From contig NZ_JAKZMM010000014.1 in assembly GCF_022809355.1 (NCBI RefSeq), positions 1-64,000 on the forward strand: a DNA stretch of 64,000 nt, in the 5' to 3' direction. The position numbers and the translations under genes are program-made. Below are positions 1 to 64,000 of this stretch, one piece after another. The DNA is from Parabacteroides faecalis (GTDB taxonomy: Bacteria; Bacteroidota; Bacteroidia; Bacteroidales; Tannerellaceae). Within the stretch, counting starts at the first letter, position 1, and each line of letters opens with the position of its first letter. Below the pieces are notes generated by a model. It was not told where the DNA came from. It saw only the letters and a program-made list of their open reading frames with translations, and did not search any database.

Positions 1-63
1 CGAATTATAGGGAAGATTAGCGCACTTACAATCCTACAATACATCAACTATAAAAACAACAAA

Positions 64-109
64 CCCATTGGCAAAGTTAAATATGCGCTAATTTAATTCC
101 GCCAACGGG
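64..109. repeat. Imperfect inverted repeat in the left gene-free stretch
   Basis: Positions 1-452 hold no gene I can support. The only structure in 1-370 is an imperfect inverted repeat with arms CCCATTGGC (64-72) and GCCAACGGG (101-109), around an AT-rich loop and followed by an AT-rich run. It may be the terminator of a gene left of the window. The short reading frame at 143-325 has no recognisable protein features and I do not call it. Confidence 0.35.
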
Positions 110-370
110 TTCTATATATAATATTGTGTCTGCAAATTCATTATGCTCTCAAGTCCTTTTACTTTTAAATCAAAAGGCTTATTCCTCACCATAAACAAGA
201 ACCATAAGCCGAGAAAAAACTCAGAGACTAGAAAACTGTTCTATTTTTCAGGCAACAAATGTAGTAAAAAATTTAAGTTTCGGCGTCTGCGTTCCGTTTT
301 GATTACTGAGTTTATGAGTTTTTAAGTTGTTTATGCCCGATTCATCTGCCGGATAAACTGGCCATCTTAA

Positions 371-401
371 TTTGCCATTTGAAAAATAAAGCCTATTTTT
401 G
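371..401 (+). promoter_or_regulatory. Bacteroidetes promoter for the OPT transporter
   Basis: TTTG at 371-374 and TATTTTTG at 394-401 are separated by 19 bp, an exact match to the Bacteroidetes TTTG / TAnnTTTG consensus. The OPT start codon lies 51 bp downstream, leaving a leader of about 45 nt. Confidence 0.7.
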
Positions 402-452
402 TGTTGATTGAAAAGCAAAATGTAACGATTAATCGTAAAAAAACAGGATAAA

Positions 453-2456
453 ATGGAAGAAAAGAAAGATCAGATGAGCGGTTTGCCCGAAAATGCGTAC
501 CGCGAACTTAAAGAAGGAGAAGAATACCAACCCATGATGCGTCCGGATAAAACCTATCGGGAAGTAACGCCTTGGTCGGTTGGTTGGGGATTGGTTATGG
601 CTGTCGTATTCAGTGCCGCCGCAGCCTTTTTAGGATTGAAAGTCGGACAGGTATTCGAAGCTGCCATTCCGATTGCCATCATTGCCGTCGGACTTTCCAG
701 CGGATTCAAGCGGAAGAATGCTTTGGGCGAGAATGTCATCATCCAATCTATCGGAGCCAGCAGTGGTGTTATCGTGGCAGGAGCCATTTTTACGCTTCCG
801 GCTCTTTACATTCTTCAAGACAAATATCCGGAAATCACGGTCAACTTCTTCGAAGTATTCATGAGTTCGTTGCTTGGTGGTATTTTAGGTATTTTGTTAT
901 TGATCCCTTTCCGCAAGTATTTCGTTTCGACCATGCACGGAAAATATCCTTTCCCGGAAGCAACAGCTACCACGCAGGTGTTAGTTTCGGGTGAAAAAGG
1001 CGGTAACCAGGCTAAGCCGTTGATCTTTGCCGGACTGATCGGTGGTTTATACGACTTCATCGTTGCTACTTTCGGCGGATGGAGCGAAACTGTCAGTACA
1101 ACGATAGTCAGTGCCGGAGCAACCTTGGCAGAAAAGGTAAAACTGGTAATGAAGGTTAATACCGGTGCAGCCGTATTGGGATTGGGTTACATCATCGGAC
1201 TCAAATATTCTTTAATTATATGTGCCGGTTCCTTCCTGGTTTGGCTCATCATCATCCCGGTGATGTCGGCAGTCTTCAGTACCGACGTTCTGACTTTAGG
1301 AAATGACGCCATCACCGCAACGGTAGGAAGTATGAGTGCTGAAGAAATCTTTACCACCTACGCCCGCCACATCGGTATCGGTGGTATTGCCACAGCCGGT
1401 GTGATCGGAATCATCAAATCGTGGGGAATCATTAAAGGAGCCGTAGGATTGGCCGTTAAGGAAATGAATAATAAAGGAGAAGCCAATATGGAACGTTTAC
1501 CTCGTACGCAACGGGATATCCCGATGAAGATCATTTCTATGGGAGTTGTCGGAACGTTGATCGTAACAGCCTTCTTCTTTCAGTTTGGTTTGCTGGATAA
1601 TCCTTTCTATGCCTTCATCGGACTTCTATTGGTAGCCGTCATCGCCTTCCTGTTTACTACGGTAGCAGCCAATGCGATTGCGATTGTCGGTACGAACCCG
1701 GTATCCGGAATGACATTAATGACCCTGATTCTGGCTTCCATCATCTTGGTTGCTTGCGGATTGAAAGGAACAGCCGGAATGGTTTCAGCCCTGATTATCG
1801 GAGGCGTTGTTTGTACAGCTTTGTCTATGGCCGGAGGTTTCATTACCGACCTGAAGATCGGATATTGGCTGGGTACTACACCGGCAAAACAAGAGACTTG
1901 GAAATTCCTGGGAACGCTGGTTTCGGCAGCTACTGTCGGCGGAGTTATCCTGATCCTGAATCAGACTTACGGATTTACCAGCGGACAGTTGGCAGCTCCG
2001 CAAGCCAATGCCATGGCAGCCGTAATCGAACCATTGATGAGTGGAGCCGGTGCTCCTTGGGCTCTTTACGGTATCGGTGCCGTACTGGCTATTGTGCTTA
2101 ACTTCATGGGTGTTCCGGCACTGGCATTTGCCTTGGGTATGTTTATCCCGTTGGAACTGAATACACCGTTGTTGATCGGCGGTGCTATTAACTGGTACGT
2201 TGGAAGCCGGAGTAAAGACCAGGCATTGAACAATGCCCGCCTGGAAAAAGGTACGTTGCTTTCATCCGGATTCATTGCCGGTGGAGCCTTGATGGGTGTT
2301 GTCAGCGCAGCTCTTCGTTTTGCCGGAGTCGATTTATATCAAGCTGATTGGGCCGGAAGCAAGGGAGCCGAAGTCTTGGCCATCTTCATGTATTTGGCCT
2401 TGATGGCTTATCTGACCTACAGTTCATTGCGGGCTAAGAAAGAAACCAATTCATAA
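453..2456 (+). CDS. OPT family oligopeptide transporter
   Basis: This is a 667-residue inner-membrane protein, the usual length of bacterial OPT family transporters, which take up small peptides or metal-chelator complexes by proton coupling. A hydrophilic N-terminus of about 45 residues precedes many hydrophobic segments rich in Gly and Ala (about 14 to 16 by eye). The GLKVGQVFEAAIPIA stretch near residue 62 is typical of the prokaryotic branch. The gene has its own consensus promoter and stands alone: the next gene on the strand starts 153 bp later, beyond an array of hairpins. The substrate cannot be told from the sequence. The family call is firm. Confidence 0.93.
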   Translation: MEEKKDQMSGLPENAYRELKEGEEYQPMMRPDKTYREVTPWSVGWGLVMAVVFSAAAAFLGLKVGQVFEAAIPIAIIAVGLSSGFKRKNALGENVIIQSIGASSGVIVAGAIFTLPALYILQDKYPEITVNFFEVFMSSLLGGILGILLLIPFRKYFVSTMHGKYPFPEATATTQVLVSGEKGGNQAKPLIFAGLIGGLYDFIVATFGGWSETVSTTIVSAGATLAEKVKLVMKVNTGAAVLGLGYIIGLKYSLIICAGSFLVWLIIIPVMSAVFSTDVLTLGNDAITATVGSMSAEEIFTTYARHIGIGGIATAGVIGIIKSWGIIKGAVGLAVKEMNNKGEANMERLPRTQRDIPMKIISMGVVGTLIVTAFFFQFGLLDNPFYAFIGLLLVAVIAFLFTTVAANAIAIVGTNPVSGMTLMTLILASIILVACGLKGTAGMVSALIIGGVVCTALSMAGGFITDLKIGYWLGTTPAKQETWKFLGTLVSAATVGGVILILNQTYGFTSGQLAAPQANAMAAVIEPLMSGAGAPWALYGIGAVLAIVLNFMGVPALAFALGMFIPLELNTPLLIGGAINWYVGSRSKDQALNNARLEKGTLLSSGFIAGGALMGVVSAALRFAGVDLYQADWAGSKGAEVLAIFMYLALMAYLTYSSLRAKKETNS

Positions 2457-2567
2457 TCCCTTCGCTCGAAGGGACGATTACCCTTAGCAGTAAGGGAGAC
2501 TTTCCCTTACTGTTGAGGGAAGATCTCCCTTAGAACGGAGGGAACATTTCCCTTCACACGAAAGGAA
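2457..2567 (+). repeat. Hairpin array A: five units with a 23-bp period
   Basis: Directly after the OPT stop codon there are five units of the form CCCTT-N6-(A/G)AGGG. They begin at 2458, 2481, 2504, 2527 and 2550, exactly 23 bp apart. Each can fold into a small hairpin; the first (TCCCTTCGCTCGAAGGGA) is perfect and the fifth has one mismatch. Loop sequences differ between units. The array fills the gap before the SpoIID-like gene. No T-run follows, so it is not a standard terminator. Confidence 0.8.
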
Positions 2568-2609
2568 TACAATCAAACACCAATAAAAGAAAGGAATAAC
2601 ACACAAATC

Positions 2610-3920
2610 ATGCGAGCACCAATTATTTATGTAGGCATTTTGACCCGCAAAGCCATTACGTTTACCTTCAATCAGGAATACGTCATGGTAGAAGATGGAG
2701 CTTTTCTGAAAGGCGAACAACGGGCGATACTTATCGACGGGAAAATCGTCTTCAACGGGAAAATGTATAACCAGCTTTTCTTCGAGCCTACTTCGCCGGA
2801 TGCTACATTCGACTTGCAGGCCGTAACCATCGGTGTAGATTTTCACTGGCAACAGCAGGAAGACCAACGCTTCCAGGGAGCACTCGAAATTACTCCCTCG
2901 AAAGAAGGTCTGGTAGCAATCAACCATATAGACCTTGAACAATATCTGACGTGCGTGATTGCTTCTGAGATGAATGCCCGTTCTCCAAGAGAATTTCTGA
3001 AAGCCCATGCCGTTATTTCCCGAAGCTGGGTATTGGCACAGATCGAAAAGAAGCGTAAACAGACGGAACATCCGCAGAGTTGTTTCCGGGACAATGAGAA
3101 ACTGATCCGTTGGTACGACCGCGAAGACCATACCTTATTTGATGTCTGCGCCGACGATCATTGCCAGCGTTACCAAGGTATGACACGTGCGGCCAAGAAT
3201 CCGTATATTCAAGCCATCATCAAAGCGACGAGGGGAGAAGTACTTACTTACGAAGGAGAAATCTGCGACACTCGCTTCTCAAAATGCTGCGGTGGCGTTA
3301 CCGAAGAGTTTGAACATTGTTGGGAACCGGTTCATCATCCTTACTTGTCGAGTGTAACCGACTGTCCCAATACCGAACCTGTTCCAGACTTAACACAAGA
3401 AGCAGAAGCCGAGAAATGGATCCGTTCTTGTCCTCCAGCCTTTTGTCAGACAAGCGACACGGATCTGCTCTCAATAATTCTCAACCAATACGATCAGTCC
3501 ACGAACTTTTACCGTTGGGAAGTCAGTTATTCACAGGAGGAACTCAGCGAACTGATTTACCGGAAAAGCGGTATTCCTTTCGGAAAGATCATCGACTTGC
3601 TTCCCCTGAAGCGCGGGAAGTCCGGTCGGATAGAAGAATTGAAGATCGTCGGCTCAGAACGTTCTTACATCATCGGAAAGGAATTGGAAATACGCCGGAT
3701 CCTATCCGAATCCCATCTGTACAGTTCAGCTTTCGTCGTTGACCGGTTCTTTGAAGAAGATCCGCAAATTCCGGTTCGCTTTGTATTGAAGGGAGCCGGC
3801 TGGGGACATGGAGTCGGTCTCTGCCAAATCGGGGCAGCCGTGATGAGTACGCAAGGATATGATTACCGGCAGATATTAACCCATTACTTTCCTGGATCCA
3901 TTCTGGACAAACGCTATTAA
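2610..3920 (+). CDS. SpoIID/LytB domain protein
   Basis: This 436-residue protein carries the SpoIID/LytB domain, named for SpoIID, which cleaves denuded peptidoglycan glycan strands, and for LytB, an amidase enhancer. The core motif VIASEMNARSPREFLKAHAV is present with the family Glu at residue 120. The family C-terminal signature GWGHGVGLCQIGA lies at about 397-409. About 110 N-terminal residues form an extra domain. I see no signal peptide: the protein starts MRAPIIYVGIL and runs straight into beta-rich sequence, which is odd for a wall-acting enzyme. The symporter gene starts 2 bp after its stop, so the two are surely co-transcribed with engB. The domain call is firm, but the cellular role is not known to me. 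Confidence 0.88.
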   Translation: MRAPIIYVGILTRKAITFTFNQEYVMVEDGAFLKGEQRAILIDGKIVFNGKMYNQLFFEPTSPDATFDLQAVTIGVDFHWQQQEDQRFQGALEITPSKEGLVAINHIDLEQYLTCVIASEMNARSPREFLKAHAVISRSWVLAQIEKKRKQTEHPQSCFRDNEKLIRWYDREDHTLFDVCADDHCQRYQGMTRAAKNPYIQAIIKATRGEVLTYEGEICDTRFSKCCGGVTEEFEHCWEPVHHPYLSSVTDCPNTEPVPDLTQEAEAEKWIRSCPPAFCQTSDTDLLSIILNQYDQSTNFYRWEVSYSQEELSELIYRKSGIPFGKIIDLLPLKRGKSGRIEELKIVGSERSYIIGKELEIRRILSESHLYSSAFVVDRFFEEDPQIPVRFVLKGAGWGHGVGLCQIGAAVMSTQGYDYRQILTHYFPGSILDKRY

Positions 3921-3922
3921 AG

Positions 3923-5374
3923 ATGAACAGCTACCTGATACTTCTGATTATCGCCCTCTATTTCGGGCTGCTGCTATTCATTGCCTGGCTGACCGGACGG
4001 AACAGCAGTAATGAAGCCTTTTTCCTGGGGAACCGAAAGTCGCCTTGGTATATCGTTTCCATCGGGATGGTAGGTACGTCGCTTTCGGGTGTAACCTTCG
4101 TTTCCGTACCGGGCATGGTACGTGGCATTGATATGACGTACATGCAGACCGTATTGGGATTCTTTGTCGGTTACATCCTCATCGCACAAGTTCTCTTACC
4201 ATTATATTATAAGCTGCAACTGACGTCTATCTATTCCTACCTAGAAGAACGGATCGGACGATACAGTTACAAGACGGGAGCTTCCTTTTTCCTTCTCTCC
4301 AAGATGGTCGGAGCAGCCGCCCGGCTTTATCTGGTCGTACTGATCTTGCAGCATTACGTATTCAGTACCTGGAATATTCCATTCGGCATAACGGTTGTCA
4401 TCAGTATCTTTCTGGTATGGTTATACACATTCCGAAGCGGTATCAAGACGATTATCTGGACCGATACGATTCAAGCCATCTGTCTGGTGGCCATGTTGGT
4501 GGTTATTATCTGGCAAGTCAAGGACAAACTGGGACTTGACATGGCTGGTATGGTAGATGCCATCGGTAAAGATTCGCACTTCCGGATCTTCGAGTTCTCC
4601 GACTGGCATAGCACCCAGCATTTTGCCAAGCAGTTCTTCAGCGGTATCTTCATTACCATTGTAATGACCGGTCTCGATCAGGATATGATGCAGAAGAATC
4701 TCTCCTGCAAAAGTCTGAAAGATGCTCAGAAGAATATGTACACATACGGCTTCGCTTTCACGCCGGTCAACTTCCTTTTCCTTTCCCTAGGTGTCTTATT
4801 GTTAATCCTGGCCGAGAAAGAACAGATTGCCTTACCCGCGATGAGCGATGATATTTTACCCATGTTTTGCACATCAGGTATCTTGGGTAGCAGTATCCTG
4901 ATCTTTTTTACCATCGGTATTATTGCAGCCGCTTTCAGCAGTGCCGACTCGGCTCTGACGGCTTTGACAACTTCTTTCTGTGTCGATATTCTGGGTGTTA
5001 CCCACCAAGAACCCAGACAAGCCAAAAGAACACGACTGAAAGTTCATTTGCTGATCTCCATCCTGTTCGCCCTGATCATTATCATCATCCGGGAAGTGAA
5101 CGACCGAAGTATTATTGATGCCATTTACATGATCGCCTCATACACATACGGTCCGTTGTTAGGTCTGTTTGTTTTCGGACTTTTCACCCAAAAGCATCCA
5201 AGAGACAAATTTGTTCCGTATATTTGCATCGCCTCTCCGTTGATCTGCTTTTCCACCAGCTATCTGGTAGAGAAATACATCGGATATACATTCGGATACG
5301 AGATGCTCATGCTGAACGGCCTTATAACCTTTACGGGACTTTGGCTGTTATCCTATAAACATCAAACGAAATAA
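3923..5374 (+). CDS. Sodium:solute symporter (SSS family)
   Basis: This is a 483-residue integral membrane protein with about 13 hydrophobic segments and the SSS signature region GMVGTSLSGVTFVSVPGMV near residues 48-66. Members couple Na+ entry to uptake of sugars, amino acids, sialic acid or similar solutes. It sits 2 bp after the SpoIID-like gene and 8 bp before engB, so it is the middle gene of a three-gene operon. A muropeptide-derived substrate is tempting from the neighbour but is only inference. Length and architecture match the family. Confidence 0.9.
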   Translation: MNSYLILLIIALYFGLLLFIAWLTGRNSSNEAFFLGNRKSPWYIVSIGMVGTSLSGVTFVSVPGMVRGIDMTYMQTVLGFFVGYILIAQVLLPLYYKLQLTSIYSYLEERIGRYSYKTGASFFLLSKMVGAAARLYLVVLILQHYVFSTWNIPFGITVVISIFLVWLYTFRSGIKTIIWTDTIQAICLVAMLVVIIWQVKDKLGLDMAGMVDAIGKDSHFRIFEFSDWHSTQHFAKQFFSGIFITIVMTGLDQDMMQKNLSCKSLKDAQKNMYTYGFAFTPVNFLFLSLGVLLLILAEKEQIALPAMSDDILPMFCTSGILGSSILIFFTIGIIAAAFSSADSALTALTTSFCVDILGVTHQEPRQAKRTRLKVHLLISILFALIIIIIREVNDRSIIDAIYMIASYTYGPLLGLFVFGLFTQKHPRDKFVPYICIASPLICFSTSYLVEKYIGYTFGYEMLMLNGLITFTGLWLLSYKHQTK

Positions 5375-5382
5375 TATAAAAC

Positions 5383-6006
5383 ATGGAAATAAAAAGCGCA
5401 GAATTTGTAATCAGTAACACCGACGTTAGGAAATGTCCGGAAGGAACACGGCCGGAATATGCGTTTATCGGACGAAGTAATGTGGGAAAATCATCCCTTA
5501 TCAACATGCTGACAGCCCGTAAAGGTTTGGCCATGACTTCCCAGAAACCGGGGAAAACGCTTTTGATCAATCATTTCCTCATCAATAAGGAATGGTTTCT
5601 GGTTGACCTTCCTGGATACGGATTTGCCCAACGGGGAAAAGAAGGACGCGAGAATATCCGCCGCATCATCGAAAGCTATGTCTTGCAACGTCCACAGCTG
5701 ACCTGCCTGTTTGTCTTACTGGACTGTCGCCACGAGCCTCAGAAAATAGACTTGGAGTTTATGGAATGGCTGGGAGAGAATGAAGTTCCGTTTGCGATCA
5801 TCTTCACTAAGATTGACAAGATCAGTCGGGGCAGACTGACAGAAAACCTGAACAAATACAAAGAGCGCCTCTTGGAAACCTGGGAAGAATTGCCTCCTAT
5901 CCTATTATCATCCTCTGAAACCAAAGACGGACGGGAAGAGATTCTGGATTACATCCAATCCATCAATCGCCAACTGCGGGATGAACGACTGGCGATGGAA
6001 AACTAA
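5383..6006 (+). CDS. engB: Ribosome biogenesis GTPase EngB/YihA/YsxC
   Basis: This 207-residue single-domain GTPase belongs to the EngB (YihA/YsxC) family, required for large ribosomal subunit assembly. G1 is GRSNVGKSS at residues 30-38, G3 is DLPGYG and G4 is TKID. The length of about 200 residues is typical. It is the third gene after the SpoIID-like protein and symporter, with an 8-bp gap, and ends just before a strong bidirectional terminator. Confidence 0.95.
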
Positions 6007-6074
6007 ACCAAGCTTACCTATCATTGGAAAGCATATTCCCAACGAATAGCTTTCAAATGAGTAATAGAAATAAG

Positions 6075-6113
6075 AAAAAATGGACAGCGGCCTTTCGGTA
6101 ACTGTCCATTTTT
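6075..6113. terminator. Bidirectional terminator between engB and the ThuA-like gene
   Basis: Arms AAAAATGGACAG (6076-6087) and CTGTCCATTTTT (6102-6113) form a 12-bp perfect stem with a 14-nt loop. A- and T-runs at the two ends let it work for both convergent genes. Confidence 0.88.
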
Positions 6114-6115
6114 AT

Positions 6116-7021
6116 TTACTTATAATCTTTCCGATAAGAAATCTTGGTGGCTGTCGGGAAATCGGCGGGAACTTTTTGGGTTACCTTTCCGGTTGCCGCC
6201 CATTCAGAACCGCGCAGTAACAAGACCTGAAATCCGGTACACTGCATGGCGGGATTGTTTTCCAACGTTTCGCCGGCATGTCCTAACATCAGGTGGAAAA
6301 TCCGGGCTTTCCCATAATCAACTGTAAAGACCAGCGGTTCTTCGCGACCTGAACCACCTTTATCTTTCAGGGCAAAAGCGGTGTACATCAATGTGCCGAT
6401 ATTGGCAGGACCACGCATCCGGTCATAGAGTTCGTCTTGCGCATGCATCCATTGTTCGGGTAAACCTTTCAGAACCGGATGTCCTTGGCTACGTGTCGTC
6501 AATACATATTCACGCTGCGAGCCGTGTGAACCGCCCGGACCTGCCGTCATGTCTTTCTTCAGCTGATTGTTTTCCCAATAGGCATACGGGCCCGACTTTT
6601 CATCTCGTCCTTCCCAACCACCTAATGCGCAAATCTCATTATACTCTTTCCAGTTGGGGAAAGAATTGTTGGCAGCATGATAAATCACCACGCCTCCGCC
6701 TTTCTTGACATATTCTACAAATGCTTGATTGGTCTTTTCAGGCCACGGATCACCGTTATAATCGAGTACTACCAATTGATAGGCTGAGAAGTCGGGTGTA
6801 AAAGCCGACATATCTTCTCCTTTCTGAGGAGAAATAGCCAAGTCAACTTGAAATAAGCCGGAGTTTTCCAGAATCTTCTGGATGGCAATGTGGCTAACCG
6901 GCCAGTTGTGGTTGTTTTGTCCGGTTACGACCAACGTCTTGATAGGTTTCTGAGCCCAGACAGAAAAGATTCCCAGCATAAAGGCCGCCAGGAGAAGCCC
7001 TATTTTCTTGAACTGTTTCAT
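6116..7021 (-). CDS. Secreted ThuA-like domain protein
   Basis: This 301-residue protein has a clear signal peptide (residues 1-23, cleavage after VWA) and a ThuA-like fold of the class I glutamine-amidotransferase type. TLVVTGQNNHNWPVS lies at the N-terminus, VVLDYNGDPWP and GGGVVIYHAANNSFPNW are in the middle, and a HLMLGHAG segment is near the end. ThuA-like proteins are linked to sugar catabolism (trehalose utilisation) and many are secreted in Bacteroidetes, but no reaction is established for this group. The gene is monocistronic by appearance: a terminator lies on its 3' side and an inverted repeat on its 5' side. Confidence 0.85.
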   Translation of the reverse strand: MKQFKKIGLLLAAFMLGIFSVWAQKPIKTLVVTGQNNHNWPVSHIAIQKILENSGLFQVDLAISPQKGEDMSAFTPDFSAYQLVVLDYNGDPWPEKTNQAFVEYVKKGGGVVIYHAANNSFPNWKEYNEICALGGWEGRDEKSGPYAYWENNQLKKDMTAGPGGSHGSQREYVLTTRSQGHPVLKGLPEQWMHAQDELYDRMRGPANIGTLMYTAFALKDKGGSGREEPLVFTVDYGKARIFHLMLGHAGETLENNPAMQCTGFQVLLLRGSEWAATGKVTQKVPADFPTATKISYRKDYK

Positions 7022-7052
7022 GATATTATAAAGATTTTATAGGCACAGATTA

Positions 7053-7100
7053 CACGGATTTCACAGATTCGATTATCCTTCTATATCCGTGAAATCCGTG
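7053..7100. repeat. Inverted repeat built on CACGGATTTCAC
   Basis: CACGGATTTCACAGAT (7053-7068) and its near reverse complement ATCCGTGAAATCCGTG (7085-7100) form a 16-bp stem with one mismatch, between the ThuA-like gene and the 3' end of the NagB/PIG-L gene. It may act as a terminator or 3' stabiliser for the latter. Repeated CACAGATT/CACGGATT units are, as I recall, frequent in intergenic DNA of this phylum. Confidence 0.55.
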
Positions 7101-7125
7101 CCTAAAATTAACACACTACTTATTA

Positions 7126-9120
7126 TTAGCGTAAAGGAATATACTGTACAAAGGCTTCCATCGCTTCATAAGAAGCCAAGCCTAACTGCCGATACAAATC
7201 AGCCGTTGCCCGGTTGCGGTCTTCTGCACGCTGCCAGAACAGACGTTCGTCGTCGCCCAGATAAGGAGCGCTTTCAGCCTGCGACTGATGTTTCAGGATC
7301 GCATTCCGTTTGTGACGCAACTCTTCCGGAGAAATAGGAACGGCCATCTCGATGTGGTCCATTTCCCATTCAGCCCAAGCTCCGCGATACATCCAGATAC
7401 GACAAGCTTTCAGCCAGTCTTCGTCCTTGATTTCATCGACAGCAGCCAAGATTGCATCCAGACAAACCTTGTGCGTACCATGCGGGTCTGCCAAATCACC
7501 AGCTACAAAGATCTGATCCGGCTTCAATTCTTCCAACAGGTTCTTGATAATATCCTTGTCGGCTTCGCTGATCGGGTTCTTCTTCACCAAACCAGTCTCA
7601 TAGAACGGCAAGTCGAGGAAGTGAATATGGCTATCATCCTTGATACCTGTATAACGGCAGGCATGGCGCGCTTCTTCCCGACGGATCGTTCCTTTCATAA
7701 AGAGGACATCCGGACGTTCGGCTGCGTCATTTTCCACCTTTTCATAACGCAGGTAACGGATAATCTCATCCGCTTTATCCTTGATTGTTGTATCTGAAGG
7801 AGAATACTTGCTGCATACATCACGCAGATATTCACAATAACGAACCACTTCTTCATCACCTACGGCAATATTTCCTGAAGTCTGGTAAGCTATGTGCACA
7901 TCATGATGCTGATCGCACAAACGACGGAAGGTTCCACCCATCGAAATCACATCATCATCGGGATGCGGACTAAAGATCAATACGCGTTTCGGATATGGAG
8001 TAGCCCGTTCCGGACGATCGGTATCATCAGCATTCGGCTTTCCGCCCGGCCAACCTGTAATCGTATGCTGAATATCGTTGAAGATCTTAATATTTACATT
8101 ATAGGCAGAACCATACAAAGCCAATAATTCACCCAAGCCGTTTTCACTGTAATCCTTGTTGGTCAGTTTCAGGATCGGCTTACCGGTTTTCTGGCATAAC
8201 CAGACAATGGCACGACGAATCAACTTATTATCCCATTCGCAGCTTGTCACTAACCAAGGATGACTGATACGAGTCAAGCTATAAGCAGCCGACAGATCAA
8301 CAATCGCTTTCGCATTCTGATGAATCTGCAGATAAGTAGAAGGAGTACCGTCGCTGATCTTTCCTTCGATCGTTTCCTTCATAATAGCAGCCTTTTCATC
8401 ACCCCAAGCCATTAGAATAACACTGCGAGCCTTCAGCATCGTCGAGATTCCCATCGTAATGATACCAGCCGGAACATTATCGGTCGAAGCAAACGTAGCA
8501 GCAGCCTCTTTACGAGACGCTCCTTCCAGCAATACCATCCGGGTACGTGAACTCTGTAATGTACCAGCCGAGTTAAACATGATATTACTATTTGAGCCTA
8601 TTCCCAACAACATACAGTCGATCCCTCCGACTTGTTGTATCTTCTCTTCATATTGGGCGCAGAACTCCAGAATAGCATCTTTAGGCATACGGCCATCGGG
8701 ATAATAAATATTCTCCGGCAATATATCAACCTGATCAAATAACTCGGCTTTCAGACGGTTTACAACTCCGCTCGTAGATGATGACAAAGGATAAAACTCA
8801 TATTCAACGAAAACGATGACATGACGGAAACTCAACTGTTCCTCTTTATGCATCCGTACCAGCTCCTTGTAAACACTTTCCGGAGAGCGGCCACCCGGCA
8901 ACGCCAGTACAAACTTCTGTCCAGCCTCTTGTTTCTTCCGGATTTGGGCAGCTATCTCTTTGGCAACGGCAAACGAGCCTTCCTCCATCGATTCGTAAAT
9001 AGTAGTCGGCACTTTTTCCAAACGGGTCAGCACCGAATGTTCAAACGCATTTTCCGGACGATAATACCGGGTAGGAATGCGTGTCAACGTAATTTGCGAA
9101 CTTAAATTTGTTTTCATCAT
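7126..9120 (-). CDS. NagB-like / PIG-L deacetylase fusion protein
   Basis: This 664-residue two-domain protein has an N-terminal glucosamine-6-phosphate deaminase-like half (about 40-300) and a C-terminal PIG-L/LmbE deacetylase half with zinc motif HPDDD at 386-390. This long architecture is common in Bacteroidetes and is usually annotated as glucosamine-6-phosphate deaminase. By eye-alignment with E. coli NagB, all four catalytic positions have changed here: FNMDEY has become FVEYEF (D72 to Y), and GNDGHIAFNEP has become GSNSNIMFNSA (D141 to N, H143 to N, E148 to S). The deaminase half may therefore be inactive or have a new activity, while the PIG-L half keeps its metal-binding motif. A related deaminase elsewhere in the genome would be expected. 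The gene stands alone between short intergenic gaps. Confidence 0.85.
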   Translation of the reverse strand: MMKTNLSSQITLTRIPTRYYRPENAFEHSVLTRLEKVPTTIYESMEEGSFAVAKEIAAQIRKKQEAGQKFVLALPGGRSPESVYKELVRMHKEEQLSFRHVIVFVEYEFYPLSSSTSGVVNRLKAELFDQVDILPENIYYPDGRMPKDAILEFCAQYEEKIQQVGGIDCMLLGIGSNSNIMFNSAGTLQSSRTRMVLLEGASRKEAAATFASTDNVPAGIITMGISTMLKARSVILMAWGDEKAAIMKETIEGKISDGTPSTYLQIHQNAKAIVDLSAAYSLTRISHPWLVTSCEWDNKLIRRAIVWLCQKTGKPILKLTNKDYSENGLGELLALYGSAYNVNIKIFNDIQHTITGWPGGKPNADDTDRPERATPYPKRVLIFSPHPDDDVISMGGTFRRLCDQHHDVHIAYQTSGNIAVGDEEVVRYCEYLRDVCSKYSPSDTTIKDKADEIIRYLRYEKVENDAAERPDVLFMKGTIRREEARHACRYTGIKDDSHIHFLDLPFYETGLVKKNPISEADKDIIKNLLEELKPDQIFVAGDLADPHGTHKVCLDAILAAVDEIKDEDWLKACRIWMYRGAWAEWEMDHIEMAVPISPEELRHKRNAILKHQSQAESAPYLGDDERLFWQRAEDRNRATADLYRQLGLASYEAMEAFVQYIPLR

Positions 9121-9224
9121 ATTATTGTTTAAGATGTATTATTTATTTTACTCTATAAAGGAACAAATTATTTTCGGGATTTGTTGTCTTTTGTCGGGAA
9201 AAATCCAACGCGGATCCATACGGT

Positions 9225-10118
9225 TCAACTCTTTTGATAGGCCAGCGGAGTCATTCCGGTCATCCGTTTGAAGAACTTGCAGAAGAAAGAGGTATTGGGG
9301 AAATTCAGCTCATCAGCTATCTGATAAATCAATTTGTTGCTGTATTTCAGTAAGACTTTCGCCTCGATAATAACGGCTTCGTTAATCCAGTCCATCACCG
9401 TCCGGTTGCTGGCTTGCCGAATCAGACTGTTCAGATACCGAGGAGTAAGACATAGCTTGTCGGCATAGAAAGACACATTCCGTTCCTGACTGGCATATTG
9501 ATTGACCAACTGGATGAACTGATTGAATACTTGCTCCTGCCGCGACTGGTGTTTCTCTTCGTACAGCATCTGTTCTTGCAACAGGCAGGACAAATAATGA
9601 AACAAACCAAATACCAAGTGACGGATTACCTCCCGTTGCCAGCCTTTGGTCTGCAAGGTTTGCCAAATCGTCTGATAATATTGTTCCACACAAAGTGCTT
9701 CTTCCTCTTTCAAGGGAAGAAATACATTCAGCATTCCGTTCAAATACTTCTGCAGCAAATCGGAAGGCTTGGGCTCGCAGATAAAATCATTCTGGAAAAC
9801 CAAGAATCGTACTTGCTCGGCTTTGGATATATCCTCAATCTGCGCAATTACGCCCGGCGAAAGGATAACAACAGCCGGCGCTTTTACATGGAAAGTCTGT
9901 AAGCGGACATGCATAATACCTTCTCCTTTCAAGAGCAAGACGATACGCCCTTCCGTTAACCGGTACGGCAGTCCACGAACCATCCGCGTACGGATCTCTT
10001 CATCGACCGCATTCAGTATGCCGAATTCCGGCAACAGAATGCGGTTCTTATTTCGCATATCTATCTGAAAGCGGTTAATCTCTTCCAGACCTAACCTGAT
10101 GGGCTGATTGTTTTTCAT
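9225..10118 (-). CDS. AraC family transcriptional regulator
   Basis: This 297-residue regulator has a cupin-like N-terminal sensor half and a C-terminal AraC-type double helix-turn-helix. The last 90 residues contain YADKLCLTPRYLNSLIRQ and end in NFPNTSFFCKFFKRMTGMTP, the classic AraC second-helix region. The start lies 10 bp after the stop of the Ca/Na antiporter gene, so it is probably the last gene of a GH92, antiporter, regulator operon. It could also act on the divergent-looking unit next to it. The ligand is unknown. Confidence 0.92.
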   Translation of the reverse strand: MKNNQPIRLGLEEINRFQIDMRNKNRILLPEFGILNAVDEEIRTRMVRGLPYRLTEGRIVLLLKGEGIMHVRLQTFHVKAPAVVILSPGVIAQIEDISKAEQVRFLVFQNDFICEPKPSDLLQKYLNGMLNVFLPLKEEEALCVEQYYQTIWQTLQTKGWQREVIRHLVFGLFHYLSCLLQEQMLYEEKHQSRQEQVFNQFIQLVNQYASQERNVSFYADKLCLTPRYLNSLIRQASNRTVMDWINEAVIIEAKVLLKYSNKLIYQIADELNFPNTSFFCKFFKRMTGMTPLAYQKS

Positions 10119-10128
10119 GGCTATTCAT

Positions 10129-11103
10129 TCAGACACTCGCCTGCTGAGAGATCAAATAAGCTGTATAAGCCACATAACAAACCACCAGCAAAGCACCTTC
10201 GATACGAGTGATGGTCCGTTTCTTGAAGAACCAGCCAACCAGCCAGAATAGCAGAGAGGAACCAATCAATACGGCTACATCTACATTATTGATATTCCCC
10301 ATCGGCAACGGAGAAACGCTTGCACTACAACCCAGCACGAAGAAGATATTGAATAAATTACTACCAATTACGTTTCCAATGGCTATACCTGAATTCTTCT
10401 TCAAGGCTGCCGTGATAGAGGTTGCCAATTCAGGTAAAGAAGTTCCACCGGCAACCAATGTCAAACCAATGATGGACTCACTGACGCCTAACGAACGGGC
10501 AATCCCACTGGCGCCTTCTACAAACAATTGTCCGCCACCAATCAGTCCGGCCAGACCACCCAAGATAAACAAAGCGGATTTCCAACCCGGCATCTCTTTG
10601 ATCTTCTGTTCTTCACCAGATTCAGTATCCGATCCGTTGCGGGCAATGGCAAAGGTATAACGCATGAAGATCAAGAAAAAGGCCAGCAATACCAAACCAT
10701 CAATCCGACTGATGACGTTCACCGACCCACCGTCTAATAAAATGTCGTTGGCAAAGAAAGCCAGGACAAACGACGATAAAATAACCAACGGTATTTCCTT
10801 ACTCATCGTGCCCTCGCCTACTTTCATAGGCAAGACCAAAGCTGTACAACCAATAATCATCAGGATATTGAAGATATTACTTCCGACTACGTTACCGATA
10901 GCCATTTCCGCACTGCCTTTGATGGACGACAACAAACTGATGACCAATTCGGGGGCTGATGTACCGAAAGCCACAATAGTCAAACCAATTACCAAATCCG
11001 AAATCCGGAATTTCTTTGCCACGGCTGCCGAGCCGTCGGTCAATGCATTGGCGCCTATCAGAATAAGCGCCAATCCTCCTATCAAACAGATTAAATCTAA
11101 CAT
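10129..11103 (-). CDS. Calcium/sodium antiporter (CaCA family)
   Basis: This 324-residue membrane protein is made of two homologous halves of about five helices. Each half carries the cation-binding alpha-repeat: FGTSAPELVISL near residue 48 and AGGTSLPELATSI near residue 217, with the ion-coordinating Glu in both. It resembles YrbG-type K+-independent exchangers. A hydrophilic loop near residues 155-170 separates the halves. It lies 27 bp after GH92 and 10 bp before the AraC gene, so it is probably co-transcribed with both. The link between Ca2+ export and a calcium-dependent GH92 enzyme is suggestive but inferred. Confidence 0.93.
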   Translation of the reverse strand: MLDLICLIGGLALILIGANALTDGSAAVAKKFRISDLVIGLTIVAFGTSAPELVISLLSSIKGSAEMAIGNVVGSNIFNILMIIGCTALVLPMKVGEGTMSKEIPLVILSSFVLAFFANDILLDGGSVNVISRIDGLVLLAFFLIFMRYTFAIARNGSDTESGEEQKIKEMPGWKSALFILGGLAGLIGGGQLFVEGASGIARSLGVSESIIGLTLVAGGTSLPELATSITAALKKNSGIAIGNVIGSNLFNIFFVLGCSASVSPLPMGNINNVDVAVLIGSSLLFWLVGWFFKKRTITRIEGALLVVCYVAYTAYLISQQASV

Positions 11104-11130
11104 GTATTTTATATTAAACTATACGTTATC

Positions 11131-13341
11131 TTATTCATACCAAACGGGACCCGGCTTGTTGCCCATAACAAAATGAATCGTATCGCCCTGCATAATCATC
11201 TCGTGGGTGATATAACTCTTGTTGTATGGCTGTCCGTTTACAGTAACCGACTGGATATAGATATTTTCATCACTCACATTCTCTGCCCGGACAACAAAGG
11301 TCTTGCCGTTTGCCAAATACATCTTCACTTCGGGGAAGATCGGCGAACCGATTTCATATAGTCCGCTTATCGGATCTACTGGATAGAATCCCATGGCACT
11401 GAATACATACCACGATGACATCTGTCCGCAATCTTCGTTACCGCAAATACCGTCTGGCGTATTCTTATATAAAGTATGCATTACCTGAGCTGCATATTGC
11501 TGCGTCTTCCAAGGCTGCTTTACCCGATTGTATAAATAAATCACATGATGACCCGGTTCGTTGCCATGCGCATACTGGCCAATCATTCCGGTACTGAAAA
11601 TCGGCAGCTTGCTCTTGTCGGCCGTTTCATACGTGAACATACTGTCCAGACGTTCGGCAAAGCGGGCTTCACCTCCGGTCAGTTCAATCAGGCCATCGAT
11701 ATCATGGGCTACCGACCAATAGTATTGCCATCCATTACTTTCACAAATATCTTCGATATAGGCTTCCGGATCATAGTTCGGGATAAAGTTTCCTTTCGAA
11801 TCACGCGGCTGCATGAACGAAGTCTCCGGATTGAATACGTTTCTATAGTTTTGTGAACGGCGATAGAACTCGTCGGCAATCTCCTTCTCTCCCATCGCTT
11901 CTGCCATACGGGCGATGCAATAATCATCGTAGGCATATTCCATTGTCTTCGACATCGACCAGTTTTCATGATCACATGCTACATAACCTTTTTCCTTATA
12001 GAAACCAATCGAACGATAATCATCCCGGTTGGCTGTTGTTACGCAAGCTTCGAGGGCTTTTACCGGATCAAAGTCGCCGATTCCTTTCAGATAAGCATCC
12101 ACAATTACCGGAACCGCATGATAACCGATCATCATATCGGTCTCCCAACCATACAGGTTCCACAACGGAAGCGCTCCGTTCTGCTCATAAAAATGAAGGA
12201 AACACTGAATCATATCGCTTACCCGCTCCGGCTGGAGATAGGTAAACAACGGATGAGAAGCACGATACGTATCCCATAAAGAGAAAGTCGAATAGTTTGT
12301 CCATCCTTCAGCCTGATGTACTTGTCCGTCCGGACCAAAATACGAACCATCTACATCCGAATAGATTGTCGGTGCCAGCATCGCATGATACATCGCCGTA
12401 TAGAAAATCGTTTTCTTATCGGCATCATCAGATGTCACCTCGATCTTCGCCAGTTCTTTCGTCCAATTCTCCTGAGCCTGCTTCATATAGAAATCAAAGT
12501 CATCCTTCGGAGCTTCGGCTTCCAGGTTGCGGGCCGCAGCTTCCATACTGGTACCCGACAGTGCTGTCGTTACCAGAATTTCTTCGTTTTGCTTGGTCTT
12601 GAAATCGAAACGGGCAATGGCAGCCGTACCGATACGTCCTTTGTCCTTCGTCGTGATGGCGGTTGTATCCAGCTGGAAGGCATCAAACGGACGGGAGAAA
12701 CGGGTTTGGAAATAGATGTATTGCTTCGGCGACCAGCCCCATGAATGGCGATATCCGCGGATGGTGCACGAATCGACTACTTCGATATGCGAATCGGCAG
12801 TAAAGTCCCAGTTCATCGCTTTCTTCAGATTCAAGAAGATAGACGATTCTGCTTCGGGGAAGGTATAACGCTGGATACCGCAGCGCTCTGTTGCCGTCAG
12901 TTCTACATTAATATTATAGTCTTTCAGTAATACCCGGTAATATCCGGCAGAAGCCGACTCGTCATTATGCGAGAACGAAGAATAAATTCCCAACGGTTCT
13001 GCTCCCGTCTTATACGGATTCGTGACGGGCATAAAGGAAATATCATATAAGTCACCGGCACCTGTTCCTGAAAGGTGTGTATGACTAAATCCGGCAATTG
13101 TCGAATCCGGATAGTAATAACCGGAGATACGGTCCCAACCCGGCAATCCGTTGTCCGGGCTCAATTGCACCATACCAAACGGTACCTGAGCTCCCGGATA
13201 GGTATTTCCGGTAAAGTCTGTACCGATCATCGGATTCGTATATCCGATCAAATCTTCCTCAACCTTTTCTTGAGGTGCAGGTGTACACGCCAACCCCATG
13301 CACAACGGCAAGGCGAACCAGAAAGCATATTTGTGTTTCAT
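11131..13341 (-). CDS. GH92 family alpha-mannosidase lipoprotein
   Basis: This 736-residue protein has a lipoprotein signal (lipobox GLAC, Cys 19) and the full GH92 fold. GH92 enzymes are calcium-dependent exo-alpha-mannosidases that trim host or yeast N-glycans. Family hallmarks seen here are GYTNPMIGTDFTGNTYPGAQ near the N-terminus, GFSHTHLSGTGAGD near residue 84, the catalytic-domain stretch SLWDTYRASHPL, and GNEDCGQMSSWYVFSAMGFYP near the C-terminus. The residue after the lipid Cys is Thr, without a strong run of acidic residues, so surface export is uncertain. It heads a likely operon with the antiporter and AraC regulator, and a consensus -7 element lies 40 bp upstream of the start. Which mannose linkage it cuts cannot be read from the sequence. 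Confidence 0.95.
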   Translation of the reverse strand: MKHKYAFWFALPLCMGLACTPAPQEKVEEDLIGYTNPMIGTDFTGNTYPGAQVPFGMVQLSPDNGLPGWDRISGYYYPDSTIAGFSHTHLSGTGAGDLYDISFMPVTNPYKTGAEPLGIYSSFSHNDESASAGYYRVLLKDYNINVELTATERCGIQRYTFPEAESSIFLNLKKAMNWDFTADSHIEVVDSCTIRGYRHSWGWSPKQYIYFQTRFSRPFDAFQLDTTAITTKDKGRIGTAAIARFDFKTKQNEEILVTTALSGTSMEAAARNLEAEAPKDDFDFYMKQAQENWTKELAKIEVTSDDADKKTIFYTAMYHAMLAPTIYSDVDGSYFGPDGQVHQAEGWTNYSTFSLWDTYRASHPLFTYLQPERVSDMIQCFLHFYEQNGALPLWNLYGWETDMMIGYHAVPVIVDAYLKGIGDFDPVKALEACVTTANRDDYRSIGFYKEKGYVACDHENWSMSKTMEYAYDDYCIARMAEAMGEKEIADEFYRRSQNYRNVFNPETSFMQPRDSKGNFIPNYDPEAYIEDICESNGWQYYWSVAHDIDGLIELTGGEARFAERLDSMFTYETADKSKLPIFSTGMIGQYAHGNEPGHHVIYLYNRVKQPWKTQQYAAQVMHTLYKNTPDGICGNEDCGQMSSWYVFSAMGFYPVDPISGLYEIGSPIFPEVKMYLANGKTFVVRAENVSDENIYIQSVTVNGQPYNKSYITHEMIMQGDTIHFVMGNKPGPVWYE

Positions 13342-13380
13342 GCTTATGAATGTATTAATTGTTTATAGTTTTCATCTTTG

Positions 13381-13412
13381 CAAATGTATAGAAAAATCAG
13401 ATGGAATACAAC
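13381..13412 (-). promoter_or_regulatory. Promoter for the GH92 operon
   Basis: On the minus strand TACATTTG (13381-13388) fits TAnnTTTG, and GTTG (13409-13412) is a three-of-four match to the -33 TTTG at a 20-bp spacer. The upstream end overlaps the last codons of the HU-like gene. Confidence 0.55.
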
Positions 13413-13981
13413 CACATCCCGCCAAAACGTTCGCGGCGCAGCTTCCCTTCTTCAACCATCCGGCGCAAATCGACCGAGGCTTTGTTGCGTCCGCATTCGT
13501 TGAGCGAAGCATATTCCTTTCCAGTGATATGAGGATGTTCCTGCAAATAAGCCAAGGTACGTTCTTCCCGCTCTGTATCTGTCAGTCCCGAAGGTGTCTC
13601 TTCGTCCACCCGCCTCAACGACATCGCACGCAAACGTTCACGTAACTTACCCGACGACCGGAAATGAACATCCCGAAAACGAATGGATTCAGCCCGAACT
13701 TTCTTGTCTTCAAGCGGACGATGTGTCAGAACGGCGCTGAAAGTTCCTATCCCTTCAAGCTCTACATTCCGGCCGTTATTCAACGACTCGACAATCAGAT
13801 CCTGCAACACTTGCAAAGCCGCCTTCAAATCGGCTGGCGACAAAGCCGTCCGCTCGCGTACCTGATCGATCAGTTCACCTGAACGGGCCGTCATTTCAGG
13901 AGCAAAACGCGCATGATATAATACCTTTCCGTCCGATTTACGGGCAGTCAAATTCTTTACCAACTTGTAATTTGCTGTCAT
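13397..13981 (-). CDS. HU-like DNA-binding protein with C-terminal winged-helix region
   Basis: This 194-residue protein has about 115 N-terminal residues matching the HU/IHF-like fold of the Bacteroidetes HU-related family. GRNVELEGIGTFSAVL is the beta-arm entry motif that corresponds to the conserved GFGxF of HU. After residue 130 there is an extra small domain, KEYASLNECGRNKASVDLRR, that looks like a winged helix. The family is thought to be nucleoid-associated, though its specific targets are not known. It is monocistronic: a hairpin array lies upstream of its start and the GH92 promoter begins inside its 3' end. Confidence 0.88.
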   Translation of the reverse strand: MTANYKLVKNLTARKSDGKVLYHARFAPEMTARSGELIDQVRERTALSPADLKAALQVLQDLIVESLNNGRNVELEGIGTFSAVLTHRPLEDKKVRAESIRFRDVHFRSSGKLRERLRAMSLRRVDEETPSGLTDTEREERTLAYLQEHPHITGKEYASLNECGRNKASVDLRRMVEEGKLRRERFGGMWLYSI

Positions 13982-14086
13982 TATTCCCCTTCCTTTCTGT
14001 TTATTCCTCCGTACCGTTATCTGTTTCCTCCCGGGAAACTAATACCTGTCTAACGGAGATTTATGTTAAAACCAACGAGACCTTAT

Positions 14087-14219
14087 CCTTCCTCCGGTCG
14101 AAGGATGGGTTTCCTCCGATCGGGGGACACTATTCCTCCGGTCGAAGGATGGGTTTCCTCCGATCGGGGGACACTATTCCTCCGGCCGAAGGACACCTTT
14201 CCTTCGATCGGAGGAAAGA
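14087..14219. repeat. Palindrome array B: six units with a 22-bp period
   Basis: Six 14-bp near-palindromes start at 14091, 14113, 14135, 14157, 14179 and 14201, exactly 22 bp apart, with 8-bp spacers. Two forms alternate, CCTCCGGTCGAAGG and CCTCCGATCGGGGG, so the higher-order period is 44 bp. The first two 44-bp copies are nearly identical and the third has diverged (CCTCCGGCCGAAGG, then CCTTCGATCGGAGG). Most units are centred on GATC or GGTC. The array lies between the tatC terminator and the start of the HU-like gene, and no coding potential is credible here. Confidence 0.85.
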
Positions 14220-14295
14220 TAACATCCTGTATGCAAAGATATAGTTTGTAACGAGAAAAGCAATAAGGATCAACAGATTTATACGAAAGTTACCG

Positions 14296-14344
14296 ACAAA
14301 AAAAGATCGCCCCGACAGAGATTCAATCTGCCGAAGCGATCTTT
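14296..14344 (-). terminator. Rho-independent terminator of tatAC
   Basis: The outer stem is AAAGATCGC (14302-14310 on the plus strand) with GCGATCTTT (14336-14344), continued by an inner stem with G-U pairs. On the minus strand it is followed by a run of seven T. It lies 29 bp after the tatC stop codon. Confidence 0.88.
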
Positions 14345-14372
14345 CTATTCAGATAAATGAACTTTATTGTTT

Positions 14373-15197
14373 TTATTCCGTTTCGAGCGCCGTTTCTTCC
14401 TCGTCTTCTTTCGGTGCTTTCTTTACGAAGAATGCACTCAACTCATATAGCCCATAAAGCGGGAAAAAGACGATACCCAACGTAAACGGATCACTACTTG
14501 GCGTAATAAAGGCAGCAGCTACCAACAAAGCGACAATGGCATGCCGGCGGTACTTGTGGAAGAATGAGCGGTTCAACACACCAACCTGCGACAAAAGCCA
14601 CGACACGAGCGGCATCTCAAAGACGATTCCCATCACAAAAATAAGCATCAGGAAATTGTCCATATACGAATCCAAAGATACTTGCTCGACAATCGCTTCA
14701 CTCAACTGATAAGTAGCCAAAAACCGAAGCGTCATCGGAAACACCAGGAAGTAACCAACAGCACAACCAACGAAAAACATGATTGTACCGCACATAAATA
14801 CCCAGCGGACGTTTTTCTTTTCGTTCTCATACAAAGCCGGACTGATAAACTTCCAGATCTCGTACATCATATACGGGAATGTCAGTAAAAGAGCCAGCCA
14901 GAACGAAGTCGTCATGTGGGTAAAAAACTGCGACGCCAACTTGATATTGACAATATTCACATGGAAATCATCATTGCAAAAATCAGGCAGAACGGAAAGA
15001 ACCGAACTGATCTTGCACATTTCCCTGTACGTAATAAAATCAGAATAACAAGGAGCCGTCACCACATTGTCAAACAACCACGGCATTACCGAGAAACCGG
15101 CAATAGCAAAGATAAATAGAGCTACAATGATGCGAAATAAGGTCCAACGAAGTTCTTCCAGGTGATCCCAGAATGACATTTCATCTTGTTGTTCCAT
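14373..15197 (-). CDS. tatC: Twin-arginine translocase subunit TatC
   Basis: This 274-residue inner-membrane protein has six hydrophobic segments and the conserved N-terminal FWDHLEELRWTLFRI motif that recognises twin-arginine signal peptides. A Bacteroidetes-type periplasmic insertion (about residues 40-75) separates TM1 and TM2. TatC forms the receptor for folded exported proteins. It starts 5 bp after tatA on the same strand, so the two are one operon ended by a strong terminator. The C-terminal tail is acidic (EDEEETALETE). Confidence 0.96.
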   Translation of the reverse strand: MEQQDEMSFWDHLEELRWTLFRIIVALFIFAIAGFSVMPWLFDNVVTAPCYSDFITYREMCKISSVLSVLPDFCNDDFHVNIVNIKLASQFFTHMTTSFWLALLLTFPYMMYEIWKFISPALYENEKKNVRWVFMCGTIMFFVGCAVGYFLVFPMTLRFLATYQLSEAIVEQVSLDSYMDNFLMLIFVMGIVFEMPLVSWLLSQVGVLNRSFFHKYRRHAIVALLVAAAFITPSSDPFTLGIVFFPLYGLYELSAFFVKKAPKEDEEETALETE

Positions 15198-15202
15198 CTT
15201 TC

Positions 15203-15403
15203 TTACTTACCTTTGTTTTCCGTATCGTCAACTTTGATATCTTCTTCTAAGCCCTTAACGCCGTCTTTAAAATTCTTCACTCCCTTACCCAGACCTTTCA
15301 TCAGTTCAGGAATTTTCTTACCACCAAACAACAAAAGCACAATTAAAGCGATAATAATGATTTCGCCTGTTCCCAAATTTCCAATAAATAGTAAATTGTC
15401 CAT
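15203..15403 (-). CDS. tatA: Twin-arginine translocase subunit TatA/E
   Basis: This 66-residue protein has one N-terminal membrane helix, then the family hinge [18 protein letters not shown] and an acidic amphipathic tail. TatA oligomers form the passage for folded substrates. It is the first gene of the tatAC operon and is divergent from fabD, with a TATCTTTG -7 element on the minus strand 48 bp upstream. No tatB-like gene is visible here, in line with minimal two-component Tat systems. Confidence 0.95.
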
Positions 15404-15450
15404 GATATTATTACATTAAAAATAATCTATTAATAAATCTTTAACGGGCA

Positions 15451-15458
15451 CAAAGATA
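15451..15458 (-). promoter_or_regulatory. -7 element for tatAC
   Basis: TATCTTTG on the minus strand fits TAnnTTTG exactly, 48 bp from the tatA start. I see no good -33 match. Confidence 0.55.
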
Positions 15459-15498
15459 CTATTTGAAATGAATTATACCCACATTATTCGAAATTTAT

Positions 15499-15506
15499 TA
15501 CCTTTG
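15499..15506 (+). promoter_or_regulatory. -7 element for fabD
   Basis: TACCTTTG on the plus strand fits TAnnTTTG exactly, 42 bp before the fabD start. It faces away from the tatA element in the same divergent gap. The -33 box is weak. Confidence 0.6.
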
Positions 15507-15547
15507 TGCCGTCTTAAAAAACTAAAATTAGAAAATTATTAAGAAAC

Positions 15548-16429
15548 ATGAAAGCGTATGTATTCCCCGGTCAGGGCGCGCAGTTTGTAGGTATGGGCAA
15601 AGACCTGTACGACAACAATTCTCTTGCTAAAGAGATGTTTGAAAAAGCGAACGATATTCTGGGATTCCGTATTACGGATCTGATGTTCGCAGGTACAGAT
15701 GAAGATTTGAAACAAACGAAAGTTACTCAGCCTGCTATCTTCCTTCACTCCGTGATCCTGGCTAAAACATTGGGCGAAGAGTTCCAGCCGGATATGACTG
15801 CAGGTCATTCCTTAGGAGAATTCTCTGCATTGGTTGCAGCCGGAGCTTTATCGTTCGAAGATGGTTTGGTATTGGTTTCAAAACGAGCCATGGCAATGCA
15901 GAAAGCTTGTGAAAAGACACCGTCAACAATGGCAGCTGTATTGGCTTTGCCGGATGCAAAGGTTGAAGAAATCTGTGCAAGCATTCAAGACGAAGTAGTA
16001 GTTTGCGCCAATTACAATTGCCCGGGACAATTAGTTATTTCAGGAACAATTCCGGGTATCGATGCTGCTTGCGAAAAGATGCTGGCTGCTGGTGCTAAAC
16101 GCGCCTTGAAGCTGAAAGTAGGTGGAGCCTTCCATTCTCCGTTAATGGAACCGGCACGCGCAGAACTGGCTGCAGCCATCGAAGCTACTTCATTCAAAGC
16201 TCCGTCTTGTCCGGTTTATCAGAACGTAAGTACAAAAGGTGAAACTTGTCCGGATACCATCAAGGCTAATTTGATTGCTCAGCTGACAGCTCCGGTTCGC
16301 TGGACTCAGTCTGTTCAGAACATGATTGCTGATGGAGCTACTCACTTTATCGAATTAGGTCCGGGTGCTGTACTGCAGGGTCTGATCAAGAAGATCAACA
16401 AAGAAGTTACAACGGAAGGTAAACAATAA
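15548..16429 (+). CDS. fabD: Malonyl-CoA:ACP transacylase FabD
   Basis: This 293-residue cytosolic enzyme transfers malonyl from CoA to acyl carrier protein, the entry step of fatty acid elongation. The N-terminal FPGQGAQ motif, the nucleophile elbow GHSLGEFSAL with Ser 88, and the catalytic-His region GGAFHSPLM are all present. Length is standard. It has its own promoter and a strong terminator directly after the stop, so it is a single-gene unit. Confidence 0.97.
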   Translation: MKAYVFPGQGAQFVGMGKDLYDNNSLAKEMFEKANDILGFRITDLMFAGTDEDLKQTKVTQPAIFLHSVILAKTLGEEFQPDMTAGHSLGEFSALVAAGALSFEDGLVLVSKRAMAMQKACEKTPSTMAAVLALPDAKVEEICASIQDEVVVCANYNCPGQLVISGTIPGIDAACEKMLAAGAKRALKLKVGGAFHSPLMEPARAELAAAIEATSFKAPSCPVYQNVSTKGETCPDTIKANLIAQLTAPVRWTQSVQNMIADGATHFIELGPGAVLQGLIKKINKEVTTEGKQ

Positions 16430-16453
16430 TCTTTGCAGATTATCCTTTCCTAC

Positions 16454-16510
16454 TCAATCATTGCCGTGTGTCGTCTGAATGATGACGGATACGGCAATGA
16501 TTGATTTTTC
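16454..16510 (+). terminator. Terminator of fabD
   Basis: TCAATCATTGCCGT (16454-16467) pairs perfectly with ACGGCAATGATTGA (16491-16504), followed by TTTTTC. This gives a 14-bp stem with a 23-nt loop between fabD and recR. Confidence 0.9.
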
Positions 16511-16536
16511 ATACGATTTATAGCTGTTTTCCATTC

Positions 16537-17160
16537 ATGAACAACAAATATCCTTCTGCTTTATTGGAGAATGCCGTCAATGAACTGGCATCTTTACCCG
16601 GAGTCGGCCGGAAAACGGCTCTTCGACTGGCTTTACATATTCTGCGCCGGGACGTACCGTATGCAGAAAGTTTTGCCAAAGCAATCGTGGACTTGCGGCG
16701 TGAGATCAAATATTGCCGGGTCTGCCACAACATCTGCGACGAAGATATTTGTTCTATCTGTGCCAATCCGGCACGCGACCATTCATTGGTATGCGTAGTG
16801 GAGAACATTAAAGAAGTCATGGCGATCGAAAACACCGGACAGTTTCGCGGAGTTTATCATGTCTTGGGCGGAATCATTTCTCCTATGGATGGTATTGGTC
16901 CCAGCGATTTGCAAATAGACAGTCTGGTAGAACGTGTCAAGACAGGAGAAGTAAAAGAAGTGATCCTGGCCTTGAGTACGACAATGGAAGGAGATACGAC
17001 CAATTTCTTCATCTACCGTAAGCTATCTCCATTCGATGTAAAGATAAGTGTCATTGCCCGTGGAGTTTCCATTGGGGATGAAATCGAATATGCCGATGAA
17101 GTAACCTTGGGCCGTTCCATCTTGAACCGGACCAGCTTCAATGATGCTATCAAACTTTAA
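16537..17160 (+). CDS. recR: Recombination mediator RecR
   Basis: This 207-residue protein has an N-terminal helix-hairpin-helix ([17 protein letters not shown]), a four-cysteine zinc finger (Cys 60, 63, 72, 75), and a Toprim domain beginning [14 protein letters not shown]. RecR works with RecO and RecF to load RecA at gaps. I choose the ATG at 16537 ([10 protein letters not shown]), since translation from any earlier point would begin inside the fabD terminator. It leads an apparent operon with the glycosyltransferase 16 bp downstream. Confidence 0.96.
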
Positions 17161-17176
17161 TTAATCGGTTTTCTGC

Positions 17177-18349
17177 ATGTACGAGACTCAGTTATCTATT
17201 GTTATTGTCAATTATAATGTCAAATATTTCCTGCAACAGTGTCTGTATTCAGTACGGGCTGCCACGCAAGGACTCGAAACAGATATTTATGTAGTGGATA
17301 ACCATTCGACAGATCAGTCTGTTGAATACCTGCGTCCGTTGTTTCCGGAAGTTACATTCATTGAAAACACTGAGAATGTAGGTTTCGCCAAAGCCAACAA
17401 CCAGGCACTCCGGATCTGTAAAGGAGAATATGTCTTGATACTGAATCCCGATACCGTCATTGGCGAAGAATCCCTGCGAAGTCTTTACTTCTTTATGGAA
17501 GATCATCCCGAAGCCGGAGCCTTAGGACTGAAGATGATTAACGGCAATGGAATATTCCTGGCTGAGAGTAAACGTTCCTTCCCGACACCTTGGGTTTCAT
17601 TCTGCAAGTTATTCGGATTATCCAAACTGTTTCCCAACTCGCCGAAGTATGCCAGCTATGCTTTACCGTATCTTTCACCCGACGAACAACACGAAGTGGA
17701 TGTTCTCTGCGGTGCCTTCATGTTAATGCGTCACGAAGCCCTCGACAAGATCGGATTATTAGACGAAGACTTTTTCATGTATGGCGAGGACATTGATCTT
17801 TCCTATCGTTTTATTCAGGGAGGATACAAAAACTTCTACATGCCGGAACGGATGTTGCATTACAAAGGAGAAAGCACGCAGAAGTTATCCTATCGTTTCC
17901 TCCAACGGTTTTACGGAGCCATGCTGATCTTCTATCGGAAACATTACGCTCAGTCATCTCCGCTATTAAATGGAGCAGTCAAAGCCGCAGTTATGATCAG
18001 AGCCGGTCTGGCTTCGCTCAGTAATATAAAAGGTAAAAAGTCTGCTACACCCAGACATCGTCGCATATTGGTTGTTTGCCGGAAAGAATCTCTGGAAGAA
18101 ACCAAGAAAACAATCGCCCAAAAGTTCCCAACATGTGAACATATCAACTTATGGGACTTAAATGAAGAGCGAATCACAGCAGCCATCTGTCGGAAGAACC
18201 AGATGAAACGTTTTACCGATATTGTATTTGTTTATCCGGATACCCGCTTCGAACAGATGTTCCTGCTTATGGATCTGATGCCAAACAAGCAGATGACTTA
18301 TCACATCTTCCATCGAGAACATAATTTATTTGTTTCACCCGGAAAATAA
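17177..18349 (+). CDS. Glycosyltransferase family 2 protein
   Basis: This 390-residue protein has an N-terminal GT2 (GT-A fold) domain over about 1-260. LSIVIVNYNVKYFLQQCL lies at the start, VVDNHSTDQS near residue 39, LNPDTVIG (the DxD-like metal site) near 95, and GAFMLMRHEALDKIGLLDE with a downstream EDIDLSYR acceptor motif. It resembles rhamnosyltransferases of the cell envelope. The C-terminal 110 residues are a separate domain I do not recognise. It sits between recR and a GNAT acetyltransferase with gaps of 16 and 7 bp. The sugar is not predictable. Confidence 0.9.
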   Translation: MYETQLSIVIVNYNVKYFLQQCLYSVRAATQGLETDIYVVDNHSTDQSVEYLRPLFPEVTFIENTENVGFAKANNQALRICKGEYVLILNPDTVIGEESLRSLYFFMEDHPEAGALGLKMINGNGIFLAESKRSFPTPWVSFCKLFGLSKLFPNSPKYASYALPYLSPDEQHEVDVLCGAFMLMRHEALDKIGLLDEDFFMYGEDIDLSYRFIQGGYKNFYMPERMLHYKGESTQKLSYRFLQRFYGAMLIFYRKHYAQSSPLLNGAVKAAVMIRAGLASLSNIKGKKSATPRHRRILVVCRKESLEETKKTIAQKFPTCEHINLWDLNEERITAAICRKNQMKRFTDIVFVYPDTRFEQMFLLMDLMPNKQMTYHIFHREHNLFVSPGK

Positions 18350-18356
18350 TTGTAGC

Positions 18357-18884
18357 ATGACATTACTACGAGACGACCTAATCCAACTAAGAGCCATTGA
18401 GCCGGAAGACTTGGAAGTATTATACCGATGGGAAAACAATGCAGACTTATGGGAAGTAGGCGATACATTAGCGCCCTTTTCCAAATATGTATTGCGGGAA
18501 TACATTGCTGAATCGTACCGGGATATTTATGACCTGAAGCAACTGCGGCTCATCATTGAGCACCAGAAAGACCAGAAAGCTGCCGGTATGATGGATCTCT
18601 TCAATTTCGATCCGTATCATAGTCGGGCTGCCATGGGCATGTTGATTGATCCCGATTACCAGCATCAAGGAATAGGAAGAAGAGCACTCAACCTGATGTT
18701 GGAATATAGCTTTTCATTCTTGAAGCTACATCAATTATATGTACACATTCCGGCACACAACAAAGCCAGTCTGCAATTATTCCTGACAAGCGGATTTAGC
18801 ATTCAAGGAACCCTTAAAGACTGGCTGCATACAACAGAAGGATACAAAGACGTCTTGGTCTTGCAACGGATCAACGCAAGGTAA
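18357..18884 (+). CDS. GNAT family N-acetyltransferase (RimJ/RimL-like)
   Basis: This 175-residue protein has the GNAT fold. LLRDDLIQLRAIEPEDLEVLY is the usual start of the RimJ/RimL-type branch, DPDYQHQGIGRRAL is the acetyl-CoA loop (Q-x-x-G-x-G/A), and VHIPAHNKASLQLFLTSGF is the C-terminal signature. I use ATG 18357, since earlier starts overlap the preceding gene. It is the last gene of the recR operon and converges on yqgE with only 7 bp between stops. The acceptor substrate is unknown. Confidence 0.9.
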   Translation: MTLLRDDLIQLRAIEPEDLEVLYRWENNADLWEVGDTLAPFSKYVLREYIAESYRDIYDLKQLRLIIEHQKDQKAAGMMDLFNFDPYHSRAAMGMLIDPDYQHQGIGRRALNLMLEYSFSFLKLHQLYVHIPAHNKASLQLFLTSGFSIQGTLKDWLHTTEGYKDVLVLQRINAR

Positions 18885-18891
18885 AAAGTTA

Positions 18892-19491
18892 TCAATTCAA
18901 GAACGGGTCTTTCGGAAATTGAATCCAAGGCTTGTACTGTTCTCCTAAATTGACAACAGTATATTTCCAGAATGCTTCACCGGCATCTTCAAATACCCGC
19001 TGATCGTCGGAATGTCCTACGGCCCAAGAGTTAGCCTTGATTTCATCCTTCAACTGTCCTTTTCCCCAACCGGAATATCCGATGAAGAACTTCACCTTAT
19101 CCGCAAAGTTATGTTCTGAAAGCATATAATCCCGCAACGCATCAAAGTCGCCATCAAAATAAAGGTGATCGTTAATAGGAAATGAATTCGGAATAACCGC
19201 ATTGCCCAATGAATGAACAAAGAACAAACGGTTCGAAGCAACAGGACCACCCAGGTAAATTGGGGTTTCCGGCAGATGTTCAAGTTCAGGAAACAGCATA
19301 TTGATAGTCAGTTCCGTCTTTTTATTCAGGATGAATCCCATTGATCCTGTATCTCCTGAATGCTCGACCAACAAGACAACCGAACGCTGGAAATAGGCGT
19401 CACGCAAGAAAGGTTCCGAAATCAACAAACGACCAGGTTGAGGATGCAAATCATTGTGGACGACTTTAAATATGTCATTATTAGAGATCAT
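18892..19491 (-). CDS. YqgE/AlgH family protein
   Basis: This 199-residue protein of the UPF0301 (YqgE/AlgH) family shows PGRLLISEPFLRDAYFQRSV and LLVEHSGDTGSMGFILNK at the N-terminus and YSGWGKGQLKDEIKANSW at the C-terminus. These cover the family's conserved blocks, and the length is normal. The molecular function is not established in the family. It is monocistronic and convergent with the GNAT gene. A TATATTTG element at 19554-19561 on the minus strand is a plausible -7 box. Confidence 0.93.
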   Translation of the reverse strand: MISNNDIFKVVHNDLHPQPGRLLISEPFLRDAYFQRSVVLLVEHSGDTGSMGFILNKKTELTINMLFPELEHLPETPIYLGGPVASNRLFFVHSLGNAVIPNSFPINDHLYFDGDFDALRDYMLSEHNFADKVKFFIGYSGWGKGQLKDEIKANSWAVGHSDDQRVFEDAGEAFWKYTVVNLGEQYKPWIQFPKDPFLN

Positions 19492-19606
19492 TCGCTTCAG
19501 TATTTGATATCATTTATTTCTTGCTACAAGATAAGGCGAATAAACGACTATTACAAATATATTGAAGCGAATTTCTAAAAAAACATGAAAATAGGTAATT
19601 GAGCTC

Positions 19607-20815
19607 CTATTCTTTCTTGAATTGCTTGATCAAGATGGACGGATTCACCCGCAAATAAGCTCCGGCAGAGAAGCTGTAGCTCATCGGTCTGATACTCCAG
19701 TCTTCGCCTAATGCAGCCCGGCGGTATTGCTTGTGCAAATAGAAATCAGCATCAGCTCCCAATGTGATTCCTGCTCCTAACCGACGGGCATATTCCAAGC
19801 CCAAGCAAAACATCCCTGTTGAATCAAACATTGTTCCCGGTTCATCAACAGACATAGTATTAAAGAATGGATTGGCCAACAACGGAACATAGGAGTTATT
19901 TGTCCACCACGCAGCCTTAACACGCAAGTCTTTCAGATCAGTATAAGCTTTCAGATAATATCCTTTTCCCCAGTTCAAAACTGTTTCATGCCAGGAATAG
20001 ACAAAATCGGCTTCCACTCCTACCCGTTTGACAACCGGATGCGGAAGATTCCAATAAGCGCCGGCACCTATCGCTCCACATAGATATGTCTGAACTGAAT
20101 TCACATGAATCGTATCAATCTCACCTCCTCGATGCTGTACCATAACTTGCAAAGGCATATAGGCATGAAACGGACTTTCTTCTTCATTCAGCTTAAGCCG
20201 TGATGACAAACCAAGCAGGAAAGCTTCCTGATGTACATCATTACGGAAGATAAAACTTTGCCAATCCAACCATACATCCAGATCAAAATGACGAGACGAG
20301 AAAAGAACCTGCAAACCAGCTTCCGGATCGGCTGTCAAGTTTAATTCCGAACTGTACAAAGGCTCTACCAGCCGATGATTACTCTTTCCATAAATATCAC
20401 CAAACACAAGCGACCATTTTCCTAAATCAACTTGCGCCCGCAACCACGGCAAAGCATGAAATCCTTTCTGATACGTCTGACTGTCCCATTCTGCAATACC
20501 TTGATAAGCCGTATAAGGATAATTGAATGCGCCCCAATAATGTAATAAATGAGCACCTAATTCCAACTTAACATTTGGTAAAGGATAATACACCATCTTC
20601 GGTTGCAACCAGAAACCGGGTAACGAATAGCCTTTCTGCAATTTACCATCGTATTCATTGTCCTTGAAGTAAGTAATATTATCTACTTCTACCAGCCATT
20701 TTCCCTGATTCATTGAGTCAATCTTCGTTTCCGAACGATACAGCTTTGCATCAAGCTGTGCTCCTACCGTACAGGCTGCTCCTATCCAAACCAGCAAAAG
20801 AATCCATTTTCTCAT
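19607..20815 (-). CDS. Predicted outer-membrane beta-barrel protein
   Basis: This is a 402-residue secreted protein with a signal peptide (MRKWILLLVWIGAACTVGAQ, cleavage before LDAK). Many alternating amphipathic strands rich in Tyr, Trp and Phe end in short turns, as in outer-membrane barrels of Bacteroidetes. I recognise no named family. I place the start at the ATG at 20815 rather than at a GTG three codons earlier, because AAGGTGG just upstream could serve as the ribosome site. A TACATTTG -7 element lies 26 bp upstream. It could be a porin or an adhesin-like barrel. Confidence 0.75.
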   Translation of the reverse strand: MRKWILLLVWIGAACTVGAQLDAKLYRSETKIDSMNQGKWLVEVDNITYFKDNEYDGKLQKGYSLPGFWLQPKMVYYPLPNVKLELGAHLLHYWGAFNYPYTAYQGIAEWDSQTYQKGFHALPWLRAQVDLGKWSLVFGDIYGKSNHRLVEPLYSSELNLTADPEAGLQVLFSSRHFDLDVWLDWQSFIFRNDVHQEAFLLGLSSRLKLNEEESPFHAYMPLQVMVQHRGGEIDTIHVNSVQTYLCGAIGAGAYWNLPHPVVKRVGVEADFVYSWHETVLNWGKGYYLKAYTDLKDLRVKAAWWTNNSYVPLLANPFFNTMSVDEPGTMFDSTGMFCLGLEYARRLGAGITLGADADFYLHKQYRRAALGEDWSIRPMSYSFSAGAYLRVNPSILIKQFKKE

Positions 20816-20840
20816 TGTTTCCACCTTATTTTTCCGGCTG

Positions 20841-20848
20841 CAAATGTA
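20841..20848 (-). promoter_or_regulatory. -7 element for the beta-barrel gene
   Basis: TACATTTG on the minus strand fits TAnnTTTG, 26 bp from the chosen start codon. No clear -33 element is visible. Confidence 0.5.
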
Positions 20849-20914
20849 AAAAAAGAATCCGAACCTATCCGTAAAGCAGGCATACCAAATGAAAGAGGCA
20901 TAAAATATACTTCA

Positions 20915-21136
20915 AAAAACGTGCAAAATCCAAGAAAGAGGTCTTTCCCACACTTTGCACGTCTGCGAGAAGCGATTTAGGGGTCTTTCTTGCACTCTGC
21001 AAGTCGTACAAAACCCAAGAAAGAGGTCTTTCTCACACTTTGCACATCTGCGAGAAACGATTTAGAGGTCTTTCCCGCACTCTGCAAGTCGTGTAAAGCC
21101 AAAGAAAGAGGTCTTTCTCGCATTTTGCACGTTTTT
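20915..21136. repeat. Array C: 42.5-bp period repeats enclosed by a 14-bp inverted repeat
   Basis: GTCTTTC recurs at 20941, 20983, 21026, 21068 and 21111, a spacing of 42, 43, 42 and 43 bp. Two half-units alternate, giving an 85-bp higher-order period. One half carries GAAAGAGGTCTTTC next to TTTGCAC and the other carries GCGATTTAGRGGTCTTTC next to TGCACTCTGCAAG. The whole array is closed by a perfect 14-bp inverted repeat (20915-20928 and 21123-21136, core ACGTGCAAAA). It fills the gap between the tamB stop and the beta-barrel gene promoter. No T-run follows, so it is not a plain terminator. Confidence 0.85.
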
Positions 21137-21147
21137 CGGAATACTTT

Positions 21148-24100
21148 TTAGCGGACAGAATCTTTAGGTACAACCGGTGCAGACACAGAATCGGCAGGCA
21201 ACGGAGGAGGTAACAGACGACGCCGGCGCTGGAACAACTCCGAGAAGCGCGTAAAGTCTTTCTTGAACATGATACCCACACCTTGTGTCGTAAGGGCTTG
21301 TTTCAAATACTGATACATGTCGTTGGCGTGATTGTAAGCCTTCAGGCGAATCTCGCCGCTTCGGGTCAGCTTATATTCCAGGTCAAACTCACCGATAATA
21401 GCATTCTTTTGGGTCGGATTATTCTTATATCCGAAGTTACCGTTAAAGATAAGTCGGTTGTTAAGAAGCTGACTTGAAAGCAACATCTCGACTTCGGTAT
21501 CTGTAATGCCATCCTCACTGGCACGAATGTTCGTTCCGATCTGTACCTTGTCTGTTATATTATTCAGCAAGCTGGAAATCTGAGACGACAAAGCAGATGA
21601 AGCCACAGCTGTAAAATTGTTCGAGTTTTGTGCACCCGTATATTCGGGCGTATAGAATTTATTCAAAACCAAAAGATAGATAATCTGACGCGTCATCATA
21701 TCATCGGTATCGATCAAACTCTTCATCTGGCGTTCCAACTCTTCATTCGAACCGGGTAATTCAAGGTCAAACGAAATACTGGGCTGACGTAACATTCCGT
21801 TCAACTGTAGCACACAGTTGACTGGAACATTCGTTCGAGCACTTTCCAAAGCCAAGCTTTGATCAAGGTCGCTCAGATTAGCTGTTACATTATAAATAGC
21901 ATTGATGTCCAGATTGGCATTAAACGGGTCGCCATTGAAACTGATCATACTGCCATCCCGTATTTTAAAGTCCTTATGGATCAACTGCTGCAAACTGAAG
22001 TTGTAGTTACCGCTCTCTATTCCGAAATTACCAAAGATGCGGACATCCGAACGCGTACCGTATTGTATCTGCATACTTCCGCTTCCATAACCTTTGATAC
22101 GGTCGCCGGCATTCGGATCAATAATCAGCTCAATATTGGCATCAGGTGTAATATCCAATAGGAAGTTCATGCGCAAATCCGATCCTTCCTCACTGGCAAA
22201 CAACTCTCCAGCAATTGAATCACGCACGGCTTCTTCACGAAGCAAAGCCTCTTCGCGTAACTTCTTCTTATCAACGAAAGTGATGAAATCGTATTCTGAA
22301 GCTGTCGAATTACCCATAAAATTGAGATACACATGAGTATTGGGACGACTCTGCATATTGATATCGAAGTTCGTCACCTGTCCATTTCCATTAATCGCAG
22401 CCGTTCCTGTGCCATACACCTGACCATAAATCAGCGGATTCTGTTTTTCAGGGACATCATACATCAACATATTATTCGCCTGAACATTGACATGGTAATC
22501 GAAGTTCTTGAAATGAGCATGATTCACTCGTAAATCCACATGACCGGTATGATTAAACTTATCATAAAAGGCCAGATTACGTATCTGGATACTTGTTGTA
22601 TCCAAATGAATGGAATCCGAGAATGTATAATAAGTATTTAAGAAACCAATGCCCATACCACCATCAGCCACATAAGCATCTCCTACCACATTCAAGGCCT
22701 TAAATGGACCAAAAAGATGGATTTTTCCGAATCCCCGTCCTTTCACTTGCTGAACTATCTTCTCCATAAAAGGCTGTAAGAAGGCAATATTAATGTCGTT
22801 AGCATCAAAATGTAAAGACAATCCAGGTTCCCGTTCTGGCGTCCGTACCGGATAGATATATCCACTTACATCAGTCCACGTTGAATCATTCTTATAGATA
22901 CTTCCCAACATCAAAATACCACGTTGTGCATCGTCCCATTCATTAAACAAATTGAGGCGACCTAACCGTACATCATTGAAAGAGAAATCAGGAATCACCA
23001 AATCCGTACTTAACATCCGACTGCTGTAAAGGTCACAAATATTAAACTGGCCGGTAGCTTTCCCGGTAAATTTGACATTCTCGATATTCAGGATATCAAA
23101 GATATATCCCAGTTCGAAGTTATTCAAATCCAATTTTAAGGTATCGGTTACATCTTGAGATACCGTACCATTCAAATGCACATATTGCGAACCACGTTCT
23201 ACTTCAAAATTATCGATACCAATTTTTCCTTTCCGCAAAGTCACGGATGAAGGGCGAACATACCAAGTCGTATCGTTAATCACTAGAGGTGTTTCATGCA
23301 AGGCTATTTCTGTTCTTAAGACCGGCTTGGAATCTGCAGCATCTTCTTCCGGCTCTTCCATCACAAAGCAAGTAGTAGCCGATAAGTCCACACTAAAACG
23401 CCGTTCTTTGTTGTTGTTCCACTTCACGAATGTATTCACACAATCATCCTTCGCATCCAAGTGTAAATCCAAATAATTCCGAAGACCTTTCGCATTATAT
23501 TGAGTAGCTTTCAAAGCCAAATCCATCTTCTCTCCCGGATTACTACAATGTACATAACCACCTTCAAAGTTGGAAGTTCCCAATTGGAACTGGGGTAAAT
23601 AGGCCTCGAAACGGAACTTATTATACGAGTTATTATAAGAACCGGCTATTCGCGCTGGTTGAATCATAGTGACCGGCAATTTCAATGTATGGCTTAAAGC
23701 CTCTGTATTCTCGATGGTCAACAATAAGGTAAAGTCATTCGCATCGAACTTCCCAGACATTTGTTTTGCATTAATCAATGCAGGAATATATCCTTTCAGG
23801 GTATTCATAAAGCTGGGCACAATTGTACCAAACGAATAAGCTCCTTTTACTTCTCCATTAATCAAATCGGAAGCAATCTTTAACTGACGCAATCCATTCT
23901 CCGTTCCCGCCTCGACCGACAACTTCTTCAAATAGAAACTATCTGGTTGTGTCTTAAACGACAAATCATCCACATCGATTCGTCCAACTACATTATCAAT
24001 ATTATTCCCGACAAAATCCGCATTCAGGGCAAACGAAATATCAGGTTCTTCAAATTTATCCAGTAAATGAAGTTTATCCGGCTTAAAGTGTTCCAGATCG

Positions 24101-25749
24101 ATAGACAGGTTTACCACCGTATTTTCTCGTTTGCTCTCTACAAGTCCATTTACCAATAACGATACATTCGGATCTTCAACTTGCAAACTTCCATCAAAAG
24201 CATTTCGTTTGAAGTTTCCAGCTAATCGGATATCTTGATATGTATAATCCTTATAGTCCAGTCTTTCTACATTCGCTTGAATATTTCCTGCGAAATGTCC
24301 ACCTTCCGGACGTTTGGCATCAATTTCGATTCCACATTTAGCCTTTCCCAGCCGAGATTTTTCTCCAAGCAGTTCTCCTAAATTCAATTCGTCTGTCAAA
24401 ACACGTCCTTTCAAGAACGCAGCTACTTTTTTCTCATGATTACGTCCAAAGATCAAATCCGTCTGCAAAGAACCAACTGCAGTTGATAACTTACCGTACG
24501 CCACCAGATTATCAAAGAAACCGGAAATTTCTCCTGAAAAATTGATTGTCCCTAACTTTACAAAAGGCGAAGGAAGCTGTACCCTATCCTTACTGAAGTT
24601 ATTCAACAAATCATTCAACCCAACAGTCGTTATGTACATCTTGCTGACTTGTCCATAGACATAAGCTTCCTGAGGATGAGTAATACCTTTCAAATCCATC
24701 TTTCCTACCAGAAGCATCTTTTTACCATAACGCAAAGTCAGATTCTTCAGACCAAAATGATTGATATGCCCATCTGCCTGGGCATAGATTTCAATAGAAT
24801 CCGTAAAATTCCGAAAAGCAGGAACAAATGCCGATAAATCTTGGAGACGAACATGAGAGGGAGCAATCCGTAAAGACAGATCTGCCTTATCAATAAAATT
24901 AGAAGCAGTACTATCTACTTCCGTCAAATCCACCTTAGCTTCTGATATCCGCAAATCAGTTTGAGGCAAAGCGATCTTAAAATCCTTCACATGAATGCTG
25001 TCTGAATTTCCTACGACTGATAACGAAAGTCGATCCAACGAAAAACCGGAACCTTCGGTTAAAGACAGCTTCTTTATTTGCGCATGAATACTATCTTTCC
25101 TCAATGCCTTTAATGAGATCTTGGCACTCAAATCACGAACATCTACATGCTTGGCATTAAATTTCCCGGGAGTCGTAGGAACGTCTTCCACGTCATAGCT
25201 AAAATGTCCCTGACGAATCAGGACTGTATTAAACCGCAAGTCGATATCCAATTTCTTTTTGGGCAGCGTGTCTTTTGAAGCAAAAGCATCTATCACAAAC
25301 TTTAAATTCAACGGATCTGAAGCTGTCTTTTTACTTAAATGAACATGCGGACCAAACAACCGAACTGTATTGAAAGTCAGTCGTCCCTCAAACAAAGGTA
25401 AAATATCAAACCCGGCAGCCACATGATTGGCCTTAAACAGTACCTTTCCTTGTTGATCTTCCAAATATAAACCTTCCAGCACCAATCGATTGAACCACTC
25501 TATATCTACGCGTTCGATCTTCACGGGCACGCCCAAACGATGAGACAATTCTTGCGTTGCCGTCGTTGCAATTTCTTTCTGCACAAACGGAATATTGACC
25601 AAAAGGCTTGGCACTACATAAAGAATCCAAACCAGCGAGAGCAAAAATATTACTATGTATTTTAGTCCTTTAATAACGCCTCCGATTAAATTTAAGGACA
25701 AAAATAAAACAATATCGCGATAGATTTCGTTATTTTGCAAAAAAAACAA
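21148..25749 (-). CDS. tamB: TamB-like translocation/assembly module protein
   Basis: This protein of about 1,500 residues has one N-terminal membrane anchor (GLKYIVIFLLSLVWILYVV), a very long beta-rich AsmA/TamB-like body, and a C-terminal TamB (DUF490) domain including PITPDANIELIIDPNAGDR-like and QLNGMLRQPSISFDLELPGS blocks. TamB-like proteins span the periplasm and help outer-membrane assembly or lipid transport. The frame is open to a TTG at 25749, inside the tsaD leader, but there is no ATG before the membrane segment. A more convincing start is an ATT at 25672-25674, since GGAGG lies 4 bp before it and translation begins IKGLKYIVIF there. The N-terminus therefore needs experimental data. 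The gene is divergent from tsaD. Confidence 0.9.
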   Translation of the reverse strand: MFFLQNNEIYRDIVLFLSLNLIGGVIKGLKYIVIFLLSLVWILYVVPSLLVNIPFVQKEIATTATQELSHRLGVPVKIERVDIEWFNRLVLEGLYLEDQQGKVLFKANHVAAGFDILPLFEGRLTFNTVRLFGPHVHLSKKTASDPLNLKFVIDAFASKDTLPKKKLDIDLRFNTVLIRQGHFSYDVEDVPTTPGKFNAKHVDVRDLSAKISLKALRKDSIHAQIKKLSLTEGSGFSLDRLSLSVVGNSDSIHVKDFKIALPQTDLRISEAKVDLTEVDSTASNFIDKADLSLRIAPSHVRLQDLSAFVPAFRNFTDSIEIYAQADGHINHFGLKNLTLRYGKKMLLVGKMDLKGITHPQEAYVYGQVSKMYITTVGLNDLLNNFSKDRVQLPSPFVKLGTINFSGEISGFFDNLVAYGKLSTAVGSLQTDLIFGRNHEKKVAAFLKGRVLTDELNLGELLGEKSRLGKAKCGIEIDAKRPEGGHFAGNIQANVERLDYKDYTYQDIRLAGNFKRNAFDGSLQVEDPNVSLLVNGLVESKRENTVVNLSIDLEHFKPDKLHLLDKFEEPDISFALNADFVGNNIDNVVGRIDVDDLSFKTQPDSFYLKKLSVEAGTENGLRQLKIASDLINGEVKGAYSFGTIVPSFMNTLKGYIPALINAKQMSGKFDANDFTLLLTIENTEALSHTLKLPVTMIQPARIAGSYNNSYNKFRFEAYLPQFQLGTSNFEGGYVHCSNPGEKMDLALKATQYNAKGLRNYLDLHLDAKDDCVNTFVKWNNNKERRFSVDLSATTCFVMEEPEEDAADSKPVLRTEIALHETPLVINDTTWYVRPSSVTLRKGKIGIDNFEVERGSQYVHLNGTVSQDVTDTLKLDLNNFELGYIFDILNIENVKFTGKATGQFNICDLYSSRMLSTDLVIPDFSFNDVRLGRLNLFNEWDDAQRGILMLGSIYKNDSTWTDVSGYIYPVRTPEREPGLSLHFDANDINIAFLQPFMEKIVQQVKGRGFGKIHLFGPFKALNVVGDAYVADGGMGIGFLNTYYTFSDSIHLDTTSIQIRNLAFYDKFNHTGHVDLRVNHAHFKNFDYHVNVQANNMLMYDVPEKQNPLIYGQVYGTGTAAINGNGQVTNFDINMQSRPNTHVYLNFMGNSTASEYDFITFVDKKKLREEALLREEAVRDSIAGELFASEEGSDLRMNFLLDITPDANIELIIDPNAGDRIKGYGSGSMQIQYGTRSDVRIFGNFGIESGNYNFSLQQLIHKDFKIRDGSMISFNGDPFNANLDINAIYNVTANLSDLDQSLALESARTNVPVNCVLQLNGMLRQPSISFDLELPGSNEELERQMKSLIDTDDMMTRQIIYLLVLNKFYTPEYTGAQNSNNFTAVASSALSSQISSLLNNITDKVQIGTNIRASEDGITDTEVEMLLSSQLLNNRLIFNGNFGYKNNPTQKNAIIGEFDLEYKLTRSGEIRLKAYNHANDMYQYLKQALTTQGVGIMFKKDFTRFSELFQRRRRLLPPPLPADSVSAPVVPKDSVR

Positions 25750-25755
25750 GAGAAT

Positions 25756-26775
25756 ATGAGTATAACAATTCTTGGTATCGAATCTTCATGTGACGATACC
25801 TCTTCTTCTGTCATTCGAGACGGTGTTATGTTATCTAACGTAATTGCCAGTCAGGCCGTACATGAAGCATACGGTGGTGTAGTTCCGGAATTAGCCTCGC
25901 GTGCCCACCAACAAAATATTATTCCCGTTGTTTCGGAAGCGATCAAAAGAGCAGGTATAGATAAATCTCAAATTGATGCTATAGCTTTTACCCGTGGTCC
26001 AGGATTAATGGGATCTCTTTTGGTTGGAACCTCATTTGCCAAAGGTTTCTCTGCCGCGTTAGGTATTCCGATGATTGAGGTAAACCACCTGCAGGCACAT
26101 GTTTTAGCCCATTTCATTAAAGAAAGTGAAGATGATAATCATGCTCCTTCTTTTCCTTTTTTATGTCTGCTTGTATCGGGAGGAAATTCTCAGATTATCA
26201 AAGTAAACGCTTACAATGACATGGAAGTCATCGGACAAACCATTGATGATGCCGCCGGTGAAGCTTTCGATAAATGTGCCAAGGTAATGGGACTTGGATA
26301 CCCAGGAGGTCCGATTGTCAACCGGCTTGCCAACGAAGGGAATCCAAAAGCCTTTACTTTCAGTAAACCGCATATTCCGGGTTACAATTATAGTTTCAGC
26401 GGACTAAAAACGTCATTCCTCTATACGCTAAGAGATGAATTGCAGAAAGATCCGGACTTTATTGAAAAGAACAAAAAGGATTTATGTGCTTCTCTTCAAG
26501 CAACCGTTATCGACATCCTCATGCATAAACTAAGGATGGCAGCCAAAAATTTAAACATCAAAGAAGTAGCTGTTGCTGGTGGCGTTTCAGCCAATTCAGG
26601 TTTGAGAGATGCCTTCCTTGATCATGCGAAACGATATGGTTGGAAAGTACACATTCCCAAGTTCTCTTTTACAACCGACAATGCAGCCATGGTTGCTATT
26701 ACAGGATATTATAAATACATGGACAAAGAATTTTGTCCGATGGATGCCGCTCCATTTTCAAGAGTACAAATATGA
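25756..26775 (+). CDS. tsaD: tRNA N6-adenosine threonylcarbamoyltransferase TsaD
   Basis: This 339-residue enzyme of t6A synthesis transfers the threonylcarbamoyl group to A37 of ANN-decoding tRNAs, with TsaB and TsaE. Hallmarks are GIESSCDDTS at the N-terminus, the iron-binding His 111 and His 115 in VNHLQAHVLAH, GGNSQ, and AVAGGVSAN. I start at ATG 25756 (MSITILGIESS), after a short AAGAGAAT leader. An upstream in-frame start would add seven Lys-rich residues. It overlaps pncC by 4 bp (ATGA), so the two are translationally coupled. Confidence 0.97.
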   Translation: MSITILGIESSCDDTSSSVIRDGVMLSNVIASQAVHEAYGGVVPELASRAHQQNIIPVVSEAIKRAGIDKSQIDAIAFTRGPGLMGSLLVGTSFAKGFSAALGIPMIEVNHLQAHVLAHFIKESEDDNHAPSFPFLCLLVSGGNSQIIKVNAYNDMEVIGQTIDDAAGEAFDKCAKVMGLGYPGGPIVNRLANEGNPKAFTFSKPHIPGYNYSFSGLKTSFLYTLRDELQKDPDFIEKNKKDLCASLQATVIDILMHKLRMAAKNLNIKEVAVAGGVSANSGLRDAFLDHAKRYGWKVHIPKFSFTTDNAAMVAITGYYKYMDKEFCPMDAAPFSRVQI

Positions 26776-27251
26776 TTGTAGAAGAATTAGCCATATTGCT
26801 TCAGAAACATCAACTCTCAATGGGAACAGCAGAGAGCTGTACTGGTGGGAAAATTGCTCACAAGATAACGAGCCAGGCTGGAAGCTCTGCTTATTTCAAA
26901 GGAGGAATCGTTTCGTATTGCAATGAAGTGAAACAACAGGTCTTGGGTGTTTCAGCTGCCGATCTGGAAAAGTTTGGAGCTGTAAGTCGTCCTGTCGTCG
27001 AACAAATGGCATTAGGCGCTATTCGTGTTTTAAACTGTGATTGCGCTGTTGCTACTTCAGGCATAGCAGGTCCAGGCGGAGCTGTTCCCGGAAAACCAGT
27101 AGGAACAGTTTGGATTGCAGCAGCCTATAAAAATCAGGTAGTAGCAGATTGCCATCATTTCCCCTTCGACAGAAGCGGAAACATCGAGGCAGCTGCCGAA
27201 ACAGCCCTTGTCAAACTTTTAGGGTTATTGGAAGAAAACGGAATCAAATGA
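26772..27251 (+). CDS. pncC: Nicotinamide-nucleotide amidohydrolase PncC (CinA C-terminal domain)
   Basis: This 159-residue stand-alone CinA C-terminal domain enzyme deamidates nicotinamide mononucleotide for NAD salvage. TAESCTGGKIAHKIT near residue 18, YFKGGIVSYCNEVKQ and the TSGIAGPGGAVPGKPVGTVW block are diagnostic. The start is the ATG at 26772, which overlaps the tsaD stop. A strong terminator follows 35 bp later. Confidence 0.94.
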   Translation: MIVEELAILLQKHQLSMGTAESCTGGKIAHKITSQAGSSAYFKGGIVSYCNEVKQQVLGVSAADLEKFGAVSRPVVEQMALGAIRVLNCDCAVATSGIAGPGGAVPGKPVGTVWIAAAYKNQVVADCHHFPFDRSGNIEAAAETALVKLLGLLEENGIK

Positions 27252-27285
27252 TATCCTTATTCAAATCATCATTCTGATCATCATT

Positions 27286-27332
27286 TTTTAAAACTCGTTG
27301 GAATCAATTTTAATTCCAACGAGTTTTAAAAA
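27286..27332. terminator. Bidirectional terminator between pncC and the M28 peptidase
   Basis: AAAACTCGTTGGAAT (27290-27304) and ATTCCAACGAGTTTT (27313-27327) form a perfect 15-bp stem with an 8-nt loop, flanked by T-rich and A-rich tails on both strands. Confidence 0.92.
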
Positions 27333-27363
27333 CGAATCTAACGAATTCTATTCAACCTTATTA

Positions 27364-28368
27364 CTAGAAAGTTTTTTCATTCGCCATATTCCACATATTC
27401 AGGAAAGAAGCCTTCGTAATATCCACCAATTTATTCCAATTGATACGTTCGGAATGATCAGTAGGCATATGATAATCCGGATGTCCGTTTGTATGATACC
27501 AAATAATAGGAATGTCTAACTTAGCAAACGAAGTATTATCACTTCCTCCAACCGGACGATCCCAAGGACGATAATCAGGCTTTAATTTTAATCCATACTT
27601 TTGTATATCTTCTTTCAGCCACTCACCAAAAGCCGGATGTGATTCCGTATAAAAGTAAACTACATTCTCAGGATTTGATTCATCACTATTCCGTCCAATC
27701 ATATCAAAGTTCAAATATCCCTTTACCTTTTTCATGTCAGGAAAACTTTGAACAAAGGCACGTGATCCCAACAGCCCTTTTTCTTCTCCATCCCAAAAAG
27801 CAAAGATCACATTTCGTTCCGGCTGTTCTCCAGTTGCCAAAAACGCCCTAGCAATCTGCAAAACGGCAGATACCCCAGAAGCATTGTCGTCTGCACCGTT
27901 ATAGATCTGGTCACCGTCCAACATCGGATCAATACCTAAATGATCATAATGAGCTCCCACAATTACATATTCATCCGAGTTCTTACCCGGAATCATTCCC
28001 AGAATATTTTTCAATGATAATTTCTGATGTACTTCATTCTTCAATTTTACAATCGAATCCGGCTCAACCTGCCACCGCTGTCCCTTTTTCTGACGCTCGG
28101 CATGATAGACATCAAACGGATGGTAATATGAATCGCCTACCGGTTGAATACCCAGCGACTTCAAAACAGAGACAATATAATGTCCAGCGATACGACTTCC
28201 GGGAAATCCGGCCTCACGACCTTGCAGCTCATCACTCGCCAAAAATTCTACATGAGCTTCGGCGGTTAATCGATTGATTGATTCTACTCCTTTTTTCTCG
28301 GCATTTTCAGCCCACAAGGAAGTACCCATAAACAAGGAAAGGCAAAATAAAGCAGCTTTTTGTTTCAT
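27364..28368 (-). CDS. Secreted M28 family zinc aminopeptidase
   Basis: This 334-residue protein has a signal peptide (residues 1-20, ending LWA) and an M28 peptidase domain. Metal and catalytic motifs are visible in order: VGAHYDHLG, NGADDNASGVSAVLQ, FWDGEEKGLLGS (the general-base Glu pair), NFDMIGRN and WYHTNGHPDYH. The enzyme should remove N-terminal residues from peptides in the periplasm or outside the cell. A -33/-7 pair precedes it at 28400-28432. It is alone in its unit. Confidence 0.93.
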   Translation of the reverse strand: MKQKAALFCLSLFMGTSLWAENAEKKGVESINRLTAEAHVEFLASDELQGREAGFPGSRIAGHYIVSVLKSLGIQPVGDSYYHPFDVYHAERQKKGQRWQVEPDSIVKLKNEVHQKLSLKNILGMIPGKNSDEYVIVGAHYDHLGIDPMLDGDQIYNGADDNASGVSAVLQIARAFLATGEQPERNVIFAFWDGEEKGLLGSRAFVQSFPDMKKVKGYLNFDMIGRNSDESNPENVVYFYTESHPAFGEWLKEDIQKYGLKLKPDYRPWDRPVGGSDNTSFAKLDIPIIWYHTNGHPDYHMPTDHSERINWNKLVDITKASFLNMWNMANEKTF

Positions 28369-28399
28369 ATTTTATTTGTGTAATTGATTAAATTTGAGA

Positions 28400-28432
28400 C
28401 AAAGCTACAAAAAATCTCCAGAAAAATACAGA
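28400..28432 (-). promoter_or_regulatory. Promoter for the M28 peptidase gene
   Basis: TAGCTTTG on the minus strand (28400-28407) fits TAnnTTTG, and TCTG (28429-28432) is a three-of-four -33 match at a 21-bp spacer. The start codon is 32 bp away. Confidence 0.6.
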
Positions 28433-28491
28433 CATAAAAAAAGGATCTTCCTTCGTGCCACATTTTGCACTCGAAAGCTCCCGACCTCTTT

Positions 28492-28523
28492 ATCTCTTAC
28501 CAACCTTTCCGGTGGCAAGAGAT
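28492..28523. repeat. Hairpin downstream of the 55-residue gene
   Basis: ATCTCTTACCA (28492-28502) pairs with TGGCAAGAGAT (28513-28523) with one mismatch and a 10-nt loop. Just left of it (28460-28490), TTTTGCAC, GAAAG and GACCTCTTT recur in the style of array C, so this may be a single decayed unit of that family. A terminator role for the small gene is possible, but there is no T-run. Confidence 0.5.
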
Positions 28524-28566
28524 TCCCTCATAAATCTTTAAACTTTACCTATTATAACCCTTGTAA

Positions 28567-28734
28567 TTAATTACCTGCAACTGTAGAAAGATTCAACGAA
28601 TTTTCCAAACGACGAATCTGTGTATTCAACATCTGGCACATCAAACCATTCTTCATTGCCTGATAACGTTTCACCTGATAACGCAACATTTCTAATGTTT
28701 TCGTTACTTGTTCATTTTTTTCATTCATATCCAT
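28567..28734 (-). CDS. Small conserved-looking coiled-coil protein (55 residues)
   Basis: This 55-residue reading frame starts MDMNEKNEQVTKTLEMLRY and is highly charged and helical throughout, with heptad-like leucines and hydrophobics (LEMLRYQVKRYQAMKNGLM and onward), ending STVAGN. A consensus TATCTTTG -7 element lies 77 bp upstream and the codon use looks like that of the neighbours. I recognise no family. It could be a regulatory or structural helper peptide. Coding status rests on promoter, composition and frame only. Confidence 0.6.
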   Translation of the reverse strand: MDMNEKNEQVTKTLEMLRYQVKRYQAMKNGLMCQMLNTQIRRLENSLNLSTVAGN

Positions 28735-28810
28735 TTTGGTTTTTATGCCTCACGCCTGAGACTGATTAATACTAAATAAACCTAAACTCTCTTATTGTCT
28801 TATTTCGATG

Positions 28811-28818
28811 CAAAGATA
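28811..28818 (-). promoter_or_regulatory. -7 element for the small coiled-coil gene; gap 28,735-29,022
   Basis: TATCTTTG on the minus strand fits TAnnTTTG. The rest of the 288-bp gap before the first recombinase is AT-rich. It holds small hairpins, such as AAAAGAT/ATCTTTT at about 28911-28932 and an imperfect ATAGATT/AATCTAT pair, but no long inverted repeat like the one beside the second recombinase. Confidence 0.5.
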
Positions 28819-29022
28819 AATAGTTATTTCTACAACTATGCTATAAAACATATTAAATAATTATCATTTTTCATTTTTTAACCACTCAATGTAATTCATA
28901 AAGAGTCTTTAAAAGATAGATTCCGATCTTTTCCCTTATAAAGGAACAATCTATTTATAATTATGTTGTCTCCACCCGTATAAATTCTATGGAACAAAAG
29001 CTCTTATTAATCAATTTCATTT

Positions 29023-30225
29023 CTACAAATCATCCAATATTTGCGCATTTGCTTTATCTACTATAGAATTATCCAAAGAAGCCAGATAGATCTGAGTAGT
29101 TATCTCAGAATCATGTCCCATCCCTTCACTGATAACCGAAATCGGAATATTCTTATCTTTTGCAGCACTCGCCCATGAATGCCGAGCACAATATAAACTT
29201 AAAGGAATCGATATTTCACTCAGTCTTGCAATAACTTTCAAATATCGGTTTATGCTTGACATGGTATTTCTATAAAGTTTATAAGTATCCTGATCTGGAT
29301 ATTTAAGAATAGGTAAAAGATAGGGAATAAGATCGCTAGTTGGATACTTATCAACTATTTCCTGCATACACTTTTCCCATTTGACAACTAATTGTTGTCC
29401 GGTCTTTCGTCTACGATAAAACAAATAACCATTCTGAAGATTATTCTTTTTCAGATAAGCCATATCAATAAAAGACATTCCACGGGTATAAAAACTAAAC
29501 AAAAACATATCCCTGGCAAAATCCAAATGAGGCTGTATCGACAAATCCAATTGTTTTATTCTTTTGATTGCTGATAATGATATGGCACGCTTAACAGTTT
29601 TATCCACCCCTGTATACACATGCTTAAAAAGATTTTGCTGTTCGACAAGATTCTTTTCCAAAGCCCTATTATATACCGCACGAAGAATACGCATATAGAA
29701 AGAACTTGTATTTCGTACGATACCCTTTTTCAGAAGATAAGCTTCATAAAGTTGTATCAGATCAGAATCTAATTCCGACAAAAATATATCTTCGTAATGC
29801 CTAAACTGCATAAAGCTATTTAAAGTATAAGAATAGTTTTCGGCCGTACGAAGTTTTCCCATTTGTTCCAAATGGATAATAATCTCTTTCATAAAACTAA
29901 AAAAAGATTGTTCCCCCGTTTTATTTCGAAACGAACGAATAACATCATCAGCTGTATACTTTATATTTAGTTTATCCAAACGCCCGATGATCACATACAA
30001 TCTTTTTAAATCCCTTTTCATATACACATTCAACGAAAGAAGAAAATTTCTTCGTTCAGTTGCTTTCACCAAAATATTCCCTCCTATCTCATCCCATTCC
30101 TCTGAATATATCCGATAATCTGTCTTTAACTGGCGGCTAACACAATTCTGAATAATTTGATAATAGATAACGCCTTCCTTTCCTTCTACAGCAGAAGGTT
30201 TAAATTTCACTCTTACACTTGCCAT
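29023..30225 (-). CDS. Tyrosine recombinase 1 (invertase-like), outside the attL repeat
   Basis: This 400-residue tyrosine recombinase has an N-terminal arm-binding region, a SAM-like core-binding domain (about 110-195) and a C-terminal catalytic domain. Catalytic residues are visible: Arg in FSFYTRGMSFIDMAYL, the box LYCARHSWASAA, GMGHDSEITTQIY, and the nucleophile Tyr in that last block. The usual His-x-x-Arg is Tyr-Cys-Ala-Arg here, a form I associate with Bacteroides DNA invertases. I use the ATG giving MASVRVKF, which makes it colinear with recombinase 2 at 41,901-43,103; the two share about three quarters of their residues by eye. It lies left of attL, so it is not inside the tRNA-Phe element. 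Its substrate is unknown. Confidence 0.9.
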   Translation of the reverse strand: MASVRVKFKPSAVEGKEGVIYYQIIQNCVSRQLKTDYRIYSEEWDEIGGNILVKATERRNFLLSLNVYMKRDLKRLYVIIGRLDKLNIKYTADDVIRSFRNKTGEQSFFSFMKEIIIHLEQMGKLRTAENYSYTLNSFMQFRHYEDIFLSELDSDLIQLYEAYLLKKGIVRNTSSFYMRILRAVYNRALEKNLVEQQNLFKHVYTGVDKTVKRAISLSAIKRIKQLDLSIQPHLDFARDMFLFSFYTRGMSFIDMAYLKKNNLQNGYLFYRRRKTGQQLVVKWEKCMQEIVDKYPTSDLIPYLLPILKYPDQDTYKLYRNTMSSINRYLKVIARLSEISIPLSLYCARHSWASAAKDKNIPISVISEGMGHDSEITTQIYLASLDNSIVDKANAQILDDL

Positions 30226-30497
30226 ATTTCTATCTGATTTAAAATAAGAAAACATCAAAGTAAATAAACAAGAAGGGAATTACGGGTATTACAGATCTCC
30301 TTTATTTTTGTCAACTTCATTCTCTACACACGATGTTCCTTGAGATTCTCCACCTTCTCCACAATCTCTTTATAGCATTAATTATTCATTACTGAAAGGG
30401 AACCCTAGCCTGCTAACACGAGAATCATATTCATTTTCAATTCGGCTTTTATACTATAAAAGGCATTATAATAAATAAACACAACTAATCTAGAGGA

Positions 30498-30609
30498 AAT
30501 ATTTTGCCGTTTTTTGCGTGCTTTTGGAAAACAAAAAATCCCGATTTCGCTTGGAAATCAGGATTTTACTGTCTTTTGCTTTTCTTCAAAGTGGTGCCAC
30601 CAGGAATCG
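30498..30609. repeat. attL: 112-bp direct repeat of the tRNA-Phe 3' region
   Basis: This copy matches 50,087-50,198 at a constant offset of 19,589 bp with four mismatches, and the last 82 bp are identical. It holds the last 18 nt of tRNA-Phe (plus-strand TGGTGCCACCAGGAATCG) and the tRNA terminator hairpin. Right of 30,609 the tRNA homology stops abruptly, as expected at an attachment-site junction. Confidence 0.88.
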
Positions 30610-31118
30610 TAATCTAACGATAAGTGGCTGAATATCTTTGATGTATCTTTTAGCTAAAGACGTAATCTCCCGCTATTGCTCCACCAGAGGCTTGCTATAT
30701 TTTGCAGTGCCTTGCGGAGTCGATTTCCTATTATACGACAAAGGTAACGCTTTATTTTGAAATACAAGCAGATGCCTTGTGTTTTTGCTCCACCTTAGTT
30801 AGAATGAATCATTCTCTTAGATTTAAATTTATAATTGTTTTTCTGCTAAACCTATAAACGTAATGTCGATGTATCTTTGAGGCCAAAATGTTATTCTTTA
30901 TCAATTCTATCCTTGAGTAAGAATATGCAAAGCATAAACAAGATTTTTTAGATTATACAAACATTATTACCAGACAAAAAAATAACTGAGAAAAGATTAA
31001 TAAGAATCTAATAGCATTCGATGATAAGATAAATTAATCAATCGTTCAATATTGTTGTGATAATCAGTTTCTTATAAATATCTTAAATCTTTAAGACTGA
31101 AATTTTTTATAATTTAAT
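30610..31118. other. Gene-free left end of the element
   Basis: I find no credible gene in these 509 bp. The stretch holds two TTGCTCCACC repeats (30676-30685 and 30785-30794). Two plus-strand TATCTTTG elements (30633-30640 and near 30872-30879) have no gene behind them, and TACCTTTG on the minus strand (30739-30746) points to attL. It is otherwise AT-rich and may contain integrase arm sites or a short untranslated RNA. Confidence 0.45.
30675..30794. repeat. TTTGCTCCACC repeats near attL (candidate integrase arm sites)
   Basis: ATTGCTCCACC at 30675-30685 and TTTGCTCCACC at 30784-30794 match the two copies just inside attR (50042-50052 and 50067-50077). The same word at both ends of an integrated element is what arm-type integrase or excisionase sites would look like. 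Confidence 0.55.
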
Positions 31119-32039
31119 TTAAGAAAAAAATGGAGTGCCATTTGTTTGTATCACATATTCAAAACTTACTTCATCATTCTGATCTCCTCGTGTGTCATCT
31201 TTTATTACCAGTATTTTAAGTGCAGAATAAAACCCATTAATATTCTGCAATATGACTATTTGTCCAATTTTAGGAGTTCTTACCCGTGATGAATTATCAT
31301 AAATACGAGCATCTACAATTTGTTTTATTTCTAAACAGTCTTTTACTAAGGCTATATTATCAACACTTTCCGAATCATTATAAATGTGTATCCTTTCATT
31401 GCTCGCCTTTGAAAAACACAATTCAAACATCAACTCATCTTGTCCTATGCAGTATCTTCCATTGTTATTTGAATAATCGAATGTTACTTGACCTTGAACA
31501 GCTGGTGAAAAGTATTTCTCATTTTGTGGTATAAATTTCTGCTTTGAAAAGTTTTTGATATTCTCAAATGGATTTTTCCCTATTGGAGGAATTGGAAGTA
31601 CTGGTTCATCTAGAATATCTCTTAACAATTCCTCATACTTAGTTTCATAAAGATTAGGATCACAAAAATCAATGTATTGTCTACCAGCTAAAAATGTAGG
31701 CACCTTCTTATTTGTTTTATTATTCTTTATTAGAGGAATGACCCAATCTTTATTTTGATCTTGAAGATATTCTGCTGATATGATTTGTTTTTCATATCCT
31801 GCACCACCTGTACCATTATTTGCTTTCTCAACATATTTCTCAGAACATATACAAATTACTCTGTGCGCTTTAGTTAGACCTTTCTCCATAAAAGCAGCCA
31901 AGTTACTGCCTAATTTGATATTCCATCTATCTAAAATAACGTCAACTCCATTAGAACGCAATCTAGTTGCTAATTGCAAAACCCATTCTTTATGTTCATC
32001 ATTATCATGAGAATATGAGATAAATACTTCTGGAATCAT
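31119..32039 (-). CDS. SEFIR/TIR domain protein, likely defence effector
   Basis: This 306-residue protein has an N-terminal SEFIR/TIR-type domain (residues 1-150). VFISYSHDNDEHKEWVLQLA is the first strand and helix, DVILDRWNIKLGSNLAAFM follows, and VICICSEKYVEKANN and GAGYEKQIISAEYL complete the fold. The C-terminal 150 residues are beta-rich and not recognised; they could be a sensor. Bacterial TIR/SEFIR proteins commonly act in anti-phage defence, often by depleting NAD+. It lies 48 bp after the PD-(D/E)XK gene and is the last gene of the methylase operon. The family call is strong, while the NADase role is inference. Confidence 0.85.
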   Translation of the reverse strand: MIPEVFISYSHDNDEHKEWVLQLATRLRSNGVDVILDRWNIKLGSNLAAFMEKGLTKAHRVICICSEKYVEKANNGTGGAGYEKQIISAEYLQDQNKDWVIPLIKNNKTNKKVPTFLAGRQYIDFCDPNLYETKYEELLRDILDEPVLPIPPIGKNPFENIKNFSKQKFIPQNEKYFSPAVQGQVTFDYSNNNGRYCIGQDELMFELCFSKASNERIHIYNDSESVDNIALVKDCLEIKQIVDARIYDNSSRVRTPKIGQIVILQNINGFYSALKILVIKDDTRGDQNDEVSFEYVIQTNGTPFFS

Positions 32040-32087
32040 ATTAAGCGCGTTTTAATTACTAAAAACAATATTTTGAATTTATAAATC

Positions 32088-32747
32088 CTAATCATTATCT
32101 ATATATTCTAATTCAGTTCGTATAGAACTTAACAAGCCACTAAACCAATCGGATACTTGCTTACTTGATTCTATAGAGGTAGAATGAGTCATATCATCCT
32201 CCCATTTCCCTTTCATTGCAAAATGGAATTTTTTTAATGATGCGACTTGCTCTTTCTCTGGTTCAAGAATGGCCATAAATCCATTCTCGCCAAATTCTTT
32301 TGCATATTCATTAAAAGTATTTGCTACGGAAGTATCTGATGTTATATGCCAGTGAGGTTGTGGATGACAAATTTGTTCATTATCATAATCATCCCATTCT
32401 GCCCTAAATAGCTGAATAATTTTTTCGCTTAATGATTTAAATACAGATATGGAGATTGAACACTGAGTAATAACAATATCTGCTTTTCTTTTTCCTTTAG
32501 GAACTCTAGAATCAAAAACAAACTTAACCTCAATATAAAGATAATACCTACCAAACCAATGGCATACATCGACTTCAGAATCAGCATCTCCATCTAATCT
32601 ATTGACAGCCTTAAAACTTCCAATATTATTAAATATCAGAAGTTTATGACCGTCTTTTTTGTATGTTTTTAATAGGAAACCATTTCCAATAATTAGCTTG
32701 CACTTTTCATTTAAGTTCGGTATAAGTTTATCATAATCCTTTATCAT
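32088..32747 (-). CDS. Predicted PD-(D/E)XK nuclease partner of the N6-methylase
   Basis: This 219-residue protein is of no named family that I recognise. Residues 58-75 read EVDVCHWFGRYYLYIEVK: Asp 60, then a hydrophobic strand, then Glu 73-x-Lys 75. This is the arrangement of the PD-(D/E)XK restriction endonuclease core. A second conserved-looking block, HPQPHWHIT, lies near residue 128. The start overlaps the methylase stop by 17 bp, indicating tight co-expression. Together with the methylase it would make a Type II-like restriction-modification pair. The nuclease call is inferred from the motif and context and has not been shown by a family match. Confidence 0.55.
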   Translation of the reverse strand: MIKDYDKLIPNLNEKCKLIIGNGFLLKTYKKDGHKLLIFNNIGSFKAVNRLDGDADSEVDVCHWFGRYYLYIEVKFVFDSRVPKGKRKADIVITQCSISISVFKSLSEKIIQLFRAEWDDYDNEQICHPQPHWHITSDTSVANTFNEYAKEFGENGFMAILEPEKEQVASLKKFHFAMKGKWEDDMTHSTSIESSKQVSDWFSGLLSSIRTELEYIDND

Positions 32748-35073
32748 ATTCTACTCCAAACAATGTTTTAGCTAGTTCGTTAATTCGTTCTGAATAAAAG
32801 TATGAGCCATCTTCAGAAATTGCCTTCCCAAGTGCAACTAATTCTAAATATAACCTCGATTCTCTGAGCCCGAGATTATTAACATTTGGGATCGGTATTG
32901 AATTGGTGTATTTCGCGGCGAAGTCATACCAATCTCCACCAGCCAATTGTCTAGCGTATATAGAAAGTAGTTTTTCAAATGAAGAACTTGAAAACAGGGC
33001 AAGATAAAAGTAGTAATCGGATTGCTTAAATTCTTTTTTAGGAATCCAAGCATATCCCCGTTCAATCACATAATTTCCTTTTACATCAAGAGAAAATGAT
33101 TTGGTAGTTCCAAATTCAGTTGAAACTAAACGGCACTCTTTCTTTAGAAGCCACTCTCTATGACGACTTAAAGCCCACCAATAATGTTTATTATTTAATG
33201 AAGAGCGATTCTCTAATTTGTTCTTGTGTTTTATTAATCTCTGAAACGTATTAGGGCATTCAACTTTTAGCTGTTCTTCAGATGTTATAATTAATCCTGA
33301 ATTATCATATGGAAACCATACATAATTCTTAGCTTTTAATTTGGAAAATGAGATAGCCTCATTATCAATGGATTTTCTATAATATCTTTTCTCATTGGTT
33401 GACAGTTTTTCATATTCATCTGATCCAATGATAAAAATATCATTGCCTCCAGTTCTAATCCCTTGCTTTACAGTGAAAATAGATTGAAGTCTTACAAGAT
33501 GTCCATTCAAAAGTGCATCATTCAATTTATCTTTGAAAAGTGCATCTTGTTTTGAAACAATTTTCCAAGATCCTTGAGCGTCGGGATATGAAACAGGCGA
33601 ATAAATACTATATTTTTTTGTGTCTTTTTCAATTAGGCCACTCGCTTCTATTTTTCTTAATGAACATAGAGCTTCTTGTGCAACTCCATTTTCATTTCTG
33701 CACCATAATAATTTAGGTGTTACAAAAACTTCTGTAAGTTTCTGACCTACGTATAAACTCACGTCAGTTAAAGCATTATCAAAAATAAAATTACCTAGCT
33801 TTGCTGCAAAATAAGGATGAATTTCTTCTTTTAATTGATTCCGAATTCCTTTATAGGCATCTGATTCAAACAAAGAAGTTGGTGTTACACATCCTAAAAT
33901 ACCATTGTCAGGTAATGCATCAATCGCTTTCTTAAAGAATGCAATAGCTTGATTAGGTTTTGATACTTTTTCTGACAAACAGCTTGACACAATTTCTCTT
34001 TGATTCTTATTTAATAATTCCCAAGAAGCAAAAGGTGGATTCATTAGTATTATATCATTATCAGTTCCCCAATTTTCTACCAATGAATCTTGAACGAGGC
34101 GTAAATCAATTGACAACTTATCATGCCAAATGTTTTCTTTTTCATAATTCAATAAGAATTTAGATGTACTAATAGCGCTTTCTGAACAATCCCAACCTTT
34201 TATAGTAATGTGTCCATTATATTGCTTATCATATAGTTGCTTTAATACTTCCATCAAGAATTCGGCTGAACCACAAGCTGGATCAAAAATTGTAATATTT
34301 TCCTGATCTAAATTCCTTCTTTTTAAACATTGTTCTACAACGCTCCTAGCGACATACTGTGGAGTATAGTGCGAACTGGAGTATTCTCTTGATGAGGTTA
34401 TAATTTTACTACTTATATCTCCAAACAAATCCCTGTCTGAGTAAAAAGTTTGAACAACCCTATGCGCTTCTTGAAAGATAGGCCCGGAGCAATGTCTAAG
34501 TATTATACCTAAATCAGGTTTAGCTTTTCCTATTCCATTTTTAAGTTCATCAACAAATACTTCAAATTGATTTGGAAGCCTTACATTTGCAATAGCCCAT
34601 TTTTCATAATCTAAATGATTTAGGTCATTCTCAAGAGATATTAAAAGGGTATATAATAGGTTAAGTGCTTCTTGAGGCGAATTTTTTTCGCGAGTAATAT
34701 TCCTCATCTTTCGGAATAAATTAATCACGAATGGAACGACATCGTTACCAGTATAATATGTCTGTTTACCTAAATAATTGTAAAATGCGATAATATTGTT
34801 TTCAATGTCATTAATTTTTATTTTTTCTGGATTAGATTTTAGCCAATTATATATTATAACACGATTGTCTGCAACAGCTAAATAATTTTTTGTATTTGCA
34901 GACCATGCATATGAATTAAACTGATCTATGTCATTGCCAGGATTTAAATCAATGCAAAAATCCTTCTGCCCACCATTTAATAAAGCGTATTTATCTCTAT
35001 TAGTAGGCTTTATGTACATGGGAAATAAGCCAAAATTCTTCCGCCAACTATTAATGTCTCTTATATTAAACAT
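32731..35073 (-). CDS. N6-adenine DNA methylase with C-terminal specificity region
   Basis: This protein of about 780 residues has a helical N-terminal part (1-220), then the gamma-type N6-adenine methyltransferase core: motif I DPACGSAEFLMEVL from Asp 264 and motif IV NPPF at 345-348. About 400 C-terminal residues contain TaqI-like specificity features (KQGIRTGGNDIFIIG and GYAWIPKK). It methylates adenine in a target that cannot be read from sequence. I use ATG 35073 (MFNIRDINSW); the frame extends seven codons further upstream without an ATG. It is first in the operon with the nuclease candidate and the SEFIR protein, and its promoter carries repeats. Confidence 0.88.
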   Translation of the reverse strand: MFNIRDINSWRKNFGLFPMYIKPTNRDKYALLNGGQKDFCIDLNPGNDIDQFNSYAWSANTKNYLAVADNRVIIYNWLKSNPEKIKINDIENNIIAFYNYLGKQTYYTGNDVVPFVINLFRKMRNITREKNSPQEALNLLYTLLISLENDLNHLDYEKWAIANVRLPNQFEVFVDELKNGIGKAKPDLGIILRHCSGPIFQEAHRVVQTFYSDRDLFGDISSKIITSSREYSSSHYTPQYVARSVVEQCLKRRNLDQENITIFDPACGSAEFLMEVLKQLYDKQYNGHITIKGWDCSESAISTSKFLLNYEKENIWHDKLSIDLRLVQDSLVENWGTDNDIILMNPPFASWELLNKNQREIVSSCLSEKVSKPNQAIAFFKKAIDALPDNGILGCVTPTSLFESDAYKGIRNQLKEEIHPYFAAKLGNFIFDNALTDVSLYVGQKLTEVFVTPKLLWCRNENGVAQEALCSLRKIEASGLIEKDTKKYSIYSPVSYPDAQGSWKIVSKQDALFKDKLNDALLNGHLVRLQSIFTVKQGIRTGGNDIFIIGSDEYEKLSTNEKRYYRKSIDNEAISFSKLKAKNYVWFPYDNSGLIITSEEQLKVECPNTFQRLIKHKNKLENRSSLNNKHYWWALSRHREWLLKKECRLVSTEFGTTKSFSLDVKGNYVIERGYAWIPKKEFKQSDYYFYLALFSSSSFEKLLSIYARQLAGGDWYDFAAKYTNSIPIPNVNNLGLRESRLYLELVALGKAISEDGSYFYSERINELAKTLFGVEYDKGL

Positions 35074-35092
35074 ACCGTGCACAATAAAAAAC

Positions 35093-35124
35093 AATATATT
35101 GCAAGTTAATATATTGCAAATATA
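35093..35124 (-). promoter_or_regulatory. Methylase operon promoter with a 12-bp direct repeat
   Basis: TATATTTG on the minus strand (35117-35124) fits the -7 element. Two perfect copies of AATATATTGCAA (35093-35104 and 35108-35119) lie 15 bp apart between it and the start codon. They are candidate operator sites for autoregulation. Confidence 0.5.
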
Positions 35125-35165
35125 CTTAGAATCAGGTAAACTCCTTTATTTAATATAGTTTTTTT

Positions 35166-35204
35166 GTATCTTTTAATTTTATCAGAGATAAAATTAAAAG
35201 ATAC
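35166..35204. repeat. Perfect 18-bp AT-rich inverted repeat between the two defence operons
   Basis: Arms at 35166-35183 and 35187-35204 are perfect reverse complements (each begins GTATCTTTTAATTTTATC on its own strand) with a 3-nt loop. It sits 64 bp after the Eco57I-like methylase stop. No T-run follows on the minus strand, so it is an unusual terminator at best. It could be a protein-binding palindrome. Confidence 0.7.
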
Positions 35205-35268
35205 ATTAGTAGCCTGTGTGATACAATTTTCTATAGTTTTTTAGTTGTGCTAGTAAAAACAGAAGCTT

Positions 35269-38200
35269 TTACCTACGATACAGTTTATCTACCATGTTAT
35301 CTAAATTCTCGATAATTTTATTTGCATTTTCATTTTTTGCTTTTAATGAAATGATCTGATTCACTAAATCCTCAATTATTTTTCGCTCTTTAAGAGTAGG
35401 TATAATAATGGGAAGTGGCTTAAGTTTTTCTAATTTGACTTGTGGAAATACTCTATTGCCTTCTTTTACATTTTGCTCATATATATTTCTTATATATTTT
35501 GAATTTAACAATCCACATAGATACTCATATGATAGTTTATCAGTATACTCTGATTTAATTATTCCTGCTTGAATACTACGTCCAAACCAAATTCCTTTAT
35601 AATCTACTGCACATATAGGATGAGAGGCTGTTTGTCTCCACAATAATTTGGGAGATATGCTAAAATAATGCTTATTCAGAATTACACGTTCTCCGTCTCT
35701 TAATGAAATATTAGGACGGCAGAATCTTGATGTATGATTAGATATATTAAAACTATCAATATCAACACCCTTCCAAAATTCAACATCTAACGATGATTCT
35801 TTTTCTCCTTCATATAGGAGTCTTGAACTTAAATCAGATTTTCCTTTTTGTGAAAGTCCCACTTTAACTCGTTGGTAATTTATACCTGCATCTTTGAATT
35901 TAAGGATGGAGCCCAATTCTATAATGTTCTGAGGAAATAGTTTAAGTTCTTCAATAAAAGAGTTATTTAGTGTTGTCTTCCAATATTCTTGTGGAATATT
36001 CTTAAATTTAATGTCACTTAATATTTCCTTAGAGTTTTGAGCTGTAACAATATGTGTCAAATCAGCAAAAGATGTTACGGTATGAGTTTCTGCAAAGCAT
36101 TTACATAAACAAATTGCCACAGGAACTACAGCATCTATAAATATATTCTCACCTAAATCTATGATTTGGGCTATGTTAAAATTTAATAAAACTCTTCTTA
36201 AATCCCCATAACGAGGTTGACGCAAAAATGTATTAGGTGTTATGTAACAAAGTATACCACTATTTCGACAAATAGACAATCCAAAATTATAAAAGTATTT
36301 ATAGATATCTTTATATCCATGTGAAGTGTTAGGATACAATTTCTCATATAAGTAAATTAAATCATCAATATTGGCTCCATACGGCGGATTACCAATTACA
36401 ATATCAAAGCCATTCCTGTTATCATTACGATTGAAGACATCACTAAACCAAGTGTGCCAGAGGAAGAATTTATCATTTTCGGCAAGATTGATTTGTTTCA
36501 GTTCATGGAGAATAGTAGAGTTGTAGTATTGTGCCTCTAGTTGTTTTTTGATGGTGCCCGAAATCTCTTGTTGTAGTTTTACCTTTTTGTCATGCTCGCT
36601 ACAAGAATAATATGCCAATAGCAGATGTGAGACTGTTTTTTGCAAACGGTTTTTCTCATTATCGAAAAGCGAGATTTCCCCTTTATCTTTCTTGTGTTCC
36701 TTTTCATAGGTAAGTTTGCTTAAGTCCACACCCATGAAACTTTCAATAAGCGAGTTACCCTGCATAATCTTATAGTCGAGATTGGGCAATGGTGATGGAG
36801 TCTCCTCATCTACCACGATGGAGAGCCAAAAACGTAAGCGGGCAATATCAACTGCACCTTTCTCAATATCTACTCCATAGATATTGTTTTGGATAATGCT
36901 CTTTTTGATTTCGGCACGGTCATAATAATCGCCACTCAAAACCTCACGACAATGTAACAGTTCATTAAGTAAACCCATAGGAAATGCTCCTGAACCAATG
37001 GCGGGGTCACAAATCTTCACCTCTTCAAGTGCTGTAAGAAGTTTCGGTTTCTTATTCTCTGGAATATCCTTAACTCCCTCTTCTGGTGAAAGTACGAATT
37101 GACGAATTTTGTCTTTTGCTATACTTGTATTGGTTTCGAGGTAGGCAATAAGTGACTCCTGACACATATAGCGTACAATCTCTTTCGGTGTGTAGAATGC
37201 TCCTTTGTCCTTGTTGTCTTCAAGTAAGTTTTCGAAGATTTTACCCAACATTTCTGGATCTACTCCCACTTCGGCATCGTTGGGGTCATTCTCGTCAATG
37301 GTAAAGTTGTATTCACTGAAGAATTGGAACAAGCGTTTGAAATAATCAGCAGGGAAACGACTTTCGGGTTCGTCTTCCTTATCACGCTCAAATAAACCAC
37401 CATTTAGGTATGGAATATCTTTCCATTCATTAAGTAGTGATTTATCCCAATCGTAATCGGCAAACAGGGCTGCACGCTCGGCAGGTTTAGTGTTCAAGAT
37501 ACCGAAGAATAACGGTTCAAGCACTGAGTCGAGATAATCGTTTTTGTACGGTGAGTTCTCAAACATATTCTGCATATAGTTGAGGTCGCCACATATCCAA
37601 CCTTTGCGTTGCAAGAAATGAAGGAAGGTGATGCGACCCATCATCTTCTTTACATAATCACGGATTTTCTTTTCGTTGTAGTCAAACGCTCCCATCAATG
37701 CTGCATTGGGCTCACTAAGTCTTTTCTCTTCCCACTTACTGCCCACCTTAACAAAACGCTTACCTGTAATATATTGGATAAAGTCGGCGTATTGCTCGCG
37801 ATATCTGTCGAAGAACTCATCAGAAAGGGCTTCAACAGAGAATGCAGATTTCAAATTTTCAAATGAAATACCTTTTTTCTTTAAGAAGTTGAAACGCTCA
37901 ATAGGCGTTCTGTATAGCAAATCATCACTACCAAAAACGTATGTATATCGTTTAGGCGATGTCGCTTCTCCCTTGATATCACAAATAAATGACAAACGCC
38001 AATGGTCGCCACTATCAAATACCACCAATGCGGCATCAAACTCCCCCCAAGTCGGATTGATGAATGACTTTACAAGATTGCGTAGCCCTATACGCCTGTT
38101 TGCAACAGAGCCTTTTGTAATATTGTAATGAAATAAACCGATACGATAACTGTCTGTAGTATCTATATTTCCCAAATAGTAACCATCATCAGAGGTGCTT

Positions 38201-38334
38201 CCTATGATCCTTTCTGGTTCTTCTTTCAATTCGGTTGCATTGAAAAAATATTGTAGGAAAGTGTACCACTGAGTCAGATTGAAAGATGATCGGAATAGTT
38301 TTCTCAAAATATCCGGTGTATATGTAGCTGTCAT
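35269..38334 (-). CDS. Eco57I-like adenine methylase (restriction-modification type)
   Basis: This 1,021-residue protein contains an N6-adenine methyltransferase core of the Eco57I type. DPAIGSGAF is motif I (443-451) and IVIGNPPYGAN holds motif IV at 649-652. KGAFYTPKEIVRYM precedes the core, as in Type IIG and BREX-like methylases. The C-terminal 250 residues resemble a TaqI-like target-recognition region, including KLEKLKPLPIIIPTLKERK. The N-terminal 380 residues are helical, with no nuclease motif I can point to. The start lies 8 bp after the PLD-SNF2 helicase stop, so the two form one operon. No brx, pgl, drmA or drmB gene is present. Function is inferred as modification or as part of a DISARM-like system. 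Confidence 0.88.
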   Translation of the reverse strand: MTATYTPDILRKLFRSSFNLTQWYTFLQYFFNATELKEEPERIIGSTSDDGYYLGNIDTTDSYRIGLFHYNITKGSVANRRIGLRNLVKSFINPTWGEFDAALVVFDSGDHWRLSFICDIKGEATSPKRYTYVFGSDDLLYRTPIERFNFLKKKGISFENLKSAFSVEALSDEFFDRYREQYADFIQYITGKRFVKVGSKWEEKRLSEPNAALMGAFDYNEKKIRDYVKKMMGRITFLHFLQRKGWICGDLNYMQNMFENSPYKNDYLDSVLEPLFFGILNTKPAERAALFADYDWDKSLLNEWKDIPYLNGGLFERDKEDEPESRFPADYFKRLFQFFSEYNFTIDENDPNDAEVGVDPEMLGKIFENLLEDNKDKGAFYTPKEIVRYMCQESLIAYLETNTSIAKDKIRQFVLSPEEGVKDIPENKKPKLLTALEEVKICDPAIGSGAFPMGLLNELLHCREVLSGDYYDRAEIKKSIIQNNIYGVDIEKGAVDIARLRFWLSIVVDEETPSPLPNLDYKIMQGNSLIESFMGVDLSKLTYEKEHKKDKGEISLFDNEKNRLQKTVSHLLLAYYSCSEHDKKVKLQQEISGTIKKQLEAQYYNSTILHELKQINLAENDKFFLWHTWFSDVFNRNDNRNGFDIVIGNPPYGANIDDLIYLYEKLYPNTSHGYKDIYKYFYNFGLSICRNSGILCYITPNTFLRQPRYGDLRRVLLNFNIAQIIDLGENIFIDAVVPVAICLCKCFAETHTVTSFADLTHIVTAQNSKEILSDIKFKNIPQEYWKTTLNNSFIEELKLFPQNIIELGSILKFKDAGINYQRVKVGLSQKGKSDLSSRLLYEGEKESSLDVEFWKGVDIDSFNISNHTSRFCRPNISLRDGERVILNKHYFSISPKLLWRQTASHPICAVDYKGIWFGRSIQAGIIKSEYTDKLSYEYLCGLLNSKYIRNIYEQNVKEGNRVFPQVKLEKLKPLPIIIPTLKERKIIEDLVNQIISLKAKNENANKIIENLDNMVDKLYRR

Positions 38335-38342
38335 AAAAATAT

Positions 38343-41300
38343 TTACTTAAATGATTCTGATATAATGATTTGAGGATTAGAAATATCTTGGGCATCATGG
38401 CGTTGTTCTTTGTCCATCGTCTGATATTCTCCAAGTAATTCCGATATTTTGTTTTGCAAGCTATATTCGTCTTGCTTCATTTTAGAACGGTCGTTTTTGT
38501 ACTCTCGTGATAAAGCCTTCAGATAGCGGGGAAGTTGGGCATATATACCCTCATTGATGTATCCCATCAGTACATCGCATTTCGATTTCAGCTCACAGTC
38601 GGTGGTTATTTGCTTAATGGTCCGCAGAAATTTATTAGCTTCAAGCGAAGTCTTGTCAAGGTCTGTGCGATTGATAGATGATGTATCTGCAGCCTCTACA
38701 TAATCGGTTGTATATTGAGCCAATGCGCTATTGACATGTTTGTAGTGTTGTTTCTCATTAGTAAATTGTGATGGTTGTTCTTCGGGCCTTGCTTTGAGAT
38801 ACTTTACTGCTTCTAGGAAGTCAATAATTTCAATACCAGTTTGAGTAGCCAGATAAAACTCGGTCTTGACATTGGAAGAAACAAAGATGACTGACTTTCC
38901 ACTATGCTTTCCCGTATCACGTATTACTCTGCTCTTCATTGGCAAAGCCTTAATCTTGTGATATAGTTTACGGTCTCTCTTGTAGAGCTCACGCACTTCA
39001 CGCAATAGGGCAATTTTCTTATCGATACTGTCCTTTACATTGTTGTCAAACATTTGGAACTCCTTTACAATCTCTTCCTTAGAGTAGATTTGAGCATCTT
39101 CGCCAAATGCTGAGTGAAACCCCTGTAATTTAACAAGAGCGTTTTTATAGAGTTGAATTTCCTTGTCGCCCTGTTGCGATGGGTAGAACATATAGTTATA
39201 GATATTCGTAGCAACAGAACCGATACGGTTTACACGACCTATACGCTGCATTAAACGTGTGGCATTCCAAGGCGAATCGTAATTGACAATTACATTGGAA
39301 CGATGCAAGTTCACACCTTCGGCCAATACATCAGAAGTAATAATGATGTTGTACCTCATTGAATTACTGTCAAAATTGGCATCGAAATTCTCTTTGATAG
39401 TCTGTCCCAAACGGTTGCGGTTGCTTGCTGTTACCATCAAAACATCTGTGCGACCAATCTCTTTTGTTAATCTATCGTATAAGTAATTCAATGTATCGAC
39501 ACTTTCAGAGAACAACACCAATTTGCCAGATGGATTGATGGTCGTATCAAAAAAGACATTAGTAAGGTTTTCTCGGAACTTGTCAAACTTCGGATCATCA
39601 TTCTCTTTCGCCCAATCTGCATTGAGTTGCTCCAATATCTCACGATCATGATGGAGCATTTCAAGAAAATCAGAACTAAAAGCATTGGCTGGGAAGAGAA
39701 TATCTTCAGTTGCATATCCTTTTGCAATGGCATACTCGATAATTTCATCAAGTTCCATATTCTTTGCTTGCAGGTCTTTCACCTTCAAATCGGGGGCGAT
39801 GATCACCTTGTCCTCATCGAACATCTTAATCATATCAGTTGTAATACGAAGAAGTGTTCGAAGCGACTTCTTGAAAGCATAGAAACTACTTTCCAATCTC
39901 TTTACCATATGAACACGGTAAATGGCAGCCAATGTCTGACCAATATGTACAGCATTCTTATACTTGCTACGATATTCAGGTTTCAAAAACTCAACAGCAC
40001 GATAGCGGGCATAGGTTAGTCCCTTGCCTTCTGGATTTTCATCCGTTTTCCCATCAGTCAATTGCTTAAGCGTCTCATAGAAGCGGTTGCTTGTATCTGA
40101 GCCCATTACATACTCCAATTCATTCGGTGGTAGAATATTTGGGAATATGATACCCTGTGATTTAATATCTGCCTTATAATCGGGATCGTTGAGTATATTG
40201 TTGCGTGTACGGCGTACTGTTACCTTATCAATAACCTTACTACGTATCTGCTCATAGATTTTATCCACCTCAGCAGTAACATCACGCTGGTCACGCTCCC
40301 GCATCAATCTCTTATATTCATAGATAAGCGGAGCAAAGAAACCTTTGAGGTTGGGAACTCCGTCAATGGTACAGTTTTGGCTATTTTGGAACAATAGTAA
40401 CTGATTCTGTAAATCATCAGGGCGGTTGTTGAGCGGTGTCGCAGAAAGAAGCATTACCTTCTTTTGAGTGCTTTTCAGCAAGCCCATATTCAGGCAGGGG
40501 GATTTGCATATCTTTTGCAACTCATCATATTTGCCAGAACTGTCGCTGCGGAAACTATGGGCTTCATCGACAATGATTAAATCAAATTCCTCTTTGTCCT
40601 TGTAATTGTCTTTACTTTCAAGAACCTTTGACAGACTGCCATTAGTAATGAATTGAGTTTTCTTGTATATTCCGAAAAGTTTGAATGTATTTCGCCAGTT
40701 ATCTTCCAATGCAGGGGGATATACAACGAGGATATTGGTGTTTTTACCGTTAGCCTCTACAAAACGTTTGGCTATCATTGTTGCAATCATAGTCTTTCCT
40801 AACCCCACGACATCAGCAAGGAACAAACCATTATGCTGCATCAGCATCTGATATCCCTGAATAACGGCATCTCTCTGATATTTCAAATCCTTGACACCAT
40901 CAGGCAGCTGAATGGAGAAGTCATCTTCCACTTGGTCGCCAAATGTATCAATAAGTACTTTGATGTATAGTTCGTAGGGAGTAGGCTGATAGCCCAAGTA
41001 TGTATTCTTTCTATACTCTTCAATATCTTTTGCTGTCAATGGAACAGCTTCGTTCCATAAAGCCCAAAATTCATCTGAGCAATACTTTACATCATCAAAG
41101 TCCTTCATTGCCACATTGAGTTCGTACTGTGGAAGCTGTTTGATCCCCAAGCCCGAATCAGAGATATTGGAAGAACCCATTATTACCCAACCATCGCTAT
41201 TCTCGCTATGGTTTTGTGGCAGGCATAAGTAAAATTTAGCGTGCAGATTTTTGGTTGCATGAATACGCATTTGCAAACGTCCGGAAACAAGGTCTTCACA

Positions 41301-41636
41301 CATCTGCAATATGCCTTCCTCTACTTCGGGAGAATATCGAGCATTTACAATATCCTCTTTGAAACCGTTGTGATAGATTTCTTTTGCTTTATCTTCATCA
41401 GCAAGCATCAAAAGAGCCTTGTTATGCTTCCGGAAAATATCATCAATATTGATACCTACCAATATCTTGATTTCTGATATATTACCTAATTCTTTACGCA
41501 ACTTGAAATATCCAGATGAACGAAAGAAGCCCACTACAGCTAAAAAACGTTCGAATGTTACCATCTCCGCCGCAATACCTTTTAACTTATCAAAAAGAGT
41601 ATTACCCGGTATATTATTGAAAAACTTTGTACTCAT
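38343..41636 (-). CDS. PLD-domain SNF2-family helicase
   Basis: This 1,097-residue protein has an N-terminal phospholipase D-like domain, with LHAKFYL giving His 132-x-Lys 134 followed by GSSNISDSGLG. A full SNF2/RapA-type helicase follows: Walker A GLGKT at 278-282, DEAH at 357-360, LLSATPLNN, and motif VI QRIGRVNRIG near 795-805. A C-terminal region of about 290 residues is not recognised. PLD domains of this type can be nucleases. I use ATG 41636 (MSTKFFNN). It is the first gene of the helicase/methylase operon. Its only visible consensus promoter lies in an invertible-looking segment and points the wrong way in this sequence, so the operon is probably OFF here. It resembles fused DISARM DrmC and DrmD. 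Confidence 0.88.
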   Translation of the reverse strand: MSTKFFNNIPGNTLFDKLKGIAAEMVTFERFLAVVGFFRSSGYFKLRKELGNISEIKILVGINIDDIFRKHNKALLMLADEDKAKEIYHNGFKEDIVNARYSPEVEEGILQMCEDLVSGRLQMRIHATKNLHAKFYLCLPQNHSENSDGWVIMGSSNISDSGLGIKQLPQYELNVAMKDFDDVKYCSDEFWALWNEAVPLTAKDIEEYRKNTYLGYQPTPYELYIKVLIDTFGDQVEDDFSIQLPDGVKDLKYQRDAVIQGYQMLMQHNGLFLADVVGLGKTMIATMIAKRFVEANGKNTNILVVYPPALEDNWRNTFKLFGIYKKTQFITNGSLSKVLESKDNYKDKEEFDLIIVDEAHSFRSDSSGKYDELQKICKSPCLNMGLLKSTQKKVMLLSATPLNNRPDDLQNQLLLFQNSQNCTIDGVPNLKGFFAPLIYEYKRLMRERDQRDVTAEVDKIYEQIRSKVIDKVTVRRTRNNILNDPDYKADIKSQGIIFPNILPPNELEYVMGSDTSNRFYETLKQLTDGKTDENPEGKGLTYARYRAVEFLKPEYRSKYKNAVHIGQTLAAIYRVHMVKRLESSFYAFKKSLRTLLRITTDMIKMFDEDKVIIAPDLKVKDLQAKNMELDEIIEYAIAKGYATEDILFPANAFSSDFLEMLHHDREILEQLNADWAKENDDPKFDKFRENLTNVFFDTTINPSGKLVLFSESVDTLNYLYDRLTKEIGRTDVLMVTASNRNRLGQTIKENFDANFDSNSMRYNIIITSDVLAEGVNLHRSNVIVNYDSPWNATRLMQRIGRVNRIGSVATNIYNYMFYPSQQGDKEIQLYKNALVKLQGFHSAFGEDAQIYSKEEIVKEFQMFDNNVKDSIDKKIALLREVRELYKRDRKLYHKIKALPMKSRVIRDTGKHSGKSVIFVSSNVKTEFYLATQTGIEIIDFLEAVKYLKARPEEQPSQFTNEKQHYKHVNSALAQYTTDYVEAADTSSINRTDLDKTSLEANKFLRTIKQITTDCELKSKCDVLMGYINEGIYAQLPRYLKALSREYKNDRSKMKQDEYSLQNKISELLGEYQTMDKEQRHDAQDISNPQIIISESFK

Positions 41637-41695
41637 AATTTTATACTTAATACAAAGCCCCTCCAAACAAAATACAATACATGAATTTATTCTCT

Positions 41696-41868
41696 CTTAG
41701 ACAGAGGGAGATTTCAGGCTATAAGGCTGATTTGCTGATGAATTATATGTAGAATTGCTAAACAACAGTTGAAATTCAATGACTTCCGGATAAAAATCCA
41801 ACGGCCGGAATTGCAGGATTTTCAATAAAATGTATAACTTTGCGCAAGAGTGAGTCCCTCTGTCTAAG
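41696..41868. promoter_or_regulatory. Candidate invertible promoter (phase switch) of the helicase/methylase operon
   Basis: A perfect 14-bp inverted repeat, CTTAGACAGAGGGA at 41696-41709 and TCCCTCTGTCTAAG at 41855-41868, encloses 145 bp. Inside, TAACTTTG (41835-41842) with ATTG (41810-41813) 21 bp upstream forms a Bacteroidetes promoter directed right, away from the helicase start at 41636. Inversion would place the -7 element near 41722-41729 facing left into the helicase, with a leader of about 80 nt. No leftward TAnnTTTG is visible in the present orientation. An invertase-like recombinase gene ends at 41901, 33 bp away. Confidence 0.72.
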
Positions 41869-41900
41869 AAATGAATGCTTTTGCTAAACATTCTCCAATC

Positions 41901-43103
41901 CTACAGACTTTTCAGAATTTGTGCGTTAGCTTTGTCCACTACGGAGTTATCTAATGAGGCCAGATAAATTTGTGTAGTCGTCTCGGAATCATGTCCCATT
42001 CCTTCACTGATAACCGAAATCGGAATGTTCTTGCCTTTGGCTGCGCTTGCCCATGAATGACGGGCACAGTACATGCTCAGAGGAACGGATATATCGGCCA
42101 GTCTGGCTATTTCTTTCAGGTTTCGGTTTATTCCGGACATGACATTTCTGTAATGCTTGTGCGTATCCTTAAAAGGATATTTCAATACCGGCAAAAGATA
42201 AGGACTGAGGCTGTCTTCCGGTTTTTTGCCGACAATCTCTTGCATACATTTTTCCCACTTGATGACCAGCTGCTGACCGGTCTTTCGTCTGCGATATGAT
42301 AAGAATCCGTTCTGAAGATCTTTCTTTTTCAGGTGAGCCATATCAATGAACGACATGCCACGGGTATAGAAACTGAACAGGAACATGTCCCTTGCAAATT
42401 CCAGATTAGGCTGTAAGGACAGATCCAGATTCTTCATACGCTTGATGGCGGATAAGGGAACAGCACGCTTGACGGTCTTGTCCACTCCCGTATAGACATG
42501 CCTGAAAGGATTGCGCTGTTCCATCAGTTCCTTTTCCAAGGCACGGTTATATACCGCCCGAAGAATACGCATGTAGAACGAACTGGTATTCCGTACGGCA
42601 CCTTTTCCATGAAGATAGGCTTCATAAAGCTGCATCAAGTCCGAATCGATTTCAGACAACAGAATATCCCTGTCTCCTCTGAACTGCATGAAACTTTTCA
42701 GGGTGCAGGAATAATTTTCAGCAGTGCGTATCTTGCCCATCTGTTTTAGACGGGCTATGATGCCTTGCATGAAGTTGAAAAACGACTGTCCCTCTGTATT
42801 GCTTTGAAAAGAAGCGACAATATCATCTGCTGTATATCCGGCTTTCCGGTTATTCAGTTGACGGATAATCATGTCCAGTCGTTTCAAGTCCCACTCCATG
42901 CGTTCCTGCAAGGAAAGAAGCAGATTGCTTCGTTCCGAACTACCGACAATGATACAGCTTCCAGCTTCGTTCCATTCGTTCGTAAATATCCGGTAATCCG
43001 TCTTTAACTGACGGATTACACGGTTTTGGATAATCTGATAATAGATGGTACCTTCCTTTCCCTCTATGGTGGAAGGTCTGAATTTCACTTTGACACTGGC
43101 CAT
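41901..43103 (-). CDS. Tyrosine recombinase 2, likely promoter invertase
   Basis: This 400-residue tyrosine recombinase is colinear with recombinase 1 at 29,023-30,225. It has the same domain order and the same MYCARHSWASAA box (Tyr in place of the usual His of H-x-x-R), with a C-terminal GMGHDSETTTQIYLASL containing the nucleophile Tyr. Its 3' end lies 33 bp from the right arm of the candidate invertible promoter, the arrangement of local promoter invertases in Bacteroides. It starts 4 bp after the coiled-coil gene, so it belongs to the end of the mobilization operon. The element's own integration is more likely done by the integrase at 48,698-49,936. Confidence 0.88.
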   Translation of the reverse strand: MASVKVKFRPSTIEGKEGTIYYQIIQNRVIRQLKTDYRIFTNEWNEAGSCIIVGSSERSNLLLSLQERMEWDLKRLDMIIRQLNNRKAGYTADDIVASFQSNTEGQSFFNFMQGIIARLKQMGKIRTAENYSCTLKSFMQFRGDRDILLSEIDSDLMQLYEAYLHGKGAVRNTSSFYMRILRAVYNRALEKELMEQRNPFRHVYTGVDKTVKRAVPLSAIKRMKNLDLSLQPNLEFARDMFLFSFYTRGMSFIDMAHLKKKDLQNGFLSYRRRKTGQQLVIKWEKCMQEIVGKKPEDSLSPYLLPVLKYPFKDTHKHYRNVMSGINRNLKEIARLADISVPLSMYCARHSWASAAKGKNIPISVISEGMGHDSETTTQIYLASLDNSVVDKANAQILKSL

Positions 43104-43107
43104 GGGC

Positions 43108-43875
43108 TTACTTTTTAGATTTGTCCGTAATAGACTTGTCCTTGATGGATTTCGCCTTACTGTCCAGTTCTCTCGCGGCCTGTTCTTTCAGCCGTGCCTG
43201 CTCGGTCAGGGTGGCCTGTCTCCGTACTGCTTCCTCGTAGGCTTCCACGTCCTCACGCATCTGTTCTATCCGTCCGTTATCCCGGTTCGGTCCAAAGAGG
43301 TTTTCAAGTTCCACGAGTTGCTCGGGGGTAGCCTCTCCTTTCATCTTGACATAACGGTACTTCAGATCATTATCGACTTGTGCGTTATCTGTTCTCGTCG
43401 AAAAATAGAGCGCCACGGACAGGGCCACGATTGCCGCGAACATCACGGAAAAACTCCCAAGGATGTACGGGGATTCCAAGCTCAGGCTGAAATGATGGTT
43501 GATGTTGCTTGTCTTGACGGCATTCTTCCTGATTGTGTCATTGGTCTCACAAAACAGGTTTTCCACTTTCTCCTGGTTCTGCCGCTGTTCATTATGCATT
43601 TCCGACAAGACCTGTCCAAGTCTTTCCTGTGACGAGTTTTTCCTGTCCATGGAAACCATATCGTTCTTGATGGCGGCAAGGCCTTCGTACACGCGAGCCA
43701 ACAATTTGCGAAATGTCTCATGACCTTTCCGGACTTCATTCAGCACGGACTCATCCTGTGTATTATTAACTGTCGGGCTGTTGCCTTCCGGCGAGGGGAC
43801 GGACAACCCGTTGATTTTGTCCTCGATTCTTTCCAGGCATCCGAAGATGCTCTCGATACATTCTTCCATTTTCAT
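43108..43875 (-). CDS. Coiled-coil membrane protein of the mobilization operon
   Basis: This 255-residue protein is mostly helical, with coiled-coil stretches over about 1-120 and 190-255. One membrane segment, ILGSFSVMFAAIVALSVALYF, lies near residues 140-160. The last 40 residues are rich in Lys, Asp and Ser (AKSIKDKSITDKSKK). I do not recognise the family, but genes of this build accompany relaxase genes in Bacteroides mobilizable elements. It lies 49 bp after the relaxase and 4 bp before recombinase 2. It may anchor or partner the relaxosome, but that is inference. Confidence 0.75.
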   Translation of the reverse strand: MKMEECIESIFGCLERIEDKINGLSVPSPEGNSPTVNNTQDESVLNEVRKGHETFRKLLARVYEGLAAIKNDMVSMDRKNSSQERLGQVLSEMHNEQRQNQEKVENLFCETNDTIRKNAVKTSNINHHFSLSLESPYILGSFSVMFAAIVALSVALYFSTRTDNAQVDNDLKYRYVKMKGEATPEQLVELENLFGPNRDNGRIEQMREDVEAYEEAVRRQATLTEQARLKEQAARELDSKAKSIKDKSITDKSKK

Positions 43876-43924
43876 ATTCCTGAAATTTTAATGTTCATGA
43901 ATAATTTGAATGGGAAAGGACGGA

Positions 43925-44854
43925 CTACAATCCGAAACCTTTCCTTTTTTGTCTCTTTTTCCTGTGTCTGCGCAAGAGTTCTTCCTGAGATAACGGCTCT
44001 TCGGGAGCGGTGCCGCTTGTCGGGCTGAACAGTCCCGGTCCCGTACTTTCGAGAAGATGGCCTCCGTCTGGTATCCTTTGCTGCACCTTACGTTCGGATT
44101 CCTGTTGGGATTCCGAAGTCTTCCAGCCCAGCCGGGCATTCAGTCTGGCAAAGCTGAACTCCCGGCTGATCTGTGAAGCCTTGAAGGTCTGCCCGTCCTT
44201 GGTGAACCGGATTCCCTGTATGTCCTCCGGCCTTTTTATCTCTCGGGTACGCTTTACAAATTCCAGCCTGATGCCCCGGCGAAGCAGATAATCGTTGAAC
44301 TCTTTCCATGTTCCGGAGTGCTTCAAAGCCTCCTTGACGGCATTGAAGATTTCGTATTTTACACGTTCCGAAGCATGGAGTTTCTCCACGTTAGTCTTGC
44401 CCTTGTCCTCGGCGTATGTCAGCCCGTACTTGTTCTTAAGTAGTTTTGTGGCGATTTCGTTACGTTTGTAATCGCCTTGGGAAGAGATTACCTTGCCGTC
44501 ATACCCGATGCGGTTATAGACCAGGTGGCAGTGCGGATTGTCCGTGTTATGATGCCTTACCAGGATGAACTGAGTGTTTTTTATCCCCATCAGTTCCATA
44601 TATTCCCGGGCTATTTTAGCCATAAACTCATCCGTCAGCAATGCCTTGTCTTCCGGTTTGAAGCTCAATGCGATGTGCCCGACAGGCTGTTTTATCTTCG
44701 GATTAAGCTCACGCTGGTAGTTGAAACTGTCCGTTATTTCCCGGATATTTTCCAGCAGTACACCGTCTGAGTCGATGATTTCCGCGTTGTCCTTGCCCAT
44801 CACGTAGCGGATACAGCCGCCGAAGGATTTCCCTTTCTTGATCTTGCCAATCAT
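43925..44854 (-). CDS. Relaxase/mobilization nuclease (MobA/VirD2-like)
   Basis: This 309-residue relaxase shows the metal-binding motif RHHNTDNPHCHLV (His 101, 102, 108 and 110). MIGKIKKGKSFGGCIRYVM at the N-terminus is typical of Bacteroides relaxases, and its Tyr is a candidate nucleophile (others lie nearby). The protein nicks oriT and pilots the strand during mobilization. Its C-terminus is shorter than in plasmid relaxases and has no primase region. The start overlaps the MobC stop by 4 bp (ATGA), so the two are translationally coupled. Confidence 0.92.
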   Translation of the reverse strand: MIGKIKKGKSFGGCIRYVMGKDNAEIIDSDGVLLENIREITDSFNYQRELNPKIKQPVGHIALSFKPEDKALLTDEFMAKIAREYMELMGIKNTQFILVRHHNTDNPHCHLVYNRIGYDGKVISSQGDYKRNEIATKLLKNKYGLTYAEDKGKTNVEKLHASERVKYEIFNAVKEALKHSGTWKEFNDYLLRRGIRLEFVKRTREIKRPEDIQGIRFTKDGQTFKASQISREFSFARLNARLGWKTSESQQESERKVQQRIPDGGHLLESTGPGLFSPTSGTAPEEPLSQEELLRRHRKKRQKRKGFGL

Positions 44855-45225
44855 GACGGCCTCCTTTCTCCGTACCTGTACCGGACAATAATCTCCTTGA
44901 GTTTCTGCAGGAGTTCTGTCACCGTCCTTTGGGTACGGTGGAATCCGGCCTGATGGGACAGACGGGTCAGCTGGTTCAGGTTGTTCGCCATACCCGTGAG
45001 GCTGCGTATGACGGCAGTCTCCTCGGCAGAGTGCCTGGCCGTTATCGTCGTCTCAAAGGCTGATACGCGGAGGAATTCTGCCAGCGTGAGGTTGGCCTGT
45101 CTGCTGCGTCGGCACAACCGCTCATAGTCTATCTTGGAGAATTTCACTGTAACGGCTTTGCTGAGTTTGCACACTCCGCTTACTCTGGGGCGTCCCCTCG
45201 GTCTGTTTTTCTTTCTGTCATTCAT
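44851..45225 (-). CDS. MobC-like relaxosome accessory protein
   Basis: This 124-residue basic protein has an N-terminal RPRGRPR tract and the MobC core: VTVKFSKIDYERLCRRSRQANLTLAEFLR (a ribbon-helix-helix), then NNLNQLTRLSHQAGF. MobC proteins bind oriT and help relaxase nicking. I use the ATG giving MNDRKKNRPRG; a longer frame would extend into the oriT-like hairpins. The 4-bp overlap with the relaxase is a common arrangement. Confidence 0.9.
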   Translation of the reverse strand: MNDRKKNRPRGRPRVSGVCKLSKAVTVKFSKIDYERLCRRSRQANLTLAEFLRVSAFETTITARHSAEETAVIRSLTGMANNLNQLTRLSHQAGFHRTQRTVTELLQKLKEIIVRYRYGERRPS

Positions 45226-45290
45226 ATTTTCTTCGTTTGATTTCTGATTATTCTTTTTCTCACAATCTGCGACCATCGGGAGCGGATTGC

Positions 45291-45369
45291 CTCCACTCTT
45301 CGGGAGTGGAGCGAGGTTTTTCGGGATGCCCGAAAGATAACCTCGCTAACTCCCAAAACTGAAGTTTTG
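45291..45369. other. Candidate oriT: three consecutive hairpins upstream of mobC
   Basis: Three inverted repeats lie in 79 bp. CTCCACTC/GAGTGGAG (45291-45311) is perfect. A nested pair, GCGAGGT/ACCTCGC (45311-45346), has an inner TTCGGG/CCCGAA stem. CAAAACT/AGTTTTG (45354-45369) is perfect with a 2-nt loop. Placement between DUF3408 and mobC is where oriT is usually found in such elements. The nick site is not recognisable. Confidence 0.6.
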
Positions 45370-45454
45370 TCCGTTACCCCCTCAGGCTGGTTGCTGACAG
45401 TCTGAATACTGTAATGACTGGAGTCAGTAAACAAGTCGGTCATTCCGGAAAATG

Positions 45455-45919
45455 TCACAGCTTTCGCCACTGTTCGAAGTCCTCCGAGTAGATTTCAAGA
45501 TGCTGCCGGGCGATGTTCTCAAGCAATCCGGAAACGCTCATTTTACGTCCTCCTAACCTACGGACAAACTCGTCCAGCCTGTCACGTACCTCACCGCTAA
45601 CAAATACAGGCTTGCGGTCTTCTATTCTCGGAACCATAAGAAAGGTTTTCCTGTATTCGTCCAGGGAAAGTTTTCTCTGTCTGCTGCTTATACGACGTTG
45701 AGATGCGGGAACAGCTTCCTCTTTTCCGATTGATGGTTGCTGGTTCTCGGATGGGGTATCGGTCCGTTCTACCGTGCCTTTTGATTTCTCTTTTCCGGTA
45801 TCATTCAAGGATGATTCCATGGCAGTTTCAATGCCGCCATCTGACGGGAGTATGAATGACATGTCCGTACCTGTCATGGCCTCCCATTCTTCTTTGGTCA
45901 ATTTCTTTTTTGTTACCAT
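45455..45919 (-). CDS. DUF3408 domain protein
   Basis: This 154-residue protein has a disordered, Ser/Lys-rich N-terminal half and a C-terminal block: DEYRKTFLMVPRIEDRKPVF, then RLDEFVRRLGGRKMSVSGLLE, then ARQHLEIYSEDF. It matches DUF3408 proteins of Bacteroides conjugative and mobilizable elements, thought to be ribbon-helix-helix DNA-binding proteins. It is first in the minus-strand mobilization cluster and lies next to the candidate oriT. Confidence 0.85.
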   Translation of the reverse strand: MVTKKKLTKEEWEAMTGTDMSFILPSDGGIETAMESSLNDTGKEKSKGTVERTDTPSENQQPSIGKEEAVPASQRRISSRQRKLSLDEYRKTFLMVPRIEDRKPVFVSGEVRDRLDEFVRRLGGRKMSVSGLLENIARQHLEIYSEDFEQWRKL

Positions 45920-46254
45920 ACATTTTTGATTTTAATCGGTTTACTCACTGGTCTCGGTGCGCACCTTGACTCATTGTCGTGAGCAAAGGAAATGTGTATA
46001 GTGAACAGAATCAAGCAAATGGAGGTACCGTGGCAATTATGTTACCCTATGCACTATACCGATTGGGCGGTCGGTGCTGCCTGCCGTGATTTGCCGGAGT
46101 GATTCCTATATACCGGATTGTTCAAGCGGATTCCGTTTATGAAGAAGGCTCATTGTATGCACTTGATATGTAACATGATGTCATTCCGGGCAACGCATCG
46201 TCACCGGTCTGAAAATCCATTGTAGTGTGATTTCTACTGCTTTTATTTGCAGTG

Positions 46255-46342
46255 GGAACAGGATAAAACAGTCATATTTCCAGCCGAGAATAGGACGACG
46301 ATACATGATGGAATATCGGCTGTAAAAGACCTGTTCTGTTCC
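46255..46342 (+). other. Nested inverted repeats in the gap before the excisionase-like genes
   Basis: The gap 45,920-46,383 holds no gene I can support. Within it GGAACAG (46255-46261) pairs with CTGTTCC (46336-46342), and inside that CAGCCGA (46281-46287) pairs with TCGGCTG (46316-46322). The result is a long bulged stem-loop in the leader of the gene starting at 46384. A separate GTATAGTG/CACTATAC pair lies at 45996-46003 and 46052-46059. These may be operators for the divergent cluster or an RNA leader structure. Confidence 0.4.
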
Positions 46343-46383
46343 GGAAATTTGAATATATGTTTAACTAGAAAATAAAGAAGACA

Positions 46384-46695
46384 ATGGAAATCATCAGCTT
46401 TGAAAAAAGGACTTTCGAGGAGATTGCCGCCAAGTTGGATCGTTTCGTTCAGCGGGTGGAAAGCCTGTGCAGTGAACACGGCGGGAAGGAAACAAGTGAA
46501 TGGATGGACAACCACGAGGTCTGCCGCAGGTTACGTATCAGTCCGAGAACCTTGCAGACCCTGAGGGATAACGGGACGCTTGCCTTTACCAAAATCGGAA
46601 ACCGGACTTATTACCGTCCTGACGATGTGGAACGGGTAGTCGGCAACGTGGAGGACAAACGCAAGGAAGCGCGCTGGAAAGGCAAGACCATTTGA
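46384..46695 (+). CDS. Helix-turn-helix excisionase-like protein 1
   Basis: This 103-residue protein has an N-terminal coiled-coil region and a MerR/excisionase-type winged helix over about 42-90. It shows MDNHEVCRRLRISPRTLQTL and then TKIGNRTYYRPDDVERV. Such pairs in Bacteroides elements regulate excision or mobilization. The second gene of the same type starts 40 bp downstream and shares the RISPRTLQ/KVSRRTLQ core, so the pair looks like an old duplication. Confidence 0.88.
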   Translation: MEIISFEKRTFEEIAAKLDRFVQRVESLCSEHGGKETSEWMDNHEVCRRLRISPRTLQTLRDNGTLAFTKIGNRTYYRPDDVERVVGNVEDKRKEARWKGKTI

Positions 46696-46735
46696 ACGAG
46701 TACAAAAATAATGTATAACCCTATATCAAACGCGT

Positions 46736-47041
46736 ATGAGTAATGAAATCAGAGAAAAGGACCACGAGTGGGTAAAGACATTCCATTCGAATTTCGACAG
46801 GCTGCTGGCCCTGCTCGAAAAGTTGTTGGAGAAACGGCAACCGTCTGCCTATGGCGATGAACTGCTGACAGACAAGGAAGTGGCATACCTGCTGAAAGTA
46901 AGCCGGAGAACCTTGCAGGACTACCGCAACAACGGCATTCTGCCTTACACACAGGTAGGCGGCAAGATTCTCTACCGGGCTTCCGACATAGAAAAGACAC
47001 TGATGAAAGGCTACAAGGAGGCGTACCGACTTAATGAATAA
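46736..47041 (+). CDS. Helix-turn-helix excisionase-like protein 2
   Basis: This 101-residue paralogue of the preceding gene shows LTDKEVAYLLKVSRRTLQDY, then NNGILPYTQVGGKILYRASD near residues 42-85. It has the same layout of coiled-coil N-terminus and winged helix. It is probably a DNA-binding excision factor or regulator. The next gene (Fic) starts 162 bp later, behind a repeat array. Confidence 0.88.
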   Translation: MSNEIREKDHEWVKTFHSNFDRLLALLEKLLEKRQPSAYGDELLTDKEVAYLLKVSRRTLQDYRNNGILPYTQVGGKILYRASDIEKTLMKGYKEAYRLNE

Positions 47042-47120
47042 AATCGGTATCACTCTATTGGAATCTGTATCACTTATCAAACAGGAGGTGATGCAGATTC
47101 TATTTGTTTTATTGCAAAAG

Positions 47121-47174
47121 GTAGGGAGAAAAGCAAATAAAGTGGGGAGAAAATAATGAAAAGTAGGGAGAAAA
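47121..47174 (+). repeat. Three 12-bp repeats with a 21-bp period upstream of fic
   Basis: GTAGGGAGAAAA (47121-47132), GTGGGGAGAAAA (47142-47153) and GTAGGGAGAAAA (47163-47174) are spaced exactly 21 bp apart, just before the fic start at 47204. The same three-copy pattern recurs inside the gene at 47997-48050. They are candidate operator or iteron sites. Confidence 0.8.
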
Positions 47175-47203
47175 ATATATATTTGTGAAAAATAGAAGAT
47201 AAT

Positions 47204-48226
47204 ATGCAAACCGAACTTGAAAAATTGATTTCCCTTTATCGGGGATTGGAAATAGACAAGCAGATAGATTATGACAAGTTCTATTTGTATTCACTCATTA
47301 CTCATTCCACAGCTATCGAGGGATCGACTATAACAGAGCTTGAAAATCAAATCATGTTCGACCAGGGAATCAGCCTGAAAGGGAAAAGTATCACGGAGCA
47401 GAACATGAATCTTGATCTTAAAAACGCTTATGAGACTGCCATAAAACTAGCTCATGCACATACTGATATCACTATTGATTTATTGAAAAGTCTCTCTGCT
47501 CTTGTCATGAAAAATACCGGACAGGAGTATAAGACTGCATTGGGAGATTTCTCATCTGCAAAGGGAGACTTACGCCTGTTGAATGTTACGGCAGGAGTTG
47601 GAGGCAAATCGTATATGAATTACAGTAAAGTCCCGGTAAAACTCGCGGAATTTTGCAATTGGCTGAATCAAGAACGAAAAAATTATGCAAGCAAAAGTGT
47701 TGCACAATTATACGAGCTCAGTTTTGATACCCATTATCATTTGGTGACTATACATCCGTGGGCTGATGGTAACGGCAGAATGGCACGTCTTGTAATGAAC
47801 ATGCTTCAATTTGAGTTTGGATTGATTCCGACCAAAATCCTTAAGGATGATAAGGAGGAATACATCAAAGCATTGGTGGAAACTCGGGAAAATGAAGATT
47901 TAAGTATATTCCGGAATTTTATGACTGCCACTATGGTGAAGAATCTTGCTTATGACATTGATACTTATCGGAAATCCATTGAAGATATTCCTGAGAGTGG
48001 GGAGAAACAGACAGAAAGTAGGGAGAAAAAGGTGAAAAGTAGGGAGAAAATTATTGCTCTGCTATCTCAAGACAATTCACTAAGTGCAGCTGCCCTTGCC
48101 GAGCGGATAGGCATAACCCCTAAAGCTGTGGAAAAGCATATTGCCAAGATGAAGGCAGAAGGAATACTCAAGCGTGTCGGACCGGATAAAGGCGGACACT
48201 GGCAGGTCGTAGAAAAAACGGATTGA
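47204..48226 (+). CDS. Fic family protein with C-terminal winged helix
   Basis: This 340-residue protein has a Fic domain, with the core HPWADGNGRM at 184-193 (catalytic His 184). An N-terminal inhibitory motif STAIEG, with Glu 39, matches the class II self-inhibited type. The core should transfer AMP from ATP to a target protein. Residues 265-285 form three 7-residue repeats built on SREK(K/I), encoded by the 21-bp DNA repeats. A winged helix follows (LSAAALAERIGITPKAVEKH, ending HWQVV), so the protein can probably bind DNA. The matching repeats in its own leader suggest autoregulation. No separate antitoxin is needed in this class. Confidence 0.92.
   Translation: MQTELEKLISLYRGLEIDKQIDYDKFYLYSLITHSTAIEGSTITELENQIMFDQGISLKGKSITEQNMNLDLKNAYETAIKLAHAHTDITIDLLKSLSALVMKNTGQEYKTALGDFSSAKGDLRLLNVTAGVGGKSYMNYSKVPVKLAEFCNWLNQERKNYASKSVAQLYELSFDTHYHLVTIHPWADGNGRMARLVMNMLQFEFGLIPTKILKDDKEEYIKALVETRENEDLSIFRNFMTATMVKNLAYDIDTYRKSIEDIPESGEKQTESREKKVKSREKIIALLSQDNSLSAAALAERIGITPKAVEKHIAKMKAEGILKRVGPDKGGHWQVVEKTD
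47997..48050 (+). repeat. Three 12-bp repeats with a 21-bp period inside fic
   Basis: GTGGGGAGAAAC (47997-48008), GTAGGGAGAAAA (48018-48029) and GTAGGGAGAAAA (48039-48050) have the same word, order variant and 21-bp spacing as the upstream set. In frame they encode a 7-residue repeat in the linker before the winged helix. Confidence 0.8.
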
Positions 48227-48414
48227 TTTTTCTGGAGGGAGCGCAGTTTGCCGTCTGCCCATTTTATTGTATTATTAAAAAATATCCTTCTTTAGGTGCT
48301 GAGAACAGCATATAGAATCGGACGTGATTTTAAAATCCATCCATATGCTGTTTGAGTTTTTATTTTCTGACTTTTTCCGTCAGTCGCTTGTTTCCGCTGC
48401 CGTCGACATTCATT

Positions 48415-48525
48415 GTACAGACGTGAAAGGGAAAAGGTTTTCGGGCTGAATACGCTCTGAAAGAGGAAGATTCTGCCCGAAACGGCATAGCCGCCAGACC
48501 TTTTCACTTTCAAGAGAGTCTGTAC
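48415..48525. other. Long interrupted palindrome downstream of fic
   Basis: Gap 48,227-48,697 holds no credible gene. It contains three nested arms: GTACAGAC (48415-48422) with GTCTGTAC (48518-48525), an AAAGGGAAAAGG-like block with CCTTTTCACTTT, and TTTCGGGC (48439-48446) with GCCCGAAA (48475-48482). A folded RNA or a recombination or replication site is possible. Confidence 0.5.
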
Positions 48526-48609
48526 TAACTTCTATGGACGGCGAGGAAATAGGCGACTGATGGGTGTCTCTTATGATTTGGAAATTAAGGCTAAAGCTGT
48601 TAAGATATT

Positions 48610-48654
48610 CATGCGGATAATTAACCGCAGAATTTGCGGCTTATTATCCGTATG
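48610..48654. repeat. Strong hairpin between fic and the integrase
   Basis: CATGCGGATAAT (48610-48621) pairs with ATTATCCGTATG (48643-48654) with one mismatch, and inside it CCGCA (48625-48629) pairs with TGCGG (48635-48639). It lies 44 bp after the integrase stop codon and may be its terminator, though without a long T-run. Confidence 0.55.
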
Positions 48655-48697
48655 GTAGAATGATTCATAGTTCCTGAATTGTTTGAATGAACTGCTA

Positions 48698-49936
48698 TTA
48701 ACGAGAAAGATTGCCTGAAAGTACATCCCTTACATTATTCATATCTTTCAGAATGGAACTGTCGAGTACCCTTGCATAGTGCTGCGTCATCTTTATATTG
48801 GAGTGACCGAGCATTTTGGCTACATTCTCTATGCTTACTCCATTGGCCAAACAGACAGATGTGGCGTACGAGTGACGGGCAGTGTGTGTAGTCAGGTTCT
48901 TCTTTATCAAACACAGGTCGGCAATCTCTTTCAGGTAGCTGTTCATCTTCTGATTGCAGGGGACAGGCAGTAATACTCCTTTCTTTTTGCAGGCAGGATA
49001 ATCTGCATATTTTCTCAGGATTTCCAAAGGAATATCCAACAGCGGGATATTACACATGTTCTTTGTTTTCTGACGTGGCTTCCTGATCCACAGGTTTCCG
49101 TTGTTGTCTTTTACGATATGCTCAGAGGAAAGTTGTTGCACGTCGATAAAAGCCAAACCGGTAAAGGCGGCGAAAATAAAAACATCACGGACTACGGTGA
49201 TTCGCTCCAGAGGAAATTCCTTGTGGTAGATAGTCAGCAGTTCGTCCATGGTAAGAAATTCACGGATTACTTCTTTTTCGTGGAATTTGATACCGATAAA
49301 CGGGTCTTTGGCTATCCATTCATTGGCCAGTGCCAGATTGGTAATTTTCTTCAGACATTTCATATAACGGATAACGGTATTTTGCTGACATTCCTTTTCA
49401 GTCTTCAAATAAAATTCAAAGGCACGTACCAGCTCACCGTTGACTTCCGCCAGCGGCAGATCATCCTTTCCGTATTTCTGTCTGATAAGTTCGGCAAGAT
49501 AGCGCTTACAGCTTTCATAACGGCGAACGGTAATCAGGGCGTAGTCTTTCCCGACCAGGGCACGGCATTGGTCATTGTGCTCCTGCATGGTGCCGATAAG
49601 AGTGCGTACCGCTTCCGGTTCTTTGTCTTGTCCGAAAAATATTTCCTGCAACAGACGCGCTGTTATAGGCTGGTTCTGTTCTTCCAGTTCACAAAAAATC
49701 TGATGTAATTTGATTCTCGCATTTTCGATATAGGCATTCAGATCGCATGATTTGCGGCTTTTTCCTCTGGCAGATTCCTTTGCCTGACTCCAGAGAGACG
49801 GATCAATGCTTTTACGGATGTTGTTCTCGACTCGCGTACCATCTACAGTGATACGCATACACACGGATGCTTCTCCGTTTTTCAGCAGCTTGGTCTTCTT
49901 CAAGAAGAAAAGCACATTGAATGAACTTCTTTTCAT
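48698..49936 (-). CDS. Site-specific tyrosine integrase of the element
   Basis: This 412-residue integrase has an N-terminal arm-binding domain, a SAM-like core-binding domain (about 100-190) and a catalytic domain with Arg in FTGLAFIDVQQL, the canonical LTTHTARHSYATSV (His-x-x-Arg), LGHSNIKMTQHYARV, and the Tyr nucleophile in that block. It lies next to attR and its 5' end faces the tRNA gene, as expected for the enzyme that integrates the element. I use ATG 49936 (MKRSSFNVLFFL), because a consensus -7 element overlaps the only earlier start. It is distant in sequence from recombinases 1 and 2. Confidence 0.93.
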   Translation of the reverse strand: MKRSSFNVLFFLKKTKLLKNGEASVCMRITVDGTRVENNIRKSIDPSLWSQAKESARGKSRKSCDLNAYIENARIKLHQIFCELEEQNQPITARLLQEIFFGQDKEPEAVRTLIGTMQEHNDQCRALVGKDYALITVRRYESCKRYLAELIRQKYGKDDLPLAEVNGELVRAFEFYLKTEKECQQNTVIRYMKCLKKITNLALANEWIAKDPFIGIKFHEKEVIREFLTMDELLTIYHKEFPLERITVVRDVFIFAAFTGLAFIDVQQLSSEHIVKDNNGNLWIRKPRQKTKNMCNIPLLDIPLEILRKYADYPACKKKGVLLPVPCNQKMNSYLKEIADLCLIKKNLTTHTARHSYATSVCLANGVSIENVAKMLGHSNIKMTQHYARVLDSSILKDMNNVRDVLSGNLSR

Positions 49937-49960
49937 TTTTCCTACAGTTTTTAGTTTGTA

Positions 49961-49968
49961 CAAAAGTA
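49961..49968 (-). promoter_or_regulatory. -7 element for the element integrase
   Basis: TACTTTTG on the minus strand fits TAnnTTTG, 25 bp from the chosen integrase start. It supports that start over a TTG at 49963. Confidence 0.5.
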
Positions 49969-50031
49969 GGAAACCGAACCCGTTTTCTTGCTATGCAAAA
50001 TATTGACAATCAGTGAAAAAGAGCCTAATTC

Positions 50032-50077
50032 GGTGGAGATTTTTGCTCCACCTTTTATCTCCACCTTTTGCTCCACC
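50032..50077. repeat. TTTGCTCCACC repeats near attR (candidate arm sites)
   Basis: TTTGCTCCACC occurs at 50042-50052 and 50067-50077, with a partial copy ATCTCCACC at 50057-50065. An inverted GGTGGAG lies at 50032-50038. Together they form a dense cluster between the integrase promoter and attR that matches the pair near attL. Confidence 0.6.
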
Positions 50078-50086
50078 TCGAACGGT

Positions 50087-50198
50087 AATATTCTGCCGTT
50101 TTTTGCGTGCCTGGGGAAAACAAAAAATCCCGATTTCGCTTGGAAATCAGGATTTTACTGTCTTTTGCTTTTCTTCAAAGTGGTGCCACCAGGAATCG
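50087..50198. repeat. attR: 112-bp direct repeat including the tRNA-Phe 3' end
   Basis: This is the partner of 30,498-30,609. Four mismatches are all in the first 31 bp, and 82 bp are identical. Its right end is the last 18 nt of the intact tRNA-Phe gene. Confidence 0.88.
50121..50156 (-). terminator. Terminator of tRNA-Phe
   Basis: On the minus strand AAATCCTGATTTC pairs with GAAATCGGGATTT with G-U or mismatched positions, followed by TTTTG. An identical copy lies in attL (30,532-30,567). Confidence 0.8.
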
Positions 50199-50253
50199 AA
50201 CCGGGGACACAAGGATTTTCAGTCCTTTGCTCTACCAACTGAGCTATGGCACC
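50181..50253 (-). tRNA. tRNA-Phe (GAA)
   Basis: The 73-nt cloverleaf on the minus strand has acceptor GGTGCCA/TGGCACC with discriminator A, D-arm GCTC-AGTTGGTA-GAGC, anticodon arm AAGGA-CTGAAAA-TCCTT with anticodon GAA, and T-arm CCCGG-TTCGATT-CCTGG. CCA is not encoded beyond the acceptor stem. The mobile element is integrated at its 3' end and leaves it intact. Confidence 0.98.
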
Positions 50254-50295
50254 TTTTCTTTTTATTTGTAACCGTTATTGTTTCGATTACGGGTG

Positions 50296-50326
50296 CAAAG
50301 GTAAGGACTTTTTTTGAATATGCAAT
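50296..50326 (-). promoter_or_regulatory. Promoter of tRNA-Phe
   Basis: TACCTTTG on the minus strand (50296-50303) and ATTG (50323-50326) are separated by 19 bp. The mature tRNA begins 43 bp downstream. Confidence 0.65.
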
Positions 50327-50411
50327 AGTTTAATCAACTTTTTTGTCATAAAAAATATTCATTCATTTTTACAATCCTAATTATCCAGCTAATAAACAAC
50401 AATTTAAGAAC

Positions 50412-50457
50412 AAGATTATGCTTGGACTTTTTGAAAAAAAAATCCAAGCATAATCTT
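50412..50457 (-). terminator. Hairpin terminator after thiL
   Basis: AAGATTATGCTTGGA (50412-50426) and TCCAAGCATAATCTT (50443-50457) form a perfect 15-bp stem with a 16-nt loop, 7 bp after the thiL stop. The T-run on the minus strand is poor (TGTTCTT). Confidence 0.75.
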
Positions 50458-50463
50458 ATAGTA

Positions 50464-51492
50464 TCAGTTAAGAGAATTCCAACCTTGTGCTTTTAATTCG
50501 ACTTCTCCGCCATCACGTCCTACAAGGAAATTCCCAAGTTCAGCCTTTGTTATATGACCAATAATCTTTATGCCTTCCATTTCAGAGACCTTTTCATGAT
50601 CTGTTAAAGGAACAGTAAAAAGTAATTCATAATCCTCACCACCATTCAAAGCAGCTGTTACTAAATTCATATTAAATTGCTCGGCCATAACAGCTGTCTG
50701 ATAATCTATCGGTATTCGATCTTCATAAACACGACATCCCACATGACTTTCCTTCGAAATATGCAATAATTCAGAAGACAAACCATCCGATATATCCATC
50801 ATCGCAGTTGGAAGGACATTTGCCTTACGCAGTTTTTCAATAATATCCTTACGGGCTTCCGGTTTTAACTGACGTTCCAATAAATATTCTTTTCCTGAAA
50901 AATCAGGAGTAAAGTCTTTCTCTCCTTGGAACACCCTCTTTTCGCGCTCCAGCAACTGAAGTCCCATATAAGCAGCTCCCAAATCACCCGAAACACAAAT
51001 CAGATCTGTTTCATGTGCCCCATTCCGATACACTACTTTTCCTTTTTCTCCCTCTCCAATACATGTAATACTAATACTCAAGCCTGTCAATGAAGCAGAA
51101 GTATCACCACCAACCAGATCAACACCATAGACATCACATGCTAAACGGATTCCACTGTATAACTCCTCCATATCTTCAACAGAAAAACGCTTAGACAAGC
51201 CTATCGATACTGTTATTTGGCGTGGAAATCCATTCATCGCATAAATATCAGAGAAATTCACCACAGCCGATTTATACCCCAGGTGTTTCAATGGAACATA
51301 AGTCAAATCAAAATGCACACCTTCCAATAATAAGTCGGTTGTCACCAATGTCAATTTATCCTGATAATCCAACACGGCTGCATCATCACCAATACCTTTT
51401 AATGTACTCTCATTTTTCAACTTTATATCTTCTGTCAAATGGCGTATTAAGCCAAATTCTCCCAATGTTGCAATTTCTGTTCTTGAACTCAT
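50464..51492 (-). CDS. thiL: Thiamine-monophosphate kinase ThiL
   Basis: This 342-residue enzyme phosphorylates thiamine monophosphate to thiamine pyrophosphate. KGIGDDAAVLDYQDKLTLVT, the VNFSDIYAMNG metal site, DLVGGDT, MMDISDGLSSELLH and NGGEDYELLF are the ATP- and Mg-binding blocks of the PurM-like fold. I start at ATG 51492 (MSSRTEIATL), 2 bp after the lpxK stop; a GTG three codons earlier would overlap it. It is co-transcribed with lpxK. Confidence 0.95.
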   Translation of the reverse strand: MSSRTEIATLGEFGLIRHLTEDIKLKNESTLKGIGDDAAVLDYQDKLTLVTTDLLLEGVHFDLTYVPLKHLGYKSAVVNFSDIYAMNGFPRQITVSIGLSKRFSVEDMEELYSGIRLACDVYGVDLVGGDTSASLTGLSISITCIGEGEKGKVVYRNGAHETDLICVSGDLGAAYMGLQLLEREKRVFQGEKDFTPDFSGKEYLLERQLKPEARKDIIEKLRKANVLPTAMMDISDGLSSELLHISKESHVGCRVYEDRIPIDYQTAVMAEQFNMNLVTAALNGGEDYELLFTVPLTDHEKVSEMEGIKIIGHITKAELGNFLVGRDGGEVELKAQGWNSLN

Positions 51493-51494
51493 AA

Positions 51495-52595
51495 CTACCA
51501 CAAAATTTTATTCTGTTGGAATGTTTGTATATGTTTTAATATCATATTATCAAAAGAATCCTTCTCTTCTTCCGAAAAAGAAATAGAGATCGGAAGATAG
51601 TATATGCATCCTTTCAATTCTTCAGTTACATATTTATTTTGTAATAACCGTGCTGCATCTTTTTCCGTAGTCAATATAATCTTATTCCGGCCTTTTAATC
51701 GTTGAAAAGATTGTGTAATAGTTCGGATATCAGACTCTTTAAAGTCATGATGATCAGAAAAGATCAGTTCTTCTACCTGCCATTCACTTTTTCTTACCTC
51801 CGATACAAAAAGTTTCGGATTCGCAATACCACTAACGGCCAATACTGCATCATCCGAAGTTGGAATGAAAGGGAGCTTCCGATCAACAGACAGTAAGGAA
51901 CAAATCCGATCGTACTCCACATAAGAGAAAAAGACCTGCTGATGTGCTTTAAGCTGCATATTGGTTTCTGTAATCCGATATTCAATGGGTTTCAAATCCC
52001 TAGGAGTTTTCGTAACAATTACCGCATCTGCCCGTTCACATCCCGATATAGGTTCTCGCAAACGGCCTACAGGCAACAAACGATCATTATAGAACATCCT
52101 ACCATAATCTGTCAATAAAATAGAGAAAGACGGTTTCACATACCGATGTTGATAAGCATCATCCAATAAAATAACCTGAGGCTTTTTAGTATCAGGCAAT
52201 GACAATAATTTATCTATGGCACGACATCGGTTTCCATCCACAGCCATCAAAATCTCAGGATATTTATGAAATATCTGATAAGGTTCATCCCCTATTTCTT
52301 TACATGTATGTTCCTTCGTTGCCAATATAAAGCCTTTGCTTGAACGTTTGTACCCCCGACTCACAACAGCTATCCGATATTTATCTTTCAGCAACCGAAC
52401 TAAATATTCGACATGCGGAGTTTTTCCCGTACCTCCTACAGCTAGATTTCCTACACAGATAACAGGAACAGGAAAAACCTTTTCTTTCTTAATACCCCAA
52501 TCGAATAACTGATTCCGTATAAAAACCCCTATTCCATAGAGAAAAGAAAAAGGCCATAACCAAAAAGTATATTTTGAAGAAATATTTTCCGACAT
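51495..52595 (-). CDS. lpxK: Tetraacyldisaccharide 4'-kinase LpxK
   Basis: This 366-residue inner-membrane-associated kinase of lipid A synthesis adds the 4'-phosphate to the tetraacyldisaccharide. A membrane-proximal N-terminal helix (FWLWPFSFLYGIGVFIRN) precedes Walker A AVGGTGKTP with Lys 58. LLDDAYQHR is the DxH-containing motif, and VLAVSGIANP follows. The length is slightly long but normal for Bacteroidetes. It has a consensus promoter inside the 3' end of the DUF4922 gene and leads the lpxK-thiL unit. Confidence 0.95.
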   Translation of the reverse strand: MSENISSKYTFWLWPFSFLYGIGVFIRNQLFDWGIKKEKVFPVPVICVGNLAVGGTGKTPHVEYLVRLLKDKYRIAVVSRGYKRSSKGFILATKEHTCKEIGDEPYQIFHKYPEILMAVDGNRCRAIDKLLSLPDTKKPQVILLDDAYQHRYVKPSFSILLTDYGRMFYNDRLLPVGRLREPISGCERADAVIVTKTPRDLKPIEYRITETNMQLKAHQQVFFSYVEYDRICSLLSVDRKLPFIPTSDDAVLAVSGIANPKLFVSEVRKSEWQVEELIFSDHHDFKESDIRTITQSFQRLKGRNKIILTTEKDAARLLQNKYVTEELKGCIYYLPISISFSEEEKDSFDNMILKHIQTFQQNKILW

Positions 52596-52621
52596 ATAAA
52601 TATATTACCAACTATCTTGCG

Positions 52622-52653
52622 CAAAGGTAACTAATATATATTCATTTGCCAAT
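52622..52653 (-). promoter_or_regulatory. Promoter of lpxK-thiL
   Basis: TACCTTTG on the minus strand (52622-52629) and ATTG (52650-52653) are 20 bp apart, and the lpxK start is 27 bp downstream. The upstream box lies in the last codons of the DUF4922 gene. Confidence 0.6.
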
Positions 52654-53580
52654 TTTCTTTGCTATTTGCAGTTCTAGTTCTCTTGCACTAAAACAAACTT
52701 GTTGGTAAACATCATTGATCAGTAAAGCATCCGCTCGATTAAAATCAGATTCACGTACAGTTACAAAAACACCTCCCAAATCAGCAGCTCCGGGACTTGA
52801 TAAAAATCGATCAGGTTCTGCTGCCGTGTACTGCCACGGACGATGTTTTTTACGAACAACTGCTAATAACGACCAAGCCTGTTTTTCATAATGAACAAAA
52901 AGATTCATCATCGGTTCTTCATCTTCTATCGAAACAGGTAACCATGTACAAAGTTTCTCAAACATACTTACTGCATCCGGTATCAAAGAAGAACGGATAA
53001 CAAAACCATTTCGACTTCCAAGACTAAATGTATACAACGATGTTTCTTTTTCTGCCAACAAAAGCTTTGTATGTGTTTCTATTTCCTGGTCAACCGGCAT
53101 ATCACCCCAAGGCACAGCCTGGAAATGGAAATGATCTGGAGCAGAAGCGCCACAACGTGGTCCATTATAGAAAAGCGTAAAGTCTGGTAATTGTCGAGAT
53201 AATTCCAGCATATCTGCCAAACGAGACTGGATACGTTGTGGAGTATGTTCACAAGCTGGTATCGTCAGATGGTGGCGAAATATCGGATAAGGATTACATA
53301 AAATGAGATAACGATCGCCAAAAGGCAAACGTAACTGTTCCGAAGGCAAATGATCCGGACACAGAAAACAAGGTCGTTGCTTAACAGCGTCTTTATCCAC
53401 TTTAGCAGTTGTCGATACACTTCGAGCGGGATTGTATTGCACACGGACGAGTACATCATCCAATAACAACTCACGTACCAATACATGATCCAGAGCCTCA
53501 TAATTCCGAGCAGCCAAATCCCATTCCTTTTTCTGGCGATCTAACATACGTAAGACCTCTTCCTGTAATGTTTTTCTCAT
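52642..53580 (-). CDS. DUF4922 (HIT-like) domain protein
   Basis: This 312-residue protein is related to the HIT-like nucleotidyltransferase/phosphorylase fold. RPCFLCPDHLP is a CxxC-like element near residue 66, YNGPRCGASAPDHFHFQA carries the His motif in the position of the HIT His-x-His, and NPYPIFRHHLTIP precedes it. Relatives include Ap4A phosphorylase and GDP-galactose phosphorylase, so it may act on a nucleotide sugar. I use ATG 53580, which overlaps the glycosyltransferase stop (ATGA). The coupling to a glycosyltransferase supports a role in sugar activation or turnover, but the reaction is unknown. Confidence 0.85.
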   Translation of the reverse strand: MRKTLQEEVLRMLDRQKKEWDLAARNYEALDHVLVRELLLDDVLVRVQYNPARSVSTTAKVDKDAVKQRPCFLCPDHLPSEQLRLPFGDRYLILCNPYPIFRHHLTIPACEHTPQRIQSRLADMLELSRQLPDFTLFYNGPRCGASAPDHFHFQAVPWGDMPVDQEIETHTKLLLAEKETSLYTFSLGSRNGFVIRSSLIPDAVSMFEKLCTWLPVSIEDEEPMMNLFVHYEKQAWSLLAVVRKKHRPWQYTAAEPDRFLSSPGAADLGGVFVTVRESDFNRADALLINDVYQQVCFSARELELQIAKKIGK

Positions 53581-55007
53581 AAGCCCTGTCGGTTTTGTTG
53601 TACTCTGGCTTCCAGTTCCCATGTACGAATACGATCTTTATATACATTATATTGATTCATCTTCTCACGACTCAACATTGCATCCGAATTATCTTCCCAA
53701 CGACGACATAGATACAAAACATCATAAATACGCCCGATCTGATACTCCCGACAAATCCGTAACCCAACAGCATAATCTTCTCCATAACTGGTATTCGGGA
53801 AATTAATCCGACGGATGAGTGGTGTATAAAAAGCGCGTGGAGCTCCCAAACCATTAATACGAAGGGCATTATTCCGACCATTCTCTGGAGTCCATTCCTT
53901 ATGATCAATTACTCCTGGTGGAATCTCTTCCAATTTAAAATTAGTCATCCGATAAGTTCCGACTACCATTGCACATTGTTGTTGATAAAAGGCATCCACA
54001 ATTTGTTGCAACGTAGATTCACTGCTATACAAATCATCACTATCCAGTTGAACGGCAAATTTTCCACATTGAGGATGATGAATACCCTCATTCCAACATC
54101 CGCCTATACCCAAATCCGTCCGCTGCGGAATCAGATGAATCAAACGAGGATCTGACTGACAACGGTCAATCGCTTCGGTCGTTCCATCAGTCGAATGATT
54201 ATCAATAACAATCAAATTGAATGGGAAATTAGTCTGTTGATTTAAAACAGAACGGATAGCATCTTCTATCGTACGAACCCGATTCCGAACCGGAATGATT
54301 ACCGATGCTTCTACCGGAAAGGATTCTTCAGAAAAATCGATTGTCTTGAACTCTGGTTTCAAATAAGCCCCAATCCGCTTCAGATATTCAGTACATACCT
54401 GCTCCATCTCCAACTGTACTACTCGATTTCGAGGATCCACATAATCAAATATCTTATCACCACTTTTCCTCCAGTCGTGTTCTTCCGCCCGATACAGGAA
54501 TTCATTGACATGTATAAGAGAACCTTTCTCCGAAAGATGAAGACGCAATGCATAAAGCGCCGCATATTGCCAATCTTGTTGAATAGTTTGTACAGCCTCA
54601 ACAAAAGCAGAAGAACGGATAAACAGCAATTTACCAAAATCAAAATCATTCCGCAAACTTCCCGCCTGGCACGCAATCAATGGATGAGGTATCAGTTGTC
54701 CATCTTTCTCATCATAATAATCGGCATACAGGCAATCGGCTCCCGTCGAGTCAGCTATTTCACACAATCGTTCCAATGCCCATGCACCAAGAATAATCCG
54801 ATCAGGTGATAAACAAAACAATATATAATCCGACAGATCCGAAACAACCAGATCGTTCAACAAGTTGCGACTCCATGCTGACGAACCATGAGGCATATCA
54901 AAAAGAACAATATTTCTTACTAAAGACTGCGACTGGAATGTTTCCTCATTCATCTGTGCAACCACAGGATTTTGCCGCATGACAAAACAGGTGATACGTT
55001 TTTCCAT
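53577..55007 (-). CDS. Glycosyltransferase family 2 protein with N-terminal extension
   Basis: This 476-residue protein has about 225 N-terminal residues that form a degenerate GT-A-like domain (LSDYILFCLSPDRIILGAWALE). A standard GT2 domain follows at about 230-430: VSVIIPVRNRVRTIEDAI-like sequence, IVIDNHSTDGTTEAI, VQLDSDDLYSSE (the DxD metal site) and NFPNTSYGEDYAVGLRI (acceptor ED motif). It is translationally coupled to the DUF4922 protein and follows the propeller gene by 44 bp. TATTTTTG at 55026-55033 may give it its own promoter. The acceptor is not known. Confidence 0.88.
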   Translation of the reverse strand: MEKRITCFVMRQNPVVAQMNEETFQSQSLVRNIVLFDMPHGSSAWSRNLLNDLVVSDLSDYILFCLSPDRIILGAWALERLCEIADSTGADCLYADYYDEKDGQLIPHPLIACQAGSLRNDFDFGKLLFIRSSAFVEAVQTIQQDWQYAALYALRLHLSEKGSLIHVNEFLYRAEEHDWRKSGDKIFDYVDPRNRVVQLEMEQVCTEYLKRIGAYLKPEFKTIDFSEESFPVEASVIIPVRNRVRTIEDAIRSVLNQQTNFPFNLIVIDNHSTDGTTEAIDRCQSDPRLIHLIPQRTDLGIGGCWNEGIHHPQCGKFAVQLDSDDLYSSESTLQQIVDAFYQQQCAMVVGTYRMTNFKLEEIPPGVIDHKEWTPENGRNNALRINGLGAPRAFYTPLIRRINFPNTSYGEDYAVGLRICREYQIGRIYDVLYLCRRWEDNSDAMLSREKMNQYNVYKDRIRTWELEARVQQNRQGL

Positions 55008-55025
55008 GATTTTCTATTTTTAAGG

Positions 55026-55033
55026 CAAAAATA
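55026..55033 (-). promoter_or_regulatory. Possible -7 element for the GT2-DUF4922 pair
   Basis: TATTTTTG on the minus strand fits TAnnTTTG, 19 bp before the glycosyltransferase start. The -33 match is weak. Confidence 0.4.
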
Positions 55034-55051
55034 AGAAAGGATTTTGATTTT

Positions 55052-56098
55052 TCAGGCTTTCATCTCTACAATGAATACAACGGTTGAATCGGCAGCTTCT
55101 GGAAAAGAAGTCTCTAGTGATTTTCCAAACTTCGTAAACGAATAAGTTTGTCCATACAAATCCATCGGTTCCAGTTTAGCGACACTACCCGTCTGGAAAA
55201 AATCATCCGTAAAACCTTCATTCAACTGCCATGCCTGATTCTCGAAACGATCCCAGCAAAACAAATATCGTTGTTCTGTTTTCTCCGCATCCTGATTGGC
55301 AGCCATCCAATAACGACTTCCCATACAAACAGGGAATAACGGTATCTCTCCTTCTTCAATATCTTCTTTGCCTCCCGTTTGATGAATAAACAATGAATCA
55401 CGTAATAAATGTTCCGGCTGATAAGGCGCCGAATAAGCATACATTTCTCCACTATCGGGTGATACACACAAACGAACCGATTGCAAATTGGGGAATAAAA
55501 CAGGATGTGTTAGCGAGACTTCTACTATAGGATGAGATTCTAAAGGCTGAAAACAGGTATCATACACTTGCACCTGCTGTTTTACACACGTACGATGCAA
55601 AGTATCTTTTTCTATCACTCGTTCTGCCGTATAGATTTTTCCTTTGTACAATACGGCTGACAATAACTGCTCTTCATTAAAGTCCTTCCGTAACTTCTTC
55701 TTAAAAAGCAATTCACCATCAAACGTATAATAATAGATATCATCCACATTACCTAATACGATCAATTGCTTTTTTAGAGAATGGACCAAATAGCCAGCCA
55801 CCTTGATTTCCTCTGGTTGGGTTATCTGACAAACCAATTCTCCTTGTCGATTGAAACGATACAAAATACCTTGACAAATCAGAAACAGATCGTTCCCGTC
55901 TTTTTGTATATCATGCGCGTCCGTCAAAGACTTCCCATTTATTGGTTTTAAGGGAATAGCTGTAACTGACTCAGCAATGTCCGATAACTCGCCTTTCCGA
56001 TTCATATCGGTATCACGATCTGCCATCAGGCGTTCATAGCCAAAACCGCCACAAAGTAGCAACATAGCTGCTAAAATGATATATGTGATCTGTTTCAT
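55052..56098 (-). CDS. Membrane-anchored 6-bladed beta-propeller protein
   Basis: This 348-residue protein has one N-terminal hydrophobic segment (YIILAAMLLLCGGFG) without a clear lipobox. Blade-like repeats follow, such as GNDLFLICQGILYRFNRQGE, and IVLGNVDDIYYYTFDGELLF. It resembles BF3164-like / 6-bladed propeller proteins of Bacteroidetes. The function is unknown. It is upstream of, and probably co-transcribed with, the GT2 and DUF4922 genes. The fold call is by pattern only. Confidence 0.7.
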   Translation of the reverse strand: MKQITYIILAAMLLLCGGFGYERLMADRDTDMNRKGELSDIAESVTAIPLKPINGKSLTDAHDIQKDGNDLFLICQGILYRFNRQGELVCQITQPEEIKVAGYLVHSLKKQLIVLGNVDDIYYYTFDGELLFKKKLRKDFNEEQLLSAVLYKGKIYTAERVIEKDTLHRTCVKQQVQVYDTCFQPLESHPIVEVSLTHPVLFPNLQSVRLCVSPDSGEMYAYSAPYQPEHLLRDSLFIHQTGGKEDIEEGEIPLFPVCMGSRYWMAANQDAEKTEQRYLFCWDRFENQAWQLNEGFTDDFFQTGSVAKLEPMDLYGQTYSFTKFGKSLETSFPEAADSTVVFIVEMKA

Positions 56099-56323
56099 TT
56101 TCTTCAGATTTTACATATTAAAAACGAAAAGAAAACAGATTTAGTATATAGAACTACGAATAAGATCAAAAAAGCCGAATAAAAATTTTCCAGTTGAGAA
56201 ACTAGAGAAAAAAATTGGGAAGAAGAGAGTTTTTGGCCTTTTCTTCTGAATTTGCTTCCCGATAATACCTACAAATGATTAAGTGAAAACAAAAATCAGA
56301 CATCAAGTTACCAAAAAATGGTG

Positions 56324-56356
56324 ATTGTACTACTTTTTCCTTGAATGTACTTTTGC
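56324..56356 (+). promoter_or_regulatory. Promoter of the xus-like operon
   Basis: TACTTTTG (56349-56356) fits the -7 element and ATTG (56324-56327) is a three-of-four -33 match at a 21-bp spacer. The -7 box overlaps an in-frame ATG at 56345, so translation must start later, at 56384. The rest of the divergent gap 56,099-56,323 is AT-rich without other clear structure. Confidence 0.6.
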
Positions 56357-56383
56357 AAAGAAAAAAATAACGCTAAAATAAAA

Positions 56384-58765
56384 ATGAATCATACAGGAAC
56401 TATCAGAATTATTGGGGTTTTGTTTATGTGGCTAATCTGTTCGGAAATATCGTTTGCACAATCAGATGCCGTCCTTTCAGGAAAAGTATCTTCCTCTGAA
56501 GGAGTCGTTGATTTTGCTTCAGTTTATCTGAAAGGGACAGAATTGGGATGTACCACCAACGAAAAAGGACTTTTCCATTTAAAAGTACCCGAAGGACAAT
56601 ATACATTGGTTGTTTCTGCCGTAGGATACCAGACAGTAGAACAAGTTGTACAAGCTAAGAATGGAGAAAGACAACGATTGCATATCCATCTTTCAACCGA
56701 TGTGAAAGAATTAGAGGAAGTAGTCGTGGTATCCAATGGCGTTAGTCGGGTGAAAAAGTCGGCATTTAACGCCATAGCCTTGGATACAAAAGCCCTGCAG
56801 AACTCTACACAAAACCTGAGTGAGGCGTTGGCACAAGCTCCGGGTATGAAGCTTCGCGAATCAGGTGGTGTCGGTTCAGACATGCAATTGATGATGGATG
56901 GATTCAGCGGAAAACATATCAAGATTTTTATTGATGGAGTTCCTCAGGAAGGAGTTGGTAGTTCCTTCGGCTTGAATAATATCCCCGTGAATTATGCAGA
57001 ACGAATTGAAATATACAAAGGTGTCGTTCCTGTGGGTTTCGGAACAGATGCTATCGGAGGAGTAATCAACATTATTACGAAAAAGAATCTAAACCGCTGG
57101 TTTGTGGATGCTTCTTATTCGTATGGTTCATTCAATACCCACAAATCATACATCAACTTCGGGCAAACCTTCAAGAATGGTCTGACTTATTCAGTCAACG
57201 CTTTTCAGAATTATTCGGATAACGATTATTGGGTAGATACGCCCGTAAAAGACTTCGAAACCGGTGCTATCAATAAAAAGAAAATTGAGCATGTCCGTCG
57301 TTTTCACGATAAATACCACAATGAAGCAATAGTGGCTAAAGTAGGAATAGTAGATAAACCCTGGGCCGACCGGTTGATGTTAGGCTTTACCTGGTCGAAT
57401 ATGTACAAGGATATCCAGACGGGCGTCCGACAGGAAGTCGTATTCGGCGGTAAGTACCAGAAAGGTTATTCTCTGATTCCTTCTTTGGAATACCGGAAAC
57501 AGAATCTTTTTGTGAAAGGATTGGACGCAACACTAACAGCGAATTATAATAAAAACATTACGCATAATGTCGATACTTCTACCTACGAATACAACTGGCG
57601 TGGCGAAATGCGTCCGTTGAAATCACCAGGGGAACAATCCTACCAGCATACCCGTTCGAACAACCAGAACTGGAACGGAACACTGACGTTGAATTACCGG
57701 CTGAGGAAAGCCCATACCTTTACATTCAATTATGTAATGAATGCTTTCCGTCGTGCCAACCAATCCATGTTGTATGAGGATTCGGAGGCCAATGCCATTC
57801 CGAAAGAAACCCATAAAAATATCGGAGGTCTCTCCTACCGTCTGATGCCAAATGAGAAATGGAATGTATCTGTATTCGGGAAATACTATAACCAGTACAA
57901 TGCGGGTCCGGTAGCGACTTCTACGGCACAAGACGAATATGTGAAGACTTCCAATTCTGTTAATGCATTAGGATACGGAGCAGCTGGTACCTACTTCATC
58001 GGAAAAGGTTTCCAGACAAAGTTGTCGTATGAAAAGGCTTACCGTCTCCCTACCAATGAAGAGATGTTCGGAGACGAAGATCTTGAAACAGGAGATATTT
58101 CCTTAAAGCCGGAAAAGAGCGACAATGTAAATGTCAATCTAAGTTACAACCAAACGTTCAATCGGCATTCGGTCTATGTAGAAGGAGGCTTAGTCTATCG
58201 GAATACCCAAGATTATATCCAACGAAGTCTTACCAATCTGAGTGGCGGAAAGTATGGAGCAACTTATGTGAATCATGGAAAAGTCCTGACAAAAGGCTAT
58301 AATCTTTCTGTCCGTTATGGTTTCGGAGAATGGCTGAGCATAGGCGGCAACTTCACCCAGATGAATGTCCGCGACAATGTAAAGACTGTCGATAGCGGTT
58401 CCAGCCAGGAAAGTCTGACTTATGGAGCTCGTATGCCAAACTTGCCTTACCAGTTTGCCAACTCAGACCTTTCTTTCTATTGGAACAATCTGCTTCAAAA
58501 AGGAAATAAGCTGACGTTGACTTATGATAATCTGTATATGCACAGTTTCCCGCTTTATTCGGAAGCTTTGGGCAGTGAATCAGATTATGTGGTGCCGACA
58601 CAGTTCGCGCACAACCTGACTCTTTCCTACAGTCTGCAGAACGGACGGTATAATTTCTCGGTAGAATGCCGAAACTTCACCAACGAGAAGCTGTATGACA
58701 ACTTCAGCCTGCAAAAGGCCGGAAGAGCCTTCTATGGCAAGATCCGGGTTTGCTTCGGGAATTAA
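56384..58765 (+). CDS. xusA: TonB-dependent receptor, XusA-like
   Basis: This 793-residue outer-membrane receptor has a signal peptide (ending EISFAQ), a CarboxypepD_reg-like domain (about 30-110) with [19 protein letters not shown], a plug domain including [20 protein letters not shown] and VYKGVVP-like sequence, then a 22-strand barrel. It ends in F-G-N, close to the usual terminal aromatic signature. It is followed by a surface-lipoprotein-like gene and a PepSY-type membrane gene, the order of xusABC, which imports enterobactin-type xenosiderophores in B. thetaiotaomicron. The assignment as XusA is from this context; the substrate could be another siderophore. Confidence 0.85.
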
Positions 58766-58836
58766 TCAGGCATACCAATCAATCGAACAACAATAATCAG
58801 GAATCTTACAATAAACAATCATTCAATCAGAACAAT

Positions 58837-60252
58837 ATGAAAAGAAAACTTCTAACCGTAAGTTGTGCCGCCATTTGTATGTGCGGATTTGTGTTGACTT
58901 CTTGTAGTGAAGATGATCCGGTAAATCCGGGCAACAACGGAGATAATAATAACGACGAAACACCGACCAGCGAAGTTATTTCCAACTATGTAGTGGCTGC
59001 ATCCGTGAATGATGCCAACTACCTGCTGACAGCAGATACACTGACTGAAGGTACCATCTCAGCCAAGAATAACGGATTGACTACCGAAAGCGGAACCCAA
59101 TGGATTTTCTATCAGGACAAGTATCTCTACCGTTTGGTTTACAACCAGGGAAATGCCGGTGTCACTTCTTCTTATATCCTGAATGCGGCAGGTAAAGTAG
59201 AAGAACGTGACAATACCTACGAGATCAAACGCTTCACTTCGTATGGTACCTATAAGAATTATATCATCACGGCTTCTGCCGGCGATTTGTCTCAAGATTA
59301 TGCGGATGAAAACGGCTATCTGCCTCAAGGTTTTCTTTTCTCTTATCTGGATGTAGAAAATGAAACTTTTAAGACGAACAGCGATGTGATCTTATCGGAG
59401 AACTTTTTAGGTAACGGAGAGTATGTCACACTGGCTGGTATCCTCGAAGCTAATGATAAGATTTACAGTGTGGCTGTTCCAATGGGATTGAGCCAGTATG
59501 GGGTGAAAGCCGAAGGCGGAAAATATGTGGTATATGAAGATTTGATCAAACAGGAATCCGGAGGAAGCGGTAGCGGTGCCTACGAAAAAGGCGAATTACA
59601 ATGGACTCAATACCCGAACGAATGCTGGGTGGCGATCTTCGGGGATGAATCCTTCCAGAACAAGACCTTGATCAAGACCGACAAGATCAGCTATGCATGC
59701 GGACGGTACAAATCACAATACTACCAGACAATCTGGGCTGCCGACAATGGCGATATTTATGTTTTCTCGCCCAGTTATGCCAAAACGATGACAGATCCGC
59801 GTCAGCAGACCACGCTTCCGGCGGGTGTTGTGCGCATCAAAGCTGGAACGGATACATTTGAGGATGATTACTATTGTAACTTGGAAGAACAGACCGGTGG
59901 AAAGTCGTTCTTGCGCTGTTGGCATATCACCGACGATTATTTCCTGCTCCTGATGTACGATCGTCCACTTACCGAATCCGGATTTGCAGCCAAAGAAATG
60001 GCTGTCTTTAAAGGAGAAGACAAGACTTTAACCTATGTAAAAGGAATGCCTGAAGCAAGTATTATCTCAGGTTTCGGGAATACACCTTATACAGAAAACG
60101 GGAAAGTTTATGTCGCTGTAACTACTACCGATGGCAGCCAACCAGCCATTTACCAGATTGATCCTGTCTCTGCTACAGCTACCAAAGGATTGACTGTCGA
60201 ATCGGAACAGATCTCGGGGGTAGGAAAACTGACGTACTACGTAACTGAATAA
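58837..60252 (+). CDS. xusB: Surface lipoprotein, XusB-like (DUF4374)
   Basis: This 471-residue lipoprotein has lipobox LTSC with Cys 23, followed by SEDD, the acidic pattern of Bacteroides surface-export signals. A low-complexity Asn/Asp linker precedes a propeller-like body with repeated aromatic-rich strands. It matches the DUF4374 type of protein, whose member XusB binds enterobactin at the cell surface. I use ATG 58837. It lies 71 bp after the receptor and 4 bp before the PepSY-type gene. Function is inferred from order and family. Confidence 0.82.
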
Positions 60253-60256
60253 TCCG

Positions 60257-60928
60257 ATGCGTAAGTTTTTTCATCAGATACATCTTTGGTTGTCCATTCC
60301 ACTGGGGATTCTGATCTCAGTGATTTGCCTTACCGGTGCGATCCTTGTGTTCGAGAAGGAAATAACAGAGATAATGTATCCTGAAACCCAAGTGACGCAA
60401 GTAGAAGGACAACAAGTACGGAAGCAACGCCCTGAATTTTTCCGTCAGGTGCGCGCTTTGCATCGTTGGTTACTCGACGCGCCTGCCAAAAAGGGAGAGT
60501 CTTCTGTCGGGAAAACAGTGGTAGGCATCACCACTGTCGTGATGATCGTCATTCTAATAAGTGGAATAGTAATTTGGTTTCCCCGAAACAGTCGTACACT
60601 AAAGAACCGCCTACAAATATCTTGTACGAAAGGCTGGCGTCGTTTTTGGTACGACAGTCACGTAGCTTTGGGCTTTTACAGTACACTGTTTCTACTCATC
60701 ATGGCACTGACAGGTCTTACCTGGTCTTTTTCAGGTTATCGGACTTTCATGTACGATCTTTTCTCCAATCTGCCGATAGATAACCTACGCAGGTTCTTCT
60801 ATTCCCTTCATACGGGAACATGGGGTGGATTGACGACACGGATACTTTATTTCCTCACCGCTCTGATCGGGGGAATATTACCGCTGAGCGGCTATTATTT
60901 ATGGTGGAAGAAACGGAAGCGGGAATAA
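60257..60928 (+). CDS. xusC: PepSY-associated membrane protein, XusC-like
   Basis: This 223-residue inner-membrane protein has about four membrane helices: SIPLGILISVICLTGAILVF, TTVVMIVILISGIVIWF, TLFLLIMALTGLTWSF and LTALIGGILPLSGYYLWW. Conserved His residues in FFHQIHLWL, DSHVALGFYS and FFYSLHTGTWGG are typical of PepSY_TM proteins linked to siderophore or iron reduction. The periplasmic PepSY domains of longer homologues are reduced. It is the last gene of the receptor/lipoprotein operon and is followed by a perfect-stem terminator. Confidence 0.8.
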   Translation: MRKFFHQIHLWLSIPLGILISVICLTGAILVFEKEITEIMYPETQVTQVEGQQVRKQRPEFFRQVRALHRWLLDAPAKKGESSVGKTVVGITTVVMIVILISGIVIWFPRNSRTLKNRLQISCTKGWRRFWYDSHVALGFYSTLFLLIMALTGLTWSFSGYRTFMYDLFSNLPIDNLRRFFYSLHTGTWGGLTTRILYFLTALIGGILPLSGYYLWWKKRKRE

Positions 60929-60950
60929 ATTACTCCGGAATGGATAAAGC

Positions 60951-61005
60951 AAAGACCTCCGACGATACAAATCCTGGCGGATCAAGATCGTCGGAGGTCT
61001 TTTTC
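60951..61005 (+). terminator. Terminator of the xus-like operon
   Basis: AAAGACCTCCGACGAT (60951-60966) and ATCGTCGGAGGTCTTT (60987-61002) form a perfect 16-bp stem followed by a T-run, 22 bp after the xusC stop. Confidence 0.92.
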
Positions 61006-61150
61006 AATAGAAATCCTGGAAGATTGAAGCTGTCGGACGTCTTTTTTTAACAAATCCTTGCGGATTTAGACCGTCCAAGCCGTCTGACAGTAAAAATCCT
61101 GGAAGAATGATACTAGATAGATGTCATCTAAAGAAAATCTTTGCAGATTA
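60951..61150. repeat. Array D: five decaying units with a 41-42-bp period
   Basis: The word AAATCCTGG(A/C)(A/G)GAT or a variant starts at 60969, 61011, 61052, 61094 and 61135, a spacing of 42, 41, 42 and 41 bp. The first unit sits in the loop of the xus terminator. Unit three contains a perfect AAATCC-TTGC-GGATTT... hairpin core. GTCGGA(G/C)GTCTTTTT recurs in units one and two, so the terminator stem itself looks like part of the repeat. Later units have lost the stem. The array lies between convergent genes. Confidence 0.75.
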
Positions 61151-61208
61151 GACTTAAAAATCGCCACTTTTATGTTAAAGCAATGACAAAATGATACATT
61201 TAACAGAA

Positions 61209-61234
61209 AGGGGGCTTTTCACCCCCTCTTTTTT
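61209..61234. terminator. Terminator for the nitroreductase gene and right end of array D
   Basis: AGGGGG (61209-61214) pairs with CCCCCT (61222-61227) and is followed by a T-run on the plus strand, with a shorter T-run on the minus strand. Confidence 0.65.
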
Positions 61235-61871
61235 ATTCTGCAAAACCTACCGGATGATTCAAAAACGGCACTTGCGTTGCTTTCAATTTCAACTTTTGGG
61301 CGAGGACTTCCTTGTCCATCGTTCCGCGCGGCACTGTAGCCAATCCCATTCCGGCACAAGCAATCGAAATATTCTGGGAAACGATTCCTGTATCCATTGC
61401 TCCTGTCAACCGATTTTGCGGAGTATCGCCACCACGCATCTTCGACAAGTCGCTCACCAATACCAACGAGACGGGCGCCACCGCAGCAAAGTCCTGCCCT
61501 TTCGCCACGTCTTTACGCAGGTCGTCACTCGTCACCGGTACCAATTTATTAGCTTTAGCATCATACAAATAAGCCCCCTTTGCGGTACATACATAAATAT
61601 CGACATCCTGATAGTTCAGCGCGCTGGGTGCCGTGCGCATTCCCTTTTCCGGACGGTTCACGCCGTTGGCAGCCCAAAGCAAATCCGAAAGTTGTTGCAG
61701 CGAAAGCTCCTTGTCGGCATACGAACGGCACGACTGACGGTTGGCTAAAGCGGTCATCACGTCTGTCCCGCATTGTTTACTGGGGGCATTCAGCGAAATC
61801 CCCTGCAAATCCTGGGCGCTTGCCCCGAAAATGGAGCAAGCTGCCATCATGGCAAATACGAAGTTTTTCAT
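61233..61871 (-). CDS. Secreted nitroreductase family (SagB/ThcOx-type) protein
   Basis: This 212-residue protein has a signal peptide (ending FGASAQ) and a nitroreductase fold. RQSCRSYADKELSLQQLSDLLWAANG is the FMN-binding N-terminal block (given here as overlapping parts: RQSCRSYADKELSLQQ and LSDLLWAANG). APSALNYQDVDIYV and GMGLATVPRGTMD complete the family pattern. A periplasmic flavoprotein reductase is implied. I use ATG 61871. It follows the GH78 gene on the same strand by 99 bp and may be co-transcribed. The substrate is unknown. Confidence 0.85.
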   Translation of the reverse strand: MKNFVFAMMAACSIFGASAQDLQGISLNAPSKQCGTDVMTALANRQSCRSYADKELSLQQLSDLLWAANGVNRPEKGMRTAPSALNYQDVDIYVCTAKGAYLYDAKANKLVPVTSDDLRKDVAKGQDFAAVAPVSLVLVSDLSKMRGGDTPQNRLTGAMDTGIVSQNISIACAGMGLATVPRGTMDKEVLAQKLKLKATQVPFLNHPVGFAE

Positions 61872-61970
61872 TGTATTCTTCTTTTTTATGATTAAAACTG
61901 GTTTTTGATCGTTGTAAAGATAACACAAAAACAAGTATTTGCGCAAGAAACTTACCCGATTTGTATGCCA

Positions 61971-64000
61971 TCAAGGAACAACTATCTGATGCGTACCGGC
62001 TGTCAAATCCACCGCCTTTCCATCCAGTACCAACTCGCCCGTACAGCCCAACGGTACCTTTACGGTCAGTTGGATCTTACCCTCTTCGGTACGTTTCCAT
62101 TCACTGCTGATTTCACCGGCTACAGAATCATAGGAACCTTTCGCCCACTGCATATCTGCCGGGAAATGCGGCGTGAAACGGATATGGCGGAATCCGGGTT
62201 GCCGCTCGTCGTAATTGATACCCACCAACTGGTTCATCATCCAGGCAGAGACATCGCCCATAAAGACATGGTTCAAAGAAGCATCGCGGAACTCCGGACT
62301 CAACGTCCAAGTCTCCGGTAATGTAGTATAACCCATCGTTTCTACCCAATATCCCCACGAAGGAGCTTCCCGTTTTGTAATCATCTTCATTGCATCTTCC
62401 AAATAACCATAGCGGGTGAGCATGGCAGGAACCGTCTTCGTCCCGATCAGACCGAAATCGAGGAAATAATTATTATCCGCAACCAGTTGATGCAACTTGT
62501 CTGCAACCGCTTGTTCTTTCCCTTCCGGAACCAAACCTAAATACAACGCCAAAGCCTGGGCAGCCTGCGTTCCCTCTGCATACGTAGCAGTCTCTGGATG
62601 GAAGAACTTCCGGTTGATGCGATCCTTCAATGCCTCTGCCTTCTCGGAATATGGTTTCGGATCTTTCCCCAAGAGCGAAGCAAAACGAGCCATCAGTTGA
62701 TTGTCTAAATAATAGTAGGCTGTCGAGGTATATTCGTTGTTTGTCGTTGCCTTCCAATACACCCAGTCGCTCAATCCGAAGGTCAGGAATCCATCCTTCT
62801 CTTTTGTCTGGAGATACGCCAGGTAACGTTCCATCGTAGGATATAGCTTCTCGATACTCTCGGTTGTACCATAATAATTATACAAAGCATTTGGGATGAT
62901 GAACATCACAGCATCCCACACCGGACCAGGAAATTCGCCATATCCCCAACCACTCGAAGGAATGATACCGGAGATGTCGCCTTCAGCCCGTTGGTTATCG
63001 ATAATATCGTCCATCCATTTCTCGTAGAACGTAATACCGTCGAAACCCAGCAAACCCAAGTCGATGGCGACATGTGCATCGGCAGTCCAACCATTCTTTT
63101 CTCGCTGAGGACAATCCGTAGGAATACTATGCAGGTTGCTTCGATAGGCTTGCATGGTCGCATTCCAGATCTTGTTCAACGTTTCATTCGAACAACTAAA
63201 CGAACCCACCGGTTTCAAGTCGGTATGCAGGAAAAGCGCCGTCAGACTCTCTTCCGTCAGCTTCACCGGCTTATCACTTTCCACTTCTACATACTGGAAA
63301 CCATGATAAGCAAACGAAGGCACGAAGATTTCCTCTTCGCCTGTTCCTTTCAGGTAATATTCATCCATCTGGAATACCTCGCCCGGCTTCACCGGATGAT
63401 AATACACGTTGATATTTCCCTGTTCCAGTCGTCCGTCTTTCTTCAACAACTCGCCATGCTTCAACGTGATGTGCGTGCCGGCTTCCCCTTTCACTTTCAG
63501 ACGGCACAAACCGGCTATATTCTTCGGAAACGCATAGACATACAATCGGTCACTGAATGCTTTCATTGAAATCGGTTTCAATTCTTCTGTTACATGGATT
63601 CCCGGCATTTCCTGTGCCACCAGCAAAGCAGAAGGAGTCGCTACTTCCACGGCAGTCTGCCAAGCACTGTCGTCAAACGAAGCAAGTTTCCAGCCTTCCG
63701 GTTCCAGACGGGCATCGTAACGGTCGCCACTATAAATATTATTATAGGTATAGGGTCCGCAAGCTGTTTTCCATGAAGCATCCGAAGAAAGGGTCTGTTG
63801 CGTTCCATCCTCATAATCAATCCGCAATTCACACAGCAAACGCGGACGATCGCGCCAACGAGCCTCGTGGAAATTCCATACGGCCACCGACTGTTCGTTA
63901 TACCACCCGTTACCCAAGACGGCAGCCACGGCATTATCCCCTTTCTGCAAGATAGAAGTAACATCGTGCGTCACATAGAGATTTCGCTTATCAAAATGCG
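61971..64000 (-). CDS. GH78 alpha-L-rhamnosidase (5' end beyond the window)
   Basis: This frame has at least 675 residues and is open to the right edge, so its N-terminus lies outside the window. GNGWYNEQSVAVWNFHEARW is the end of the rhamnosidase N-domain, and HSIPTDCPQREKNGWTADAH is the catalytic (alpha/alpha)6 entry of GH78 with its acidic residues. SWGYWVETMGYTTLPETW and HVFMGDVSAWMMNQL follow. A C-terminal beta domain ends in GTHQIVVP. The enzyme removes L-rhamnose from plant or microbial glycans in the periplasm. Its catalytic region looks complete. Confidence 0.92.
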   Translation of the reverse strand, partial: HFDKRNLYVTHDVTSILQKGDNAVAAVLGNGWYNEQSVAVWNFHEARWRDRPRLLCELRIDYEDGTQQTLSSDASWKTACGPYTYNNIYSGDRYDARLEPEGWKLASFDDSAWQTAVEVATPSALLVAQEMPGIHVTEELKPISMKAFSDRLYVYAFPKNIAGLCRLKVKGEAGTHITLKHGELLKKDGRLEQGNINVYYHPVKPGEVFQMDEYYLKGTGEEEIFVPSFAYHGFQYVEVESDKPVKLTEESLTALFLHTDLKPVGSFSCSNETLNKIWNATMQAYRSNLHSIPTDCPQREKNGWTADAHVAIDLGLLGFDGITFYEKWMDDIIDNQRAEGDISGIIPSSGWGYGEFPGPVWDAVMFIIPNALYNYYGTTESIEKLYPTMERYLAYLQTKEKDGFLTFGLSDWVYWKATTNNEYTSTAYYYLDNQLMARFASLLGKDPKPYSEKAEALKDRINRKFFHPETATYAEGTQAAQALALYLGLVPEGKEQAVADKLHQLVADNNYFLDFGLIGTKTVPAMLTRYGYLEDAMKMITKREAPSWGYWVETMGYTTLPETWTLSPEFRDASLNHVFMGDVSAWMMNQLVGINYDERQPGFRHIRFTPHFPADMQWAKGSYDSVAGEISSEWKRTEEGKIQLTVKVPLGCTGELVLDGKAVDLTAGTHQIVVP

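Follow-up and report, generated by a model that had tools for sequence, protein, structure and literature searches.

An invertible promoter on a mobilizable element of Parabacteroides faecalis as the probable phase-variation switch of a helicase-methylase operon and slot for varied defence modules

In a window of 64,000 nucleotides from Parabacteroides faecalis (the whole stretch of DNA analysed here), we describe what is very probably a phase-variation switch on an integrative mobilizable element: a small invertible promoter that drives a helicase-methylase operon and that, together with the mobilization backbone and a neighbouring recombinase, Int1, forms a mobile slot for different defence modules. 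Judging from the sequences compared below, it looks as though entire immune systems can be activated, shut off and exchanged behind one switch. L numbers denote loci and G numbers genomes. The switch and the genes on either side of it are as follows (position in the window, strand, feature).

31119-35094, minus: more defence-like cargo, probably outside switch control (second N6 methylase, 219-aa gene, bSEFIR gene)
35269-38334, minus: Eco57I-type N6-adenine methylase with TaqI-like C-terminal specificity domain, 1021 aa
38343-41636, minus: PLD (HKD) and SNF2/DEAD helicase, 1097 aa, first gene of the switched operon
41637-41694, minus: leader, 58 nt, between arm and helicase start
41695-41709, no strand: cargo-proximal arm of a 15-bp perfect inverted repeat, sequence TCTTAGACAGAGGGA
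41710-41854, no strand: invertible segment, 145 bp, OFF orientation, reversed in L228 (G742)
41810-41842, plus: Bacteroidetes-type promoter (ATTG at 41810-41813, 21 bp, TAACTTTG at 41835-41842), pointing away from the helicase
41855-41869, no strand: Int1-proximal arm of the inverted repeat (reverse complement of TCTTAGACAGAGGGA)
41901-43103, minus: Int1, tyrosine recombinase, 400 aa, likely invertase

The initial annotation had described a perfect inverted repeat of 14 bp at 41696-41868; the repeat is indeed perfect, and its true length is 15 bp. The rest of that description agrees with the sequence: the arms enclose 145 bp with a single promoter pointing right, whose two elements and 21-bp spacing we take to be the Bacteroidetes promoter motif, and an operon read leftward begins about 60 bp to the left (the helicase ATG, on the minus strand, starts at 41636 and is separated from the left arm by 58 nt). 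A short promoter-bearing segment between inverted repeats is the arrangement of an inverton. A perfect inverted repeat of at least 15 bp with arms 100-400 bp apart occurred in one of 60 windows of 64 kb simulated with a first-order Markov model, and the real window holds two. We dropped the second, a 15-bp repeat at 20915/21122, which sits in a repetitive stretch (20915-21136, between an ORF ending at 20824 and an ORF starting at 21148). The claim that the gap before the operon holds no other consensus promoter also stood: the best leftward site that a promoter model found in 41600-41800 scored 1.5 bits and ranked 176th in the window. Only this negative result of the model counts, and the 27.5 bits given to the real promoter are inflated, because the training set of homologous switches included one nearly identical to that of the window.

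If the segment is invertible, related elements should carry it in both orientations, a comparison that the initial annotation had proposed. We compiled a set of 13 same-switch elements, the window included, through relaxase and Int1 searches; their Int1 proteins are 96-99% identical and their arms are the same. The segment lies as in the window in 12 of them, matching it directly at 135-145 of 145 positions (the window included). In the remaining one, L228 of G742, it is reversed, with 135 of 145 positions identical to the window as the reverse complement versus 39 of 145 directly, and the outer left flank is the same as in the window at 39 of 40 bases. A separate BLAST search of 61 genomes matched G742 on the strand opposite to Int1, over query positions 35-211 only, and its other six matches were collinear. 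Two further pairs of homologous switches, belonging to the same invertase family, were found in opposite states between collinear flanks: L054 (G014) and L075 (G013), on opposite strands and 99.0% identical over 204 bp, and L010 (contig 21 of the window's own genome) and L046 (G011), 74.5% identical over 196 bp. Both orientations of an inverton are therefore represented across homologous elements. Because L228 carries the segment reversed between unchanged flanks, and BLAST agrees, we conclude that the segment inverts in nature, as the initial annotation had proposed; its reading of the window as the OFF orientation also holds, the promoter facing away from the operon.

A site-specific recombinase, from a family of the same architecture, adjoins the segment, as in invertons. 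Int1 has an Arm-DNA-bind_5, an SAM_5 and a catalytic domain, the make-up of Bacteroidetes integrases. Its frame is intact and its conserved strings were located; we read these as the catalytic R, K, R, H and Y, the usual first His of HxxR presumably being Tyr here. Relatives of Int1 (E 1e-100) occur in 34 of the 123 genomes of the bacterium's family. We surveyed 52 Int1-family loci, including the remote paralogue L012, and found in 33 of them a repeat of 11-27 bp that lies 12-148 nt past the integrase stop and encloses 139-344 bp; the other 19 had no such repeat there. Applied as a control before the start codon or inside the gene, the same filter picked out one of the 52 loci in each case. 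Each repeat-bearing locus also lists a promoter-like TAnnTTTG, a loose pattern, usually beside one arm. A second set of 42 loci, three of which duplicate others in the list, had the repeat in 40; none was found in L241 or in L220, whose contig ends after 56 nt. The placement beside a tyrosine invertase is thus borne out, and from its family and position Int1 most likely recombines the arms. We also observed Int2 (29023-30258), 74% identical to Int1 and just outside the mobile element, which could act on the Int1 arms in trans or be an orphan; no repeat of at least 11 bp was found beside it.

The switch travels with genes typical of an integrative mobilizable element.

30526-30609, plus: 84-bp perfect direct repeat, distal end (att)
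43108-43875, minus: 255-aa gene without a Pfam or NCBIfam match, 4 nt before Int1, conserved backbone
43925-45276, minus: relaxase and NikA/MobC mobilization genes
45455-45919, minus: DUF3408 protein, conserved backbone
48698-49963, minus: integrase of the mobilizable element, near tRNA-Phe
50115-50198, plus: 84-bp perfect direct repeat, tRNA-Phe end, overlapping tRNA-Phe at 50180-50253

An integrase, a relaxase, MobC and 84-bp direct repeats at a tRNA end are all present, and no type IV secretion family was found among the 13 proteins scanned between the direct repeats (a 90-aa ORF at 46243 lay outside the scan). The whole, some 19.7 kb long, looks to be an integrative mobilizable element that carries the switch. 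Within the element we also noted a Fic-family protein with a winged helix (47204-48226). The 255-aa gene lies between relaxase and Int1 in the backbones of L195-L198 and adjoins the relaxase in L199.

The operon facing the switch is most likely a defence module of the restriction-modification (R-M) type, judging from its gene content, an Eco57I/N6 methylase beside an HKD-SNF2 helicase. A methylase match is present at 73 of 80 loci with a homologous helicase, and the best PADLOC model for the helicase is the 'HKD+Snf2' candidate (154 bits). We considered two better-known systems: DISARM, which comprises DrmA, DrmB and DrmC with DrmD or DrmMI, and BREX, which comprises PglZ, BrxC and PglX. The helicase reached 150 of the 610 bits needed for the NCBIfam DISARM DrmD model, with a weaker DrmA match of 61 bits, and no separate DrmA or DrmB gene was present among the operon proteins scanned. 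The methylase reached 110 of the 500 bits needed for the BREX PglX model, and PglZ and BrxC were absent among the matches shown for the operon proteins. We rejected membership in both. The initial annotation had placed a helicase/methylase operon under the switch, and the switched unit is most likely these two genes only: we leave out the second N6 methylase, the 219-aa gene and the bSEFIR gene because a 175-nt gap with an AT-rich hairpin separates them from the methylase and because they do not follow the helicase-methylase pair in the related elements L256 and L279. The bSEFIR-type TIR/SEFIR protein (31119-32039, 268 bits) lies at the far end of the element, and the 219-aa gene has no family. 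Among the helicase elements the C-terminal part of the methylase differs, nucleotide homology to G415 stopping at 36379, as would be expected if target specificity changes.

We then asked whether the switch belongs to this operon or to the element. From position 47029 to the switch, the window is 93-95% identical to two G415 loci and to G291, and in G147 identity runs to the end of Int1. Where elements with the same switch have other cargo (G415, G291 and G234; five BLAST matches), homology stops at 41691, beside the outer edge of the cargo-proximal arm. The 60 bases beyond the arm match the window at 59 positions in L217 and L227, which have helicase cargo, versus 16-18 in ten elements with other cargo. 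Three of the 13 same-switch elements (the window, G415 and G818) face a helicase and methylase, and the other ten face a type II methylase with a large Eco57I/ResIII enzyme of about 1316 aa, whose gene is split in L260, off the contig in L257 and shorter in L258 and L262. Six further loci (L196, L215, L218, L230, L234 and L253) combine an Int1 of 94-97% identity with different arms, 12 bp long and separated by 163 bp, and face a split Eco57I methylase with a T5orf172-ResIII protein. Three such elements occur in G415: one has helicase cargo, one methylase-IIG cargo and one SspB/SspC cargo, and this third one is without Int1 and switch. In that element (L199, 2.92-2.94 Mb), which has the same mobilization backbone, genes of SspB and SspC type, presumably a phosphorothioate-linked defence, stand by eye behind a standing promoter.

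More distant relatives of Int1 (59-71% identical) face type ISP enzymes in L286, L267, L269, L280 and L283, the enzymes of the last four being 83-85% identical, and also a DrmD-like helicase (L268), an HKD-Snf2 protein with a type III methylase (L200) and a MotA/ExbB gene (L201). L286 lies in the window's own genome (contig 21, 66100-73394) and combines an Int1 paralogue of 64-65% identity, a 15-bp repeat, a promoter in the OFF orientation and a type ISP enzyme (1682 aa). In G011 the homologous switch has the other orientation. The Int1 family is not limited to defence cargo: relatives face a ketoacyl synthase (L274), TonB (L281) and, at 53-54% identity, Wzz (L284 and L285). The cargo of L270, L272 and L275 has no telling family, and that of L277 lay outside the family scan. 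L266 (G786), with an Int1 of 87% identity, faces a cluster of several genes, among them large proteins without a family; its tubulin match is weak and below threshold. The cluster is possibly an undescribed defence system or another kind of system.

To relate cargo and invertase, we placed 43 invertases in a tree. The clade that contains the window's Int1 has 17 members, all of them facing R-M modules. Helicase-methylase cargo turns up at three separate points of the tree, namely in this clade, in L279 and in L148, and the nearest neighbour of the window's Int1 is that of L255 (99% identical), whose element has the other cargo. On these grounds the tree indicates that cargo and invertase have been recombined. 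In L148 (Bacteroidales UBA4345) and L279 (G771), the helicase and methylase lie behind Int1 relatives of 58-60% identity with repeats of their own. The order in L148 is invertase, repeat, helicase and methylase; the helicase is 41% identical to that of the window, and the promoter, a weak match (TAACTTTC), faces it by eye.

Viewed from the helicase, the association is rare. Among 80 loci with helicase homologues in genome contigs, L148 is the only one preceded, within 1200 nt, by both a family-type repeat and an invertase of Int1 type; L092, L099 and L150 have less than 200 nt upstream, and L155 fell outside the test. L093 and L094, whose helicases are 93-94% identical to that of the window, have no switch, and we therefore assign the switch to the element rather than to the operon. 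The initial annotation had named absence of the repeat alongside a conserved operon as grounds for refutation, and these two loci show this in part. In eight loci (L037-L044) no switch-like repeat precedes the helicase, the few repeats of 12-17 bp lying in or over genes or only 23 bp apart. We discounted a 17-bp repeat before the helicase of L103, where the promoter, by eye, lies outside the repeat and next to the gene. A palindromic family-like motif lies 198 nt before the start in L092 (helicase of 95% identity), close to where the contig ends; the nine invertase loci of that genome yielded no mate for it. Neither the switch nor the point where it joins the helicase leader matched anything in exact-pattern scans of viral contigs. 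On plasmids, similar DNA covers at most 25% of the query among the matches listed, and the annotated features there are site-specific integrases.

These comparisons suggest how the switch might work. Int1 would bind both 15-bp arms and invert the 145-bp segment. In the inverted, ON state, transcription would start inside the segment about 80 nt upstream of the helicase ATG, cross the arm and the 58-nt leader, and drive the helicase and methylase. In the OFF state, as sequenced, the promoter would point into the 3' end of Int1, and expression of the operon is presumably low. The methylase would mark self DNA and the HKD-nuclease/SNF2 helicase would attack unmarked DNA; since the two would be switched together, a return to ON would have to let methylation precede attack. 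Among 33 R-M-facing switches whose cargo we examined, we judged by eye that 29 promoters point toward the invertase, three away from it (L228, L046 and L148) and one is ambiguous (L245), counts that are not frequencies because one assembly captures one state. Six of the 29 rest on the weak motif TAATTTCG, and in two of these six (L196 and L234) a TAGTTTTG also points the opposite way. That one state predominates could be a sign of rare flipping.

OFF need not mean silent, as the initial annotation had supposed. Upstream of the helicase, on its strand, come Int1, 264 nt away, and the mob genes; we found no intrinsic terminator between Int1 and the helicase, so basal read-through into the operon is possible. 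Taken further, the switch would be real and the operon also read from the mob-Int1 operon, with the promoter merely raising expression. We regard this stronger version as somewhat unlikely: the arrangement recurs with several cargos, which suggests that the promoter matters, and passages of PMC8748976 and PMC11892184 describe Bacteroidales invertible promoters as regulating adjacent genes. The sequenced switch might instead be a decayed remnant locked OFF, a reading for which the 12 OFF elements among 13 could be cited and which is nevertheless very improbable given perfect arms, an intact Int1 frame with conserved motifs, and a segment that is 135-143 of 145 identical between genomes with the promoter motif kept.

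Two other readings give the repeats or the promoter a different role. That the commonest orientation points the promoter into the end of Int1 would suit an invertase feedback, antisense to the 3' end of the gene, in which control of the cargo is secondary. This would leave unexplained why cargo of many different modules starts shortly outside the other arm, and we consider it a still weaker contender than decay. The domain make-up of Int1, being that of Bacteroidetes integrases, could also suggest a second integrase for which the repeats are the site of integration and excision. The element already has an integrase beside tRNA-Phe and its 84-bp direct repeats, however, the related backbone of L199 carries cargo without Int1 and switch, and the segment of L228 is reversed rather than lost; on L228 and L199 we reject this reading, which we hold to be extremely improbable. 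The preferred account remains a promoter switch for exchangeable defence cargo.

Defence systems come at a cost and keep out incoming genes. With a restriction module under a flip switch, one population would contain both immune and permissive cells, and a mobile module of this kind might find entry into an unmethylated host easier. In gut Bacteroidales, we would predict differences in methylome and phage resistance among cells of one clone. The switch would also offer a reason for recombinases beside defence genes, whose role is called unknown in a passage of PMC12529663. More speculatively, the cargo-proximal repeat could double as a site-specific exchange point at which Int1 recombines the arms of co-resident elements and swaps defence modules behind one promoter. 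The result would be a platform resembling a shufflon or an integron, passed among gut bacteria mainly in the OFF state and conferring phase-variable immunity; we think this rather doubtful.

Several known systems resemble parts of this arrangement. Capsule and SusC/D promoters of Bacteroides and Parabacteroides are phase-variable, and they share with the window the promoter type, the small segment and the invertase-driven inversion; they serve surface structures, whereas the cargo here is intracellular defence. Phase-variable R-M systems, or phasevarions, vary by repeat slippage or hsdS shuffling, in contrast to the promoter inversion of the window. From DISARM and BREX come only likenesses of parts, a DrmD-like helicase and a PglX/IIG-like methylase, both far below curated cut-offs. 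Passages of PMC11868660 and PMC5903667 touch on the capsule and SusC/D promoters; phase-variable R-M in Bacteroides is mentioned in the former, and numerous inversion sites in Parabacteroides distasonis in the latter. Invertible promoters have been suggested to control methyltransferase expression in a passage of PMC10333322, and those of PMC10924106 and PMC5608340 offer general remarks only.

We found no paper on a set of invertible promoters with exchangeable defence modules in the open-access literature, which is no proof of absence; that literature does describe mobile elements on which invertible promoters precede variable cargo, in the case of resistance genes. Inverton group 145, in the part of PMC11892184 that describes it, likewise brings together invertons, tyrosine recombinases, mobilization genes (relaxase and MobC) and a restriction gene. 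Its invertons overlap specificity genes (hsdS) and change specificity, whereas in the window the promoter turns and a whole operon would be switched. The closest parallel, described in passages of PMC8748976, is IP-ARG, in which invertible promoters control antibiotic-resistance genes on Bacteroidales ICEs. There, as in the window, a mobile element carries an invertase next to an invertible promoter, the region immediately downstream is highly variable, and near-identical invertases and identical repeats are common to different cargos. IP-ARG differs in carrying resistance or glycan genes on conjugative elements, as against restriction/defence modules on a mobilizable element, and, set against it, the element described here has its border of difference at the cargo-proximal repeat.
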